Under the pieces are notes generated by a model. It ran no database searches, was not told the DNA's origin, and was given only the letters and a program-made list of their open reading frames with translations. A program made the translations under genes and the position numbers. Positions 1-64,000 of a stretch of DNA of 64,000 nt are shown piece by piece; the stretch's first letter is position 1, and every line of letters begins with the position of its first letter. The stretch is taken from the NCBI RefSeq assembly GCF_035083965.1, contig NC_089731.1, forward strand, positions 3,697,001 through 3,761,000, in the 5' to 3' direction. The DNA comes from Branchiostoma lanceolatum. Its lineage: Eukaryota > Chordata > Leptocardii > Amphioxiformes > Branchiostomatidae.

Positions 1-150
1 CCGACGCGGTTAGTCTGGTAGAGACTAATTACTAAGGGCGAACCCATGTGCAACCATGGGACTGTAGGTTTTGAACCACTCACACCGGGACGGACCCCTA
101 CTCTTTTCGATGAGTGCGGTGGGTTCTTTAACGTGCTCGGATTGGAAATG
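1..150 (-). repeat. SINE fragment, 3' part
   Basis: Truncated dispersed repeat running off the window edge. Its minus strand carries the same block (hexamer GTTAAAGAACCCACC-like start, then an AAGAGTAGGGG motif, then a GTGTGAGTGG motif) seen at 10860-10960, 28660-28740 and 34760-34830. The four copies differ by scattered substitutions, as expected for an old SINE family. Confidence 0.7.
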
Positions 151-812
151 GGATCGTAGCATTATCAAGAGTTGTGAATAGATGCTCATTGTTGTTTTTC
201 TATCCACTGACTTTTTCTGATAAGAGGAAACATTCAGAATTTTGTTGTTGTTGTTGTTGTTTGTATCCTGTAGGGAAAGATCAGGTCGGCCTACTCTCTG
301 TACGGCCATCGTGACGTCGGCTCCACAGCCTGTCCTGGGAACCTGCTCTATGATGACGTCAAGAGCTGGGGACGATACGTAAGGAACAGACCAATGGGAG
401 TCGTGGGATGGGGGTGAATTTGCTAGAGGTCTCTTCGTTTGTTTTATATCTGTTTCTTTGTTTGTTTCTTGCAACAAAACTGTAAATGATGCACATTTTC
501 GTTTTTTCCAGGTTGGCTGAGGACAGTCTACTGCCACGAAGGGATATTTGGAATGCAAAATATGATTTCAAAATAAATCAAATCAAGAAAAATCAAATGT
601 ATTGTGACTTGTGGTTCAGTGGACATAGACATAATGTAAATGTGTGAACACAATGTCTGTTACTTTAAACATTTATATTACCATCAAAGCTCATTTGTAT
701 GTTTTCAAATCAGCTAATATCTTCTCTCACATTTCAAGAATCTGCCCTTCCTCATTTAGTTAGAGAACCCATCGTCTTCTTTTCTTTTAACGTACGCTGC
801 GACCATCGCACC
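151..812. other. Intergenic, no gene seen
   Basis: No conserved coding signal. It contains a short TTG microsatellite at about 240-262. Open frames here, including the 177-codon minus-strand frame over 25-558, overlap the SINE and the microsatellite and show no family resemblance. Confidence 0.6.
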
Positions 813-3734
813 TCAGACAGGCCGTCTGGATGTCAGAATCCTTCCCTTCGCGACCATCCCATCGTGCGCGAGCTTCCGAAGCTCATGAAGGTTCGCTCTG
901 GCAAGTTTACACGTTTTTCCACCAACGTCAAACGTCCCATGCCACTTTGTGGCTTCCAATGTCATTTTCTTCTCGCCGACGTCTCCAGAATCACAGAAGT
1001 CTTTCACCTGCTTGTTTTTTTTTTTAAAGTCTTGTAGCTCGTCTTGAAAGTCCTGACCTTGTTGTTCTATTTTGTCTTTGAGAATGCCGACGAAGCGATC
1101 GTACATCATGTAATCCGCGGCCGCGAATGTGCGGTGGTTTCCCCGCTGTTTGTCGCTGAGCTGCAGCGGGTCGTGCAGCTGACAGCAGGTTTTGTTAGTG
1201 TATAAAATGTCTCTGGTGTCCCAGCACATCTGGCGCTTTAGCACCACTAGCGACTCGTCCAGGTACTCCAGGATGAGGATGACCTTGAAATCCGAGGCAA
1301 TGCGGTCAACGAACTTCTTCGTCCGTTTGAGATCTTCCGAGAGACCAATGGAGTAGCCGAAGTTGTATGCCTAGGATAGAAATATACTGACTTGAATCAT
1401 TTTAATGCCAGGGGGAAGCAAGATCAGTGGACACACGATAAATTACATATTTACTTCTTTTAGCCATTATTTTTTTATCCTACAATGTTAGGATATTTTA
1501 CATTGGTAGAGCGATACCTATATGCAGTTGCCTTTTCTTTAAGGCCCCTACTTTTTTGTTTCAATAAGATTTGGTGAAATATTCTTCATTGCTTATGATA
1601 TCATTAACAGGATATTTGCTTATTTTTACAAATGGTTTTTACGTTTGCTCTGGACTATCCTCCTAAGTCCTTTTGTGGGTAGATCTTATATTTCCAACTT
1701 ATCTAGACCACAAGGAAATACTGTATTATATTCATGGTGAATATGGTATATCCTGACCTGCAAATTCTTGGTGAAAGAGTACGGTTTCCTCTTCATCCTC
1801 TGTGAATGGAGTTTCCTCTCCCAGGAGTAGGGATCGTCCAGAAAGGTCTGGATGGGTCCCTTAGCGGGGAGGTTGTACAGTTGCTGCAGGCCGTACGCGG
1901 AGAAGCACGACTGGAGGTGGTTTAGGGGATGCCGTAAGATCCCCAGGTATACCTGGAAGGAGTTTTATTGTGCATGTTTGCGTTTATTTATGATGATATC
2001 AAACATTACCAAATCTGAGAAGTGCAGCTGGTAGGTCGCTGATACCCACAGAATTGCAAACAGTACAGTGACACAGTTAAAACCTACGAAAAACGGAGAC
2101 AACATTAATAAGAGCACATTACGTCAATGTTACAGATTAGAACATGCAAGTTTGTACATGTAGCTATAGTAAAGGCTTGTCATATTTCCTCAGATCCTAC
2201 AAATGTAATCGCGGGGCATTTTCTGATTTACTCTGCTTTTCTACTCTTAAAGTTTGTACAATACGTGTAAATTGATAATTCCTGAACTGTTACATACCAT
2301 GTTGTTTGGGAAGAAGTATTGGAACACGTCCGGTCTGTAGACCGCTCTGTCCACGATAACGTCATGCTCCAAACCGGGTTTTAGCGGAAGATAGTTCCCG
2401 GGCCTGGCGGAGGGATACATGCCGAAGAAAGGCAAAACATTATCTCGTGTTTCTCACAACCCAGAAAGTAGTCCGACAAATGTATCCTTTTGAGGAATTT
2501 ATTTCTAATCTTGTAATAATTTTCTTTTATACAAACGTCACTAAAATTGAAGCATTTTATATATCAGAATATTATAACATCCCAAAAGTTGTTGCCATGG
2601 CTGAGGTACTGAATAGCCATCCCCACCTGTAGGTACATAGTTACCCGGATTTTTTTTTTAAATTTGGAAGCCTTCAGCCGTGTACTAGAAATTGGGAATA
2701 TCAAATCAACTTTAAAGTTTACACTGTCAATTGTTTTGAATCAACATTTCTATTCTATGAACCGCGTGAAATGCATCTTTTCAGCATTATGGTGTTTATC
2801 GCCATAATCTTATCGAGATATTTTACCGGCAATGAAAATTCGATTTAAAGGTTACCATTGTCTTTCCATATCCAAAATGAAGAGTCTTGAATAAAACACC
2901 ATTGTGGGTGCATGATAGAAATGGTTGGTGGATGTCTTGCGCCCCGTTCTTACCTGATCTCGAACGGCCAGCCAAACAGGTCCCCCGTACTGGGAAGCAC
3001 GACGTTCAGGTCATAGGTCACACCGAACCGGTACAAGATGGCGGCCACGGTGGTTGCGCCTGCGCGATGGGTCTTCACGAACATGAACCTGGTGACGGGC
3101 TGGGTACAGCGTTCGGAGCTATGTGGGTGTGTTTAGGCACGGATCGCAACAAAAATACATAGTATTGAATGTGATATATTATGTTTCATCAAGGCTACAT
3201 TAAAAATAAACAGTCGGTGGAAATTTGATTACATAATGATTTCTTGTCCCATGATAATGAGAGTCCTTTGATCGCAAATATGGAACGAATCTAACAAACA
3301 CAAAGGATGAAACAGAAATATTGTCTTAATCAAAAACTTGCATAGTTCCATGCAGTGAAAGTGACACAACCTTTGGTGACCGTGAAGATTTACCAATATT
3401 GTTGAGGAACTGCTGCATTTAATAAATTTGAAAATGCACTTGTTAAAAAACGTACAGAGGAGCTTAAGTATTATATATTTTTCTATCATAAATCCCTGGT
3501 GTCTAACCTTTTGACAGGGGTAGGAGGGACGTCATATTCATGTTCACAGTCATCTCTCTCCAGAATTACATTCTTGTCTCCATAGTTGCTCAAGATCACC
3601 ATGGTAACGACTCCAGTTGCTAGGAGAACTGTGACAGAGACAATGGCCGCTCGTGACACCATATTGACATGTAATGTTACAAACAATTCGGACAGAACTG
3701 TTAAAGCGCGTAAAATGCGCTCCTTCGACATCAT
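813..3734 (-). CDS. Galactose-3-O-sulfotransferase-like protein (Gal3ST family)
   Basis: Predicted Golgi type II enzyme that moves sulfate from PAPS to a galactose 3-OH. Five exons with consistent phases: 3734-3508, 3118-2954, 2403-2298, 1952-1758 and 1370-813, giving 416 aa, close to the 400-490 aa of the family. An N-terminal signal anchor lies near residues 25-50. The 5'-phosphosulfate loop reads FVKTHRAGATT at about residues 89-99. The 3'-phosphate element reads ILRHPLNHLQS, with Arg173 and Ser181 in the usual places. A TM plus stem precede the catalytic domain. A second Met follows the first at once, so the start is one of two adjacent ATGs. It is divergent from the P450 at 4629, about 0.9 kb apart. 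The family is clear; the acceptor sugar cannot be told from sequence. A relic of exon 1 lies at 15030-15254. Confidence 0.87.
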
Positions 3735-4628
3735 TGTGCTGTCGCCCAGTCAAAACACAAAAGTCGTTCGACTGGTTGGGATGGACTTAGACAATTTGGC
3801 AGGGGGGGGGGGGGCAATGTTCAGAATTACAGGATATATAAAGTAGTTCGCATTTGCATTTTGCACAACTAAACTTTACGATAGCAAACTATGTTTAGAT
3901 CGTAACTACAGGCAATGCGTTTTGGTCGGTCAGATGTAGAACACTTGATCTATACAAAAACTGCCCCCTAGTTGGAATGGACTCACCCGGTTATATGGGT
4001 CCAGCCTTGTAATCAAATCAAAATGGTTACAACTTTTCGTAATTCCGGCATAGATAATTCATCATTATTGCAAGTTAGTGCATACCCAATTGGTAGGTTG
4101 CAGGTTGATACGGAGAATGCGTATATACTTGCATTGAAAAAATCTAATCTACTAACTAAAATTTGCCATGAAGTCCTGTTTCTAGAAATCCTTAATTCTG
4201 CTTCTACTTATCTAATCTCGGTGGCAAGTGGATGTCGTGGGGGACTGGTCTATTTCAAATTTGCAACTTCTCAGTCGAGGGGCCTGTTGTGGCCACTAAA
4301 CGTGCTGTACACTCTCTTGGAGTCTCTCCTAATCATCATCATTGTGGTCCCCGCCAACCAGTAGCTACTTGACACTATGATTATAAAAAAGAAGCCATTT
4401 TTTCTTCAAGAATCAAGTGACAATCAATTGATATAGATATATTGTTGCCTTCAACAGAAATATCAATGTAGGTAGCAATTGACAACAGTTGTCAGTTGGC
4501 AACAGGGACCTAGCCTCGTCTGTCAGCTTCCAATATAAAGGCACCGACATTCCCGCAAGGTTACTCCGTGTCAAGGAATGCAGGTCATAGGTCAATAACC
4601 CGTTTGTCCACTTCATTCCTGACTTAAA
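3735..4628. promoter_or_regulatory. Divergent intergenic region between sulfotransferase and P450
   Basis: Holds the upstream regions of both divergent genes. A TATA-like TATAAAG at 4534-4540 lies about 90 bp before the P450 start codon, inside a block (about 4480-4628) that recurs upstream of the second P450 and in four relic copies at 8.9-10.6 kb. A poly-G run is at 3800-3815. The 3530-4210 part is homologous to 15040-15500. No other gene seen. Confidence 0.6.
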
Positions 4629-7600
4629 ATGGCTGCTGCAGTTTTTATGTGGATAACTGATTGTGCCCGGGAGATTCTACAGATCTCTGGGCTAACTCTT
4701 CAGTCTTTTCTCATATTCTGTGCGGTTTTTCTCCTGGCCCATGCCCTTTTGAATCGCCCCAGAAACCTGCCACCTTACCCGGAAGGATGTGTGCCTGTTC
4801 TCGGGCACCTCCTCGCCTTGGGCCGAGCGCCTCACCTCAAGCTGACGGCGTGGAGGCGGCAGTACGGGGACGTCTTCACCATCAGACTGGGAATGAGAGA
4901 CGTGGTGGTTCTGAACGGCTACACTGCGGTCAAGGACGCGCTCGTGGACAGGTCCGAGCTGTTCGCGTCCAGGCCGCAAAACTACCTTCTTGATGCGATA
5001 GCGAGTGGCGGAATAGGTAAATGCTTTGATGACAAACGTAAATACATGTAACAGACAAAAGGTCATTCTATGGAAACTCGTCAGGGTGCGTTGTTGTCTT
5101 GTAACAAAAAGTCCGTGCAACATAGTTCAATAATCATTCGTCCGTGTAAACCTAAGGCATTTCATTTTTCTTACTTCATTCTCATTGTACTCATTTGGAA
5201 TACTTCACTTACTCCTACGGAACAATCAGACAACAAGTAACTAAATCTCAGCATACTATCTGTTAAGAAATTATCAGTTCCTTATTATGTATCCCGGGTA
5301 AACTCTACCTATTCAACTTATATTGACTTCGTTTCATAGTATGTTTTCTGAAGAGCGGGCTAATGTACAGAAACTACTAGTAGGTTTCTGTTGCCGGCTC
5401 CTTACAGATGTTTTCTTTTTAACTGTGAAGTTGAATGGAAAGATAAATAGCAAAGGTCCGTGTCGTCGGTCAGTTCAATCATATGTAGCCTTTCTGAAAA
5501 CCGTACCATTTTATCTATTGTCTCTCACCGAATGGCGAACATGTTGTACTCTTAGATCGATATCAGCAGCATGTATATTAAAGTAGATGTAAAACATGAT
5601 TATGTATGAGTGTACATTATTGACTTACATGTTAAGAATAAATACTTTGTCCCTGTAGAGATAGTTGCTGCACGTTGGGGGACCGAGTTCAGACAGAGGA
5701 AGAAGTTTGCTACCACCGCCCTGAAGAACCTGGGCATGAAGGTCGGAACTGGCAGCATTGAAGAGAAGATCCGAGAGGAAGCGGACTGTCTCCGCAACAA
5801 GGTAAGATGGAACCAATAATTAACCATGCAGTTTTCAGCTCTTATATATGTTATCAAATTATTTATTCTCATTATTAAGATGTCGATAAGTTTTATCATC
5901 AATATTATAGCTGTCTTTCTCTTCTGACAGTTTTTTATTGTTTGATGTAAAGTATGCATTTAGTACCACTGTGAGGAATCATTTTCATAATTTCTTTGTG
6001 TTAAAAAAATGAACTCTAGGGTTATAACACGTCTTGCCAATACATTATAAGATCGTTTCTACCGGGAAAAACTAATTACTTTTTAGCCTGCTGTGTACAT
6101 CGCGCTCCTAGCAACCGGCCCGGCAGGGAAAGATTTGTAAACACAGGCTAATCATTTTGAATGTAACGAATATTCTGTTCAGATTGCAGACTACAACGGA
6201 CAGCCCTTTGACATCGCCCATGACGTCACAGGGGCGGTTTCAAACATCATTTGCTCCATGACGTTCGGGAAGCGCTACGACTACGAGGATGAAACGTTCC
6301 GAGAGCTTTTGGAGACGATTGCCACCGTATTTCGAGAACTCGGAGCGGGGCAGATCATTAGCGTTTTCCCATTGCTTCGGTTCGTTCCTGTGGGTAGGTA
6401 GAATTGCTCTAAGTTCTGTAGATATGTTGGTGGGCAATAACAATATGAATTTTGATAATACTTATGGGAATTTTTTTTCTTTTTCTTTTATTAGTCGAAA
6501 TGATATAACTGCACATAAAGCACCATCCAGCAAATCAATCTTAAGACATCATAGAGTATAACATAGAGTGTTCCATTTACCAAGGTGTTTCTCTTCCCCT
6601 CCTTGTCGCGATTATATATTCTACTTGGTGCAATACATTAACATACTTAAGGAATGTCTGAAAACTTAAATATGATTTGCCTTTGCTTTGAAATATATGT
6701 CTTTTGGCCAATAGAATTATAAGATTTTCAAGACAATTTTCGGAGGCTAAATTTCCGAATATATTGACATTACTTGCCACAACGCCACCATGCGGTAAGG
6801 AGAAGTAAAGTCCATTCATGTCATGAGGAATGATCCTGAGGAGCTTGTGATACGCTCATAGCTTTTGTTGTCACAATAACTCTGCATTTATGTGTAATTG
6901 TTTCCACCCAAATTTGTCAGTAAATAGAGCCAGCGTCAATACATTGGAAGCGTTCGCCAAGGTTCAACATGTGGCCGAAGAGGAGATATCTCGCCATCGG
7001 GAGCATCTGGATCGCGAGAACCCACGAGATTTCCTCGACTTCTGTCTTCTAGAGATCGAACAGCAGGAAAAGGTGGACGGTCTGACGGAAGAAAACGTAC
7101 TTCTCATGGCCCTGAACCTTTTCTTTGCGGGAACAGACACAACCGCCAACACACTGATGTGGAGTCTACTATACATGACTTTGAACGCCGACATCCAAAA
7201 TAAGGTACTTGTGAGTTCTGAGCAAGTTGGCTTTGCATAACGTTTGGCCCTGTCAGAGTCCGGAGAGCTTTGCAATTTAAAAATTACGAGATATTCGGCG
7301 CTTCTCTTGCAACTTTAGAAAAGTCGACTCTGTAAATGTTACATTGGTGCAACTTCATCCAAACAGGTGCAGCGTGAGCTTGATGCCGTTGTTGGTGAGG
7401 GTCTGCCCACCCTGTCCCACCGTTCCCGGCTGCCCTACGTGAATGCCTGCCTGTTGGAGGTCATGAGGATCCGATTAATCTCACCTCTGGTACTACCCCA
7501 TGCCACGACTGAGACCGTCAAAGTGCAGGGATACGTCATACCAGAAGGGACTCAGGTACCTTTGTGTTTTTAATCATAATACTGTACTTGATATGGTATT

Positions 7601-8262
7601 TGATATGGTATAGTGAAAACTTTGTGTACTAGTGACCACCTCTGTATTAGGACTCTACTTAAATACAGCCTTACCTGTTTGCTCGATCCAGATACAACCG
7701 AACCTGTACTCAGTCCACATGGACCCCGCCTACTGGCCTGATCCGGACCGGTTTGACCCCGAAAGGTTTCTGGACGCGGAAGGGAAGGTCATCAACAAGC
7801 CTGAGTCTTTCCTGCCTTTTGGAGGAGGTAACGCTAAAAAAGATCTCCTTTATTAGGAATGATGACTATATGTCTAATTGCTGACGTATGGTTGATCGTA
7901 CTGTGTGGAACATAGACAGTTTCCGTCACGCCTAAACATGGAAACATGCCCAATCATATGCCGATTGAATGTTTCTCCATATAGTGGAATAGAATTGTGG
8001 TATCTGGATTTTCTTGGCATACATTATTGCTGATCTACACTTGATGTAGCTACAATTTATTCATCCATTTTTGTTATTTCTAGGCCGACGTGGGTGTCTT
8101 GGTGAGCAGCTGGCCAGGATGGAACTTTTCCTGTTCTTCTCGACCCTTCTGCAGTCCTTCACCTTCAAGACGCCAGAAGGCGCTCCTCCTCCAAACACGG
8201 ACGGCGTCTTTGGCCTGACTTTGACCCCGCATCCGTTCCAGCTCTGTGCGATACCGCGTTAG
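4629..8262 (+). CDS. Cytochrome P450, CYP2-like (copy 1)
   Basis: Microsomal haem-thiolate monooxygenase of the CYP2 clan. Seven exons: 4629-5016, 5659-5801, 6183-6393, 6921-7204, 7367-7555, 7692-7827 and 8084-8262, giving 509 aa in unbroken phase. An N-terminal membrane anchor (about residues 18-38) is followed by a proline-rich hinge (NLPPYP). The I-helix motif AGTDTT is at about 317-322, the K-helix ExxR (EVMR) at 373-376, the PERF motif before the haem loop, and FGGGRRGC ends at the haem-ligand Cys455. All catalytic landmarks are present, so it is probably functional. Substrate cannot be predicted. Its closest relative here is the P450 at 11225; their last exons are almost identical, which suggests recent duplication or gene conversion. 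The start is chosen because both copies begin MAAA directly after a shared TTAAA-ATG context. Confidence 0.93.
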
Positions 8263-8699
8263 TTTATGCTGAATTATGAATGCCAGGAGTCACTTAATGA
8301 TTGAATGAAAAAAAAACTTTCGACAGTTTTACAAGGCACAATCGATGGAAATGACTACTTTGCAGTTTTACAAGACTTACATACTAAGCACGTTTTTAAG
8401 ACTTTCCTATTCTATATAATACAAGCTAGAACATTACTAACTCATTAATGTAACGTTTGTCATAGTCGATGTGTTACAATATCGTCTTATCTCGTTTATT
8501 TTCCACAATCTACTAGTATATCTTTTGAAAGAAAGAAGATATTGGAGTCGAGTATCATAACAGTGTAATATACATGTCTGTTGCCTTCTATAACTGAAGT
8601 TATCTCAATGGATAAGAGGACCGAATTTATATACTGACAATTGATAGTCTTTGCATTGTAATTGTAAAACAGTACATAAGAAACTGCCTAAATGTTAAA
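8263..8699. other. 3' flank of P450 copy 1
   Basis: AT-rich flank. A degenerate AATGAA lies about 40 bp after the stop, but no perfect AATAAA is near. No gene or clear repeat seen. Confidence 0.5.
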
Positions 8700-9204
8700 T
8701 ATTCGAACCTCTGTTTCGGGACAAAATGGACAAACTCGACAAATATCTTTCCTGTTTCTATACTCAATGCGTGACTTCTAATCCTTAATTAGTTTTGTGA
8801 TTTTCTTATACAATGTATCAAGTCTTGTCTAAAAGCGTCAAAATCAACAAGTTTGGAAAGTATGTCGTTAACCTTTTCTTCTGTAGTATTTGCGAGAGGG
8901 AATAAGGTATAAGGTCACCTCTCGCCTGCCTGGCAAACAACAAACAGGAAATGTCGATGAAGGTTAGACGTATAGACATGGCGGAATAAACAGGATTATG
9001 GACATATTTGTGTGAACAGCGTTTTGATCATGTGTTGTTGTCTTCAACATGAAGGTTAATGCAGGTCACATTTGATGATGTCAATTGGCAACGGCTGACT
9101 TCCGAAACTAGTGACCTCGTCTGACTTTCAATACAAAGGCCCGGATATCTCTAGAAGGTTACACCATGTCAAAGAAGGCTGGTCATAGTTGTTGGCCAAT
9201 GGGT

Positions 9205-9235
9205 GAGTGTGTCCGGGAGATTTTGCAGATTTCTG
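9205..9235 (+). pseudogene. P450 first-exon remnant, unit 1
   Basis: Short block that would encode ECVREILQIS, matching the start of exon 1 of the two intact P450s, then diverging into a C-rich stretch. No start codon in register. Confidence 0.75.
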
Positions 9236-9682
9236 CACCCCCCACCAGTTCTGGACAAAACGGGCAAACCCTTTGATCAACAGAAATTTTCCTGATTCTT
9301 CCTGTTTGTGTGCTAAGTTTTTGACTTCCAATTCTTAATAAGCTTTGTGATTACGTATGTCATGTCTCCTTAAAAATAAAAACGTTGGAAAAGTATGTGT
9401 TACGTTTCTGATGTCTTCAAGTTGTGGGAGGAACTAAGGTCTAAGGCAAGGTTACCTTTCTACTGCCTGACAAACAATAAATAGGATCATAGATACAGTC
9501 CAGAGCAGCATTTTCCCTCAGGTTTAATCAGGTATTCTTGTCATCAACAGGAAGGTCAATGGGGGTCAGTGATGTAACTTAGCAACAGCCAATTTCCAAA
9601 ACCAGTGACCTCGTCTGACTTTCAATACAAAGGCAGTGATATCTCTAGAAGGTTACACCAGGTCAAAGAAGGCTGGTCATAG

Positions 9683-9790
9683 TTGTTGGCCAATGGGCGC
9701 GTCACTAACCTGGCTGCCACAGCCTTCATGTGGATTACTGAGTGTGTCCGAGAGATTTTGCAGATTTCTGGCGTCCTCAACCAGTTCTGG
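9683..9790 (+). pseudogene. P450 first-exon remnant, unit 2
   Basis: The longest relic. It still encodes [15 protein letters not shown] in frame after a degraded alanine-rich start, then diverges where the intact genes have the hydrophobic anchor. There is no donor and no downstream exon. Confidence 0.8.
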
Positions 9791-10531
9791 GCAGAACGGG
9801 TAAAATCGTTGTGCTCAGTTTGTGACTTCCAATTCTTTTTCAGCTTTGTGATTACGTATGTGAAGTCTCAGTGTTTAAAAGCGTCAAAATCAAAACGTTT
9901 GAAACGTTTGTGATAACGTTTCTCTTGCATGTCTTCAACTTGTGAGAGGAACTAACTAAAGGTCTAAGGCAATGTTATATTTCTCCTGGCAAATGACAAA
10001 TAGTATTGTTATGGACACAATCCAGAGCAGCATTTTCCCCCCGTTTTGATCAGGTATTCTTTTCTTCAATAGAAAGGTTAATGCAGGTCACATTTGATGA
10101 TGTCAATTGACAACGGCTGACTTCCTACAAAAGTGACCTCGTCTGACTTACAATACAATGGCACCGAAATCTCTAGTAGGTTACACCATGTCGAAGAAGG
10201 CTGGCCATAGTTGTGAGAAGAACTAAGGTCTGATGAAGGTTAGGTTTCTCCTGCCAGGTAAACAATAAATAGGATCATAGATACAGTCCAGAGCAGCATT
10301 TTCCCTCGCGTTTTAATCAGGTATTCTTGTCTTCAACAGGAAGGCCAATGGAGGTCAGATTTAATGATGTTACTTAGCAACAGCCAATTTCCAAAACTAG
10401 TGACCTCGTCTAACTTTCAATACAATGGCACCGAAATCTCTACAAGGTTACACCACGTCAGAGAATACACGTCATAGCAATTGATGGACAAAGGGTGTGT
10501 CAACGACCGGTTTTTTTTACATCACTCCATA

Positions 10532-10605
10532 CTTAAAGTTTACAGAATTAAAATGGCAGTTGTATGGATATATCTGAGCGTGTCCGGGAGATTTTTTAGA
10601 CCTCA
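10532..10605 (+). pseudogene. P450 first-exon remnant, unit 4
   Basis: Starts with ATG after a TTAAA-type context as in the real genes, but a frameshift spoils the CVREILQ segment within 15 codons. It is followed directly by another copy of the upstream block. Confidence 0.75.
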
Positions 10606-10636
10606 GGTATTCTTGTCTTCAACAGGAAGGTCAATG

Positions 10637-10990
10637 CTGTTTATGGCGTCGTGTGGCGCAAGCGTAGAGCGTGCGGCTGTCAAACAATGGGATCCGGGAT
10701 CTAATCCCAGGTTGTGCCCAGAAACATGTCAGAACTTGCGCCCCGACGTTGTGCCCTTGGGAAAGGCACTTCTCACTTCACTCAGGTGTAAATGAGTACC
10801 TAGCTCATCTAGGGTTAGGGACGTCCCTCGGATAGGACGTTAAATGGAGGTCCCGTGTTTGGGGAGAGCCACACCCCACGCACGTTAAAGAACCCACCAC
10901 ACCTTTCGAAAAACAGTAGGGGCATGACCCGGTGTGCGATGGTCCAAAACCTTACAGTCGGCATATAGGCTACAAAATCTTCAGCAAGTT
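10637..10990 (+). repeat. tRNA-derived SINE
   Basis: A tRNA-like head (GGCGCAAGCGTAGAGC as A-box region, GGATCTAATCC as B-box region) is followed by a central block (TTGTGCCCTTGGGAAAGGCA) and the GACGTTAAATGGAGGT and AAAGAACCCACC blocks shared with the copies at 34578 and 28582. It sits in the upstream region of P450 copy 2, splitting the repeat unit that ends in that gene's promoter. Confidence 0.75.
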
Positions 10991-11224
10991 GAAGTTGGTA
11001 GCCTCAAAAATGAAAGACAAATACAAAAGATGCAGGTGACATATAATTATGCTAGTTGGCAACAGTCCTAAACCAGTGACCTCATTTGACTTTCAATACA
11101 ATGGCATCGAAATCTCTACAAGGTTACACCAGGTCATAGAATGCACGTCATAGCAGTTGATGGCCAAAGGATGTGTCATTGACCGGTTTGTCCACTTCAT
11201 TCCTTTTTTAGATCTAGACTTAAA

Positions 11225-14200
11225 ATGGCTGCTGCATGGATAACTGAGTGTGTCCGGGAGGTTTTACAGATCACTGGGCTAACTCTTCAGTATTTTCTCT
11301 TATTCTGTGCGGCCTTTCTCCTAGCCTATGTACTCTTGAAGCGCTCCGGAAATCTGCCTCCCTACCCAATAGGGTGGGTGCCGGTTCTCGGACACCTCCT
11401 CGCCTTGGGCCGAGCGCCTCACCTCAAGCTGACGGCGTGGAGGTGTCAGTACGGGGACGTCTTCACCGTCAGGATGGGGATGAGAGACGTGGTGGTTCTG
11501 AACGGCTACACTGCCGTCAAGGACGCGCTCGTGGACAGGTCCGAGCTGTTCGCGTCCAGGCCGCCAATCTACCTACTCGATTCAATTACGGGTTTTGGAA
11601 TAGGTAAATTTCTACTTAACATACGCTTTTCTTGACATTGTAGGAACAGTTGTGAACGCATTGTCGGCTATCTTGTAACAGAAAAGGTCTATGTCGTCAG
11701 TCGGTTGTATCATTGCCTCGCTGAAAATTGTGGGTGCTCTCTAGGTACCCCAGAGTGATCTATGTACACTCACTGTACACTAAAAACAAGACGTCAAACC
11801 CAATAAATTAGATTCTAGTAAGGATTTAGACATGATATACTGTTCTACATTATTCGTAGATCTACTTGCCCGTCATTTCCTGTTATGACTTGAAATTAGC
11901 CCACGGGTACGAACCATGTTCTTTGTTCGTGCATTCGTAGACATAGCTGGCGCACTTTGGGGGACCGAGTTCAGACAGAGGAAGAGGTTTGCCACCACCG
12001 CCCTGAGGAGGAGCCTAGGTATGAAGGTCGGAACTGGCAGCATTGAGGAGAAGATCCGAGAGGAAGCGAACTGTCTCCGCAACAGGGTAAGATGAAACCA
12101 AAGTGAACCATGTAGGATCCTGAATTTTTCAGCTCCAATATCTGTTGTGCCTGTGATAGTATTGAAGGCATTTTCATACTCAATATAAGTTGATTAATAG
12201 AGTTTAACTAGCAACAATCAAATGCCTTTCTCTTCTGACAATGTTTTGCTTGTTTATGTGTTGTTTGATGCAACTTGTGCAGTTCATGATGACACTTGTA
12301 CCACAGAGAGGAATAGTTGTCATTATTTCTTTGTGTCAAAATGGTAGGCGGCCTATGAACTCTAGGGTCATAATGCGTCTGATTAACACACTATCAGACC
12401 GTTTCTATCTAGACAGACTCATCATTTTACGGATAAATTCTGCTCAGATTGCAGACTACAACGGACAGCCGTTCGACATCACTCATGACGTCACCGTGGC
12501 CGTTGCAAACATCATCTGCTCCATGACGTTCGGGAAGCGCTACGACTACGAGGATGAAACGTTCCGAGAGCTCTTGGCGGCGATTTCCACCGTGTTTGTA
12601 GAACTCGGAGCGGGACAGATCATCAGTGTTTTCCCCTTGCTTCGATTCGTTCCTGTTGGTAGGTTTGGACCGTGGGACAAAATTATAATTCCATAAAAAG
12701 ATGTAGGTAATGATAGACAACCATAATATTGGAATTTTTACTAGCCTACTTCGCAGATCTTCTAGATCTAGAAGCGCCGGCTTCTTAAACTCAGCGCTCA
12801 TTCGCGATTTTCGACCTTGGTCCAGTTCGTGAAAGCGCGTCCTTGCCGCAATGCTACAATGGAGAAGTAGACTCCATTCAGGTGACGAAGAAGGATGCTG
12901 ATGTGTTTGTGAAACATCTATAGCTATTTTGTTACAAACTTTACATATGATGTGTGATTGTGTTTACGATTCTTTTTTCACAGTGAACAGAGCCGGCATC
13001 AATGCACTGGAAGCGGTCTCCAAGATCCAAAATGTATTAAAAGAGGAGATATCTCGCCATCGGGAACGCCTGGATCGCGAGAACCCGCGAGACTTCCTCG
13101 ACTTCTGCCTGCTGGAGCTTAAAAAGCAGGAGCAGGTGGAGGGTCTGACGGAAGAAAACGCACTTGCTATAGCCCTGAATATTTTCTTCGCGGGAACACA
13201 CACAACCGCCCAAACGCTGCTATGGAGTCTACTCTACATGGCTTTGAACCCCGACATGCAACAAAAGGTATTTGTGAGCAATTTGGCCTCCTCAACAGAG
13301 ACTCAGTAGGGCTTGGTAGATTAAAGATCACAAGATTTTCGGCACTTTTCTTGCGACTTTTGAGCTTGCGAGTTTGGAAAAGTCGTCTGTAAATGTTGCA
13401 TCGATGTAATTTCATCCTAACAGGTACAGCTGGAGCTTGATGCCGTTGTTGGTGAGGGCTCTGTTTGGCTCTGTCAGACTTTCAATAGGATTGCATGGAC
13501 AAATCTTTCGACTTTAAAGAAGCCTTAGATGTATATGAATGTTATATCGGTGCAACTTTATCCAAACAGGTGCAGCGTGAGCTTGATGCCGTTGTTGGTG
13601 AGAGTCTGCCCACCCTGTCCAACCGTTCCCAGCTGCCCTACGTGAATGCCTGCCTGCTGGAGGTCATGAGGATCCGCCATGTCACACCAATCATGATCCC
13701 TCATGCCACCACCGAGACCGTTGAGGTGCAGGAATACGTCATCCCAGAAGGGACTATGGTAGTTTCAGTTTGTTTTGTGTCATATATCATACATGTTTGT
13801 ACTAAATTTTCTGTATATGTTATGGTATAGTGACCACTTCTAGCTTTCTGCATTAGGGGTCCGCCTGGCCATTGAGGCCACATTTTTGTGGTCCCTTGGA
13901 TTATTTTCCAATTGACTCAAACATTAAAGGTACAGTCCGTTATGACCTTTTTTCCTTTAAATCCATTGTTCAGTGACTATTGACGGACTCTGTTGACGTT
14001 TCCAGGTGGCATATGCCAGAAATCTGGACTTTTTTAGTTAGGACAACCATATATATGGTTGTCCTAACTAAAAAAGTCCAGATTTCTCTGATAATATGAT
14101 GAATTTAGATAATCAGTTGTGCTGTGAGAGTTTTCCATTGGAAATGGTGTTGAATTCTGACTTTGCTCTTCGTTTGGTCGATCTAGGTACTTCCTAACCT

Positions 14201-14776
14201 GTACTCCGTCCACATGGACCCCGCCTACTGGCCTGATCCGGACCGGTTTGACCCCGAAAGGTTTCTGGACGCGGAAAGGACGAACGTCATCAACAAGCCT
14301 GAGTCTTTCCTGCCTTTTGGAGGAGGTAAGGCTATGAAAGACCGGCTCAGGATTGATGCTTACATATCTTATTGTTGACGTATGATAGAGCGTACTGTGT
14401 GGATTATACATGTATAATGTCATTGTAGACCAGTTTTCATTCCACCTAAACATGGAAACGTGCCCAAGCATATGCCTTTTGAATCGTGGTATCTGGCTTT
14501 TTTGGGCATTTATCTATTCATTTACATTGTTGTTGACCTGCGGTTGATCTATGGTTGATCTAACTACACTTCATTTTTTTTTTTTTTTAATTTCTAGGCC
14601 GACGCGGGTGTCTTGGTGAGAAGCTGGTCAGGATGGAACTTTTCCTGTTCTTCTCGACCCTGCTGCAGTCCTTCACCTTCAAGACGCCAGAGGGCGCTCC
14701 TCCTCCAAACACCGACGGCGTCTTTGGTGTGACCTTGACATCGCATCCGTTCCAGCTCTGCGCGATACCACGTTAG
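11225..14776 (+). CDS. Cytochrome P450, CYP2-like (copy 2)
   Basis: Second CYP2-clan monooxygenase. Seven exons: 11225-11603, 11941-12086, 12448-12658, 12984-13267, 13570-13758, 14187-14325 and 14598-14776, giving 508 aa with the same phases as copy 1. Membrane anchor, proline hinge (NLPPYP), ExxR (EVMR) and haem loop FGGGRRGC with Cys454 are all intact. The I-helix reads AGTHTT: the acidic residue at position 318 that family members use next to the catalytic Thr is His here. Exons 2 and 6 are each one codon longer than in copy 1. An AATAAA at 14818 follows. A truncated duplicate of exon 5 lies in the preceding intron. Probably expressed, but its oxygen chemistry may differ. Confidence 0.92.
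13360..13466 (+). pseudogene. Partial duplicate of P450 exon 5
   Basis: An acceptor plus the first 13 codons of exon 5 ([13 protein letters not shown] at 13424) occur 146 bp before the true exon 5 at 13570, which begins [11 protein letters not shown]. The copied intron flank upstream also matches. Reading continues into unrelated sequence and lacks a donor, so splicing to it would break the protein. Confidence 0.8.
14018..14087. repeat. Perfect 70-bp palindrome
   Basis: Two 35-bp arms with no spacer, centred on CCATATATATGG at 14047-14058, in the intron between exons 5 and 6 of P450 copy 2. Confidence 0.9.
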
Positions 14777-14817
14777 TTCGCGCTGAATTGCCAAGGCCAG
14801 GAGTCACTTTATGAATG

Positions 14818-14823
14818 AATAAA
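14818..14823 (+). terminator. Polyadenylation signal AATAAA, P450 copy 2
   Basis: Canonical AATAAA 42 bp after the stop codon of P450 copy 2. Confidence 0.6.
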
Positions 14824-15029
14824 AATTACTTTGGTATTGATCATAACCCTGTGAAGTTACTTTTAGTAAGTAGTGTTGAATATTGCGTCGTGTATCCGAA
14901 AACGCACTTATTGAAAGACGTACTTGACTTACTTGACTTATGTCGGGTGCCAGTCTCCCTCATCCGTACAGCATGTATTATGACTAATCTTCTGTTGCAA
15001 GTTATGGATCTCGAACCTTTCGACAGATT

Positions 15030-15254
15030 TTAAACGGTGGTCATATCTAGGTCCTCATCATGAGGCGAATTCTGGACTCCAAAGTCGCTGGGAATCACCA
15101 TGGCAACGACTCCCGTTGCCAGGAGAACTGTGACGGAGCCAATGAACGCTCGTGACATAACGTTACAGAACATTCGGGCAGAAACGTTACATGCTGTGAA
15201 CTGTGTTCTTTGGACATGACCGTGTTGTCCTAGTCGAAACAGAAGAACAGTCAT
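15030..15254 (-). pseudogene. Sulfotransferase exon 1 relic
   Basis: The minus strand encodes a signal-anchor stretch containing SVTVLLATGVVAMVI, against SVTVLLATGVVTMVI in exon 1 of the sulfotransferase at 3508-3734. The homology extends into the non-coding flank to about 15500, matching 3530-4210. No further sulfotransferase exons are seen on the minus strand before P450 copy 2, so this is an orphan exon of a duplicated block. Confidence 0.85.
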
Positions 15255-16488
15255 TGTTCAGAATGCAAGAGATACATAGAAGTTATTTTACACAATTAAG
15301 ATTTATGATGGCCACTTGAATGGAGACCGTAACTACCGGATATCGGTCGGTAGGCTGTAAAGCACTGTACCTAGTATTAAGATGCTGTTCCCCTAATTGG
15401 AAGTATGAGCAAAAAAGGGTAAGATTAATATAGACTAACTGCCATAAAGTTCTGTTCTAAGAAATCTTGAATTATGCTTTTAATTGCTTTAACTATGATT
15501 TAAATTTCTCATACCCTTCCTGCTGTGACACACCCATCAACAAACAAACAAACAAACAAACAAACAAACAAGGACAGAGTGACTGAAGACTGATGATGTG
15601 AATTAATATTCATCACCAACCTGCCGACCCTTGGTCATGTTGGACTTTAAGCCATGCTGTTGCACGCACGACAACGATAGCATTTTGTTTGTCTTAGATG
15701 TAGCAACAGCATATTCACCCTTTGAACTTTCCCGTTATCACTTAAAAACAAGCTACTAATAATAATAAAAATCCCCCGCTGCCGGGACTTTCCGTCCCCT
15801 TAAGAATTGTTAGACTCCACTTTTGTTAGACTTGTATTGAAATGGTTTATTCTATTTTGTCATATGCTTACATAAGATTTGATTCATTTTATCAAGATAG
15901 TAAACATTTTTGGGAACAAATAAACATTATACGAATGTTAACAAAAAGATAACCTCCCCCTCTCTTAATAATGGGGAGGAATGATGATCACAGGTGTGTT
16001 ATCCTCTACATAATGGGAGGAATGATGATCACGGGTGTGTTATGGCGATTAACACATGGGCAATGGAGGCTTCTGATTGGTCGATGTCATCTTGCTATGT
16101 GGTAATCCTTGTTATTGTCAAAATGAAAACTTGATCAGCTAATACAATTAACAAAACTGGCAAACTTCGTTTACAACTTATAAAAAGTCAATGGTGAAAA
16201 AGTTGCAGTGGCTTGGACATGTGTACAGAGTAAATTTGGGCACCATGTGCACTACTGTGTAAGGTGCAGGGTGTAAGGCTGCAGGGGCGCTCCTGTCAAT
16301 AATGGACTAGTGACAAAAGAAGTGGAGGACTTTTGTTGAACGTTGTGCTGTCCCTACAACTGGATAGCTAGGGGACTGATGATAATGACACAAACGTTTT
16401 GCACAATCCACAGTCAGTACATAGGTATGGATCAGGCTGCGTTTCAGGTTTTAATTAAAAAAAAAACAGTATTTGATGATGTGTCTTT
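15255..16488. other. Intergenic with small repeats
   Basis: 15255-15500 is duplicated flank of the sulfotransferase/P450 block. A CAAA microsatellite is at 15541-15570, and a tandem duplication of about 55 bp (TAATGGG.AGGAATGATGATCAC type) at 15968-16045. A retrotransposon remnant is at 16195-16385. No gene seen. Confidence 0.6.
16195..16385 (+). mobile_element. Decayed non-LTR retrotransposon 3' end
   Basis: Broken frames encode KKLQWLGHVYRV and, about 100 bp later in another frame, QKKWRTFVERCAVP. These match the order and spacing of the C-terminal GH(V/I)xR ... W motifs of EN-RT retrotransposon proteins. Frame changes and stops show it is dead. Low-information evidence. Confidence 0.45.
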
Positions 16489-19400
16489 TCATGTAATAAG
16501 ACGGGTGCTCTTCTTCACTCCAGCCTTGATACCAGAAAACTCGCCGTCATATCGCCGAAGCTCTGTCCGGGGTTCTCGCACCTTTTAACAAAGGAAAACA
16601 AAAGCATTAGGCAACGTTTCCATACAAATACACCAAAATTACTTTAAGACTATTGAAACAGATGAAGCTTAGTGCTATCTGAGAGTTATACTACAGATTT
16701 ATAATGCAACAGGGAATGTATAACAGGTTTAAACTACCCTCAAAAATCATAGAATGCTATTTCTATGTTCTCTTTCAATATGTGGATAAGTAATAAGGTC
16801 TGCATTAATGCCCCTTTAGTTCAGCTAGCAGCAGCCTCACGGTTGAGCTCCTGGTTCCAATTAGTTGGTAACTGGGAGACCCCAGTTCAAATCTCAATTG
16901 GAGCTGCATTTATCTTACAGAAGGGACGTAAAATGGGGGTCCTCTGATCGAGGAGGTGCCTTGGCACTACGACAGCCTAATTACTCAAATGGTATCTACA
17001 TTGTACTGGCTATACTTCGGATGAACAGACTGTACTGACAACAAGGAACAGCCCATACCTGTCCCTTCCTGCGAATCTTAGCCTTGCGGTACTTCTTCCT
17101 CAGCTTCACACGCGGGTTCCTCTCCTCCTTTTTCCTCTTGGGGGTCAGACCCTTGTTCTTAGATATCTGTGTAAGAGTTAGGAAGAAATAGATCATTTAA
17201 CCCTGCATCATAGATCAAGAAGATTGTTTCTCTATTTCTACTAAACTTGCTGTAAAAAGCCTTCATCTTATGTATCAAAGGTATTTCGGTTTTGCTTGAA
17301 GGCTGATCTGAGTTGGTGGAAATCATTCTAAAGGAAAGCAGTGGATTGCACATTCCTTGACAAAGGTATGTCCAATAATTGTGTTGGAAATTATAGCTCA
17401 AGTTAAAGTTAGAGTACCTCTGTCAGATTATTGGCCATTGTAAAAGTTCCCAAAAGACCTTGAGTGTAAAAACATAAAAATGAAGTAAAGCATTGGAACT
17501 ATTCATTCCTACCTTACTCATTGAGAACAGAAGGGAGACAATTTTGTTCTTTTCTGAAATATCCCTACTAAGTCTTCAAATTCTAAGGCATGTTGAATAG
17601 TGGCAACCAGCAGATAAGGTTTAAAGATATACCCAACATCCAACTTGGGTAGTGTGAGTTTCAAGTTAACCATGTTCAGGGTACTATGGTCCTACCTCAT
17701 AAGTGATGGCTCTTTTTCCATCCTCCTCTTCTCCCTCCTCCTCTTGGCCCTCTGTTGGTTTATCCTCTGCCACTATGTCTTCTTCCTCCTCTCCAGAACT
17801 GTACATTGAGTTGTGTAAAGGGGAATAACTACATTGTGTACTTGTATGTATGAATCAAATCCTTACACATTTGTTGCACAGAATGAAACACATCTTTTAC
17901 ATGAATGTACTACGATATATAAGACTGAAACAAGCAAGCATATTTTCCCCTGGATAGTGCAAATGCTTTTTAAGTTTGCGGGGATTTAATTTCATGGTAG
18001 GGTGAAAATGCAGTGGTCTTTAGTGCATGGTTGAAATATGGGGGTTGCAGGTAGAAAAGAGAACAAAGATTTTCACTGTGGTTTTAAGTTTGCAGTGAAG
18101 AAGTTACCACAAAAACTTCAAACATTAACCCACTGCGAATGTATAAGAGACATATACATGAGTGTATATATCTAATCATACAGTATGTCTGTCAATGTAC
18201 AGACAAAGGTATCCCTTGGAGTCATCTCACTCACCTTTCTTCCTCTTCTAGCTGGGCTTTCCTCCTCTTGGCCTTCATCTGTTCATAGAACTCAATCGCT
18301 TCCTTCTCTGCTGCCGTCAGGTGCTCTTTCTTCCTCTACAGAAAAAAGACACAATGGAGTGGATCACCTGCAAACTTCCTTTTAGTACTGAGTATATATT
18401 GTTGTATTGCTACATTATGAATCTGGATTCAGCCAGCCACAGGATTAATCCAGATTTGTTAAGCCTGGAGGACTCTAGCAAATAAGCCTGATCCACCAAA
18501 TCTAACTCAGGAGGTGAATTTGGCAGATTGAATCCGAATCAATTCTATGTCTGGAAGAATCCAAATTCACAAAGCCTGGTACAAACAGAGCTACATTAAC
18601 TGGCTGACATAATCACTGGCTACATGTTGAGGAAACTATCTGTTAAGCACTGTACGTTCTTGTAAAGCAAATGAACAAATTCAAGTTGTACTACATGTAG
18701 GTACTTTTTTCAGTTTTGTACTCTTCTCTGTCTGCTGTGTGTCTACAGCCTCCTCCACTGCCACATCGTCCCCGTCTGCCTGAGTGTCTGCAGGTTTCTG
18801 TTTCCCCTTCTGTTTCCTCCTGGCCGTCTGCCCTCCCCCATGCAGAGCCTCCCCCTCCCCCTCCCCACCGTGCTGGAGGAGGAAGGACACCTCTGGCTCC
18901 AGCTGTTGGTCTAACGGCTCCAACTCATTTATCAACTGAAGTGTCAAGGAACAAAATTGTTAAGTATATATAGCGGTTCATGATTGTTAATAATATATTT
19001 TCATGATTTCATATTTCCTTATTTGTCATGTCCTTATTTGATACATTGAATTTTTACTTTGCACAATATTATGAAATATATTTTGATGTGGCTAAATATG
19101 ACTGGAGGTGGTTGGCTGGTAAGATTGGATTGTACTTAATGAGGAAGTCTCACATTTCTGTACTGCACGAGTCTGTTGATGACGGGATGACTGCGCACGT
19201 TGGGGGTGTGGTCTGCCTTCAGCACCAGGTAAAACGAAATGTTCACGCAGTAACTGGAAAATATGAAAAGAACGGATTGAACACCATGGATTTCATAATT
19301 GTGTATATGCAGTCTTGGACTGTAACAGAGGATGCAACATGACATGTGTAAAGTGATGCTGTATTTACTTGTGACATCATCCATGGCTTTTCTAGAGATT

Positions 19401-22400
19401 TTATGTAATCACCTAGCTTGACAAACCAACATGTGAGTCACTCTACAGTTCAAACTTAAAAATCATACAACTTCATATTTCAACTTAAACAAATAGAGAT
19501 CTGAAGCATTTAGAGAAACTTACACAAGGAAATTCGTATTCAAGTACACATCTCTATGCTATGATAACTTGAGAATACTGCGATATGCACTATGTTCTCT
19601 AACATCAAGTCTCTTTGTTTATGAATGACCTGTGAATCAGTATATTGTATTAAATGAGGTTGCCTTACTTGAGGTAGAGTTGAAACTTTGTCTCCACATA
19701 AGTTGCTCCCTGAAACAGCAATTGAAGATAAAGTTTGATCAAATATTTTGCAAATCAATTGTTATACAAGTAGGCCATTGTGTATATCTGCTCAGCACGC
19801 TCAAGGTAGATCTCAAGTACAGAAAATTAAGTGCTCCTACAACATAAACAAAACCTGAGAAGTATGGGAGCTCGCAAGACACAGTGGAAGAGGATAAAAG
19901 AAAGAATGAATGCAGTGCATTTCCACAACTGTAGATGCAGAAACCAGTGGATGATGATAATGATGTAAGGTTCATCATAGTCTTACCTTTTCAAAAGGTT
20001 AAAAGATTGTAGAAATACTCTTTAATCTTACCTTGCCAGGAGGTATGATTCCAGACCGAACCATCTTTAGCAGGGGGTGGAGTCTGTCAATCACCTCTTG
20101 TAGCTGTGGATGTAGCAATAACAAAGATATCATCAGCTGTAGTCGGTTGGGCGTCAGAAGGATGACAGCTGAGACACAACGATTTACCGGTTTCGACCTT
20201 TTATTCAAATTAAAGTCTTCATCAGAATCATCAGTTATCATCAGCTATGATACTATAAGATTTTAGTACACGAATGATGATCCTACAGTAGCTTCTTCAA
20301 CAGAGTTGAGTTAAAAGCCTCCCCACACCTGGGCCACAAAGGTCACTAGAGTATGGTGGAGTGCGTTAAACTCCTATACTCTTTCCCATAAGTGGTAAAT
20401 CATTGCCAAGGTGAGAAAGCAGTAAGTACATGTACCACCTGTAAAGTCTTTGGTATGATCCGAAAATGGTTTCATTACTGTTTGGACCTTCTGATTGTAA
20501 CGCAAACACTCTAGGCAATTGCAATAGTCACTGTCTATTAGAGTACAACTTCTTGTACTAAATTTGCAAACAAGTCACCTCCTCATCAGTTTCTAACCTG
20601 CATCTTACCTTTTCCTTGAAGTCGTCCATGAGCTCCTTAAGTTCCGGAGCCTCCTTCTTGAGCAGCTCCATGCGCTCCCTGTGAGACAGATGACTCAGGT
20701 CCTGTAAGACTCGCTCTTCCGCCTCCTCCTCAGGAAGGGTAGCGTCTTCTGTGGGCCTCTTAGCTGGCTGGAGGTGCAAATTATTACATAACATCAGTTA
20801 GCTACGAGAAGATGTTTACCTTAATACAAGAAGTTGTTGGTTTGTTTGTTTGTTGAGAAGGTAAGAAGCTTACTTAGTTTGCTTAGTTTGTGAACAGCAT
20901 CAAAATCTGTGTAAAAATGACTAATTTTCAGGCTGAAGGTACAAATTTTCACATGAAATAATTGCCTGGAGCTTAAATTTTTTTCCATCCAACTCATTGT
21001 TTTGGAGCACAGTTATGTTGCTAATTTTCATTGTTAAAGCTGTCATTTTACAAAATGCATTTTCGAAAAAATGACTGAATTTGGAGAAGCAGAATTAAGG
21101 AGAAATTGGGCAACTTATTTTTAACATATCTTAAGTGAATGCAATCATTTTTCTTAGCTTTTTAGCCCTGAAAACGTTATTTCCCCCTTTTTTTAGGAGT
21201 ATTCCTTTATTTTGTAGAATTTGAGATTGAATGCAAACAGAAGACTGAGTACCTTGAAGAGGTCCAGCCCAAAGTCCTCCTCGCTGAGTGCCTCAGTCAT
21301 ACGTTTCTGTATGGCGAGCGCCTCCCTCTCTTCCTCCTGCTGGGCTTCCTCTTCTTCCTCATCACCTATCACTCCTAGGGACACAACAGATCAGGTTCTG
21401 TAAGAGCTTTGACATATTCACTACTGTTTGTGCATTTGTACCAGGGGTGGGATGGAGAGGAGAGATGGAGCGGGGGGCAGTGTGGAGTTTTATAGAATTT
21501 CAATTTTAAATGGGGATATTCTAAAAAGCTTCTGGAGGGGGCAAATTGTCAAACTGTCAGATAGGTCACAGTTGAAAACTGTGGTCACATGTGATCTAGG
21601 AGCATCCCTGGTCAATCATTATTTCATGTTTGTTTGAGACTCTGCTCCCCTTATATAGCCAATACTTAGCTTCAACAAGTTATTTGAATTACAAAAATGA
21701 ATTACTCTATGTTATTGCAAAAATATCATACAATACAAACTGAATACACATTGAATAAAAGACTACTCTGCAAGCCTACTCAGGAAACTAAGTTAGTAAA
21801 CAGATGGCCTTACCTGGCAAGTCCTCGTCTACATAGTCAGTGTTGTAGTACAGAGACTTCTTCTTCCCCCAGGCCAGCTTATCAGGCATGTCTGTGGGAA
21901 TTATGAAAAGAAAGCAGTTCGTACAAAAGGTAACAGTAACTCATGCAACTGGATAGATATTGAAAACAGTCAGATGTTTCAGGTATCATCCACAACCTTT
22001 CATCAGCGACTGAACAAGATCTATTTTCAAAATGTATCCAGTTGCTTGATTCATTGTATCTGTCATCTTGTGTATCAACTATCATATTAGATAAATGTCT
22101 AACCTACTAGTACGTATACATCTACAAAAGAAGTTCATGTTAACCATAGTCAACCTTAGTTAACATAGAACTTTCACAGTAGACTAGATAACTAGGTCCC
22201 AGGTATATCCATGTACTCGTTTGTCTGCAATTAGCCTTCAGGCATGAACTTGCAATAAAGTTATTATTACATAAAAATTTCAAATACCTGGTTTCAAAAT
22301 GCTGAGCAACGATATTTCATAAACTTGAAAAACATATCATCACTCAACTGACAGTAATGAAATAATATGTTGGCTGTGCTTTAATTATGTTGTTTTTCTT

Positions 22401-24005
22401 TGTCAAAAAATGTTTATTTTCAAGTCAATTTGATTGGTTACTGCTTCTATAGTCCATACCATCATCCTGCTCCCCCATGTCACTATCGGCCATTTCATCA
22501 TCATCTTCTTCTTCTTCCTCTTCTTCCTCTTCAGCATCTGAGTCGGGTACATTAAGTGCCATCACTTCCTCCTGTAAGCAGTGGTGGATAAATCAGTGAG
22601 TGCCCAAAAAGTTGTCTTCTCAATCAATCTTATTCTCACAAGTCAAAGCAGGTAATACAATGCTAAGTTTAAGATTTTCTCATTCTTATGGCATGAGTGT
22701 CACCTGTTTGGTGAAGGTAAAGCCTGGAACAGAAACAGGTCTGGATGATCCTCAGGTTAACAAATGCAGATCTAGACTATGGGACCAAACATAGAGTACA
22801 TTAACCTTCTCCCTGCTGCCTAACCCCATAGGCAATGTAAATTTGGATCCAAATGGCTACCTTAGCTGAATGAAGGTTAATATCTTACCTCCCCCTCACT
22901 GCTGTCTGCTGGCTCCAAATCTCGAGCTGCATCTATCAGTACCTACAGAGTCAAAAGTACAAAAAATTGTAACCCCACAAAATAACATCATTTTTTTTTC
23001 ACCGCACTGTCAATAGCTTTGTAATCAAGTCTTCTTAGCTTCAATCTACTTCCAACAGTTGCTAACCCAAGGTAGCCACCATTTTATTACTAGTATTAGA
23101 ATTGATGGGGTAGCGACTGTTGGAAGTGTATTAAAACTAACAAGACTGGATTCCAGGGGTCAATAGATTGCAAAGACATATTCTGTATCCTTTTCTAACT
23201 TTTTTTAAAGCACATTTTACCTTGTATTAGCCTTCTATCTACACATTTCATATGTCAAACAGCATCACAGTGACTTGTATAAGTTGTTAGCAGTACCATT
23301 AATGATATAGCCTGAGTACAATCCTCCATAATGACTGCTGGCACAATGCTTTTCGCTTGCTAATAGTTGCTAACCATATGGTCACTACGGAAGATGGTAC
23401 CCAGGCTATCAATATCAGTAGTCTGACTTATCATCAATATTCACCTTATCTTTCCGAGAGTAGAAGTCATCCACTTCATCCTCCAGGTAGTCTTCAGGTT
23501 CAAGTTCATCGTTCTGTGCATCTGAGGCATCGCTGTCGTCTTCCGTTGCCTTGGCAACTGGCTTCTTACTCCGCCTGACATCAACATACATGTACACAAA
23601 TTGTACATTATATATCATTCCCATAGGTGTCTTCTACTGGTACTGATCATGTAACACACTTTGTCAAGTACAAAATTAATGTTTTTAAACTGTTATAATT
23701 TTTGTTTAATTTTTTTCAAAATCTTAAACATTCTCAAAGCAACCAGCTATGTTTCAAAAAGCTTTTCAGTCATTATTTCCTTTCCATAACAAAGAATTAT
23801 CTTAAAGAATACTCTATTGTTCTCTATTCTACTTTTCGTGTCGAGGCAAAGTTAGCACGTGTGGAAGCAGTCGACAGCCCCCCTCCCCCTTTCGAAATTA
23901 TGCCCAAACACTTACTTTGCTACAGTTTTGTGAAATCTATGGAAGCAAGAAATTATCTAAACGGCAAATCAAAAGCTTTACTTACTTTCTCTTTCCTCTC
24001 GCCAT
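16489..24005 (-). CDS. UTP3: Something about silencing protein 10 / U3 snoRNA-associated protein UTP3
   Basis: Nucleolar small-subunit processome factor needed for early 18S rRNA processing. Fifteen exons: 24005-23986, 23574-23445, 22942-22889, 22571-22460, 21891-21814, 21374-21253, 20767-20609, 20103-20032, 19709-19669, 19253-19154, 18935-18705, 18335-18235, 17798-17696, 17166-17059 and 16581-16489, giving 507 aa (the human protein is about 480). Family marks are seen in order: an acidic N-terminus with DEVDDFYSRKDK, WGKKKSLYYNTDY, the Sas10/Utp3 domain (ETKFQLYLNYCVNISFYL, then HPVINRLVQYRN), a charged linker, and the basic C-terminus NKGLTPKRKKEERNPRVKLR and YDGEFSGIKAGVKKS. Long Glu runs in exons 4 and 6 are usual. 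It is head to head with LRRC34, starts about 1.2 kb apart. Several introns hold SINE or inverted-repeat insertions. Confidence 0.93.
16805..17040 (+). repeat. tRNA-derived SINE in last UTP3 intron
   Basis: A tRNA-like fold region (GGTTCCAATTAGTTGGTAAC, then CAGTTCAAATC as B-box) is followed by GGACGTAAAATGGGGGTCC, related to the GGACGTTAAATGGAGGTCC block of the 10637 SINE. It lies on the strand opposite the host gene. Confidence 0.6.
23011..23175. repeat. Imperfect inverted repeat (MITE-like) in UTP3 intron
   Basis: Arms built around CTTCCAACAGTTGCTAACC and its complement, extended outward by matching TCTTAGCTTCAAT and CAAGACT blocks with an indel. No clear target duplication found. Confidence 0.6.
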
Positions 24006-24200
24006 TATTGGAGTCTAGATAGTCCTCAAAATGACGACAAACTTCCGCAGACGCGCGCACACATGTACGGAGACTCGTCTATTGTAAGGTTAAAGGTCAT
24101 CGTCCCGAACCCTCGCGGAACCACGCGAGATTTCAATCATGTTGTAGCAACAATCTCGAAGGAAGACGAAGTGAAGTTGCGGAAGAGGTTGTCATCAGGT
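24006..24200. promoter_or_regulatory. Shared UTP3/LRRC34 promoter and LRRC34 5'UTR exon
   Basis: CpG-rich stretch (several CGCG and GCGC) with no TATA. It starts at the UTP3 ATG. A GTAAAC donor at about 24199 could end a non-coding first exon of LRRC34, which would splice to the acceptor near 25182 just before its start codon. The exon and transcription starts are inferred. Confidence 0.5.
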
Positions 24201-24398
24201 AAACTATCGGCGTTTTAGAGTCTTTAACTTCGGTTGAAAAGAAGAGAGCTTCCCAGAAATAATAATCTGATCTGTCAGAAGGTGTGCTTGTGTTTTAAAG
24301 CCCTTCGCGACATGAATATGCGTCGTTAGAACAGTTGCCTAGTGACAGCTGTGTGGGGAGGGGGGCGTAGCATCGAAAGCTTTTTGGGGGGTGGGAGG

Positions 24399-24883
24399 TA
24401 GTGCTGCGTACCTAAACGTATCATCAGGTGCAGGTACAGGTCCCGGTACAGAGGTTTAGGTACAGGTCTGTACCTGTACCTAAACAATTTTACAAATTGA
24501 CATGTTTTCTTCTGAACTTCTTCAATAAATGACAGAAATATTAATAAGCTGTTTACAACTTGTCAGCATCTTTATTCAAAGAATATATATAACTAGGTCC
24601 CAACCCTACCGCCAAACTCCCTTGGCCTTGCTATCAAAACTCCCGGCCCTCCTAAATGATCTGTTGCAAATTAGTAACGCTGTTCCAATGTGTCACTTTG
24701 GTCATGTTTGGTGTTGCATGAGGCTATGAGGTTATAATTAGGATATCAGTCACAAAATAAGCATAGACTTGGTGAAGATTTATATCAATACAGTACCGGT
24801 ACTTCATGATCCGGTATTTTGGACCTGTACCTGATCGATTTTCACGGTACAGTACCGGTACACAGTACCGGTACACAGCACTA
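24399..24883. mobile_element. hAT-type MITE with perfect 8-bp target duplication
   Basis: A 485-bp element with terminal inverted repeats TAGTGCTGCGTACC and TAGTGCTGTGTACC, flanked on both sides by GTGGGAGG (24391-24398 and 24884-24891). The inside is rich in GGTACAGGT and ACCGGTAC palindromic motifs. It has no coding capacity. The 8-bp duplication and TAGTGCTG ends fit hAT. Confidence 0.9.
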
Positions 24884-25211
24884 GTGGGAGGGTATTACAG
24901 TTTGCTCCAATGATTATAATACATGCATTCCTATGGGGAAGTTGACAGAAATTAGATGTCATTATCTCAGGAGCCAAATATTCTAACCAAGAAAACTAAC
25001 CTTCAAATTCTATCCTGTGCTGTAGACTGTCATCTATCAGAATGACAAGAACTTCTATACGGCTATTCTCCGGGAAAACACCCCAGAATGAGAGCACTTG
25101 AGTCAGTTCATTCAGGGACCACCCCTCCATCTCGCAGGGGGCCAGAAGACAAAGTCTATCTGACAATTTATATGTTATTTCCAGGTAAAAAAACAACATC
25201 CCAGGCCCACC

Positions 25212-26348
25212 ATGAGTAACCCAGGTGCGATTCTGGACCGGTACAAGGAGGTGTGTAAGGCTGAAGGCATCCCCGCCCACAAATACATCATCAAGGTCTT
25301 AGGGAAAGCACAAGAAGACGATATAAGGTAAATATTTTTGAGTTCAGTCATTAAATTTTACCCTACATTACTAGTAATAATGGCTTGAAGATACACTCAC
25401 TAGTAGTATATTGATGATATAGCACTGAGATTTCAGCCTCCTTATGTATATATCTATATATATGTAACGTTACTAGTACATGTAGTACAGACCGCATCAG
25501 CACCACAAAGAAACAACAGTATGGGTCCATGCATGGGAACAAAACTGTGAATATTAATAACATCCATCTGTTTGTGGCCAAAGCCACCCGTTTGGTCTCC
25601 TAAGTCCTAGGGTTACTGGACAAAACCTGGTACTGCATAAAAATCTGCTTGTCTTTGTGTTTCTGTCTGTGGATTTCTGTAGTGCAGTTTCTGTATTTTC
25701 TACCAGAGGGTTAACCTGATCACCAGTCTCTACAGGTCGGCTTAGCTATAGGGGTGTTTTACCAGACCCAGTCTGTTATGCATTGGCCTGTATCTGTCAG
25801 CCTGTCTTCTTAGCTGTCGAGTTATCACCTCCCCTCTTCGGGACTGAAATGATTAAACCAAGCCTGTAAAACCACCCAAGCACGCTAATCTGCCTGGGCA
25901 GGCAGGAATCACTCCTAGTGCCATAGAGATATCAGGGAGCTCCTGATGGGATGGTTGTAAACCAGTGAGGGTACCAGAGGGCGCTTACCATTGTTGCCTT
26001 GTTCCCATCCCAGCGAGCCCAGTGATGAGATGACCCTTGACCTAGCGGGGAACAACAAGCTGCTGACGGACACGCGGCTGGAGGACAGGGACATGGTGAC
26101 GCTGTGCCAGACCTTAGCCAACAGCACGTACGTCTCCAGCCTCGACCTTAGGTACAACAACATCACCGACGAAGGAGCAAAACACCTGGGGAAACTCATA
26201 GAGGTGAGGTAAAAGGAAAGATGGCAGGGTCTTTCCCTTAGATTATCTTTGGTTATCCCTGCAAACCCATACTCAACTCCTGGTTTCCATCTCTACTTTT
26301 AAATTTATTACTTCAGCATAACTCTTGTATTGTTTATCACTTATCTGT

Positions 26349-26387
<39 letters not shown>

Positions 26388-29300
26388 ACTGTCCGTGTGT
26401 GTCACTGTCCGTGTGTGTCACTGTCCGTGTGTGTCACTGTCCGTGTGTGTCACTGTCCGTGTGTGTCACTGTCCGTGTGTGTGTGTCCGTGTGTGTGTCC
26501 ATGTGTGTGTGTCCGTGTGTGTCCATGTGTGTGTGTGTGTATGACTCACTTGGGTGCTATGAGTGTGTTAGGCTAGTTAGTTGAATGGTATGTATAGATG
26601 ATCATGATAACTTGAATATTGAATGTGAATATTTCTGTTGATACAGACGTCTGTTTCCCTGCGGTTCCTGAATGTGATGTGTAATGACATAGGACCTGAC
26701 GGTGCTGAACACATCGCCAGGGGGCTACATGTAAGTTTCCTTACACTCATGGTGTCTGATCTTCTTCCTGTAAAGCAAATGATTACAATTTCTCCCAAAT
26801 TGAGTATAGTCTGAATACTATGTATCTTACACTAACAGCTCAGGCTTGTGGTGTTTTACAACCAAGTGTTTTATTTTAGCTGACGTTTCAGTGACCGTCT
26901 GGCACCTTTTTCAGAGCAATACTACCTGGTGAAGGAGACAGACGGTCACCAAAACATCACCTTGTATTAAAAACTTGTTGCATACAAAAAACTTTGTTAT
27001 TCCAACCTGAAAACACTATTCGCAGAAGGCATGTGCTGTGCCAAAACAAATTCAGTGCTTTTTGTAAAATGTCCATGATATTGACAGAATAACAGAAAAA
27101 AAGGATGGATCTATTGTTTTACCAGATTGGTTTCAATTAAATCGTATCGCAAAAATCCCAGTTTTACTTGAACTAACATTATATCATAGGATTAAAGTTT
27201 GTACACTAGTACTCCGTGTTCATGTTGCTCAAGCTGTGAGCAGTATGCGTCACCTCAGTTGAGAATGACTTCTGATTATTAATTCTTACAGACCAACGAG
27301 ACCCTGACAGAGTTGAAAGTGAACGGCAACAAGATCGGGAACAAAGGAGGGATGATGTTTGCCTCCGCCCTGCAGATTAACACTGGTGTGGAACAGCTGG
27401 ATCTGGGGGATGCCGATCTGGTATTCATTTGTTTCTTACTTTTTTATTTGTAGACTGGTTAATGTGCCACTCGTAGGTTGGATGTAGGTTTTGACATGGT
27501 TGACAGCTTTGTAAGTTACTGGCTGTTATGAATGTAAGGTTAACACTGTATCTGTATCTGTATAAATGGTATAACTGCCCTTAGGCATAACATACCAGGT
27601 TCTGTATCTGTATTTATGTAGCCAGTATAACTGCCCTTCTGTGCAACACAGCAGCTTCTGTATCTGTATCTATATAGCAAAAATAAACACCCTTCAGTGT
27701 ACTTGTAACACCCCAGGTCATTCTGTGTCTGTATAGACAGACTAGTATAGACTCTTTGGCATAACACACTGGCTTATCAGACATTGGGCATAGCATTAGC
27801 TGGTTTATGATATATTACACCAAATGACCTGTACATGTCACACCTGATACCAGGTGGCTGTTGTGATACTGTTGCTAGTGCTGGTTGGTTGGCTACTTAC
27901 GATGACTGTTTTTCTTACATCTATGGTTCTCTTAAATGTGCAGGGCACAGAGAGTGTGATTGCTCTGGCCACCATCCTCCACTACAACAAGTTCCTGAAG
28001 GTCCTGAACGTCAACCGACCGCTGCTTTTCACTCATCAGGTCAGTAATGACACTGTCACAATGTCTATGTGGAAATGTTGGCTTCTACAAGTTTGGTGGC
28101 TGCGGGCCAGTGGAAATGATGATTAGGCCATCACATGCATGTCCTTGTGTGCTGGCATGGCCCCATTGTGTGCTTATTAGATAATGCCAATCTGGAAATA
28201 CAGTTAGAAGCATTTTTTTAATTTAGACCTGTCCAGAAATCAGTGGAATGTTTTGATATTCAGGGACAGCAAAAAGTAAAAACTACATATTTTTGTATCT
28301 TCTGTGCTGTACATGCTAACTGTCTGGTTATGTTACGTTACGTTACGTTATGTTATGTTACGTTGTGTTGTAGGAGGAGACAACAGTCCACATGGCGAAC
28401 ATGCTGAAGGTGAACACCACTCTGCGTGAGATCCACCTGCAGAAATACGACATGCGCGACTTCGGCACCGAGAGACTCGTGGAGACGCTACGGGACAACA
28501 TGGCGCTGTCCTACCTGGACCTCAGCTGGTGGGTGATAGACAGCAGTATTATTTGCTGTGAAAAGTGTCTTGTTTGTTTGTATTGCATACCCGATAAACC
28601 GCCTCATAGCGTAACACACCATGTTTGTACTAAAAAGTACAAGATGCATATCCAGACAGATTTGTTTGATCCACTCACACAGGGAAGGACCCCTACTCTT
28701 TTCAATAAGTGTGGTGGTACCTTTTACATGCTTGAGGTGTAGATCTGCTCCAACACAGGACCTACATTTTAACATATATATATATATTTCCTATCCAAAG
28801 AATGTCCCTAACTGAAGCTAGGTACTCATTATAACTTGAGTAAAGTGAGAAATTCATGCAAGGGAACAACGTCAACGGAACAAACATCCTAACCATTACA
28901 CACCTGTCCCCACCTGCAGTAACAGAATAACCTTGGACGGTGCCAAACACTTAACCATGTATACACACACGTTTCCGCCTGCAGTAACAGAGTGCCAAAC
29001 ACCTACATGTACATGTAGTAACTGTTACATACCTATTGCCACCTGCAGTAACAGAATAACCCGCGACGGTGCCAAACACCTGTCGGTGCTGCTGAAGAGG
29101 AACACGCCGCTCCAGGTGCTGGACCTCGGCTTCAACAGGATCGAAGACGACGGAGCGATCTACCTGAGCGAGGCACTCAAGCACTTCAACACAAACCTGC
29201 ACACGTCAGTATACACAATGTAGACCTAACAGTTACACTAAACTTGCAGAACTTTCAAAGATGTTAATTGATTTCGTTTTGGTTAAGCTTCATTGTGAAT

Positions 29301-30537
29301 GTGTATGATTAGTTGCTTTGATCATACTTGGTCCGTTATGTGTAATCTCTAAACTCCAGGCTTGCAGTGTTTTAGTAGAACCGTTGGTTGTTGAAATTAT
29401 TGTCAATTCTGTACACCTGTATTGTAGTGTTTTTGATCAATCTATGTTTCTTTCTAACCCCCTGTTTGACACGTAATTTGTTGATTTAATGTACCGCTGT
29501 CCTTTTATCATATGTTTCTTTTGTTATGCACTTTGTTGCTTTTGGTGTCTTGTAAGCCCATATGGGCTTGCCACATAACGCACAACTCAAGGACACATGA
29601 TTAAAGCTTCATTTATTTTTCAAAAATATTTCTTATAGACTGGTACTTTCGCACAACTGTATCCGTGGTAACGGGCTGGTTGCCGTGGCTGACTCCATGA
29701 GGACCAACAGTACCCTGTACAGCGTGTTCATCTGGGGCAACGAGCTGGAGGAGTCTGCATGTGTGGTGAGCTCAGGGAAATTTCTTGGTGTGATGAAAAC
29801 TGCTTCTTTGGTCTCCAGAAGCAGTTCATATTTAACATTAAAGAGCCTTATCGAGTTGGAAACTTGTTTAAGTTTGAAAAGATTTAACAGAAATGATGTA
29901 CAATAGAGAATACTGGAACTTCACACTGAACTTTGTGTATGCTCAAACCTGTTAAGAGTATGAAACCTGATGATGATGATTAAAACTGTTTAAGATGGCA
30001 ACATTGTACATGTAGGTGTGTGGATGGATTAGGTTTTTGTCCAAAAAAACCTTATGCTTGCACATGATAACTTAATACGTTGATGAAGGTTAGACATCCA
30101 GGTAATAAGATACGCCAAAGATAATTACTCAAGCAACTGGAAAATCTTATCCAGTTGCTTGAGTAATTATTTTTGGCGTATGATAATTTAATGTTAGCAA
30201 TCACAGAATATTTCCAAAAAGATCATCTGTTACTGTACATAACAATGATTATAATACTCTTACTAATAAATGTCTGACTGTAAAGCCCTTTTTCCTGTAC
30301 CACAGCCCTTAATGAAAATGGTCTGATTGTAAAATCCTGTTTTTCTCCGTACCACAGGCCTTTAATGACCTGATAGAGTCCGCGAGGCTGGACACAGAGC
30401 AGACAGATGTGCAGCCGTACGTGGTGGACGGGAGAGTCTACCTGTCAGAACTGTCCCACGGTATCAGGAGGCACTACTACTGGACACCTAGCTATGGGCC
30501 GGATGTGGAGAAGAAGAAAGATGATCTGTTGATGTGA
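25212..30537 (+). CDS. LRRC34: Leucine-rich repeat-containing protein 34
   Basis: Leucine-rich repeat protein of the ribonuclease-inhibitor type; vertebrate LRRC34 is reported as a nucleolar protein binding nucleophosmin. Nine coding exons: 25212-25327, 26014-26203, 26647-26730, 27292-27420, 27944-28039, 28374-28528, 29049-29204, 29639-29765 and 30358-30537, giving 410 aa. Repeats such as [36 protein letters not shown] and [18 protein letters not shown] follow the RI-like 28-residue plan. The C-terminus [20 protein letters not shown] carries the RHYYWTP signature I associate with LRRC34. An AATAAA at 30978 fits the 3' end. The start lies in a good context (CCCACCATGAG), just after an acceptor. 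Oddity: the acceptor end of the 29049 exon is present three times in tandem. Confidence 0.85.
26341..26540 (+). repeat. TG microsatellite passing into a 16-bp minisatellite
   Basis: A (TG)n run grades into about seven copies of TGTGTGTCACTGTCCG, then back to a TGTGTGTCC mix. It lies in an LRRC34 intron. Cys/Val-rich frames across it are artefacts. Confidence 0.95.
28331..28372 (+). repeat. TTACG/TTATG pentamer repeat
   Basis: About seven pentamers abutting the acceptor of the LRRC34 exon at 28374, so the repeat forms part of the polypyrimidine-side region. Confidence 0.85.
28582..28745 (-). repeat. SINE 3' fragment in LRRC34 intron
   Basis: Reverse complement of the tail half of the SINE at 34578: shared TTGCATA..CGA, GTAACACA, CACTCACAC.GGAAGGACCCCTA and CTCTTTTC blocks in the same order. 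Confidence 0.75.
28905..29048 (+). repeat. Tandem copies of an exon's acceptor end
   Basis: CACCTGCAG-TAACAGAATAACC... at 28914 and CGCCTGCAG-TAACAGAG at 28978 repeat the acceptor and first 15-30 bp of the true exon at 29049, at a spacing of about 65 bp. Both extra copies keep a consensus acceptor, but run into stop codons or lose frame after 8-20 codons. Confidence 0.85.
30111..30180. mobile_element. Foldback MITE, family A, copy 1
   Basis: Thirty-bp arms (TACGCCAAAGATAATTACTC... and complement) around a 10-bp loop. Flanked on the left by GGTTAGACATCCAGGTAATAAG, which also flanks the second copy at 38975-39077. Confidence 0.85.
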
Positions 30538-30977
30538 TGTCTCCCCGCCAATATTGTATGATACGCCAAAAAGCCGATTAAGAAACAGAATATTGTATGA
30601 TACATAATGGATACAGAATATTGTATGATACATAATGGATCCAAAGTAGAGAACAAGACAGACTGATGACTTGATCCGTTGGTGTAAAATTATACAAAGT
30701 TTCTACTAGATCTTCTTCAGAACAGTGTACAGTAAGTTAGAGGTGTAGAAGAGTAAAGATGATCTTTTTATGTCATTCGGTCTTAAATTCAACTACACTG
30801 TACATACTATGGGTCCATTGTAAAGAAGGCTTAATGATCTATTGGTGTGAACTACAAACTAATACAATTTGTTTACGAACAAGACCCATTGTATAAAAGG
30901 GAATCAGTTTGTTGACAGCTATGGGCCTATGTTATGTCTTCTTACCATGTACATGGATGTTTTGGCCTGATATAAAG

Positions 30978-30983
30978 AATAAA
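30978..30983 (+). terminator. Polyadenylation signal AATAAA, LRRC34
   Basis: Canonical hexamer about 440 bp after the LRRC34 stop, preceding a change to unrelated AT-rich sequence. The 3'UTR from 30538 contains short TATTGTATGATAC repeats. Confidence 0.55.
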
Positions 30984-31619
30984 GACAATATCTAGTTATT
31001 GATGTTTCTGTTTCTGTATCTGTATCTGTTGGCACATACCATGCTTGTGTTGATTCAGGCTTGTAGATTACAGTGTTTGGCAGCAAGGAGAAATGTTTTA
31101 GATATAGCTGGATGTGAGTTGTTTTGGCTGTCTATTTTGAAAAGTTCCGATGTTCATATACAGACAAATGGGACTGTTGTAAATATTCTGAATTCATCTC
31201 ATAAAAAAGGATTTAGACTTGTAAATAAGACAGACAATCATACTACATGTACTATATATTATATATCGTGAAACTTCGGGTGAAATCAAAATCAAGTTTG
31301 GCGAGATCTCTGTCAAGGAGTGCAGATTTTCAGTGCCTTACAATTATTTTACATATAAGGAGAGATGCTGTATGTTGAGTTGATTTCATTTGATCTGTTC
31401 TAAACAATAGATGGCGATATGTAAAAAAAATGTATGGTCCTGATTTCAGAGCTTCTGTGGTTGATGATGTAAAAAGGTTTTCGGGCTACATACAGTTTTG
31501 AAGGCTTTGACATCAGTGCTTTCACTACCAAAAATCGTTTTTCTTTTTTTTACGAATATCATAAACTTACGTTTCCCTGAGACTGAATTTACAACATCAA
31601 TAAAATAGTTTTTTTGAAC
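30984..31619. other. Convergent intergenic region
   Basis: AT-rich sequence between the 3' ends of LRRC34 (+) and the first MFSD2-like gene (-). No gene or defined repeat seen. Confidence 0.5.
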
Positions 31620-34600
31620 TTAGAGAACAGTTTCTTTGCAATCTACTAGTACAGATAGATCTGATTCTGGAGACAAAAGTACTTCCTCTTCAACGGATGT
31701 TGTTATGGTGCCTGTGACGTCACCGTGTCCCGGACGTAAAACGTCGCCATTAGACCATTCCCACCTGTCTGTGTTCCGAGTGTGGTCTTCTTCGCTGGAT
31801 GTTTTTCTACAACAGGAAGATAAACATATTAGTATAGATAAAAAGCTGCAACTAACCGTAGATGTCAAAACTATGCCTTGCATATCTGACTTGGAATGTA
31901 ATCAAATATCTGATGAAAATATCTCTACTGCATTGTGCTGATGTTTTCCATATAATGATTATACTTCTAAGAATAACTTATTTTCAACATCGTACTTTTA
32001 CACCCAGCATCGTCATTTTTGACATGTGTGATTGTGTGATTACAACACAGTCGACTTATTGTCGGTCAGATCAAAAATTAAGGCCTCTTTCCAAGCAAAC
32101 GTTTGCGCAAATATGCAACTGGTAAAGGAGTATTGAGTACATGTTGTCGGGTTTAAAACGATTTTTAAACTTTCGTTAATAATGTCATCAGGTTGGTGAA
32201 TGACCGCATAAAATTCTTTCTTCACAAGCAAGGAGCAACATAGCCTGAATTCAATCAAGCCTCCTGTGACCGCTCGCCGCCCTGTAATGGCCTTGCAACC
32301 CAACCCGCGGGGAGGGGAGAGAAACCCCCGGACAGCTGGAGTTTGCGTCATACAGACTAACACTTGCACTTGATGAGGAGTTCTGGGGCTTCCCCATCCA
32401 TGTGCAAGCACGTCTAACCCTCAGATGATGGGGAACAAAAGACGTTAAATTGGATAGAGAGAGAGAGAGAGAGACTAGGAGCAACATACCAGCCGATGTT
32501 TCCATGACTACCTGTCATCTTCTTAAGGGTAATAATGGCCGATTGCATTGTTGCTGAATAATATCTAACAGTTATGTGACAATGCAATTGGGACCACATT
32601 GTTAGCAGCGACACCTAGCTGCAGTGCAAATTGAACAAGGTCACATACCAGGGGGCCCAAAATCGACCTTGAATTTCGGCTTCACAACACCTGCCCACAT
32701 ACCAAATATCATTGTAATCCATCAAGAGGCTCTTGAGTTATGCTGACTGGAGTGGTGCGGAAACACAAACATACACACCCAAAACAATATCTCCATTTTT
32801 CACGGAGATAATCATCATTGCCCTGAAGATGGTGACAGACGGCTGTTATGTTACTCCTTGGTTCTGAATAAAGAGCTTTGTCATTCAACACTTGCCTGTT
32901 TTCTAGCTCTTCCTTAATCTCCCTCCGCCTGTCCTCCGTGATAGGATACTTCCAAATTAACCCCACACAGAGGAGAGAAAAGGCTGCTGGGACAACTGAG
33001 ATGAGCATCCTTAATGACGTGCCCACAGACTCGGGCTGGACACAAGATCCAGTTTTGTAGCCTCCGATTCTGCATGGAAGAGGAAAACAAGGGACGATGT
33101 TCAGTTCAGTTCATCCTCTTTTAGAGGTGACACAAGTGTTTCCACAAGTTCCTGTCGCACATGACAGATCGAAGTTCCTCATCTTCAAGGCCAACATCCT
33201 CTTCGATCACTTCTTTTAGTGTCAACTACGGGCGACCACGCCTTCGCCTTTCGTTCGGTTTCCAGAGGAGAGCCATACCCGCCATTTCCTCGTGGCGCAT
33301 AACATGGCCGGCCAGAGACAACCTAGACAACCAAGGACGATGTAAAAGCAAGGAGTAATAAACTCGTTCTCACTTCCGAGTACACGGGTGAACTTAGTGT
33401 GGGTAATACGTCACGGGTGAAGGCCCCCGAAACACGCCTTCACATTGTTAGGCTTTCAAGTTATGGGCCTTTCACATTTGACATATTACCCACAGTTCCT
33501 TCGCCGCGTATACGTACTAGGGAGTGTGAATGAGCTTATTGAGATACAGTAGGGGACAGGCTTTTTAGCGAATGCAGGTAAGAATCTTCAAGTTCGCTTT
33601 ATTCAACTTCGGATCGATGGATTGGCTTGAAACTCAGGATTAATTAATGGGAGCATAACCTGAACATATTCCAAGCAAGAAAAATTAGTTTCGTGCAGCG
33701 CGGACTTCGTCAGAGTGGGCGTTTGTGGGCATTCGCTAAAAAGCCGATGCGGATACAGTAGCTGTGATACTGAAAAAAAGTCCATACATGTATGTGTGGC
33801 TCAGGAGATATAGAAATGGGTAAGACAGCAGTCAAAACATGACTTTTACATTCTCCCTTTTTTTTAAACATGACTTCTTTCCTTACTCTAGTGTAATGGT
33901 GGTCACTCCTATGCCTAGGGTCGAGGTTAGACTGAGCACGGACAGGGCCATGCTGAAGAACCAAGTGTCAAGTCGTCTGCCAGTTCGCAAGCTGTAGTCA
34001 TCTATTACGTCAGTAAGCATTGTCCTGTGAGAAAACAAACAAACACTCAATCACCAAACAAAGCCTAAAGGTGCCCTAAGCAATTTCAGGGGGTAAAACT
34101 GGAAATATTCTGGATAAGGCGATATCTATGAAATCGACATTTACTTCCCCATATCAGCACATTTGCATCATTATTTCATACTTTGGGCGTTTAAAAAGAG
34201 TGCAGCAACAAGTCACAGAAGGGGTATCTTATTTATCGGTACTACCCAAAAACTTAAGGTTTGGCAAGACAAGCTTTTCTGTTAAAATCTGTCTCAGTCT
34301 GGCTAGCCTACTTTTTTTGCCTTTCTAGCCTACTTATCAGACGAATCTGGCTTTCCAGTTTTCACATGATGATTTATTGTACACGGTTTCTATTGTGATC
34401 AGTTTCTTATTGCCAGCCTCTGCCAGTACAAGAAACTGAGTGCAATACCTGCCGGACAGATCAATGACATCAGATCAGAAAATGGCTAGACTCGAAGTGC
34501 CTTCTAAAGGGGCTAGAGTCTGACTACATTCCACTCTGCCATATCACCATCAGCAAAAAGAGCATCTTCGTAAATATCCAGGGTCCCCTGATTTGTCTCG

Positions 34601-37600
34601 TTGACATTGTGTCCTTGGGAAAGGCACTTTACATGCATTTCCTCCACTTCATTCAGGTGAAAATGAGTATCTGTCTTCAATTCAGTTAAGGACGTCCCTT
34701 GGATAAGACGTTAAATAGAGGAGGTGCCTTGCTTGAGGAGAACCACACCTTGGGCACGAGAAAGAACTCACCACGCTTATCAAAAAGAGTAGGGGTCCTT
34801 CCCGGTGTGAGTGGATCAAATATATCTGTCCGGATATGCAGCTTTTACTGTTCAGTACAAACCTGATGTGTTACGCCAAAGAGGCAGTTTACTCGATATG
34901 CAATACATATAAAAGAGCATCTTCGTAAATATGAAGTAGACATTTAGATGCCTGTTACCTACCATGGTATGAAGAATCCTGCAGAACCTGCCATGCCGAC
35001 CAAGACGCAAACTACCAACACAGGCACCGCACTTCTACTTGGAAGAAACTGAAGTGCCAGGGTTGTTGGAATAAGAGCCTGTCGGGAGTAAAACCTTTTA
35101 TGTGAGTCAACTATAACAAGATATTACTAAAAATTACAACAACGTCGTAATTTTGCGACATGGACGTCGCTCTATACATTGTAATTGCGTTGTTTGAACG
35201 AATCATAATCACAGAAATGACTAAATAAATTGACTTTCAAAATTCTATTTTTGGGCCATGAAATTGCTCTGGGCCCCCTGTAATGAGGAAGAACTTAGAG
35301 ACTCTTTGAACTGTCATGAAATGCTGAATCAGCTATTAGCCCCCATACTTGCTCTTGACACTTTGTCTAATCAAGCCCTCATTTATTTGTTATTAAGAGG
35401 TCCATCCTTTGTTTCGTCTGATTTCAATTGTAAAATTTTGGGCTTGACACAGGACTTTATTGCTACAAGCAAACGTTTTGAAACGTAGTACAGGTGTGTT
35501 ATCATATTCATTGTTTGTTTGTTAGTTAGTTTGTATTGGACGACCGAATTGCTGTTTCTTATTATTACTGTATCTATTTAAGTTGTAATGTTTATTTCCA
35601 GAGATGATGTTTAATATTAGCGATAGCTAGAGTGCATCATCTCTATGTCCTGTATATTTTTCTGTTGTTTGATTAAAAAAAATGCTGAATCGAGTCTTAC
35701 CAGCTCAAAGCACATGAACGGTATCCTCTTGCCAAACCTGGCCACTATCCTGCCAATAACAGGGACGGAGATGGCTGCAGAAACCTGTACGTCATACGTC
35801 ATAAAATACGTCATAAAATACGTCATACGTCATAAAACGATCATCGTCATCTTCACAGTTCTTGTGTTGTTTTATGCTCTTAATGTCAATAGAATAGCTA
35901 TAGCTCTTCAGCACATGCCAATGTACACTCTAAGCCAGTCTGCTTATAAAATTATTTGAATGGCATCCTCTGGACACCCCTCTTCTACACAGCGGTTACA
36001 GGATCCCAAGCAGATACGGTCCCCAGCCAAAAAACCTGGCCCCGATAAGTTGAAGCGTAAAAGACTGCATTAGTTTTGCTATATAGACTGGAGAACATTC
36101 ACTCAAGAATGAAAATGCTCTTACCGAAAATGCAAGCATGCTGTTGTGGATCTGGCCTGGAAGATCTAAACTGTACTGCACGTAAAGTACCACCGCCCCG
36201 ATCATTACCTGAAAAATATGGTGAACACAATCGCGAGTAAAATATCATCGGCTTCGGTCCCAATTGCACCGGTACCCGTCGGAGGTGTAGTCCCGGCCGG
36301 GCCCCGAAGCCACAAATTTGTCCCGGTGGCCTGACGGGTACCTGGTGGGGGTACACCGGGTCCCGATGTTCGCACGATTAGCTCACGGCGTCTATTTGTT
36401 ACCGGGTCCCGCGTTCAATTCAAGTCCGAGTTGAATTGATTCGGGATCCCGGTCGGGCACAGAAATAGCTCGGCAACCGCAGGGTGTCCGACGGAGCCAG
36501 GTAGGGGTCACGCCCGAAAGTGCCAAAAACAGTCCGTGACCTACCCGGCGGGGCCTTTTTTTCCAATTGGGACCGAAGCATTATATACATGTGCAGTGTA
36601 TTTCAACCTAGTATTGTGTCCGATAATACTCGAGTATTACTAGTAATAATGGTCAGAAATCACCAGTGCTGAATTGCTGCAGGGTTTACAATCACATAAT
36701 AAAGAACAGATACATATCTGCTCCACACTTGCACTTTGTGAAACTGTCTGGGTGGCTGCCATTCGGCGCAGCAGGTTACCTCAATACGACCTTCCCCAAC
36801 CGAATTCGGGTACCCATTCACACCTGGATGGAGGGATGTGTAAAGTGCCTTTTCCAAAAGCACAACATCGGGCCGTACCAGTGGTTTCGAACCCGGGACC
36901 TCTCGGTTCTGGGCGAAACACGCTGCCGATTGCGCCACACGACGCCACTAATACGAGACAAAGAAAGAACCCCAGGGGCCTGTTTTATGAGGAGGCTGGG
37001 AATACTTACAGCAAACGTAATCTGGACACAGAAAAATATCATCAACAGGAAGACATTAGGTCGAAACGTCCAAACTGCCCGGAGCATCTTAAGGAATGAT
37101 TGGCTACGCTGTTGTCCAGAAGTCGTCGAAAAGTCTGAAAATAACAGGAATATTGAAATGAAAATTATTCATCAACTGTGTCTAGATGCAAGTGTACTTC
37201 GGAAGACCTGCCCAGTGCAATGGAGGATAGGGAGGGATGGAGGTGAAGGAAAGGAAAGTGATCTCGATCCAGTTTTAGCTCACTGAAGAGCTAATCTTCC
37301 ACTGGTCGTGACAGAGAAGAAGACAGACGCCATGTACAGTATTTTCAGGTTCATTGTACCGGGGAAATTCCCCTAGCTCTTTTCGAATAGCACAATGAAC
37401 AGTGGACCACGGCTTAACGTCCCGTCCTAAGGACTGCGATCTTTTCCGGTAGCGTGCATGTCGGGTGAGCAACACAGCCGGGATCGAATCCGGGGCTTCT
37501 AGTTCCAGAGGCAAGATCGCTAACCACTGGACTACCCACGCTACTTAAAGGGAAAGGACCATGAGTACCCGTGAGACCGTTACGATCAGAATGAGTAATA

Positions 37601-40600
37601 TTATTCTAAAGAATCAATCTGAGATGGATTCTTTAGAGTAATATTACACATTATCATCATTTCTTATTGCCTCGATAGCTTTGTACAAATTGTATATAAC
37701 TGTTTGTGACATGTATATTTGATCATATTTGTAATCATTTTAAAATGTAAGTGAACCATCTGAAATTCAGTGTGATTTGTTTTCTTCACCCTGCTTATGT
37801 ATGTTCGCCTTTATTGTGATTATGATAAACAAACAATATATTATGAAAAAAAAACTACACTTAATTTCCGTATCTATATAGTAGGGCAGATAAATCTGCA
37901 GAGACAGAACAATTTGTAGATAGGTAATGATGAAAAGAATACCTCTTAGCTCTGTCGTTCCGACAATAATCGCAAGGACGCAGGCAAACATGATGACAGA
38001 AATAACACCAGCAGAGATCAGGTAACCAGTTTTCTACAGAAACATAAGCTTAGTCAGAGCTTCAACAGGAACAAAAACAATATTAGATTTGCTATCATAA
38101 TCATAATTTCTGTTAGCTGTTTCGTCCCTCTAATATAGGAAAATAAGATAGAACACAATTGTGTCGAAATACAATGATAAAGGGCTGGGCTAAAAATTGG
38201 AATAAACAATAACCATCTGATATAAAGACTACGAAATCATTCCAACCATTACCATTGTGTTTTGCTAATGAACAGCTACTATCGAAATACTAACAGCTCT
38301 GTAACTTTGGCGTATCTTTCTGACAACAAGATGCCATTGATTTATCTATGCAGTCCTTAGCGTGCATAGTTTTGGACAAAACAAGTTTTCGAAGACGTGC
38401 AGTGATTTCACAAGTCGCCAGCGGGTGCTTGACAGTTCTTACCTCCTCTGCCAAAGAGGCGTGGTCCATGGTGCCGTTTGTACTGTTGGCAGTGCCTGTT
38501 TCGTTGGAAATGGCACACGGATCAATCTGGGCCTGGGAGTACGCACCGACGATTTGTCCATGTATCGTAACACCTGCTAATATTCCAATCAACCCAAAAA
38601 GTCCCCCTGCAACAACCAAATCGCTCATGTCAAAAGATATCACAACATTGAAAAAAAACTTTTTAAGTTCACACAAATAAGAAGAAAAAAAACGAAACTC
38701 ACTGGTAACAGCTGACGCCAAGATAAAAATACAGATGAGCCTACAATTGAATACGTTACCTGCAATAATTGGAATACAATTGCAATATGCATTAGAGGAC
38801 GATACATAATAACACAGCTGTTTGCACACTACAGCAATACTCACTGTACGCAGTTGCCGAGTCTCTTTCCTGACTGTCAGGACTTAGAAACATGACGTAG
38901 GTACGGGAAGACACGACGAGTGCCTGAGGAAACAAAACAATGAAATTATCAAGTCCATCCAGACATATCAGGAATTGCCAAAAATAATTACTCAAGCAAC
39001 TGGATAAAGTTTTGAAAACTTTTTGGAAAGTTTTTTCAAAACTTTATCCAGTTGCTTGAGTAATTATTTTTGGCGTATCTTACTACCTGGATGTCTAACT
39101 TTCATCACCTCAAAAGTTCAACATAATACTACGTAGAACATAATAGAATGAAATCACATTCTTACCGTCTTAGAAAATATGACGACGATGTTCAGCACGA
39201 TGTACCATACCAACTTGCCCTCCAACCCCACATCCGGGACATACCACAGCAGGATGTACACGGGAGCGATGAGAAGTCCGGCGCCCAGGATCCTGATTGG
39301 TTCACAAAACTGTCATAAGTTTCACATTTCCCATAATGCACCGTCTGGGTCCCGGGAATGAAGGAAGGAAAACGAGCCTGCGATTTTACAACAGTCTCTC
39401 TCTGCATGCGAAACGACGCGACATATAATGGCACGAACCAATTGGCACGCAGAAGACAACTCGGGGCTTCGTTATTGATCCCATTGCATGCTGAAAGACG
39501 CGGATGGCACTGTGGGTAAAGCCCCCTCTCACTGGACCCGCGGCACACTGGCGGCACGCTGGCGGCGTCGCTGCGTCCTAAACTGGATTTGTGTTGCCCT
39601 TGACTTTATAATGGGAATACCATTGAAAACGTACAAGTAAGACCAAAAAGACAACAAAACACACAAAGCTTAATGAAAAAGATTCGTTTTTTGTCGATGA
39701 AATTCGTTGAGTACTTTGTCAATTCGATCGGCCGCAGCGACGCCGCCAGCGTGCCGCGGGTCCAGTAAGAGGGGGCTTAATGCATGCAGAATGCAAACGC
39801 AAAAAAAATGCAATCAGCATCATTACCGTGACATGGCGTATGTGGCGCAAGCGTACTGTGTCCGGTCCAGCTTATGCTGTCATAGTGATGAATTGTTTTC
39901 TCCTTACATTACCCATAGTACATTTGGGTATGCTTTGTATCTCCCAGCCGTGCAATGGAATATATGATAAGTTCTGGGGTCATCCTACTTTTAGGATTAT
40001 TGTCATATCTTGTATATCTTTTATGTACTAAGTATTTTTAATGTATTTATATGGTTTCTGCAGACTTAGATCATATCTTGGGTAACAATTCCGACTTGTT
40101 GGATAATAGTGGGCGAAAATTGTATCTATGGAATTGTATCTATAAATCTTTCTATTGAAACACATGAGCGAGTTGAGTTTACAAACTCCTGGCTTCCTGG
40201 ATCGAACCCGGGCCCGCCAAGTCTAAAGGCCGCATGCCAGACTGACCGGTTAGACTGGCCAGTTAGTGGCACCCTACTGTTACACTATATGCATAATATA
40301 TAGAGAGCTAGAGAGGGGGGGATATGAAGGACAATGTATGTATAGCTGCATTACTCTCATGTTCATTGTGAGGTTTAAGATAGAGGCGGTCAGTATGCTA
40401 TGTCACATCATCATCTTGACTCGTGATAACGTTGACTCTTACCATGGTTTCAACTTTCCCCATCTTGTGTCCGTTCTGTCCATCAGCGGAAGTATGATGA
40501 AGTTACAGACGGCGTCCATAACCCTGCCGCTAAACACAACGGAAGTTCCATAGACAGGCCGGAGCTAAAACAAAGATGGCGGATGCAAACGTTCAAGAAA

Positions 40601-43600
40601 TACATGTACTTTCAAATTTGGTTAGTAAAACGGACATTCTACAAAAGCCATGAATCATAATCCATGCCATTAAATATGTAGGGTGCTGCAACTTCGGACG
40701 TAAATTTATGAGTTCGACATCGCATTGCATCAGTGACGGTTGTCTAGAAAGCGTTGCGTTTTGACAAGTGATAAATAACAGTGGTGGTGCTTGAGGACTT
40801 GCCGTTGTGGAGTTGATCGTCCGTGGTTTTGCAGCCCCGTACGTACTCTCATCTCTCGGTTTCCAGTGATAATTCGGAGTTTTTCAGTAACGAAGTTGCC
40901 TCATTGCTGGGCTTATACGTAGTTTACGGGGCTCAGTATACGTAGTTTACGGCTCCAACCGTGTGTTTTTTCATGCGATAAAACGGCTGTGCGTCGGTAA
41001 CGTTAAAGACCATTGCTGGACACCCAGATATGACAAAACCTCGTCACTGGAAGCCTAGCGATGAAGACACCTTCGATGCTGGACACCGAGTGATTACAAA
41101 GGAACCCGTGACCTCAGTACTTTTGCCGTTCGATAAGGTTAGGTTCCGGCTAGCCGCGGCGACTCTAGTGGGAAGACGTATTTACTTGTCACATATACAG
41201 TGGAAGACACTGTATAACATACAAGTAAATAGGTCTTCCCACTAGAGTCGCCGCGGCTAAGTTCCGGCCAGAAAGGTTCGTATTTTACGGCATTGCAGGG
41301 CTACGAAGTTGTATTGCACGGGGTTCCAGCAGCAAATGATTCGAACGCACTTCGCGTGCGTATTCTGGCTCCAGTGTAACTCCTGGGTGCCATCCTTATA
41401 ATCTAGTGTTCGGGACTCCCATATGGGATGCCCGCAAATTAGGTAGGGTATTGGCACCCAGGCTATCTTTTGCAATTGATCGCTTCTGTGGTGGGTTCAC
41501 GGAAGAGGCTGGCTTAAATTACCAGGCTTAGTCTGTTACCCTATCTGGGCCCCCAGGGGTATGCATGGGGGTTTGGCTTGTAATGGAATTTCCGAGAGAA
41601 AAACTGTGTCAATGGCAACACCAGCTGTGGGTGGATATTAAGCAAGGCAACAGATAATAATCATAAGGGTCTCATAACTGCTGAGGGATGGGGTGGGGGA
41701 GCAATGAAAGAAAATAACAGCACAAACAACACTATACATGGTAAAAAACACATTCACACATGCTAATCACAATAATACACAAGCCCATATATGCATGCAC
41801 ACTCAAAATTCTAAGTGTGAAACATCTGTTTTCAATTTGATGTGTTGGAAAACAAAGGTCTTACCATTTTACTAGTACCCCTCCCATTCAACGTTAACAT
41901 TCGACCGGTATATTATATTGTGTACTTGGAGTTTCTTTAAGTAACGCCACACCCCCACCCCCCACCCCCACAGCAATATGATAAGTGTTGCCCTCCACCC
42001 AAGTCACCCTCAGCTGGGCTATTGACCCATTTTCCCCCTTTTACTATGCGCCAAATCCCCATGCATAGCCTTGAGGTCCAGAAAGGGTAGTCTGGCAGGG
42101 TAGCCTGCATTTTCCGCAAACCCTTCTGTGGCTCCTTAAGCCGGCGTCACAATTCATGCGAGCGTCGGCCGAATTTGTAGATCGCCCGAAGCTCGCCGAA
42201 TTTCAAAATCGCCCGAGCGTCGGCCGTATCTTCCAATGAAAATCTCGGGTGACGTCCGTTCAACACTAAAAGCTAAAAATCCCCCATGAGATGGTACCAT
42301 TTCTTGGACATGGACGAAGTCAGAAACGACTAACCTACTAAATGCCAATATTTGGATCAACTTTGATTTCTTAAAATCGTCCGAAGTCCGCGTAATCGAC
42401 CGGACGTTGGCCGTACTTCGGCCGAAAATACCATTTTGGAGCTCGCCGACAAGTCGGCCGAGCTGAATTCTTGATTTGTGACGGGGGCTTAAGCGATCAG
42501 AGAAACAGACTGCATGGAGGGAGAATAGGATGATCTAGGATGGCTATTTGTTTCAAGTCATGTTCCCATCACGGAGGGCCTGCATGCCCCTTTTACGTAG
42601 AGCGTAATCGGCCTTTTTAATTTTACGTAGAACGTTGCCGACCACTCCATAATTTAGCGTAGAACGTAAGGGGGGGGGGGCTTTTTGAATTTAGTGTTTT
42701 ACGTGGCCGGTGTTCAGGAATTATCGGTCCCCCAGGAAAATCGGTCCCCAATCCATGGTGGGCGTGGCCTAAAAAGTACGAAGGCCCACAGGGCCAAAGA
42801 CATAGATATCATCCACAAACACTGTCTTTGAATTGAATACTTAATGCCAAATGTATGAATTGTAAGAAGGTGGGACGGACATTGTCCACAAACACAAATA
42901 TGAACGTTTCATCAACAAAAAGTATCAGTTTTTGGCCATTGCAGGGACACATTTTCCCGGGGTAGCCAGGATTTCCGGTCCCCTCATAGGAAAGTCAACA
43001 ACTCTTCTCCTAGTAGTGATGCATTTGGAAAATACTTTATCTTTAAATTACTTTAAACTTGAGTTGATGCTCTTAACACAAAAATATAAACGTTTCAAGG
43101 GCAACAGTCTCTGCATTTGTCCATTGAGGGAATTCAGGGGAAGGGGACTCATTTTCCCGGGGTAGATCTAGCCGGGATTTTGGGTCCCCTCATAGAAAAG
43201 TCAACAACGCTTCTTCTGATGAACTTGGAAGCTTCTTTGTCAACTTCAAGGCGCTTATCTGAAGATTTAACACAACTATAAAGGTTTCAAAGCAAAAAGT
43301 TTCAGAACTTGGCCATTGAGGGGATTTCAGGGGAAGGGGACACATTTTCCCGGGGTAGATCTAGCCGGGATTTTCGGTCCCCTCATAGCAAAGTCAACAA
43401 CGCTTCTTATGATGGACTTGGAAATTGTTTGACAACTTAAGGGACGCTTCTCTGAAGAATTAGCACAACTATAAACGTTTCAAAAGCAAAAAAATCTCAG
43501 GATTTGGCCATTGAGGGATTTCAGGGGAAGGGGACACATTTTCCCGGGGTAGAACTAGCCGGGATTTTCGGTCCCCTCATAGGAAAGTCAACAACGCTTC

Positions 43601-46600
43601 TTATGATGGACATGGAAATTGTTTTTCAACTTAAAGACGCTTCCCCGAAAACTTAACACAACTATAAACGTTTCAAAAGCAAAATGTCTTAGGATTTGGC
43701 CATTGAGGGGATTTCAGGGAAGGGGACACATTTTCCCGGGGTACCCGGGATTTTCGGTCCCCTCATAGGAAAGTCAACAACGCTTCTCCTGATCCATTTG
43801 GAATCCTGTTTTTATACTTAAAGACGCTTCTCTGAAGACTCAACACAACTATAAAGGTTTCAAAGCAAAACGTTTCAGAACTTGGCCATGGAGGGGATTT
43901 CAGGGGAAATAAATTATAAACGTTTCAAAAGCAAAAGTCTCAAGATTTGTCAATTAAGGGGGAGGGGGACACATTTTCCCGGGGTAGCCGGGATTTTCGG
44001 TCCCCTCATAGGAAAGTGAAAAACGTTTCTTCTGATGTACTTGGAAATTGTTTGTCACTTTCAAGGCGCTTATCTGAAGATTTAACACAACTATAAAGGT
44101 TTCAAAGCAAAAAGTTTCAGAACTTGGCCATTGAGGGGATTTCAGGGGAAGGGGACACATTTTCCCAGGGTAGATCTAGTCGGGATTTTCGGTCCCCTCA
44201 TAGCAAAGTCAACAACGCTTCTTATGGTGGACTTGGAAATTGTTTGTCAACTTAAGGGATGCTTCTCTGAAGAATTGGCACAAAAATAAACGTTTCAGAA
44301 GCAAAAAGTCTCAGGATTTGGCCATTGAGCGGATTTCAAGGGGAGGGGGACACATTTTCACGGGATTTTCGGTCCTTTCATAGGAAAGTCAACAATGCTT
44401 CTTATGATGGACTTGGAAATTGTTTGTCAACTTGAAGCGCTTCCCTGAAGACTTAACACAACTATAAACGTTTCAAAAGCAAAAAGTCTCAGCATTTTGC
44501 CATTGAGGGGATTTCAGGTAAAGGGGACACATTTTCCCGGGCCAGGGTAGCCGGAATTTTCGGTCCCCTCATAGGAAAGTCAACAATGTCTCTTCTGATG
44601 GACTTGGAATCCTGTTTTTATACTTAAGACGGTTCTCTGAAGACCTAACACAACTATTAACGTTTCAAACGCGGAAAATGTCAGCATTTGTCCATTGAGT
44701 GGATTTCAGGTAAAGGGGACACATTTTCCCGGGCCGGGGTTAAGCCGGGATTTTCGGTCCCCTCATAGGAAGTCAACAACGCTTCTTCTGATGGACTTGG
44801 CATTGGAAACTTGTTTTTCAACTTGAAGACGCTTCTCTAAAGACATAACACAACTATAAACGTTTCAAAAGCAAAAAGTCTCAACATTTGACCATTGTGG
44901 GGATTTTAGGTAAAGGGGACACATTTTCCCGGTCCAGGGTAGCCGGGATTTTCGGTCCCCTCCTTTGAAAGTCAACAACGTCTCTTAAAATGGAGTTGGA
45001 AACCTGTTTTTCAACTTGAAGACGCTTCTCTGAAGACCTGACACAACTATAAACGTTTCAAAAGCAAAAAGTCTCAGCATTTGTCCATTGAGTGGATTTC
45101 AGATAAAGGGGACACATTTTCCTGGGCCGGGGTTAAGCCGGGATTTTCGGTCCCCTAATGAGAAAGTCAACAACGTCTCTTCTGATACACTTGCAAAACA
45201 GTTTTTTAAATTTAAGACGCTTCTATGAAGACTTGACACAACTGTAAACGTTTCAAAAGCAGAAAGTGTCAGCATTTGTCCATTGAGGGGATTTCAGGTA
45301 AAGGGGACACATTTTCCCGGGCCGGAGTAAAGCCGGGATTTTTGGTCCCCTAATGAGAAAGTCAACAACGTCTCTTCTGATACACTTGCAAAACTGTTTT
45401 TCAACTTGAAGTTGCTTCTATGAAGATATGACACAACTATAAACGTTTCAAAAGCAAAAAGTCTCAGCATTTGCACATTGAGGAGATTTCGGGTAAAGGG
45501 GACATATTTTCCCGGGCGGAGTTAAGCCGGGATTTTCGGTCCCCTAATGAGAAAGTCAACAACGTCTCTTCTAATGGACTTGGAAACCTGTTTTTCGACT
45601 TGTAGACGCTTCTCTGAAGACTTTACACAACTATAAACGTTTCAAAAACAAAACGTCTTAGCATTTGGCCATTGAGGGAATCTTAGGTAAAGGGGACACA
45701 TTTTCCCGGGCCAGGGTTAGGCCGGGATTCGCGAAGATGCTTGAAGACGCTTCCCTGAAGACTTGAAAAAAACTATAAACTTTTTGCTTTAGAAACGTTC
45801 ATAGTTGTGTCAGGCGTTCAGAGAAGCGTCATCAAGTTAGAAAACAGGTTTCCAAGTGATTCAGACGAGACGTTGTTGACTTTCCTATGAGGGGACCGAA
45901 AATCCCGGCTTTACCCCAGCCCGGGAAAATGTGTCCCCTTTACCTAAAATCTCCTCAATGGCCAATTAATGAGACTTTTTGTTTTCGAAACGTTTATAGT
46001 TGTGTCATATCTTCATAGAAGCGTCTTCAAGTTGAAAAACAGCGGCCAGGTTCAAGAGAAGACAAAATGTTGACTTTCAAATGAGGAGACCGAAAATCCC
46101 GGCTACCCTGGCCCGGGAATATTTGTCCCCTTTACCTGAAATCTCCTCAATGGCCAAATGCTGATACTTTTTGCTTTTGAAATGTTTATAGTTGTGTCAG
46201 GTCTCCAGAGAAGTGCCTTCAAGTTGAAAAAGTTTCCAAGTGCATCAGAAGAGACGTTGTTGACTTTCCTATGAGGGGACCGAAAATCCCGGCTATCCCG
46301 GGAAAAGTTTGTCCTCTTCAGATGAAATCCCACAATGGCCAAAACCCTTTGAAACGCTTTTATCAATTTTCATAGAATCGTCTTTAAGTTGAAAATTAGG
46401 GTTCGAAGTAGACCAGAGGACGATTGTTTCATTTTTCCTAGTAGGGGACATTATTTGTCGACAATGTCGACAGTGTAGAATTGTTATGTTACAGCCTATG
46501 TGGGCCTTCGTACTTTTAGGCCACGCCCACCAGTCTCAAATGTGGACCAATGGCAGGAGGGGGACCGATTTTCCCGGGGGGACCGATAATTCCTGAAAAC

Positions 46601-46887
46601 CTGCCCTCCGTATTTAGCGTAGAGCGTTGTCGGGACCCCCCCCCCCCATGCAGGCCCTCATTACGTAATGAATGCATATCTTCAGCAAAGGTAGTCAAAT
46701 GGTTCCTCCCAGTCTTATACGAAAAAAAGACAAATTCACAAATGCCTTTTTATACCTGAGCGATCTCCACCAGAAAGACGTTGGTGTAAGCCCCAAGTAC
46801 GGTCCAGAAGACTTCCACGGCCGTCCCACCCAATCCATAACAGATCTTCGACATAACAGACAGAGGCTTTCTCTCCTCAAGTGGCAT
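31620..46887 (-). CDS. mfsd2-like: MFSD2-like transporter (sodium-dependent lysophosphatidylcholine symporter-like), copy 1
   Basis: Plasma-membrane MFS carrier of the MFSD2/GPH group; vertebrate MFSD2A imports LPC-bound lipids with Na+. Thirteen exons: 46887-46756, 40564-40443, 39292-39166, 38923-38845, 38606-38443, 38033-37943, 37134-37010, 36208-36125, 35784-35701, 35078-34963, 34024-33887, 33069-32896 and 31806-31620, giving 540 aa in unbroken phase. Family marks: VEIAQ, a GRVMD helix-2 motif, RDSATAY, an extracellular loop with one Cys and N-glycosylation sites, GSCVQPESV, and WKYPITED before the tail. The second Asp of the DxxxD Na+ motif is Asn. The intron after exon 12 uses a GC donor (AG|GCAAGT). 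Kozak context GCCACC-ATG. An upstream acceptor at about 46911 suggests a 5'UTR exon. Introns hold many transposons. Confidence 0.9.
33095..33330 (-). mobile_element. Non-LTR retrotransposon 3' remnant
   Basis: The minus strand encodes LAGHVMRHEEMAGMALLWKP, then RRRRGRP, then a stop, then EDVGLEDEELRSVMCDRNLW. This is the conserved C-terminus of an EN-RT protein. It ends in a GAACTGAACTGAAC tail, typical of simple-repeat LINE ends. 5'-truncated and stop-containing, inside an intron of MFSD2-like copy 1. Confidence 0.7.
33390..33502. repeat. Small inverted-repeat element
   Basis: Ends AGTGTGGGTAATACGTCA and its imperfect complement TGACATATTACCCACAGT enclose about 75 bp. MITE-like; no clear duplication seen. 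Confidence 0.55.
33558..33745. repeat. Inverted repeat with 17-bp perfect arms
   Basis: GGCTTTTTAGCGAATGC at about 33559 and its exact complement at about 33728, about 150 bp apart, in an intron of MFSD2-like copy 1. Confidence 0.7.
34578..34910 (+). repeat. SINE with perfect 22-bp target duplication
   Basis: A 333-bp element bounded by identical 22-bp direct repeats (34556-34577 and 34911-34932, beginning AAAAGAGCATC). It holds the TTGTGTCCTTGGGAAAGGCA central block and the GACGTTAAATAGAGG and GTGTGAGTGG tail blocks shared with copies at 1, 10637 and 28582. The long duplication shows LINE-machinery insertion. Confidence 0.88.
36251..36579. mobile_element. GC-rich terminal-inverted-repeat element
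   Basis: Perfect 16-bp ends GCTTCGGTCCCAATTG and complement enclose about 300 bp of much higher GC than the flanks, with many CCGGTACC- and CCCGG-type motifs. No coding capacity; target duplication not clear. Confidence 0.75.
36660..36958 (-). repeat. tRNA-derived SINE, intact head
   Basis: The minus strand begins GTGTGGCGCAATCGGCAGCG (A-box) and has GGTTCGAAACC (B-box), then the TTGTGCTTTTGGAAAAGGCA central block, GGTGTGAATGGGTACC, and a tail ending GTGATTGTAAACCCTGCAGC. The same family is split by the retrotransposon at 54225-58925 and truncated at 63025-63250. The 206-codon frame on the plus strand here is spurious. Confidence 0.85.
37255..37545 (-). repeat. tRNA-derived SINE, second family
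   Basis: Minus-strand head GGTAGTCCAGTGGTTAGCG (A-box) and GATTCGATCC (B-box), then a body with GACGTTAAGCCGTGGTCC and AGCTAGGGGAATTTCCCC. A related body lies at 51000-51265. Confidence 0.8.
37590..37648. repeat. Short hairpin
   Basis: Arms GAGTAATATTATTCTAAAGA and complement around a ~12-bp loop, in an intron of MFSD2-like copy 1. Confidence 0.75.
38975..39077. mobile_element. Foldback MITE, family A, copy 2
   Basis: Arms of about 45 bp sharing AATAATTACTCAAGCAACTGG with copy 1 at 30111. The right flank is the complement of the left flank of copy 1, confirming one family. A degenerate relative (CAACTGGATAGATATTGAAAA..) is at 21938-22045. Confidence 0.85.
39521..39776. mobile_element. TTAA-type MITE, family 1
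   Basis: Ends GCCCCCTCT(C/T)ACTGGACCCG extend into about 44-bp inverted repeats with GGCACGCTGGCGGCGTCGC. Flanked by TAAA on the left and TTAA on the right, i.e. a TTAA target with one change, as in piggyBac or Kolobok elements. No coding capacity. Confidence 0.8.
40155..40275 (-). repeat. tRNA-like SINE head
   Basis: The minus strand contains GGGCCCGGGTTCGATCC (B-box) preceded by an A-box-like GGCCAGTCTAACCGGTCAG. No tRNA acceptor pairing, so not a tRNA gene. Confidence 0.5.
41150..41268. mobile_element. Hairpin element with ~50-bp arms
   Basis: Arms starting GTTCCGGCTAGCCGCGGCGA pair almost perfectly with the complement ending at about 41268, around a 27-bp loop itself containing a CAGTG..CACTG stem. 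In intron 1 of MFSD2-like copy 1. Confidence 0.85.
42140..42488. mobile_element. TTAA-type MITE, family 2
   Basis: A 349-bp element with ends GCCGGCGTCACAA and GCCCCCGTCACAA, flanked on both sides by TTAA (42136-42139 and 42489-42492). The inside is rich in CGTCGGCCG and CTCGCCGA motifs. Nonautonomous; TTAA fits piggyBac or Kolobok. Confidence 0.85.
42575..46658. mobile_element. 4.1-kb hAT-like element carrying a ~195-bp tandem array
   Basis: Termini AGGGCCTGCATG in inverted orientation, flanked by near-identical 8-bp direct repeats CATCACGG (42567-42574) and CATTACGT (46659-46666). The inverted repeats continue inward about 220 bp with gaps: GGAATTATCGGTCCCCC and GGTGGGCGTGGCCTAAAA recur at both ends. 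Subterminal CGTAGA(G/A)CGT motifs occur three times on the left and once on the right. No transposase frame. The middle is filled by the tandem array. Same family as the 54893 element. It lies in intron 1 of MFSD2-like copy 1. The superfamily is inferred only from the 8-bp duplication. Confidence 0.85.
42949..46450. repeat. ~195-bp satellite-like array with an internal inversion
   Basis: ATTTTCCCGGG marks each unit, at 42951, 43151, 43344, 43538, 43730, 43973, 44159, 44354, 44531, 44723, 44923, 45117, 45311, 45506 and 45710 (mean spacing near 197). After about 45785 three units are inverted (marks near 45920, 46111 and 46300). Other constant parts are ACAACTATAAACGTTTCAAA and GTCCCCTCATAGGAAAGTCA. 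One unit, at about 43900, carries a 50-bp internal duplication. Confidence 0.95.
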
Positions 46888-48334
46888 GGTGGCTGCAAAC
46901 TTCTTCTTTGGACTTAAAGAGGAAAAAGAGGTACAAATTACATTAATCAATGATGATGGTGAATGGTTTGTCCAGTTCTTACACGTAGCAGCCTTGCACT
47001 GCAGACGCTTTGTTAGTGTACAATCACTGCTGTATATTTGCCTCTATCATTACTTAATAACTGGAGGGAACAGTCTAATAGATAAGTGACTTGTCTACAC
47101 TGAAGGGGCGGGATAACGAACAAACAAGATTAGTCATTTTATTTACACTTTACGACCAGTAGATAATTGACAGGCAGCTAGCACGCACGATCGCAACTGA
47201 TTTCTACACTTTGAATGTTAACAACAAAAAAAACATCCGACATGAATGTTAACAGCAACAAAAAACATCCGGCATAGGAAAGCCATTACCGGGGTGGGTC
47301 AGTGCTCTGATGATGCTTTTACGTAGGGAACTGACAATCACGGCGACTTTAGATGACACATTTACATTTTATTTGTAGGGACATGTAGAGCGCATCCGGT
47401 CAGAAACACGTCAAGCCGAGTAAAATGCAGCCTTTTTAAGGTAGTATGAAGAACACTAACGTTACATGGTGGAATTATGGTAGTATGCACTAGGAAATAC
47501 GAAAATACATTGTCTGTAAATCTGTAACGGGGTCACTTATGTCACCAACCAGAGCATGTACGATACTACAACGCTATTAAACGCCAAACTTACCTAACTT
47601 ACGTTTTGATTGGTTTGGTGGGGTATAAGGTAGTGAAGACGGCACACATCTAACCAAACTGCAGGTGGATCGTGAGGCCCAAACTAACAAATAGTCCATA
47701 AACAAACATCACTTATCAATGACCCAGTTACCCTTTGGTGACCTCTCAACCCTTTCATCATCATCATCATCATCTCAGCCATTCTGTAGTCCCCAATGAG
47801 CAGCTGTTTGAAAATCTTATAATTATCCGATAGCCTATGACAACTCCGGACTTTTACTTGACTGGTCATATAATCACCTTATAGATCGATCTATAGTTAA
47901 CGAACATCCTGAGGCCAGAAAAAAATGGTAACAAGGACATGCGGTGATGCCACGTCACAATTTACTTTCCGTACCTTTGGCGTTACATTTTTGTATCAAG
48001 GGTATGCCTTTTTTATATCAGACAGAATGATATGCTGATAAAGCTACAGACCAATTGTTTTTTTTACAATCGCACCATTTCTATGTTTCCTGTATAATTG
48101 CCCCACATATCATACCATTGATTCTCCACAATCTGAACGTAATTTGACCTTTGAAACAAGTCGAACAGCTTTATGCTTAGGTGTGACACTGACAGGTTGT
48201 GCAGGGACTCTTCTCTCATTATTAAGCAACAATAATAAGTCATTATTGCTCTGAAGAGGATAACCTATGATGCCTGCAGTTGGTTGTTTGCACCTCTTGT
48301 TTTATACACAAATGTATTAACGTTCCTGTTGTAG
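46888..48334. other. Intergenic between the two MFSD2-like genes
   Basis: Upstream side of MFSD2-like copy 1, with a probable 5'UTR exon end near 46911. It holds a short duplicated AACAGCAACAAAAAACATCC block at about 47220-47270 and an ATC microsatellite at 47758-47775. No gene seen. Confidence 0.5.
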
Positions 48335-48521
48335 GAAAACATCCTGCGAAGAAGACCACACTCGTAACACAGAGAGGTGGGAAGGGTCTAATGGCGACGT
48401 TTTACATCCGGGACACGGTGACGTCGCAGACACCTTAACAGCATCCGTTGAAGAGGAAGTCCTTCTATCTCCCGAATCAGATCTATCTGTACTAGTGGAT
48501 TGCAGAGAGACTGTTTTCTGA
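48335..48521 (+). pseudogene. Inverted orphan copy of the MFSD2-like last exon
   Basis: The plus strand has an acceptor (TTCCTGTTGTAG) followed by an open frame to a stop at 48519-48521. It encodes KTSCEEDHTRN.., then EEEVLLSPESDLSVLVDCRE, then TVF-stop. This matches the last exon of MFSD2-like copy 1 (31806-31620), which lies in the opposite orientation. No companion exons on the plus strand. Confidence 0.85.
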
Positions 48522-48782
48522 GTTTTAAGTAAGCTCTTTAATTCTTGTTGTAAATTACATCGTAAATTCATTCTCAGGGAAATGTAAGTGTAAGATAATT
48601 CGTCAAAAAAATTAAATTGTTATTCGTAGCCCAAAAATGGCAATCAATGCAATGGGTCCCACATTACTGCTATATTTCTGTGACGTTCGGCGCAAATTCA
48701 TAATTAAGGACCAGCCTTTTATCAAAAAGTATAATATTCCAATAAAGCCGAAGATTTCGGTTTCCTATGGCAATTCTATGCA

Positions 48783-51700
48783 TCATACCGCTGATTCTCT
48801 ACAATCTAAAAGTACAGACAAGTCAAGTTCTGACGACAAAAGTTTGTCTTCTTCCTTCAGTCCTTCTGGTCTTGAACAAGTTGAAGTCTCCTCAGGTAAA
48901 AGAGCTTTCCCGTTCATATTGGACAGGCTTCCGTTTCTCTGGATGTCGTCAGGTTGGGACTTCGTTGAAAGTTTTCTATGGAGAGCATAAAGGTGAAAAT
49001 TGAGCATACTCGTCTCAACAGCACACAGGCTAGCAACTTACAATAGGTAAATATAAATGCCTTTCTGAGGTCGTGGTGGCAATGGGTAATGCATGGTTAA
49101 TCTACTCTTTTAAACCGCCTTTTACCTCCCAGGGTGAAGCCAGGTACCCATTTTTCGCGTGGGTGGAGTCAGGAAGGTGGTATTAAGTGACTATCCCAAT
49201 GACATAACGTCTTACTCTCACGCAGAGGAGGGGTTCCGGCAGGTTTTGACGCGTTTTTAGACGTTTTTGTCGGGATTTCTACTTTGTCATTTGTCTATAC
49301 AAAAGAAAATGACAAAGTAGAAAGCCCGACAAAAACGCCTAAAAACACGTCAAAAACCTGCCGGAACCCCTCCTCTGCTTGGAGAGCAATAACGTCTAGG
49401 AATGGAACCTATGACCTCTCGATCCAGAGTCCGTTAGCCTTACCATTTCAGCTATCGGCGCCACTTAAGCGGCCTACTACATGTGCGTATATCGCTCGTT
49501 CTCATTTAAATGTACACATTTTGTAATCTCCGTTACCGTTAGAAGTAAGACGTTCCTGGCATTAAGATATGCCACATATAAGGTACCAAACTGCCGTTTT
49601 TAAAAGCTAGAAAAGTTTTAAGTCGTCATAAAAACTACAGTTTGACATCTTATATGTGGCGTATCCTAATGCCAGGAACGTCTTATTTCAATCGGTAACG
49701 GAGATTACAAAATGTGTACATTTAAATGAGAACGTGCGATATATAAGGAGACAGCTAAAATCCCTGCCTGCGACAGAATTACAACTAATGCAAAACTAAT
49801 AGGACAATCCATTTTTTCACTGTTCTACATGTAAGGCCATGTACATGTTGCTTTGATTAATTTTCGTACGTTTCCAAAAATAGCTTTTTTTTCGAAAACT
49901 TTTTTATTCGCAAACTCGCATCAGTTTTGGGGTTCCCAGAGGATGTCATCCATATAATCAAAACAACACGGCCTAACTGAAAAAAAGGTGCTATCAGTAT
50001 CCTTTAGAAGTCGACGGTCAGTAGTCTGCCTGAAAATTTTAGAACAAACAGTTTTAGGACGCTTCGTGACGCTACTGTAAAATTGTTGCTAATCATACAT
50101 CCTACGTATACTCCATACGTTAATGTTTGTTCTTACAATGATACTTTACGACAAGCCAGTTCCATAATTATTAAGGTAGAAAGGCGTGTAAGTGGGTAGA
50201 TGTAGGCCCCTAACTGTTAACAGTTCTTGTCCAGACTATGCTTTGGATGTTTTGTTCATCGCCACCCTATGTTAGTGTTGTGATTGGTACGGTTCGATGA
50301 CCTATGATGTAACGAGGTCACCCTCGTACTAGGCTTGTTCGCCATGTTGTTATTCCATTGAGATGTCCATTACAGCTCGTCTCCTCATCATCGCACTCGT
50401 TGCATGTGTCTTTGAGTCGTCGCGTACGTGTTTTACAGATGACGCATGTCTTAGGGCCTTCACCTTTGACAAAATGCCTACAATGCATCCATTGCTCATG
50501 CGCAGTTGGAATCGTGAACACGCTTATTGCAGATTCGTGTAGCGTCAAGTAGAAATTGAGTCATTTGACGCAGCTAAAATAAGTTAATAACAATCTGGGC
50601 AGGAATATGCAACAAAGACTATTGTTGATAATGATATTTTAAAAATTCTAACCGTTGGTTGATGGCCTCGATAATTTCTTTCTGTCTCTCCTCTGTGATT
50701 GGATATCTCCATGCAAACATCACGCCTACGAAGGCCAGGACTGACGTACACGTGGATAACAGAATCCGCATGGCGCTTCCTACCGTGTCAGGCTGAGTAC
50801 AGGATCCTAGTTTGTAGCCTCCGATTCTGCAGCGGGAACACAAAGGAAATGCAATAGATGTCACAGCAAACTCTGTACCTATGTCTTTATTCTTGAGGGA
50901 AGCAAGGATCGTCATGGAATGATGATAGGAGAAAACTTAAGATCGTAAGCAGCAGCTGCGTAAAGATGGCCCCGGTTCTTCGGATACTAACAGTAAGACT
51001 TTGCCGTCATCGAAGACCGGAAAATAAATTCAAAGTGATCTGGAACCAGTTTAGCTCAAATGAACTTAATGAAGAGATCAGCCAATCTCCCTCTGGTCAT
51101 GACTGACAGACGATATATACAGTATTTACAGGTTCACTGTAACGGTGAAATTCCCCTAGCTCTTTTCGACAAGTACATTGAACAGTGGACCTGTACAATT
51201 CCTAGAATCCTTGGAGACTGCGCACAATACTATACCATTAGGCTCGACCCTGAGGCGTCGCCAAAATAGTAGCGGTACTCACTCCAGCCCGAGGGTGGCG
51301 GTGATCAGTCCAACGGTGATGGCGAGACTGTCAGTAGACAAGAAGATGGCGACGAAGGGAGTGTGCAGTCTTTCACCTGTCTGTAGGTGGTAGTCCTCTA
51401 TAATGTCACTGATTATCAACCTGTGTGCATGGGCATTTTGTGTTTGTTTACATATTTCACTAGTGTCAATAAGGCCATTATTGAACAAAGGAGCGGGTGT
51501 CCTAGCGGGTTTCCTCAAGTTTCTATAAAGCATTCTTAAGTTATGGGTATTTGGCCAATAACAGGCATGTCTTAAATCAGTTTCACTTTCATGTAAAACG
51601 TATCTTCTTCATCACCATTAACGCACATCAGAAAATTGCTTCGGCTGAAATAACGTGAGTAATGTGAGGTATAGGATAAAACCTTACGTATGCTGATATG

Positions 51701-54700
51701 TACACGACTGCCCTCTAAATGTATTTCATTTCTCACCAAACCGACACATTTTCGTTAGTGTCTGCATGTAAATTCGATCACTTACCATGGTATAAGAATT
51801 TGTGCCAGCGCCGTGAAGCCAATGCCCACGGTAACTGCATAAACAGAGAAGCTTCCGTTCGGTATAAACTGAAACCCAATGTACACTGGGATTGCAGCCT
51901 GCAACGAAAAAAAATACAAATTCACTTTTCTAAAGCTCAAGATCTGACCATAGGGATGTTCTAGGACACCATATTGGCTTCCAATAAGACAAACAGAACT
52001 AGAAAGGCAACATTTGCAGGAGTAAATGCAACATGTATCGCCCATTTCCCTCAGTCCCATGCAAAAAGCGACTGTGGCATCGAGGCTTACGTTTGTTATA
52101 TGTCTGCAATGTTGGTATTTGAATAAATAATTGAATTGAAGACCAGTCAGAAATGGATCTCTCCCAATTTGAAACCCTATACATGGATGGGCTCTTCCAG
52201 GCGCCCATACCTATACTGGACCATTAAAAAAACACCTCCACCAAACAAAAGTGGACCTTCTTGATAATCAACCAAGCCCAAAATTGAATTTAAAAAAAAT
52301 GTCCCCCTCATACAAGAATGGACTCTTCCAGCTATGTGTGGACCAGCACGTGTCATGCAAATTTCCGAATGTGAAGAAGTGAAATCTTGCTGAAGATCTG
52401 GATTTCTCCCGCGAAAGAATTTTCGCAAACCGAGAGTCCAGACAATTGTTCATTACGCAAAGGTTTCACAAATTTCGGCTAAACGTACCGCAAATTTCTG
52501 ATGCGTATTTCGTGACCTGTACTGTAACACATACCACCATTTAAAAAAAACCTTACTAAAGAAAGGATACACAATCAATTGTAGGGATATAAGCGTATTC
52601 TTGGTGTAAGTGAAAAAAAATGTTATTGCTGTATATATGTATGATTGTATGTACACACAGAGAGGAATATAGAGCAATAGATTTATGTCGAAAAACACCA
52701 CCAGAAAAGGCGTAGATTTTGAACCTTCTCAATTGCACATAAATTCATTAGGACACAACATCAACACTAGAAAGGCATCATTTGAGACAGCAAATACAGA
52801 ATATTTTCTCACCTTTCTCACGCGGCGGACATGATAGAATGAAAACGAGGCCCTTGTGGCAAACAATAGACCGATCCTAAATGTCAATCACAATTAGCAG
52901 TTTAGCCAATTATTACCTGATGATTAGAGAATCAACCAATGATGAAGTGGCTGCATGTCCGTCAAATATTTGCATTTCTATGTTTTTATTTTGCATTTCT
53001 ACGTTTTGACGGAGGAGGACGGGGACAATGGGATCGGTCAATAAAGCTCTAAATTGCTGAATCTTTTTTGTGCATTACATTAGTTATGATATTGATACTT
53101 GGACATCATATTTTAAAACTTAATGTGATTTTGGAGGAAAACTAAATCTGTACATCATTTTTGTTTCTTTGCCTCATTGGCCTCGTCTTCATTCTATCAT
53201 GTCCGCCGCGTGAGAAAGGTGTATGTCCCCCGCTCAATGATTACGCGCACAAATCACAGGTCAGGTCCACGTGGGACTTGGGGTCACTGACCTTTAGGTC
53301 GTGTTGTTTACGTTCGCACCTGGCCATATGAATAAAAATGTGACCATATATGGCAACACCATATATGGTCATAGGAGAAAAATTGCCGATCTTCTCCCCA
53401 AAACACCCTCCAAAATAGTTTTTTGAAGTGGTGTATTCCGAAAGTGCGAATGGGGGTCTTTGAATATTTGTTCAATGTACCCCCATTGCATTTCAGGTCA
53501 TTTAGATGTATTTCCAGAGCACAGGAGGCCAATATGTACGTTTTTGGTAAGAAAAACCTCAATAAAATCGTTTTAAAGACATTTATAAAAAAAATGAAGA
53601 AAAAAAACACACCCCAGGGTATTTACCCACTCTACCTGTATACCAAATTTCAGCTCAGTTGGTCCAGAGTCGATTTGAAGATTTGACAGGAGAAAGAAAC
53701 ATTACGAACACAGTATGTTGCGCCCAACATTTTGCTGGGGTTAGTTTTGACCAAACTGGACCACTCGTAAACTTTCCAGGATAACTTAATTAACAATGAG
53801 CCAATCTCGGTAAAATCCTATGAGAAGTTATAACATAAACACAAACAAACTCCTAGGAAAAAATTTGTTTTAGACTAGAAATGTCAAAATGGCACATGTT
53901 GATATACACCTGGGGTCAGTTTTGACCCCATACGGTGGTTTGAGGGTCAACCAAACAGCGGCTATAACATAGGGTTTCATGGACTTACCAGCTCGAAGCA
54001 AACGTAGGAAATCCTCTTCCCAAGTTTGGACACAACCCAGCCGATAATAGGCACGGCTATCGCTGATGACGCCTTTAGGAGAAACCTAATATTAGTGTCA
54101 TCAAAGCACAGAATTCTCTAGATCTACAAAATGGACAAAATATGGCAGAAAAGATATACATGTATAGCAAGAGCAAACAGTGTAGAGACAGGAGGCTTCA
54201 GAATCTTTCTGCAACTTATTTACAATAATAATAATGGTTTTAATTGGCTAATTTTCATTATCCGTGCAATGGCAGCCTTTCTAGTGCTGATAGGTGCAGG
54301 GTTTACAATCACATAATACACATGGGCCCCCTGCGAAGTCGGAGCACCTAGGGATCTCGCGGCTGCCGCAGTCCCCACACTCAGGAGAGTGTGCCTCATC
54401 GTGGTGCAGGGGTGAACTCAGGGTAACGCAAAAACATCTGCAATCCCTGAGGCCAATGGGTGCACGTGGAAGCCACTGGGTTAATCTCCCACAGGTGGAT
54501 AGTCATGTATATGGCAACCGATTACGAAAACCTCAGTGCGAAGGTCTCAACCTGCCAGAGGACTAACTCAGAGCGGGACGAGGCGTGTTGATAGTTTTAG
54601 TGACACTTCTGGAGGAGGACAGCCTATGACGTCTCATCGACCGAAGCTCTTGTCCCCCAAATACCGTACTAACATTGCAACATGGAATGTTAGAACTCTT

Positions 54701-57700
54701 TATCAAGCTGGTAGAATTCATCAAGTAGCTGCAGAGATGAAAAGATTAGATTTAGAAGTAGTTGGTTTAAGCGAAACGAGATGGTTAGGAAGTGGCAAGA
54801 CTACCCTGCAGAGTGGAGAAACCTTCATTTACTCTGGCCTTCCAGAGGAACACCCGACACATGTAAGAGGAGTAGGATTCATCATGTCAAAGAGGGTCTG
54901 CATGGGGGGGTCCTGGCAACGCTTAACGGTAAATTCAGGCCAGCCGATAACGCTTAACGGTAAATTCAGGCCGGCCGATAACGCTTAACGGTAAATTCAG
55001 CATTTTTAGAACATTAGATACCTCTGAAGACGACGGTTTTTTGCCACTAGTCGTCCTGATCTTGTGGCAAGAGACCTATTACGCTATGCCATTCTCGCAC
55101 GCCTGCTCCGAACCCTTTAAATTCGGCGGCGACAGGAAATTTCATGATCACGATGACGAGCGCCGAAGGCGCGACGAAAATTTTCAAATCTTGACCCTCT
55201 GAAACGCTATTTCCTGCATTCTGAGGGGGGGATTTTGCTGAAGAGTAAGCTAAGTTTTATGACATCTCTGTTTGAAAAAAAAAATACAAAAGAGTTTCAG
55301 CTTGTTTTTTGAGGGCCAGGGGCGTCACGCCCTCCAGACTTCGCCGGAGCTGCGACATGCTCCCGGGGAAAATCCCTGACACCCTGAAACGCTATTTCTT
55401 GCATTTCGATGGGCAAATATTACTGGTAATTTAAGTTGAGTTTAATGATATCTCTGTTTGTGAAAAAATACAGACGATTTTCAGCTTGAGTTTGGGGGTC
55501 GACGCCCTCCTGACAATATTTTTCGACGGAGGCCCGGCATGCACCCGGGGAAAATTTTAAAATCTTCAACCGCGAAACGCTTAATTTCCTGAATTTTGAG
55601 GAGAAAACTTTGCTGGTAGAGTGAAAAATAGAAGTGTTTTAGCTTGAAATTTTGTGGGGGGCGCCCTACCGACATATTTTCGCCGGAGCCGTGTGCTCCC
55701 TGGAGAAAATTTTGAAATCTTGACCCACTGAAATGCTTTTTCCTGCGTAACGAGGAATTACTCAATAACGCTTAACGTTGAATTCAGGATGACAAATAAC
55801 GCTTAACGAGGAATTAAAACGACCAGTAACGCTTCACGATTAATATACCGATAACGCTTAACGGTAAATTCAGGGCGGCCGGTAACGATTAACGGTGAAT
55901 TAAAATCGCTCATAACGCTTCACGAAAAAGGGCATGCAGACCCTCGTCAAAGGCTAGTGCACGGAGTCTGAAGGAGTGGGAACCTATCTCAGAGAGGATC
56001 ATCATGGCAAGGTTCTCATCCCGCTGTCAAGACACCACAATCATACAAGCTTACGCCCCTACCAACGATGCAAGCGAAGCAGATAAGGAAAGTTTTTACG
56101 AACAGTTGCAAGCCACCATGGCCAAACGTAAGAGGAGAGACATCACCATTCTCATGGGGGACATGAACGCCAAAGTGGGATCAGCAGACAGTGGCAATGA
56201 GAGAGTGATGGGGAAGCATGGCGTAGGGACCATGAACCAGAACGGAGAGCTCTTTGTCGACTTCTGCTCCTTGAACGACCTGGTAATAGGTGGCACCTTG
56301 TTTCCACACAAGGAGAGCCACAAAGTGACCTGGAGATCACCCGATGGATCCTTTGAGAACCAGATAGACCACATTGCGATATCTAGACGGTGGCGGGGAA
56401 CCTTGCTAGACTGCAGAATAAAGAGAAGTGCGGATGTTGGTTCGGACCACCATCTGCTCCTGGCTACATGCAGGATACGTCTCGCCGCCTGTAGGAAGAA
56501 ACCACAGAAGACAATTAGGTATGACGTAGACAGGCTGAAAAACCCGGAAACAAAACAGGAGTTTGTACTTACCTTGGCAAACCGCTTTGATGCCCTACGA
56601 TACAAGTCAGATGAAGAGGAAGAGGTAGAGGACGATGAAATCGAAACGGAATGGTCTGTCATCAAAGAGGCATACACAAGCACATGCGAGGAGGTTCTGG
56701 GAAGGGTTAAGCGAGAGAAGAAGGCTTGGATGAGTCAAGGCACATGGGAGAAGGTGGAGGAAAGACGCAACCTAAAAGCGAACATTGACACCAGCAGAAC
56801 CAGGAACCAGAAGGCCAACGCTATGAAGCTCTACAACAGAGCAGACCGGGAGGTAAAGAGAAGCTGTAGGAAAGACAAGAGGAAGTGGATCTCGGACAAG
56901 GCCACTGAGGTAGAAGAGGCCGCTTCCAAGCAAGACATGAAAACCCTCTACAGAATCACAAAGACACTGAGTGGTAAAAGAAGACAGATCGACAAGCCAG
57001 TCCAGGATAAAGACGGTCAACTGCTAACTGTAAAGGAGCAACAAATGGAACGCTGGAGAGAACACTTTGAAGAGATCCTCAACCGCACACCTCCACCGGA
57101 TCCAGCGGAAGTAGAACCTCCAACGGATGTGCTTGATATACGCACCGGACCACCAAGCAAGGCAGAGATCCGTAAGGCCATCGCCTCACTTAAGAATGGC
57201 AAAGCGGCAGGAATAGATAGGATCCCCCCGGAGGCCTGGAAAGAGGCAGGCAGTCTGTCAGTTGAAGCCCTTTACCCTCTCCTTATTAGAATATGGCAGG
57301 AAGAAAGGATTCCCTTAGATTGGAGGAAAGGCATCCTGGTTAAACTACCCAAGAAAGGAGACCTGACCCAGTGCAAGAACTGGCGTGGCATAATGCTTCT
57401 CTCAGTCGCCAGCAAACTACTATGCAGGATAATTCTTAACCGGACAGCAAATGCCATGGAATGCAAACTCAGGGACAACCAAGCAGGCTTTCGTCCAAAC
57501 AGATCCTGTAGTGACCAGATAGCAACTTTAAGAATCATAGTAGAACAATCTGCAGAATTTAATTCACAGCTGTACGCCGTCTTTGTGGATTACGAGAAGG
57601 CCTTTGATTCGCTTGACAGGTCCACTCTCTGGAACATCCTGGATCACTATGGAATCCCCACAAAAATCATCAGCATGGTCAAAGTCTTTTACTACAACTT

Positions 57701-60700
57701 CCAAGCTCAATTGCAAGTATCTCACGGAGGTGATCTCACAGAACCCTTCAACATGACCACCGGAGTGCGACAGGGATGTTTATTAAGCCCGCTACTGTTC
57801 ATCACTGCACTGGACTGGGTAATGAGGGAAACCACGAAGGAAGGAAGAACAGGAATACAGTGGACACTGACAACTATGTTAGATGACTTAGACTTCGCGG
57901 ATGATCTCGCCTTGTTGAGCCACAGCATCAGCCAGATGAGGACGAAAACCCAGAAGCTAGAAACAAACTCAAGCCGAGTGGGCCTGAAAATAAGCGCGTC
58001 CAAAACAAAGGAGATGAGGGTCAAAACAGTAGGGAATGCCAGACCCGTATGCTGCCAAGGAACGGAGCTAGAGTTGGTGAAGGAGTTCACGTACCTTGGA
58101 AGTGTAATCAGCAATGATGGAGGGACCACCAAGGACGTAGAGGCACGCATAGGGAAGGCAAAGGCTTCCTTCGCTCAGCTTAAACCCATCTGGAGGGCTA
58201 GGAACATCTCGGTACAAACCAAACTGCGGATCCTTGAAGCCAATGTAAAGTCTGTCTTACTGTACGGTTGTGAAACCTGGGGATTGACTCAACTTAACAT
58301 CAAGAAACTCCAAACCTTCATCAATTCAAGACTGCGTTTCATCCTCGGCATCTGGTGGCCCAAGAAGATAAGCAACGTAGAGCTCCTTGATAGAACAGGT
58401 CAGGAACCGGTCGAAGTAACCATAAGAAGAAGGAAGTGGAGGTGGGTTGGCCACACCTTGAGAAAGCCCCCAGCAGACATTACAAGAACAGCATTAGAGT
58501 GGAACCCTCAGGGGAAGAGAAAGAGGGGTAGACCAAGGCTCTCCTGGAGGAGAGGTGTCAAGAAAGACCTTGACAGCGCCAACACCTCATGGCAAGAGGC
58601 AAAGAAGACCGCCGGAGACCGGAAGAGGTGGAGACTAACCACTGAGGCCCTATGCTCCCGAAGGGGCGAAGAGGATTAAGTCAAGTAAGTCAATACACAT
58701 GGGCAACAGATACATATTTGCTCCACGCTTGCATTTTGTGGAACTGTCGCAAGAGTCTGGGCGGCTGCCATTCGGTGCCAATAGGGACTTCATTGGCACC
58801 AGGGGACTTCAATACGACCTTCCCCAACCATTCACACCTGGGTGGCGCTGACAAGATTCGAACCCGGGACCACTTGGGTCTGAGCCGAACGCGGTGCCGT
58901 TACGCCACACGAACCCACAGTATTTGTCTATATTTGTACTAACGTTAACTGTATTTCAAAATATCAACATGCATATGATTGCCTCAACTTGTCGCACAAA
59001 ACAATAATCTGGAAGATTTGTTTCTTACCATGAAAACTAGGATGACGTTCTCTATCTGGTCTTCCAGATCCAGACTGTACTGTACATAGAGGGCGATTGA
59101 GCCATGTCCGATCTGAAAATAAACATGTCATGGCTTTTAACAGGAACATCCTGTTTCGATTTTTTTCGTGTTCAGGTTCACATCAAATGATCATAGAGTG
59201 TTGCAGGTTTTTATTCTTAGTTTTGTATCAAAATCTATCAGAAAAACACTGTGAAGCAAAAGTCCTCGATAGAGACCTATTTGAATTCCTAATGCGATAC
59301 TCACAGCAATAGGGACTTCGATAAAGAAATATGCCAGAAGAAAATACATGTTGGGGCGAAAAGTGAGCACAGTCATCGCCGTCCTGAGAACGTTCTGGCC
59401 GCGCTCTCCCCCGGATGTCGCTGAAATATCTAGAACAACAGGCATATCTCTAATGAGTTTACACAGACTTTTGATTATGAAACATATGGAGATATGTGCT
59501 CTTACATTTTCACCATCACGAAGCTCTAAGCGAGAATTCGACTTCACTTAGATTATAATTCTTGTAGTAACTTGACAATGTATACACGTATCTGTTAACT
59601 CTTCTTTGTTCTGACCTGTACTTATCCCAGTAGTAATACATGTATGTTTACAATAAAGCTATTCACTCATTCATTGATAAACATCTATGCATATTATCAA
59701 GTTGGCCAGAAAAAAGGAAGTTTCAGAGAGGGGAGTATCATACCCGACAATCAGTGAAATGTATTAAAACATTAGATTTCACTATTTTTGATCGGGACTG
59801 GGCATTCATCAGTACAACCGTACTCGCACCTTTTCTCTCAGTTGTTCCAAAGACGATCGCTGACAAGCTTAACATCAGCAGACAGCACAGAGTTGCTGAA
59901 GAGATCATGTAGCCGGTTCGCTAAGGAAACGCCACGAAAAAAAAAATAGAACAACACATGCCATGACTGAAGAAAACTGCACATGTTTTAATTAATACAA
60001 GGACATGATCTTGTCTGACGTAGATTGATAAGGAACGGGCGTTGAATCAAAACAGTTTCTTCGGAGGGAAGAGAGAATACTTAAGTTGCTGAGACTACGT
60101 ATACAGTCGAAATGTTTATTTTAAAACGTCTTTTAGATACTCCCAGTCAGTAGTATGGAAGCGAATCCAACATTTGAAAATTTGGCTCCAAATAGGCGAT
60201 AATGAGATGCCAATGAGGGTGAGCAGGGTTACATTGGCAATCCCTGAAAGCGTGTGATTGGGGTAATCGGAGACTATCTACATCAGGGCGCATTAACCTT
60301 TCTTCAACCGGTACGGGGAGCGATATCGACTTCCGGCAACCTTTGACCCATTGATGACGTCACACGTGCTTAAAGGTACATGCCCCAAGCGATCCGGGTT
60401 AGATAGCTGAGAGGAGTGATCATGAGCCATTCAGTCTTTAGTTTTAATGACTCGAGGAGAGTTTAATTGTTCCAACGTTTTCTGAAGGGGGCTACAAGTG
60501 TGCATAAACTAACCGTCATCTCTAAAGACGGTTCGTCCTCAGAACTGTTGGTACTGCTGTTAGCGCTGTAGGTGACGTTGTCACAATGACCGTACTCGGA
60601 GCGTCTGTACGACGCCAGGATCTGACCGTGCATTGCCGTTCCCGCAACCACCCCTCCAATGATGACCATGGACCCTGAGAAAATGAAAAACATAGCGCTG

Positions 60701-62984
60701 CTATATCTCGTGCACTGCCCAAAATCGTCCACAACAACCCGTTAGGGGGCCCCAAATATAATCATTTTGAGGTCTCATGATATCAAAACATGCTAACATA
60801 CCAAGTACAAGTATCAAGACAATCCACTCAGGCATTCTCGAGGGATATTAAGCATGCAAATGAATCCCTAATTTGCATAATTAATGGGAAAATACTGTAA
60901 TTTCATAGTCGTAAATGACAGGTATTTCATTGTTGCAGCACTAAGTTAATGTGGACATTATCAGACATTATAAATCATGCAAATGAGGGCCTCATTTATT
61001 AGTATGATTATAGTACTTACTGTACATGATGGCCGAGTCTCTCTCGGAGCTATCGTCGCTTAGAAACATCAGAAACGTACGGTAGGAAATTGAAAACCCC
61101 TGAATGAAAACGGTCCATGTCATTGTCAAACGTTATCCACAAACGATACCATAAGCCAGTTTAGATATATACATTCAGATTTGACAACACTCAAAATGCA
61201 AGAATAGATAAATACATTAGATATTTGATTCTTATCAGAAAATATACTGAATCTCACATATAGCCCGACTCCGAGTCAACTCATCAGTGACTTGGAGTCG
61301 ACTCGGAAAACGCTTGTGTAATCCAAGCCAATGACATTTATATCATAACGACGATTACATACAACGTTACAGCTATAGAGATTGCATCGTCTGCAAATAT
61401 ACGTGTATAGTTCTAAAAAAAAGCTCGACGGAGTTTGTAAATCAGACTTACCGACCAGGCGAGCACCATGACAGTGTACAGTATGATGTACCAGGCCAGC
61501 CTTCCGTTCGTTCCAACATCCGGGACATACCAGATCAACGCGTTCGTTACAGTCATCAACAGAGTCGATACTACAATCCTGAAAAAAAATCACATGCAGA
61601 AAATTTCAGAATTGTGCCGAAATAAGTCTTCATCCTATCGGAACATTCATAATAAATAACAAAAAGGGAAACGATGTCTCTTAAAACTGTTGTTGTTGTT
61701 GTGGTCTCTGTTACACCGCTGTCTCGTCGGTCTATGGTCACTTGTGCTTTAAAACACAAAGACACATAAACACATGTACAGACAAGCGGCGCGTCGTTAA
61801 GGGCAACACGCGGGTACTGGAAAGGTGCACGTGTTTTGCCACCTGTCAATTGTGCGTGTACTTTGCCCTGTTCTGTTATCGGTTACTTTGAAAGTATGTC
61901 AAACACTGCATCCCTCTGCACTGACGTGTAGACTTAAGAATTCGTAAATATAACGTTTCTATCTATTAACACCTGTAAGAAAATATGATTGCAGCAATCC
62001 TAACTTATCCTAAGTAAAATCGCATTTGTACGTTACCATGGTTTCGTCTTTCCCCATCGTGTGTTTGTCCTGTCAATCAACGGGCCTATGACGACATTGC
62101 ACAAGATGTCCACTACCCTGCTGCCGAAAATGATCGTCGTTGCAAATAAAGGTGGCATCTGGAATGTAACGATAGATCCACATAGTCCATGTAACCTTTC
62201 AGTAAATACCTTTGATTTAAGTAACGCCATTTGAATCTAAGATGGGGAAGAATATAGACGACGATATCTTCAACTACACACATGTGGCATGGTGTGCTGT
62301 AAATGCATTTTTAAGTTCGCGGTGATTTAATTTAGCGGTAATGAGAAAATGGAGTGTTCGTGGTTTGCATGAGTTCGCGATAAGGCTATGGCCAGCATTG
62401 GCCACATACATGTAGTGCTGTGATGAAAACACCGGCGCCCTTACGTAATCTCCAAGCACATCTACACGGGGCTCGAAAATCGTATATGCTAGCCAGAGAA
62501 GCTCCAGTCAGCCAGATAAGCTCCAGCCAGCCCCGTGACTGGAGCTTCTCTGGCTAGCATATACGATTTTCGCGCCCCGTGTAGATCTGCTTGGAGATTA
62601 GCCTTTCACGGACTGCCAGTCGGAAACCACCGTCCGACTAGCGACTTAGCAAGGGTGCTACAGACGGACAGTACAGTTGCCTCCAACACATGATGATACT
62701 GTACAATGTATATTACGTGCATGTAGTGCTTAGAAAAGGTGGTAGGCGAGCAGACAACAGAATGGTGAAGAGGTCACCGCGAACGTAAAATCACCGCGAA
62801 GTTAAGTGCATTTACAGGATGATGAGAATAACATTGATAGCTTTACCTGTGCCACGTCCACCAGGAAAATGCTAGTGTAAGCCCCGAACACAATCCATAG
62901 GATCTCATTTCCAACCCCCCCGAAAGCGTAACATAACTTCGCCACGACAGACAGGGGTTTCGTTGTCTTTGCTAGATCGGTCAT
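48783..62984 (-). CDS. mfsd2-like: MFSD2-like transporter (sodium-dependent lysophosphatidylcholine symporter-like), copy 2
   Basis: Paralogue of the gene at 31620, in tandem with it. Thirteen exons: 62984-62847, 62158-62037, 61578-61452, 61099-61021, 60674-60514, 59920-59830, 59429-59305, 59112-59029, 54072-53989, 51898-51786, 51420-51283, 50826-50653 and 48975-48783, giving 542 aa, the same size as vertebrate MFSD2A, with phases identical to copy 1. Marks: VDVAQ, a GSRVVD helix-2 motif, ERDSAIMY, a Cys plus several NxS/T sites in the loop, PWLIISDIIEDYHL, GSCTQPDTV and WRYPITEE. The second Asp of the DxxxD motif is Asn here too. The tail ends ESAV. An acceptor at about 63020 implies a 5' exon upstream, coding or not. 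Intron 8 (54073-59028) holds the nested LINE, SINE and hAT-like insertions. Confidence 0.9.
49223..49378. mobile_element. Hairpin element, 70-bp arms
   Basis: Arms beginning CAGAGGAGGGGTTCCGGCAG pair nearly perfectly with the complement ending at 49377, including AAATGACAAAGTAGAAA near the ~15-bp loop. In the last intron of MFSD2-like copy 2. Confidence 0.9.
49395..49463 (-). repeat. tRNA-like SINE head
   Basis: The minus strand reads GATAGCTGAAATGGTAAGGC (A-box-like), an anticodon-arm-like middle, then AGGTTCCATTCC (B-box). It lies exactly between two hairpin elements. Not a true tRNA: the acceptor stem does not pair. Confidence 0.5.
49488..49743. mobile_element. Hairpin element, ~95-bp arms
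   Basis: Inverted arms share CTCATTTAAATGTACACATT, GTAATCTCCGTTACCG, AAGACGTTCCTGGCATTA and ATATG(T/C)CACATATAA, with a ~65-bp loop. In the last intron of MFSD2-like copy 2. Confidence 0.9.
51000..51265 (-). repeat. SINE fragment, second family
   Basis: Body of the family seen at 37255-37545: shared AGTTTAGCTCA, CAGTATTTACAGGTTCA, GAAATTCCCCTAGCTCTTTT and GAACAGTGGACC blocks in order. The tRNA-like head is missing or diverged. Confidence 0.7.
52810..53221. mobile_element. MITE with 42-bp terminal inverted repeats
   Basis: Ends begin CACCTTTCTCACGCGGCGGA and continue CATGATAGAATGAA, near-identical in inverted orientation; 412 bp, noncoding. Target duplication not evident. A short hairpin, GACCATATATGG..CCATATATGGTC, follows at 53342-53371. 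Confidence 0.85.
54536..58679 (+). CDS. Retrotransposon endonuclease-reverse transcriptase, interrupted by insertion
   Basis: One ORF in two parts, 54536-54892 and 55953-58679, broken by the 54893-55944 element. The first part has the start of an APE-type endonuclease (IATWNVRTL, LEVVGLSETRW). The second has the rest (GDMNAKVG, SDHHLLLA), then reverse transcriptase with LPKKGDLTQCKNWRGI, FVDYEKAFD, GVRQGCLLSPLLF and FADDLALL, then a C-terminal GHTLRKP .. GKRKRGRP segment. Insert plus one target copy is 1060 bp, so the two parts are in register when it is discounted. Apart from the insertion, about 1027 codons are open, so the copy was young when hit. Now inactive. Confidence 0.9.
54893..55944. 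mobile_element. 1.05-kb hAT-like element inside the retrotransposon
   Basis: Twelve-bp inverted termini AGGGTCTGCATG, flanked by 8-bp repeats TGTCAAAG (54885-54892) and CGTCAAAG (55945-55952). Subterminal repeats of the ATAACGCTTAACGGTAAATT type occur about three times on the left and six on the right, in the same orientation. The middle has three to four ~185-bp tandem units starting near GAAACGCT (55201, 55386, 55574, 55730), with CCCGGGGAAAAT motifs. Noncoding. Same family as the 42575 element. Confidence 0.88.
62446..62600. mobile_element. Hairpin element, ~65-bp arms
   Basis: Arms from TAATCTCCAAGCA through CGAAAATCGTATATGCTAGC to GAAGCTCCAGTCA pair with only three mismatches around a ~25-bp loop. 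In intron 1 of MFSD2-like copy 2. Confidence 0.9.
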
Positions 62985-63024
62985 GCTGCTAGATCGTAAT
63001 GGGTCGGCTGCGCTGGTAACTGAG

Positions 63025-63250
63025 AACAAATAATAATAATGATTTTTATTGGTCAGAACTTATTACCCGCAATGGCAGCCTATTAGCGCTGAATTTATGC
63101 AAGGTATTACAGGTTTCACACAATACACAACATATATAATATCTTATCCACACATGCATTTAGTGGAACTGTCGCAAGGTTCTGGGCGGCTGCCATTCGG
63201 CGCCACCAGGTGACCTCAATACGACTTTCCCCAACCGAAGTCAGGTACCC
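63025..63250 (-). repeat. Truncated tRNA-derived SINE
   Basis: Tail (AATAATAATGATTTTTATTGG in plus sense) and body of the 36660 SINE family, cut at GGTACCC before the central block and head. Confidence 0.75.
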
Positions 63251-63259
63251 AAAGAATAA

Positions 63260-63430
63260 ATGAGTTCGATAATGACAGCAAAACGACTGGTAGATTTTGA
63301 ACTGGAGAAAGAACCTATTCCAGGAGGCTTGATTTTAAACCTCCTTGCTCTTCTTTTACTGGCCTCTACTCTACTCGTTATCTGTTTACTGTGCTATAGG
63401 TTCAAAGGTCATCAACCGGACAAAAACTAG
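63260..63430 (+). CDS. Candidate single-pass membrane micropeptide
   Basis: A 56-codon ORF with a stop directly before its first ATG; a second ATG is four codons in (63272, A at -3). The protein has a mixed-charge N-terminus ending EKEPIPGG, then one strong hydrophobic segment (LILNLLALLLLASTLLVICL, about residues 25-45), then a basic tail RFKGHQPDKN. The charge bias predicts a cytosolic C-terminus. I do not recognise the family. It lies in the upstream region of MFSD2-like copy 2 on the other strand, right after a SINE. It could instead be an exon of a larger gene or a chance ORF; no expression evidence. Confidence 0.4.
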   Translation: MSSIMTAKRLVDFELEKEPIPGGLILNLLALLLLASTLLVICLLCYRFKGHQPDKN

Positions 63431-64000
63431 GTCACGACAGGAGTAATGTTATCTAGGGTTACCCTTTGCGAATTAAATGTTGTCATTTTCAAGGAAATTA
63501 TTCTAAACCCAACTGAAGTTATGATTTTAGTCCTCTCAGTCTGCTTACATGTCCAGTCTTACATTGTTATGCATCACCTGCCCATTGAGTACGGGCTCAA
63601 CTGACCATCTGGAGAAATTTCTAGAATTGCTGACCGTCAGAGACTGACTTACGCACTTCGAATCCTAAATCATGGCCATGGGCACAGACTGAGGAGAACA
63701 GCTTACAAAAGTGACATACCTGTTTGAACCGGCAAGCTATCAGGAAGGTAAAACTGATGACTGGCAGATTTCCTGCTCCAAGCGCTACAGGCAGGTGTCA
63801 CCAACCAGAATCAATATTTATTTGCGCATGCGCGGGTTGAGATTGCGGAGGGGCGAGGTTCGCTGATTTCTATCTCTCGGTTATGTATAAATACGATGTC
63901 TTTTTGCTCGTTTTCCTTGCCTTTATGTGCGTGGTTTGCGCGAAACAACACATTTACTGCGCAGCTTGGGTTGTTGTCTACCCCTGCCTGAGTTGAAATA
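63431..64000. other. Upstream region of MFSD2-like copy 2
   Basis: Probably holds the 5' exon and promoter of the minus-strand transporter: a GCGCATGCGCGG motif at about 63825 and a GC-richer end. No coding region seen. Confidence 0.4.

Follow-up and report, generated by a model that had tools for sequence, protein, structure and literature searches.

A probable foldback-type DNA transposon with unequal, tandemly repetitive inverted arms, and a short relative interrupting a LINE frame

We found that positions 42575 to 46658 (4,084 bp) of the window, a 64,000-nucleotide stretch of Branchiostoma lanceolatum contig NC_089731.1, very probably constitute a foldback-type non-autonomous DNA transposon with unequal, internally repetitive inverted arms (element 1). 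Its terminal inverted repeats, AGGGCCTGCATG at the A end (42575 to 42586, plus strand) and the exact inverse at the B end (46647 to 46658, minus strand), pair over 12 bp with 0 mismatches, or over 13 bp if the next base pair is counted, and have no exact copies elsewhere in the window. The coordinates and inverted termini proposed in a first-pass annotation of this DNA were therefore right; in search form, the end sequence of the elements reads AGGGYCTGCATG. The same annotation had reported near-identical 8-bp flanks. Eight is indeed the best length, with at most 2 matches at the other lengths from 3 to 11 when the ends are taken as 12 bp, but the candidate target duplications on the left (CATCACGG, 42567 to 42574) and right (CATTACGT, 46659 to 46666) are equal at only 6 of 8 bases. 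Because 8-mer pairs drawn at random from the window reach 6 or more matches with a frequency of 0.0052, this flank match, taken alone, is only suggestive of an insertion; with two mismatches in 8, the case for the mobility of element 1 therefore rests mainly on the ends that it shares with a second element. None of the 58 reading frames of at least 100 aa listed in the window overlaps element 1, an Rfam search of positions 42000 to 47200 returned 0 matches at the gathering threshold, and a tRNA scan of the whole window returned 0.

This second element, which was absent from the first-pass annotation, is the best evidence for the mobility of element 1. Identified by end similarity, element 2 is a 1,052-bp relative in the opposite orientation (54893 to 55944, minus strand; termini AGGGTCTGCATG) that lies about 8 kb from element 1 in the same window, and the earlier proposal, which was to be abandoned if no other copies of the termini turned up, survives in this respect. 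The termini of the two elements differ at 1 of 12 bases, and the A and B ends of element 1 each align with the corresponding end of element 2 right up to the terminal base. The alignment score between the B ends is 45, as against a maximum of 25 among 2,000 random window pairs; that between the A ends is 53, a score reached by 2 of 2,000 random pairs, both of which fall in stretches listed as repeats by self-comparison of the window. End alignment and a two-sequence profile show that the A-end subterminal region of element 1, which contains weak degenerate short repeats (42587 to 42674, plus strand), is homologous with element 2's right end and the B-end subterminal region (46606 to 46646, minus strand) with its left end. 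Two copies of the ends are available for comparison: the window holds no third copy when up to 1 mismatch is allowed in the 12-mer, and the next-best window matches to the profile of the ends, outside both elements, have E values of 6.8 or worse.

Element 2 is bounded by a target duplication of which the left copy (TGTCAAAG, 54885 to 54892) and right copy (CGTCAAAG, 55945 to 55952) agree at 7 of 8 bases, a level found in random 8-mer pairs at a frequency of 0.0005; the flank match thus falls at the same length, 8, in both elements (6/8 and 7/8). On either side is LINE sequence. The upstream frame (54503 to 54892, plus strand) matches positions 1 to 51 of Exo_endo_phos (E = 0.018, below the curated cut-off), and the downstream endonuclease and reverse transcriptase frame (55953 to 58679, plus strand) matches RVT_1, Exo_endo_phos_2, and Exo_endo_phos; here, the open frame 55899 to 58676 recovers RVT_1 at E = 9.6e-33 and Exo_endo_phos_2 above the cut-off, and 55953 to 56400 matches Exo_endo_phos positions 118 to 206 below the cut-off. 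Exo_endo_phos positions 52 to 117 are missing between the two LINE matches, and the profile is no proof of seamless continuity. The LINE frame returns to phase once one 8-bp copy is removed, for which the chance is 1 in 3, and offsets of 2, 5, and 11 are likewise open. Because a relative with homologous ends and a 7/8 duplication interrupts a LINE frame, the earlier identification of element 1 as a non-autonomous DNA transposon is supported, and their ends place the two elements in one family of such transposons, whose target duplications are of 8 bp or possibly 6 bp. The position of element 2 in the LINE frame gives this family a built-in empty-site test.

The body of element 1 had been described as a tandem array of ~195-bp units. 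The array is present, but it does not run one way: two opposite arrays meet at 45778, and we class element 1 as a foldback because the array direction flips at this point. Repeat analysis of the window places in the left arm (42775 to 45729, plus strand) 15 forward units of ~195 bp, the outermost two degenerate, and a partial unit. The centre (45730 to 45778, plus strand; read by eye and from fold prediction) is a truncated forward unit up to the inversion point, and the right arm (45779 to 46440, minus strand; repeat analysis) comprises a central partial unit, two whole units, and a degenerate outer unit. Element 1 thus shows two structural features of foldbacks, namely, long inverted repeats composed in turn of tandem units and a variable, often unequal, repeat number in the arms (here 15 units plus a partial unit versus 3 to 4). 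As to a further feature of the class, a duplicated target at the foldback itself, the observations are the 6/8 flanks of element 1 and the 7/8 flanks of its non-foldback relative. The arms are 84% complementary over up to 335 nt, and the predicted fold of the 761-nt centre has an energy of -249 kcal/mol, compared with a mean of -85 for 20 shuffles. The most diverged units of the array are the outer ones. Within the left arm, units L02 to L04 are 92, 94, and 93% identical to L06 to L08 taken in order (mean, 0.931), the other five orders giving 0.880 to 0.908, and the permutation value at lag 4 is 0.019 with L00, L01, and L05 left out; as several lags were inspected and mean identity is 0.873 at lag 4 versus 0.872 at lag 1, these figures weakly suggest that the left arm gained length via duplication of multi-unit blocks.

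The gapped inverted subterminal sequence noted on first inspection is also present, as a block with a left copy at 42705 to 42790 (plus strand) and a right copy, containing GGGGGACCGATTTTCCCGGGG, at 46499 to 46605 (minus strand). Their local alignment score of 107 compares with maxima of 33 for up to 300 randomly drawn pairs from the window and 28 for 300 shuffles; the two zones separating block from array (L00 versus R0) are only weakly alike, with a score reached by 18 of 1,000 shuffles. The array core had been reported in this block too, which is borne out as a short match: of four local alignments of array unit and block, the best scored above all 500 shuffles, and the scores of the other three were reached by 4 to 24 of 500. 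The comparisons support a short core sequence common to unit and block. The further suggestion that the satellite grew from the element's own ends is compatible with this sharing, but the match gives no direction. The core ATTTTCCCGGGG occurs in 7 exact copies in the window, all within element 1; allowing one mismatch gives 17 (15 in element 1, 2 in element 2, 0 elsewhere), and allowing two gives 29 (20, 3, and 6, respectively). No special conservation of the core is seen within the unit, where the best 40-base window, which holds it, scores 0.943, under the shuffled-column 95% level of 0.948. Array matches outside element 1 in the window span at most 30 bases with E values of at least 0.77 and are non-significant. 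Three candidates were not accepted as homologues of the unit in profile searches: positions 15781 to 15848 (E = 0.016, the best value in the rest of the window, below the inclusion threshold), the right subterminal block (E = 1.2, not found as a match), and the body of element 2 (E = 5.1).

Element 2 contains 0 inverted pairs and hence is not itself a foldback. Repeat analysis recovered three copies of a 31-bp direct repeat near its B end (54916 to 55000, plus strand) and, near its A end, six copies of ~31-bp direct repeats oriented as those of the B end (55764 to 55930, plus strand). Its body carries degenerate repeats, detected also by core matches, that are spaced 185, 189, and 155 bp apart in one orientation only (55176 to 55755, plus strand). 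Two arrays of similar unit length thus sit on the same ends, one of ~195-bp units and one of degenerate units spaced 155 to 189 bp. Local alignment scores of the element 1 unit against the element 2 body were reached by 291 of 500 and 56 of 500 shuffles in the two orientations, and the arrays show no detectable kinship beyond the 12-base ATTTTCCC(G/C)GGG core; relative to the ends, this core points the same way in element 2 as in the left arm of element 1.

These features of element 2 lend some support to a different account, under which an existing genomic satellite was captured by, or expanded in, an ordinary non-autonomous element and the inverted arm arose by a later internal inversion; the foldback form would then say nothing on how element 1 moves. 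Element 2 combines ends of this type with one-way repeats of its own and lacks inverted arms, and the profile of the element 1 unit fails to recover those repeats (E = 5.1). Against this, both arms are flanked by the inverted subterminal block holding the short array core, which fits element-derived arms, and the window outside element 1 has only non-significant array matches, 60 kb being too little to tell. We judge this account unlikely, with an appreciable chance of being correct. Far less credible is a plain satellite array with an inverted duplication and no transposon, the ends and flank match being due to chance: the flanks of element 1 alone, at 6/8 (0.0052 per comparison), would leave room for it, but element 2, with its homologous ends and its 7/8 duplication in a LINE frame, largely refutes it. 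Helitrons and Helentrons are not known to have inverted termini or target duplications, whereas inverted termini occur in the two elements described here, with flank matches at one length; we therefore rejected a derivative of these groups carrying a tandem array as highly improbable, even though a review describes tandem repeats as common in Helitrons.

The 7-bp target duplication seen in Galileo, of the P superfamily with its THAP-domain transposase, was not found, length 7 giving 1 or 2 matches. hAT elements combine an 8-bp duplication with ends starting YAGGG; G precedes AGGG at 4 of 4 ends here, which does not fit this pattern. Mutator elements generate target duplications of 8 to 10 bp, a range that includes the flank length of 8, and a length of 6 is possible, as the flanks agree at 8 with 12-bp ends and at 6 with 13-bp ends. 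Pfam searches of 17 stretches of the window, which covered a minority of the 58 frames of at least 100 aa, detected no transposase.

An autonomous relative elsewhere in the genome would make the transposase acting on element 1. The enzyme would bind the ends and subterminal repeats, and a cut-and-paste move would yield the 8-bp duplication. The two arms may have arisen by an inverted duplication around 45778, after which their lengths would have changed independently, the left perhaps growing by multi-unit block duplication through unequal exchange or replication slippage. By analogy with Galileo, whose tandem repeats are reported to hold extra transposase-binding sites in some cases (PMC3573991; THAP-binding study, PMC3688188), the core that the unit shares with the subterminal block may be an additional binding site. 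A bolder and rather improbable conjecture is that satellites have arisen time and again within one transposon family: fresh tandem arrays would form around a core derived from the ends, and in one lineage the array would have been mirrored into a foldback. If common in the host, the family could trace the passage from transposon end sequence to tandem array and the escape of arrays as free satellites; reviews set out several different models of this process.

The first-pass view that satellite-bearing transposons of this kind are rare was overstated, as foldbacks with ~210- to 220-bp tandem repeats (Tetris, the Galileo F subfamily) have been published; the comparisons below draw on excerpts of the cited papers. 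Tetris of Drosophila virilis (PMC4079207) is a non-autonomous foldback for which no transposase was found. Its inverted repeats consist of an outer flanking domain and a variable number of ~220-bp tandem repeats, with a 37-bp stretch of ~80% identity common to domain and unit, and its target duplications are 8 to 10 bp. The architecture of element 1, as judged from the published description of Tetris, is closely parallel, including sharing between outer region and unit on a scale shorter than 37 bp. In the allele pair described for Tetris, the left repeat comprises 3 and 4 units, compared with 15 in one arm here; longer arrays, reaching 66 units, and arrays next to Tetris ends have been described as well. 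Tetris has a shorter relative with Tetris ends, DAIBAM, whereas element 2 differs in having direct 31-bp end repeats and another array. The Galileo F subfamily of Drosophila mojavensis (PMC3573991) resembles element 1 in its long inverted repeats with ~210-bp tandem units that differ in number between arms; Galileo, however, belongs to the P superfamily, its duplications measure 7 bp, and it is described with two or three units, as against 8 (or 6) bp and up to 15 units here. Tm1 of root-knot nematodes (PMC3169594) is similarly foldback-like, in that its composite inverted repeats vary in length and its duplications are 8 to 10 bp (mostly 9), but has a ~14-bp tandem unit and short terminal motifs outside the inverted repeat. 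The non-autonomous miDNA4 and Xstir of Xenopus (PMC12628747 and PMC9659126) share with element 1 a satellite unit inside inverted ends; they are not termed foldbacks in these reviews, and for miDNA4, assigned to Tc1/mariner, capture or internal expansion of a satellite has been proposed. Element 1, with its long arms and satellite-length units, extends a set of foldbacks represented in the cited papers by Drosophila cases.

No title or abstract opening in the literature searched, where DNA sequence is unsearchable and most subscription papers fall outside the scope, describes element 1, and excerpts of PMC12910113 and of PMC5802833, the latter on amphioxus transposons, contain no statement bearing on it. 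When viral contigs were scanned by exact pattern, the A end, array core, and 31-bp repeat each gave 0 stretches; one viral stretch with an 18-mer of the subterminal block was dismissed as chance, its similarity being limited to 16 to 18 bases. The loose B-end pattern with a variable gap, for which we estimate some tens of chance matches, recovered 83 stretches in prokaryote contigs, and all 80 of those listed are bacterial by title. The gene content of the window includes P450, MFS_2, and leucine-rich repeats.

We find that element 1, a 4,084-bp candidate foldback DNA transposon, occupies 42575 to 46658, as the first-pass annotation had placed it, and that its inverted termini are exact, as also reported there. 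The inverted subterminal sequence proved strong: the left block (42705 to 42790) aligns with the reverse complement of the right block (46499 to 46605) with a score of 107, against maxima of 33 in random window pairs (up to 300) and 28 in 300 shuffles. The 8-bp flanks, which had been called near identical, are CATCACGG and CATTACGT and agree at 6 of 8 positions; among 200,000 random 8-mer pairs of the window, at least 6 matches occur at a frequency of 0.0052 and at least 7 at 0.0005. With 12-bp ends assumed, all other lengths from 3 to 11 give at most 2 matches.

Low-threshold comparison with the rest of the window matched the first 86 bases of element 1 to 55944 to 55861 (minus strand; E = 1e-5) and its last 47 bases to 54934 to 54893 (minus strand; E = 0.005). 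These two matched ends face each other 1,052 bp apart and delimit a relative in the opposite orientation (element 2, 54893 to 55944), with the termini AGGGTCTGCATG and its inverse. Both elements have two distinct end types, A (left in element 1) and B (right), which can be aligned between the elements over ~100 bp and ~50 bp, respectively. Two-sequence profiles of the ends match both elements and their short repeats alone, with the next match elsewhere at E = 6.8 or worse. The B-end score of 45 exceeds that of all 2,000 random window pairs (maximum, 25), and the A-end score of 53 was reached by 2 of 2,000, both of which overlap sequence that self-comparison of the window identifies as repeated. 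Judged by these alignments, which cover two copies, element 2 supports the ends of element 1.

Element 2 interrupts an otherwise open reading frame of a LINE retrotransposon, which continues for 926 open codons downstream. The upstream piece (54503 to 54892) weakly matches positions 1 to 51 of Exo_endo_phos, at an E value of 0.018 that falls short of the curated cut-off. The downstream piece (55953 onward) matches positions 118 to 206 of that family, again below the cut-off for the short fragment, followed by a reverse transcriptase match (E = 9.6e-33); positions 52 to 117 lie outside both Exo_endo_phos matches. The flanks TGTCAAAG and CGTCAAAG match at 7 of 8 positions, and, among the offsets 0 to 11 tried, 2, 5, 8, and 11 restore the frame in phase, 8 being the only one of these that also matches the flank duplication. 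A 6-bp duplication is also possible, because with 13-bp ends (GAGGG...) the duplications of the two elements read GTCAAA/GTCAAA (6/6) and ATCACG/ATTACG (5/6). Duplications of 8 bp suit several superfamilies, including Mutator, hAT, and others; the element ends lack the hAT start.

Repeats of ~195 bp do fill the body of element 1, but what had been described as a tandem array folds back in two orientations. Tandem Repeats Finder recovered the forward units as two overlapping rows (43072 to 45710 and 44361 to 45729) and, together with self-comparison, a separate array inverted relative to them (45779 to 46343). The core GGGGACACATTTTCCCGG recurs with 0 or 1 edits in 15 forward units (core ends at 42960 to 45709) and in inverted form at 45921, 46113, and 46298 (0, 2, and 3 edits, respectively), with a partial unit between these inverted cores and the center. 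Additional matches at 4 to 6 edits fall on both strands because the core is nearly palindromic; better ones lie in the subterminal blocks (42732, minus strand, 3 edits; 46577, plus strand, 2 edits). Read by eye, the forward arm stops midunit at 45778, where the inverted arm starts in nearly the same phase. As single-stranded DNA, the 761-nt center folds at −249 kcal/mol (mean of 20 shuffles, −85). No reading frame of at least 100 aa overlaps element 1, and no Rfam family matched 42000 to 47200.

The inner units (L02 to L14 of the left arm; R1, R2, and the partial R3 of the right arm) are 75 to 94% identical to each other, and the outermost units L00, L01, and R0 are 51 to 76% identical to any other unit (36-base partial excluded). 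The zones adjoining the inverted block show a weak left-to-right likeness, with a score reached by 18 of 1,000 shuffles. Taken in order, units L02 to L04 are 92, 94, and 93% identical to L06 to L08, a better fit than any of the five other orders gives. For the 12 left units analyzed, a set without L05 (an irregularity of ~50 bases) and the degenerate L00 and L01, lag 4 gave a permutation value of 0.019, other lags having also been inspected; its mean identity (0.873) is barely above that of lag 1 (0.872). This unit pattern fits, without proving, duplication of multiunit blocks with the outer units left behind. The left units nearest to the right-arm units are L11, L10, and L08.

On the proposal that the satellite grew from the element's own ends, a short shared stretch is supported, whose derivation could run in either direction. 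In local alignments with the unit, the score of the right subterminal block was equaled by 0 of 500 shuffles in reverse orientation and by 24 of 500 in the opposite one, and for the left block 4 and 5 of 500 shuffles did so; a unit profile finds the right block at E = 1.2 only, the left block being absent from its list. The local alignment and weak profile match therefore indicate that a short stretch, not the whole unit, is common to block and unit. In counts made after its sharing between the two elements had been noticed, the 12-base core ATTTTCCCGGGG occurs 17 times in the window within one mismatch (15 in element 1, 2 in element 2, and none elsewhere) and 29 times within two (20, 3, and 6, respectively); the variant ATTTTCCCCGGG occurs 11 times within one mismatch (8, 2, and 1). 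Special conservation of the core is not supported, the best 40-base window (0.943) being under the shuffled 95% level (0.948).

Element 2 carries a ~31-bp repeat, with three copies after the B end and six after the A end in the same orientation at both, of which the element 1 counterparts are weak and degenerate (A-end matches at E = 0.14, 1.1, and 4.9). A further set of degenerate repeats in element 2 has spacings of 185, 189, and 155 bp (69% across 253 bp when offset by ~185); all of them face the same way, and element 2 contains no inverted pairs. No homology is detectable between these repeats and the unit of element 1 (profile E = 5.1; local scores reached by 291 and 56 of 500 shuffles); what the two have in common is the 12-base core.

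Such elements had been considered rare; however, published accounts already describe foldbacks with tandem units of 210 to 220 bp inside inverted repeats, namely, Tetris (PMC4079207) and the Galileo F subfamily (PMC3573991). Element 1 is thus of an already published kind rather than a new one and stands out by its 15-unit arm and its companion, element 2. Dias and colleagues note that the Tetris flanking domain and 220-bp repeat have 37 bp in common at ~80% (PMC4079207), which resembles the sharing between block and unit in element 1. Galileo tandem repeats are described as holding extra transposase binding sites (PMC3688188), and by analogy the shared core may currently be best modeled as such a site. 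The target duplication length of 7 given for Galileo (PMC3573991) does not fit the elements, whose flanks agree at 1 or 2 bases at that length.

Elsewhere in the window, exon-like MFS_2 sugar-transporter pieces flank element 1 (32709 to 33110 and 50619 to 50936, the second under the curated cut-off), and two tandem gene-like stretches (4527 to 8311 and 11090 to 14825; 71 to 86% DNA identity) lie on either side of several copies of a shorter repeat (9019 to 10595), the second stretch containing a cytochrome P450 profile match (12208 to 12693). A minus-strand frame at 813 to 1370 matches galactose-3-O-sulfotransferase (E = 3.1e-16). Searches of viral and prokaryote collections matched nothing useful, as expected for animal DNA. 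One dispersed repeat of up to ~300 bp occurs in four places (60 to 137, 10745 to 10959, 28573 to 28873, and 34603 to 34913) and a second in three (36665 to 36816, 58704 to 58829, and 63085 to 63251; 70 to 78% identity), the copy at 58704 starting ~25 bases past the LINE stop codon. Two copies of ~330 bp (31544 to 31857 and 48282 to 48611; 82% identity) lie in opposite orientations, with one frame largely open in each. There are also a perfect 28-bp tandem duplication (30585 to 30640) and a TG-rich minisatellite with a 16-bp unit (26346 to 26540). Finally, a short sequence at 30081 to 30181 recurs at 39038 to 39107 with 94 to 95% identity; because the match runs in both orientations, each is probably a small inverted repeat.
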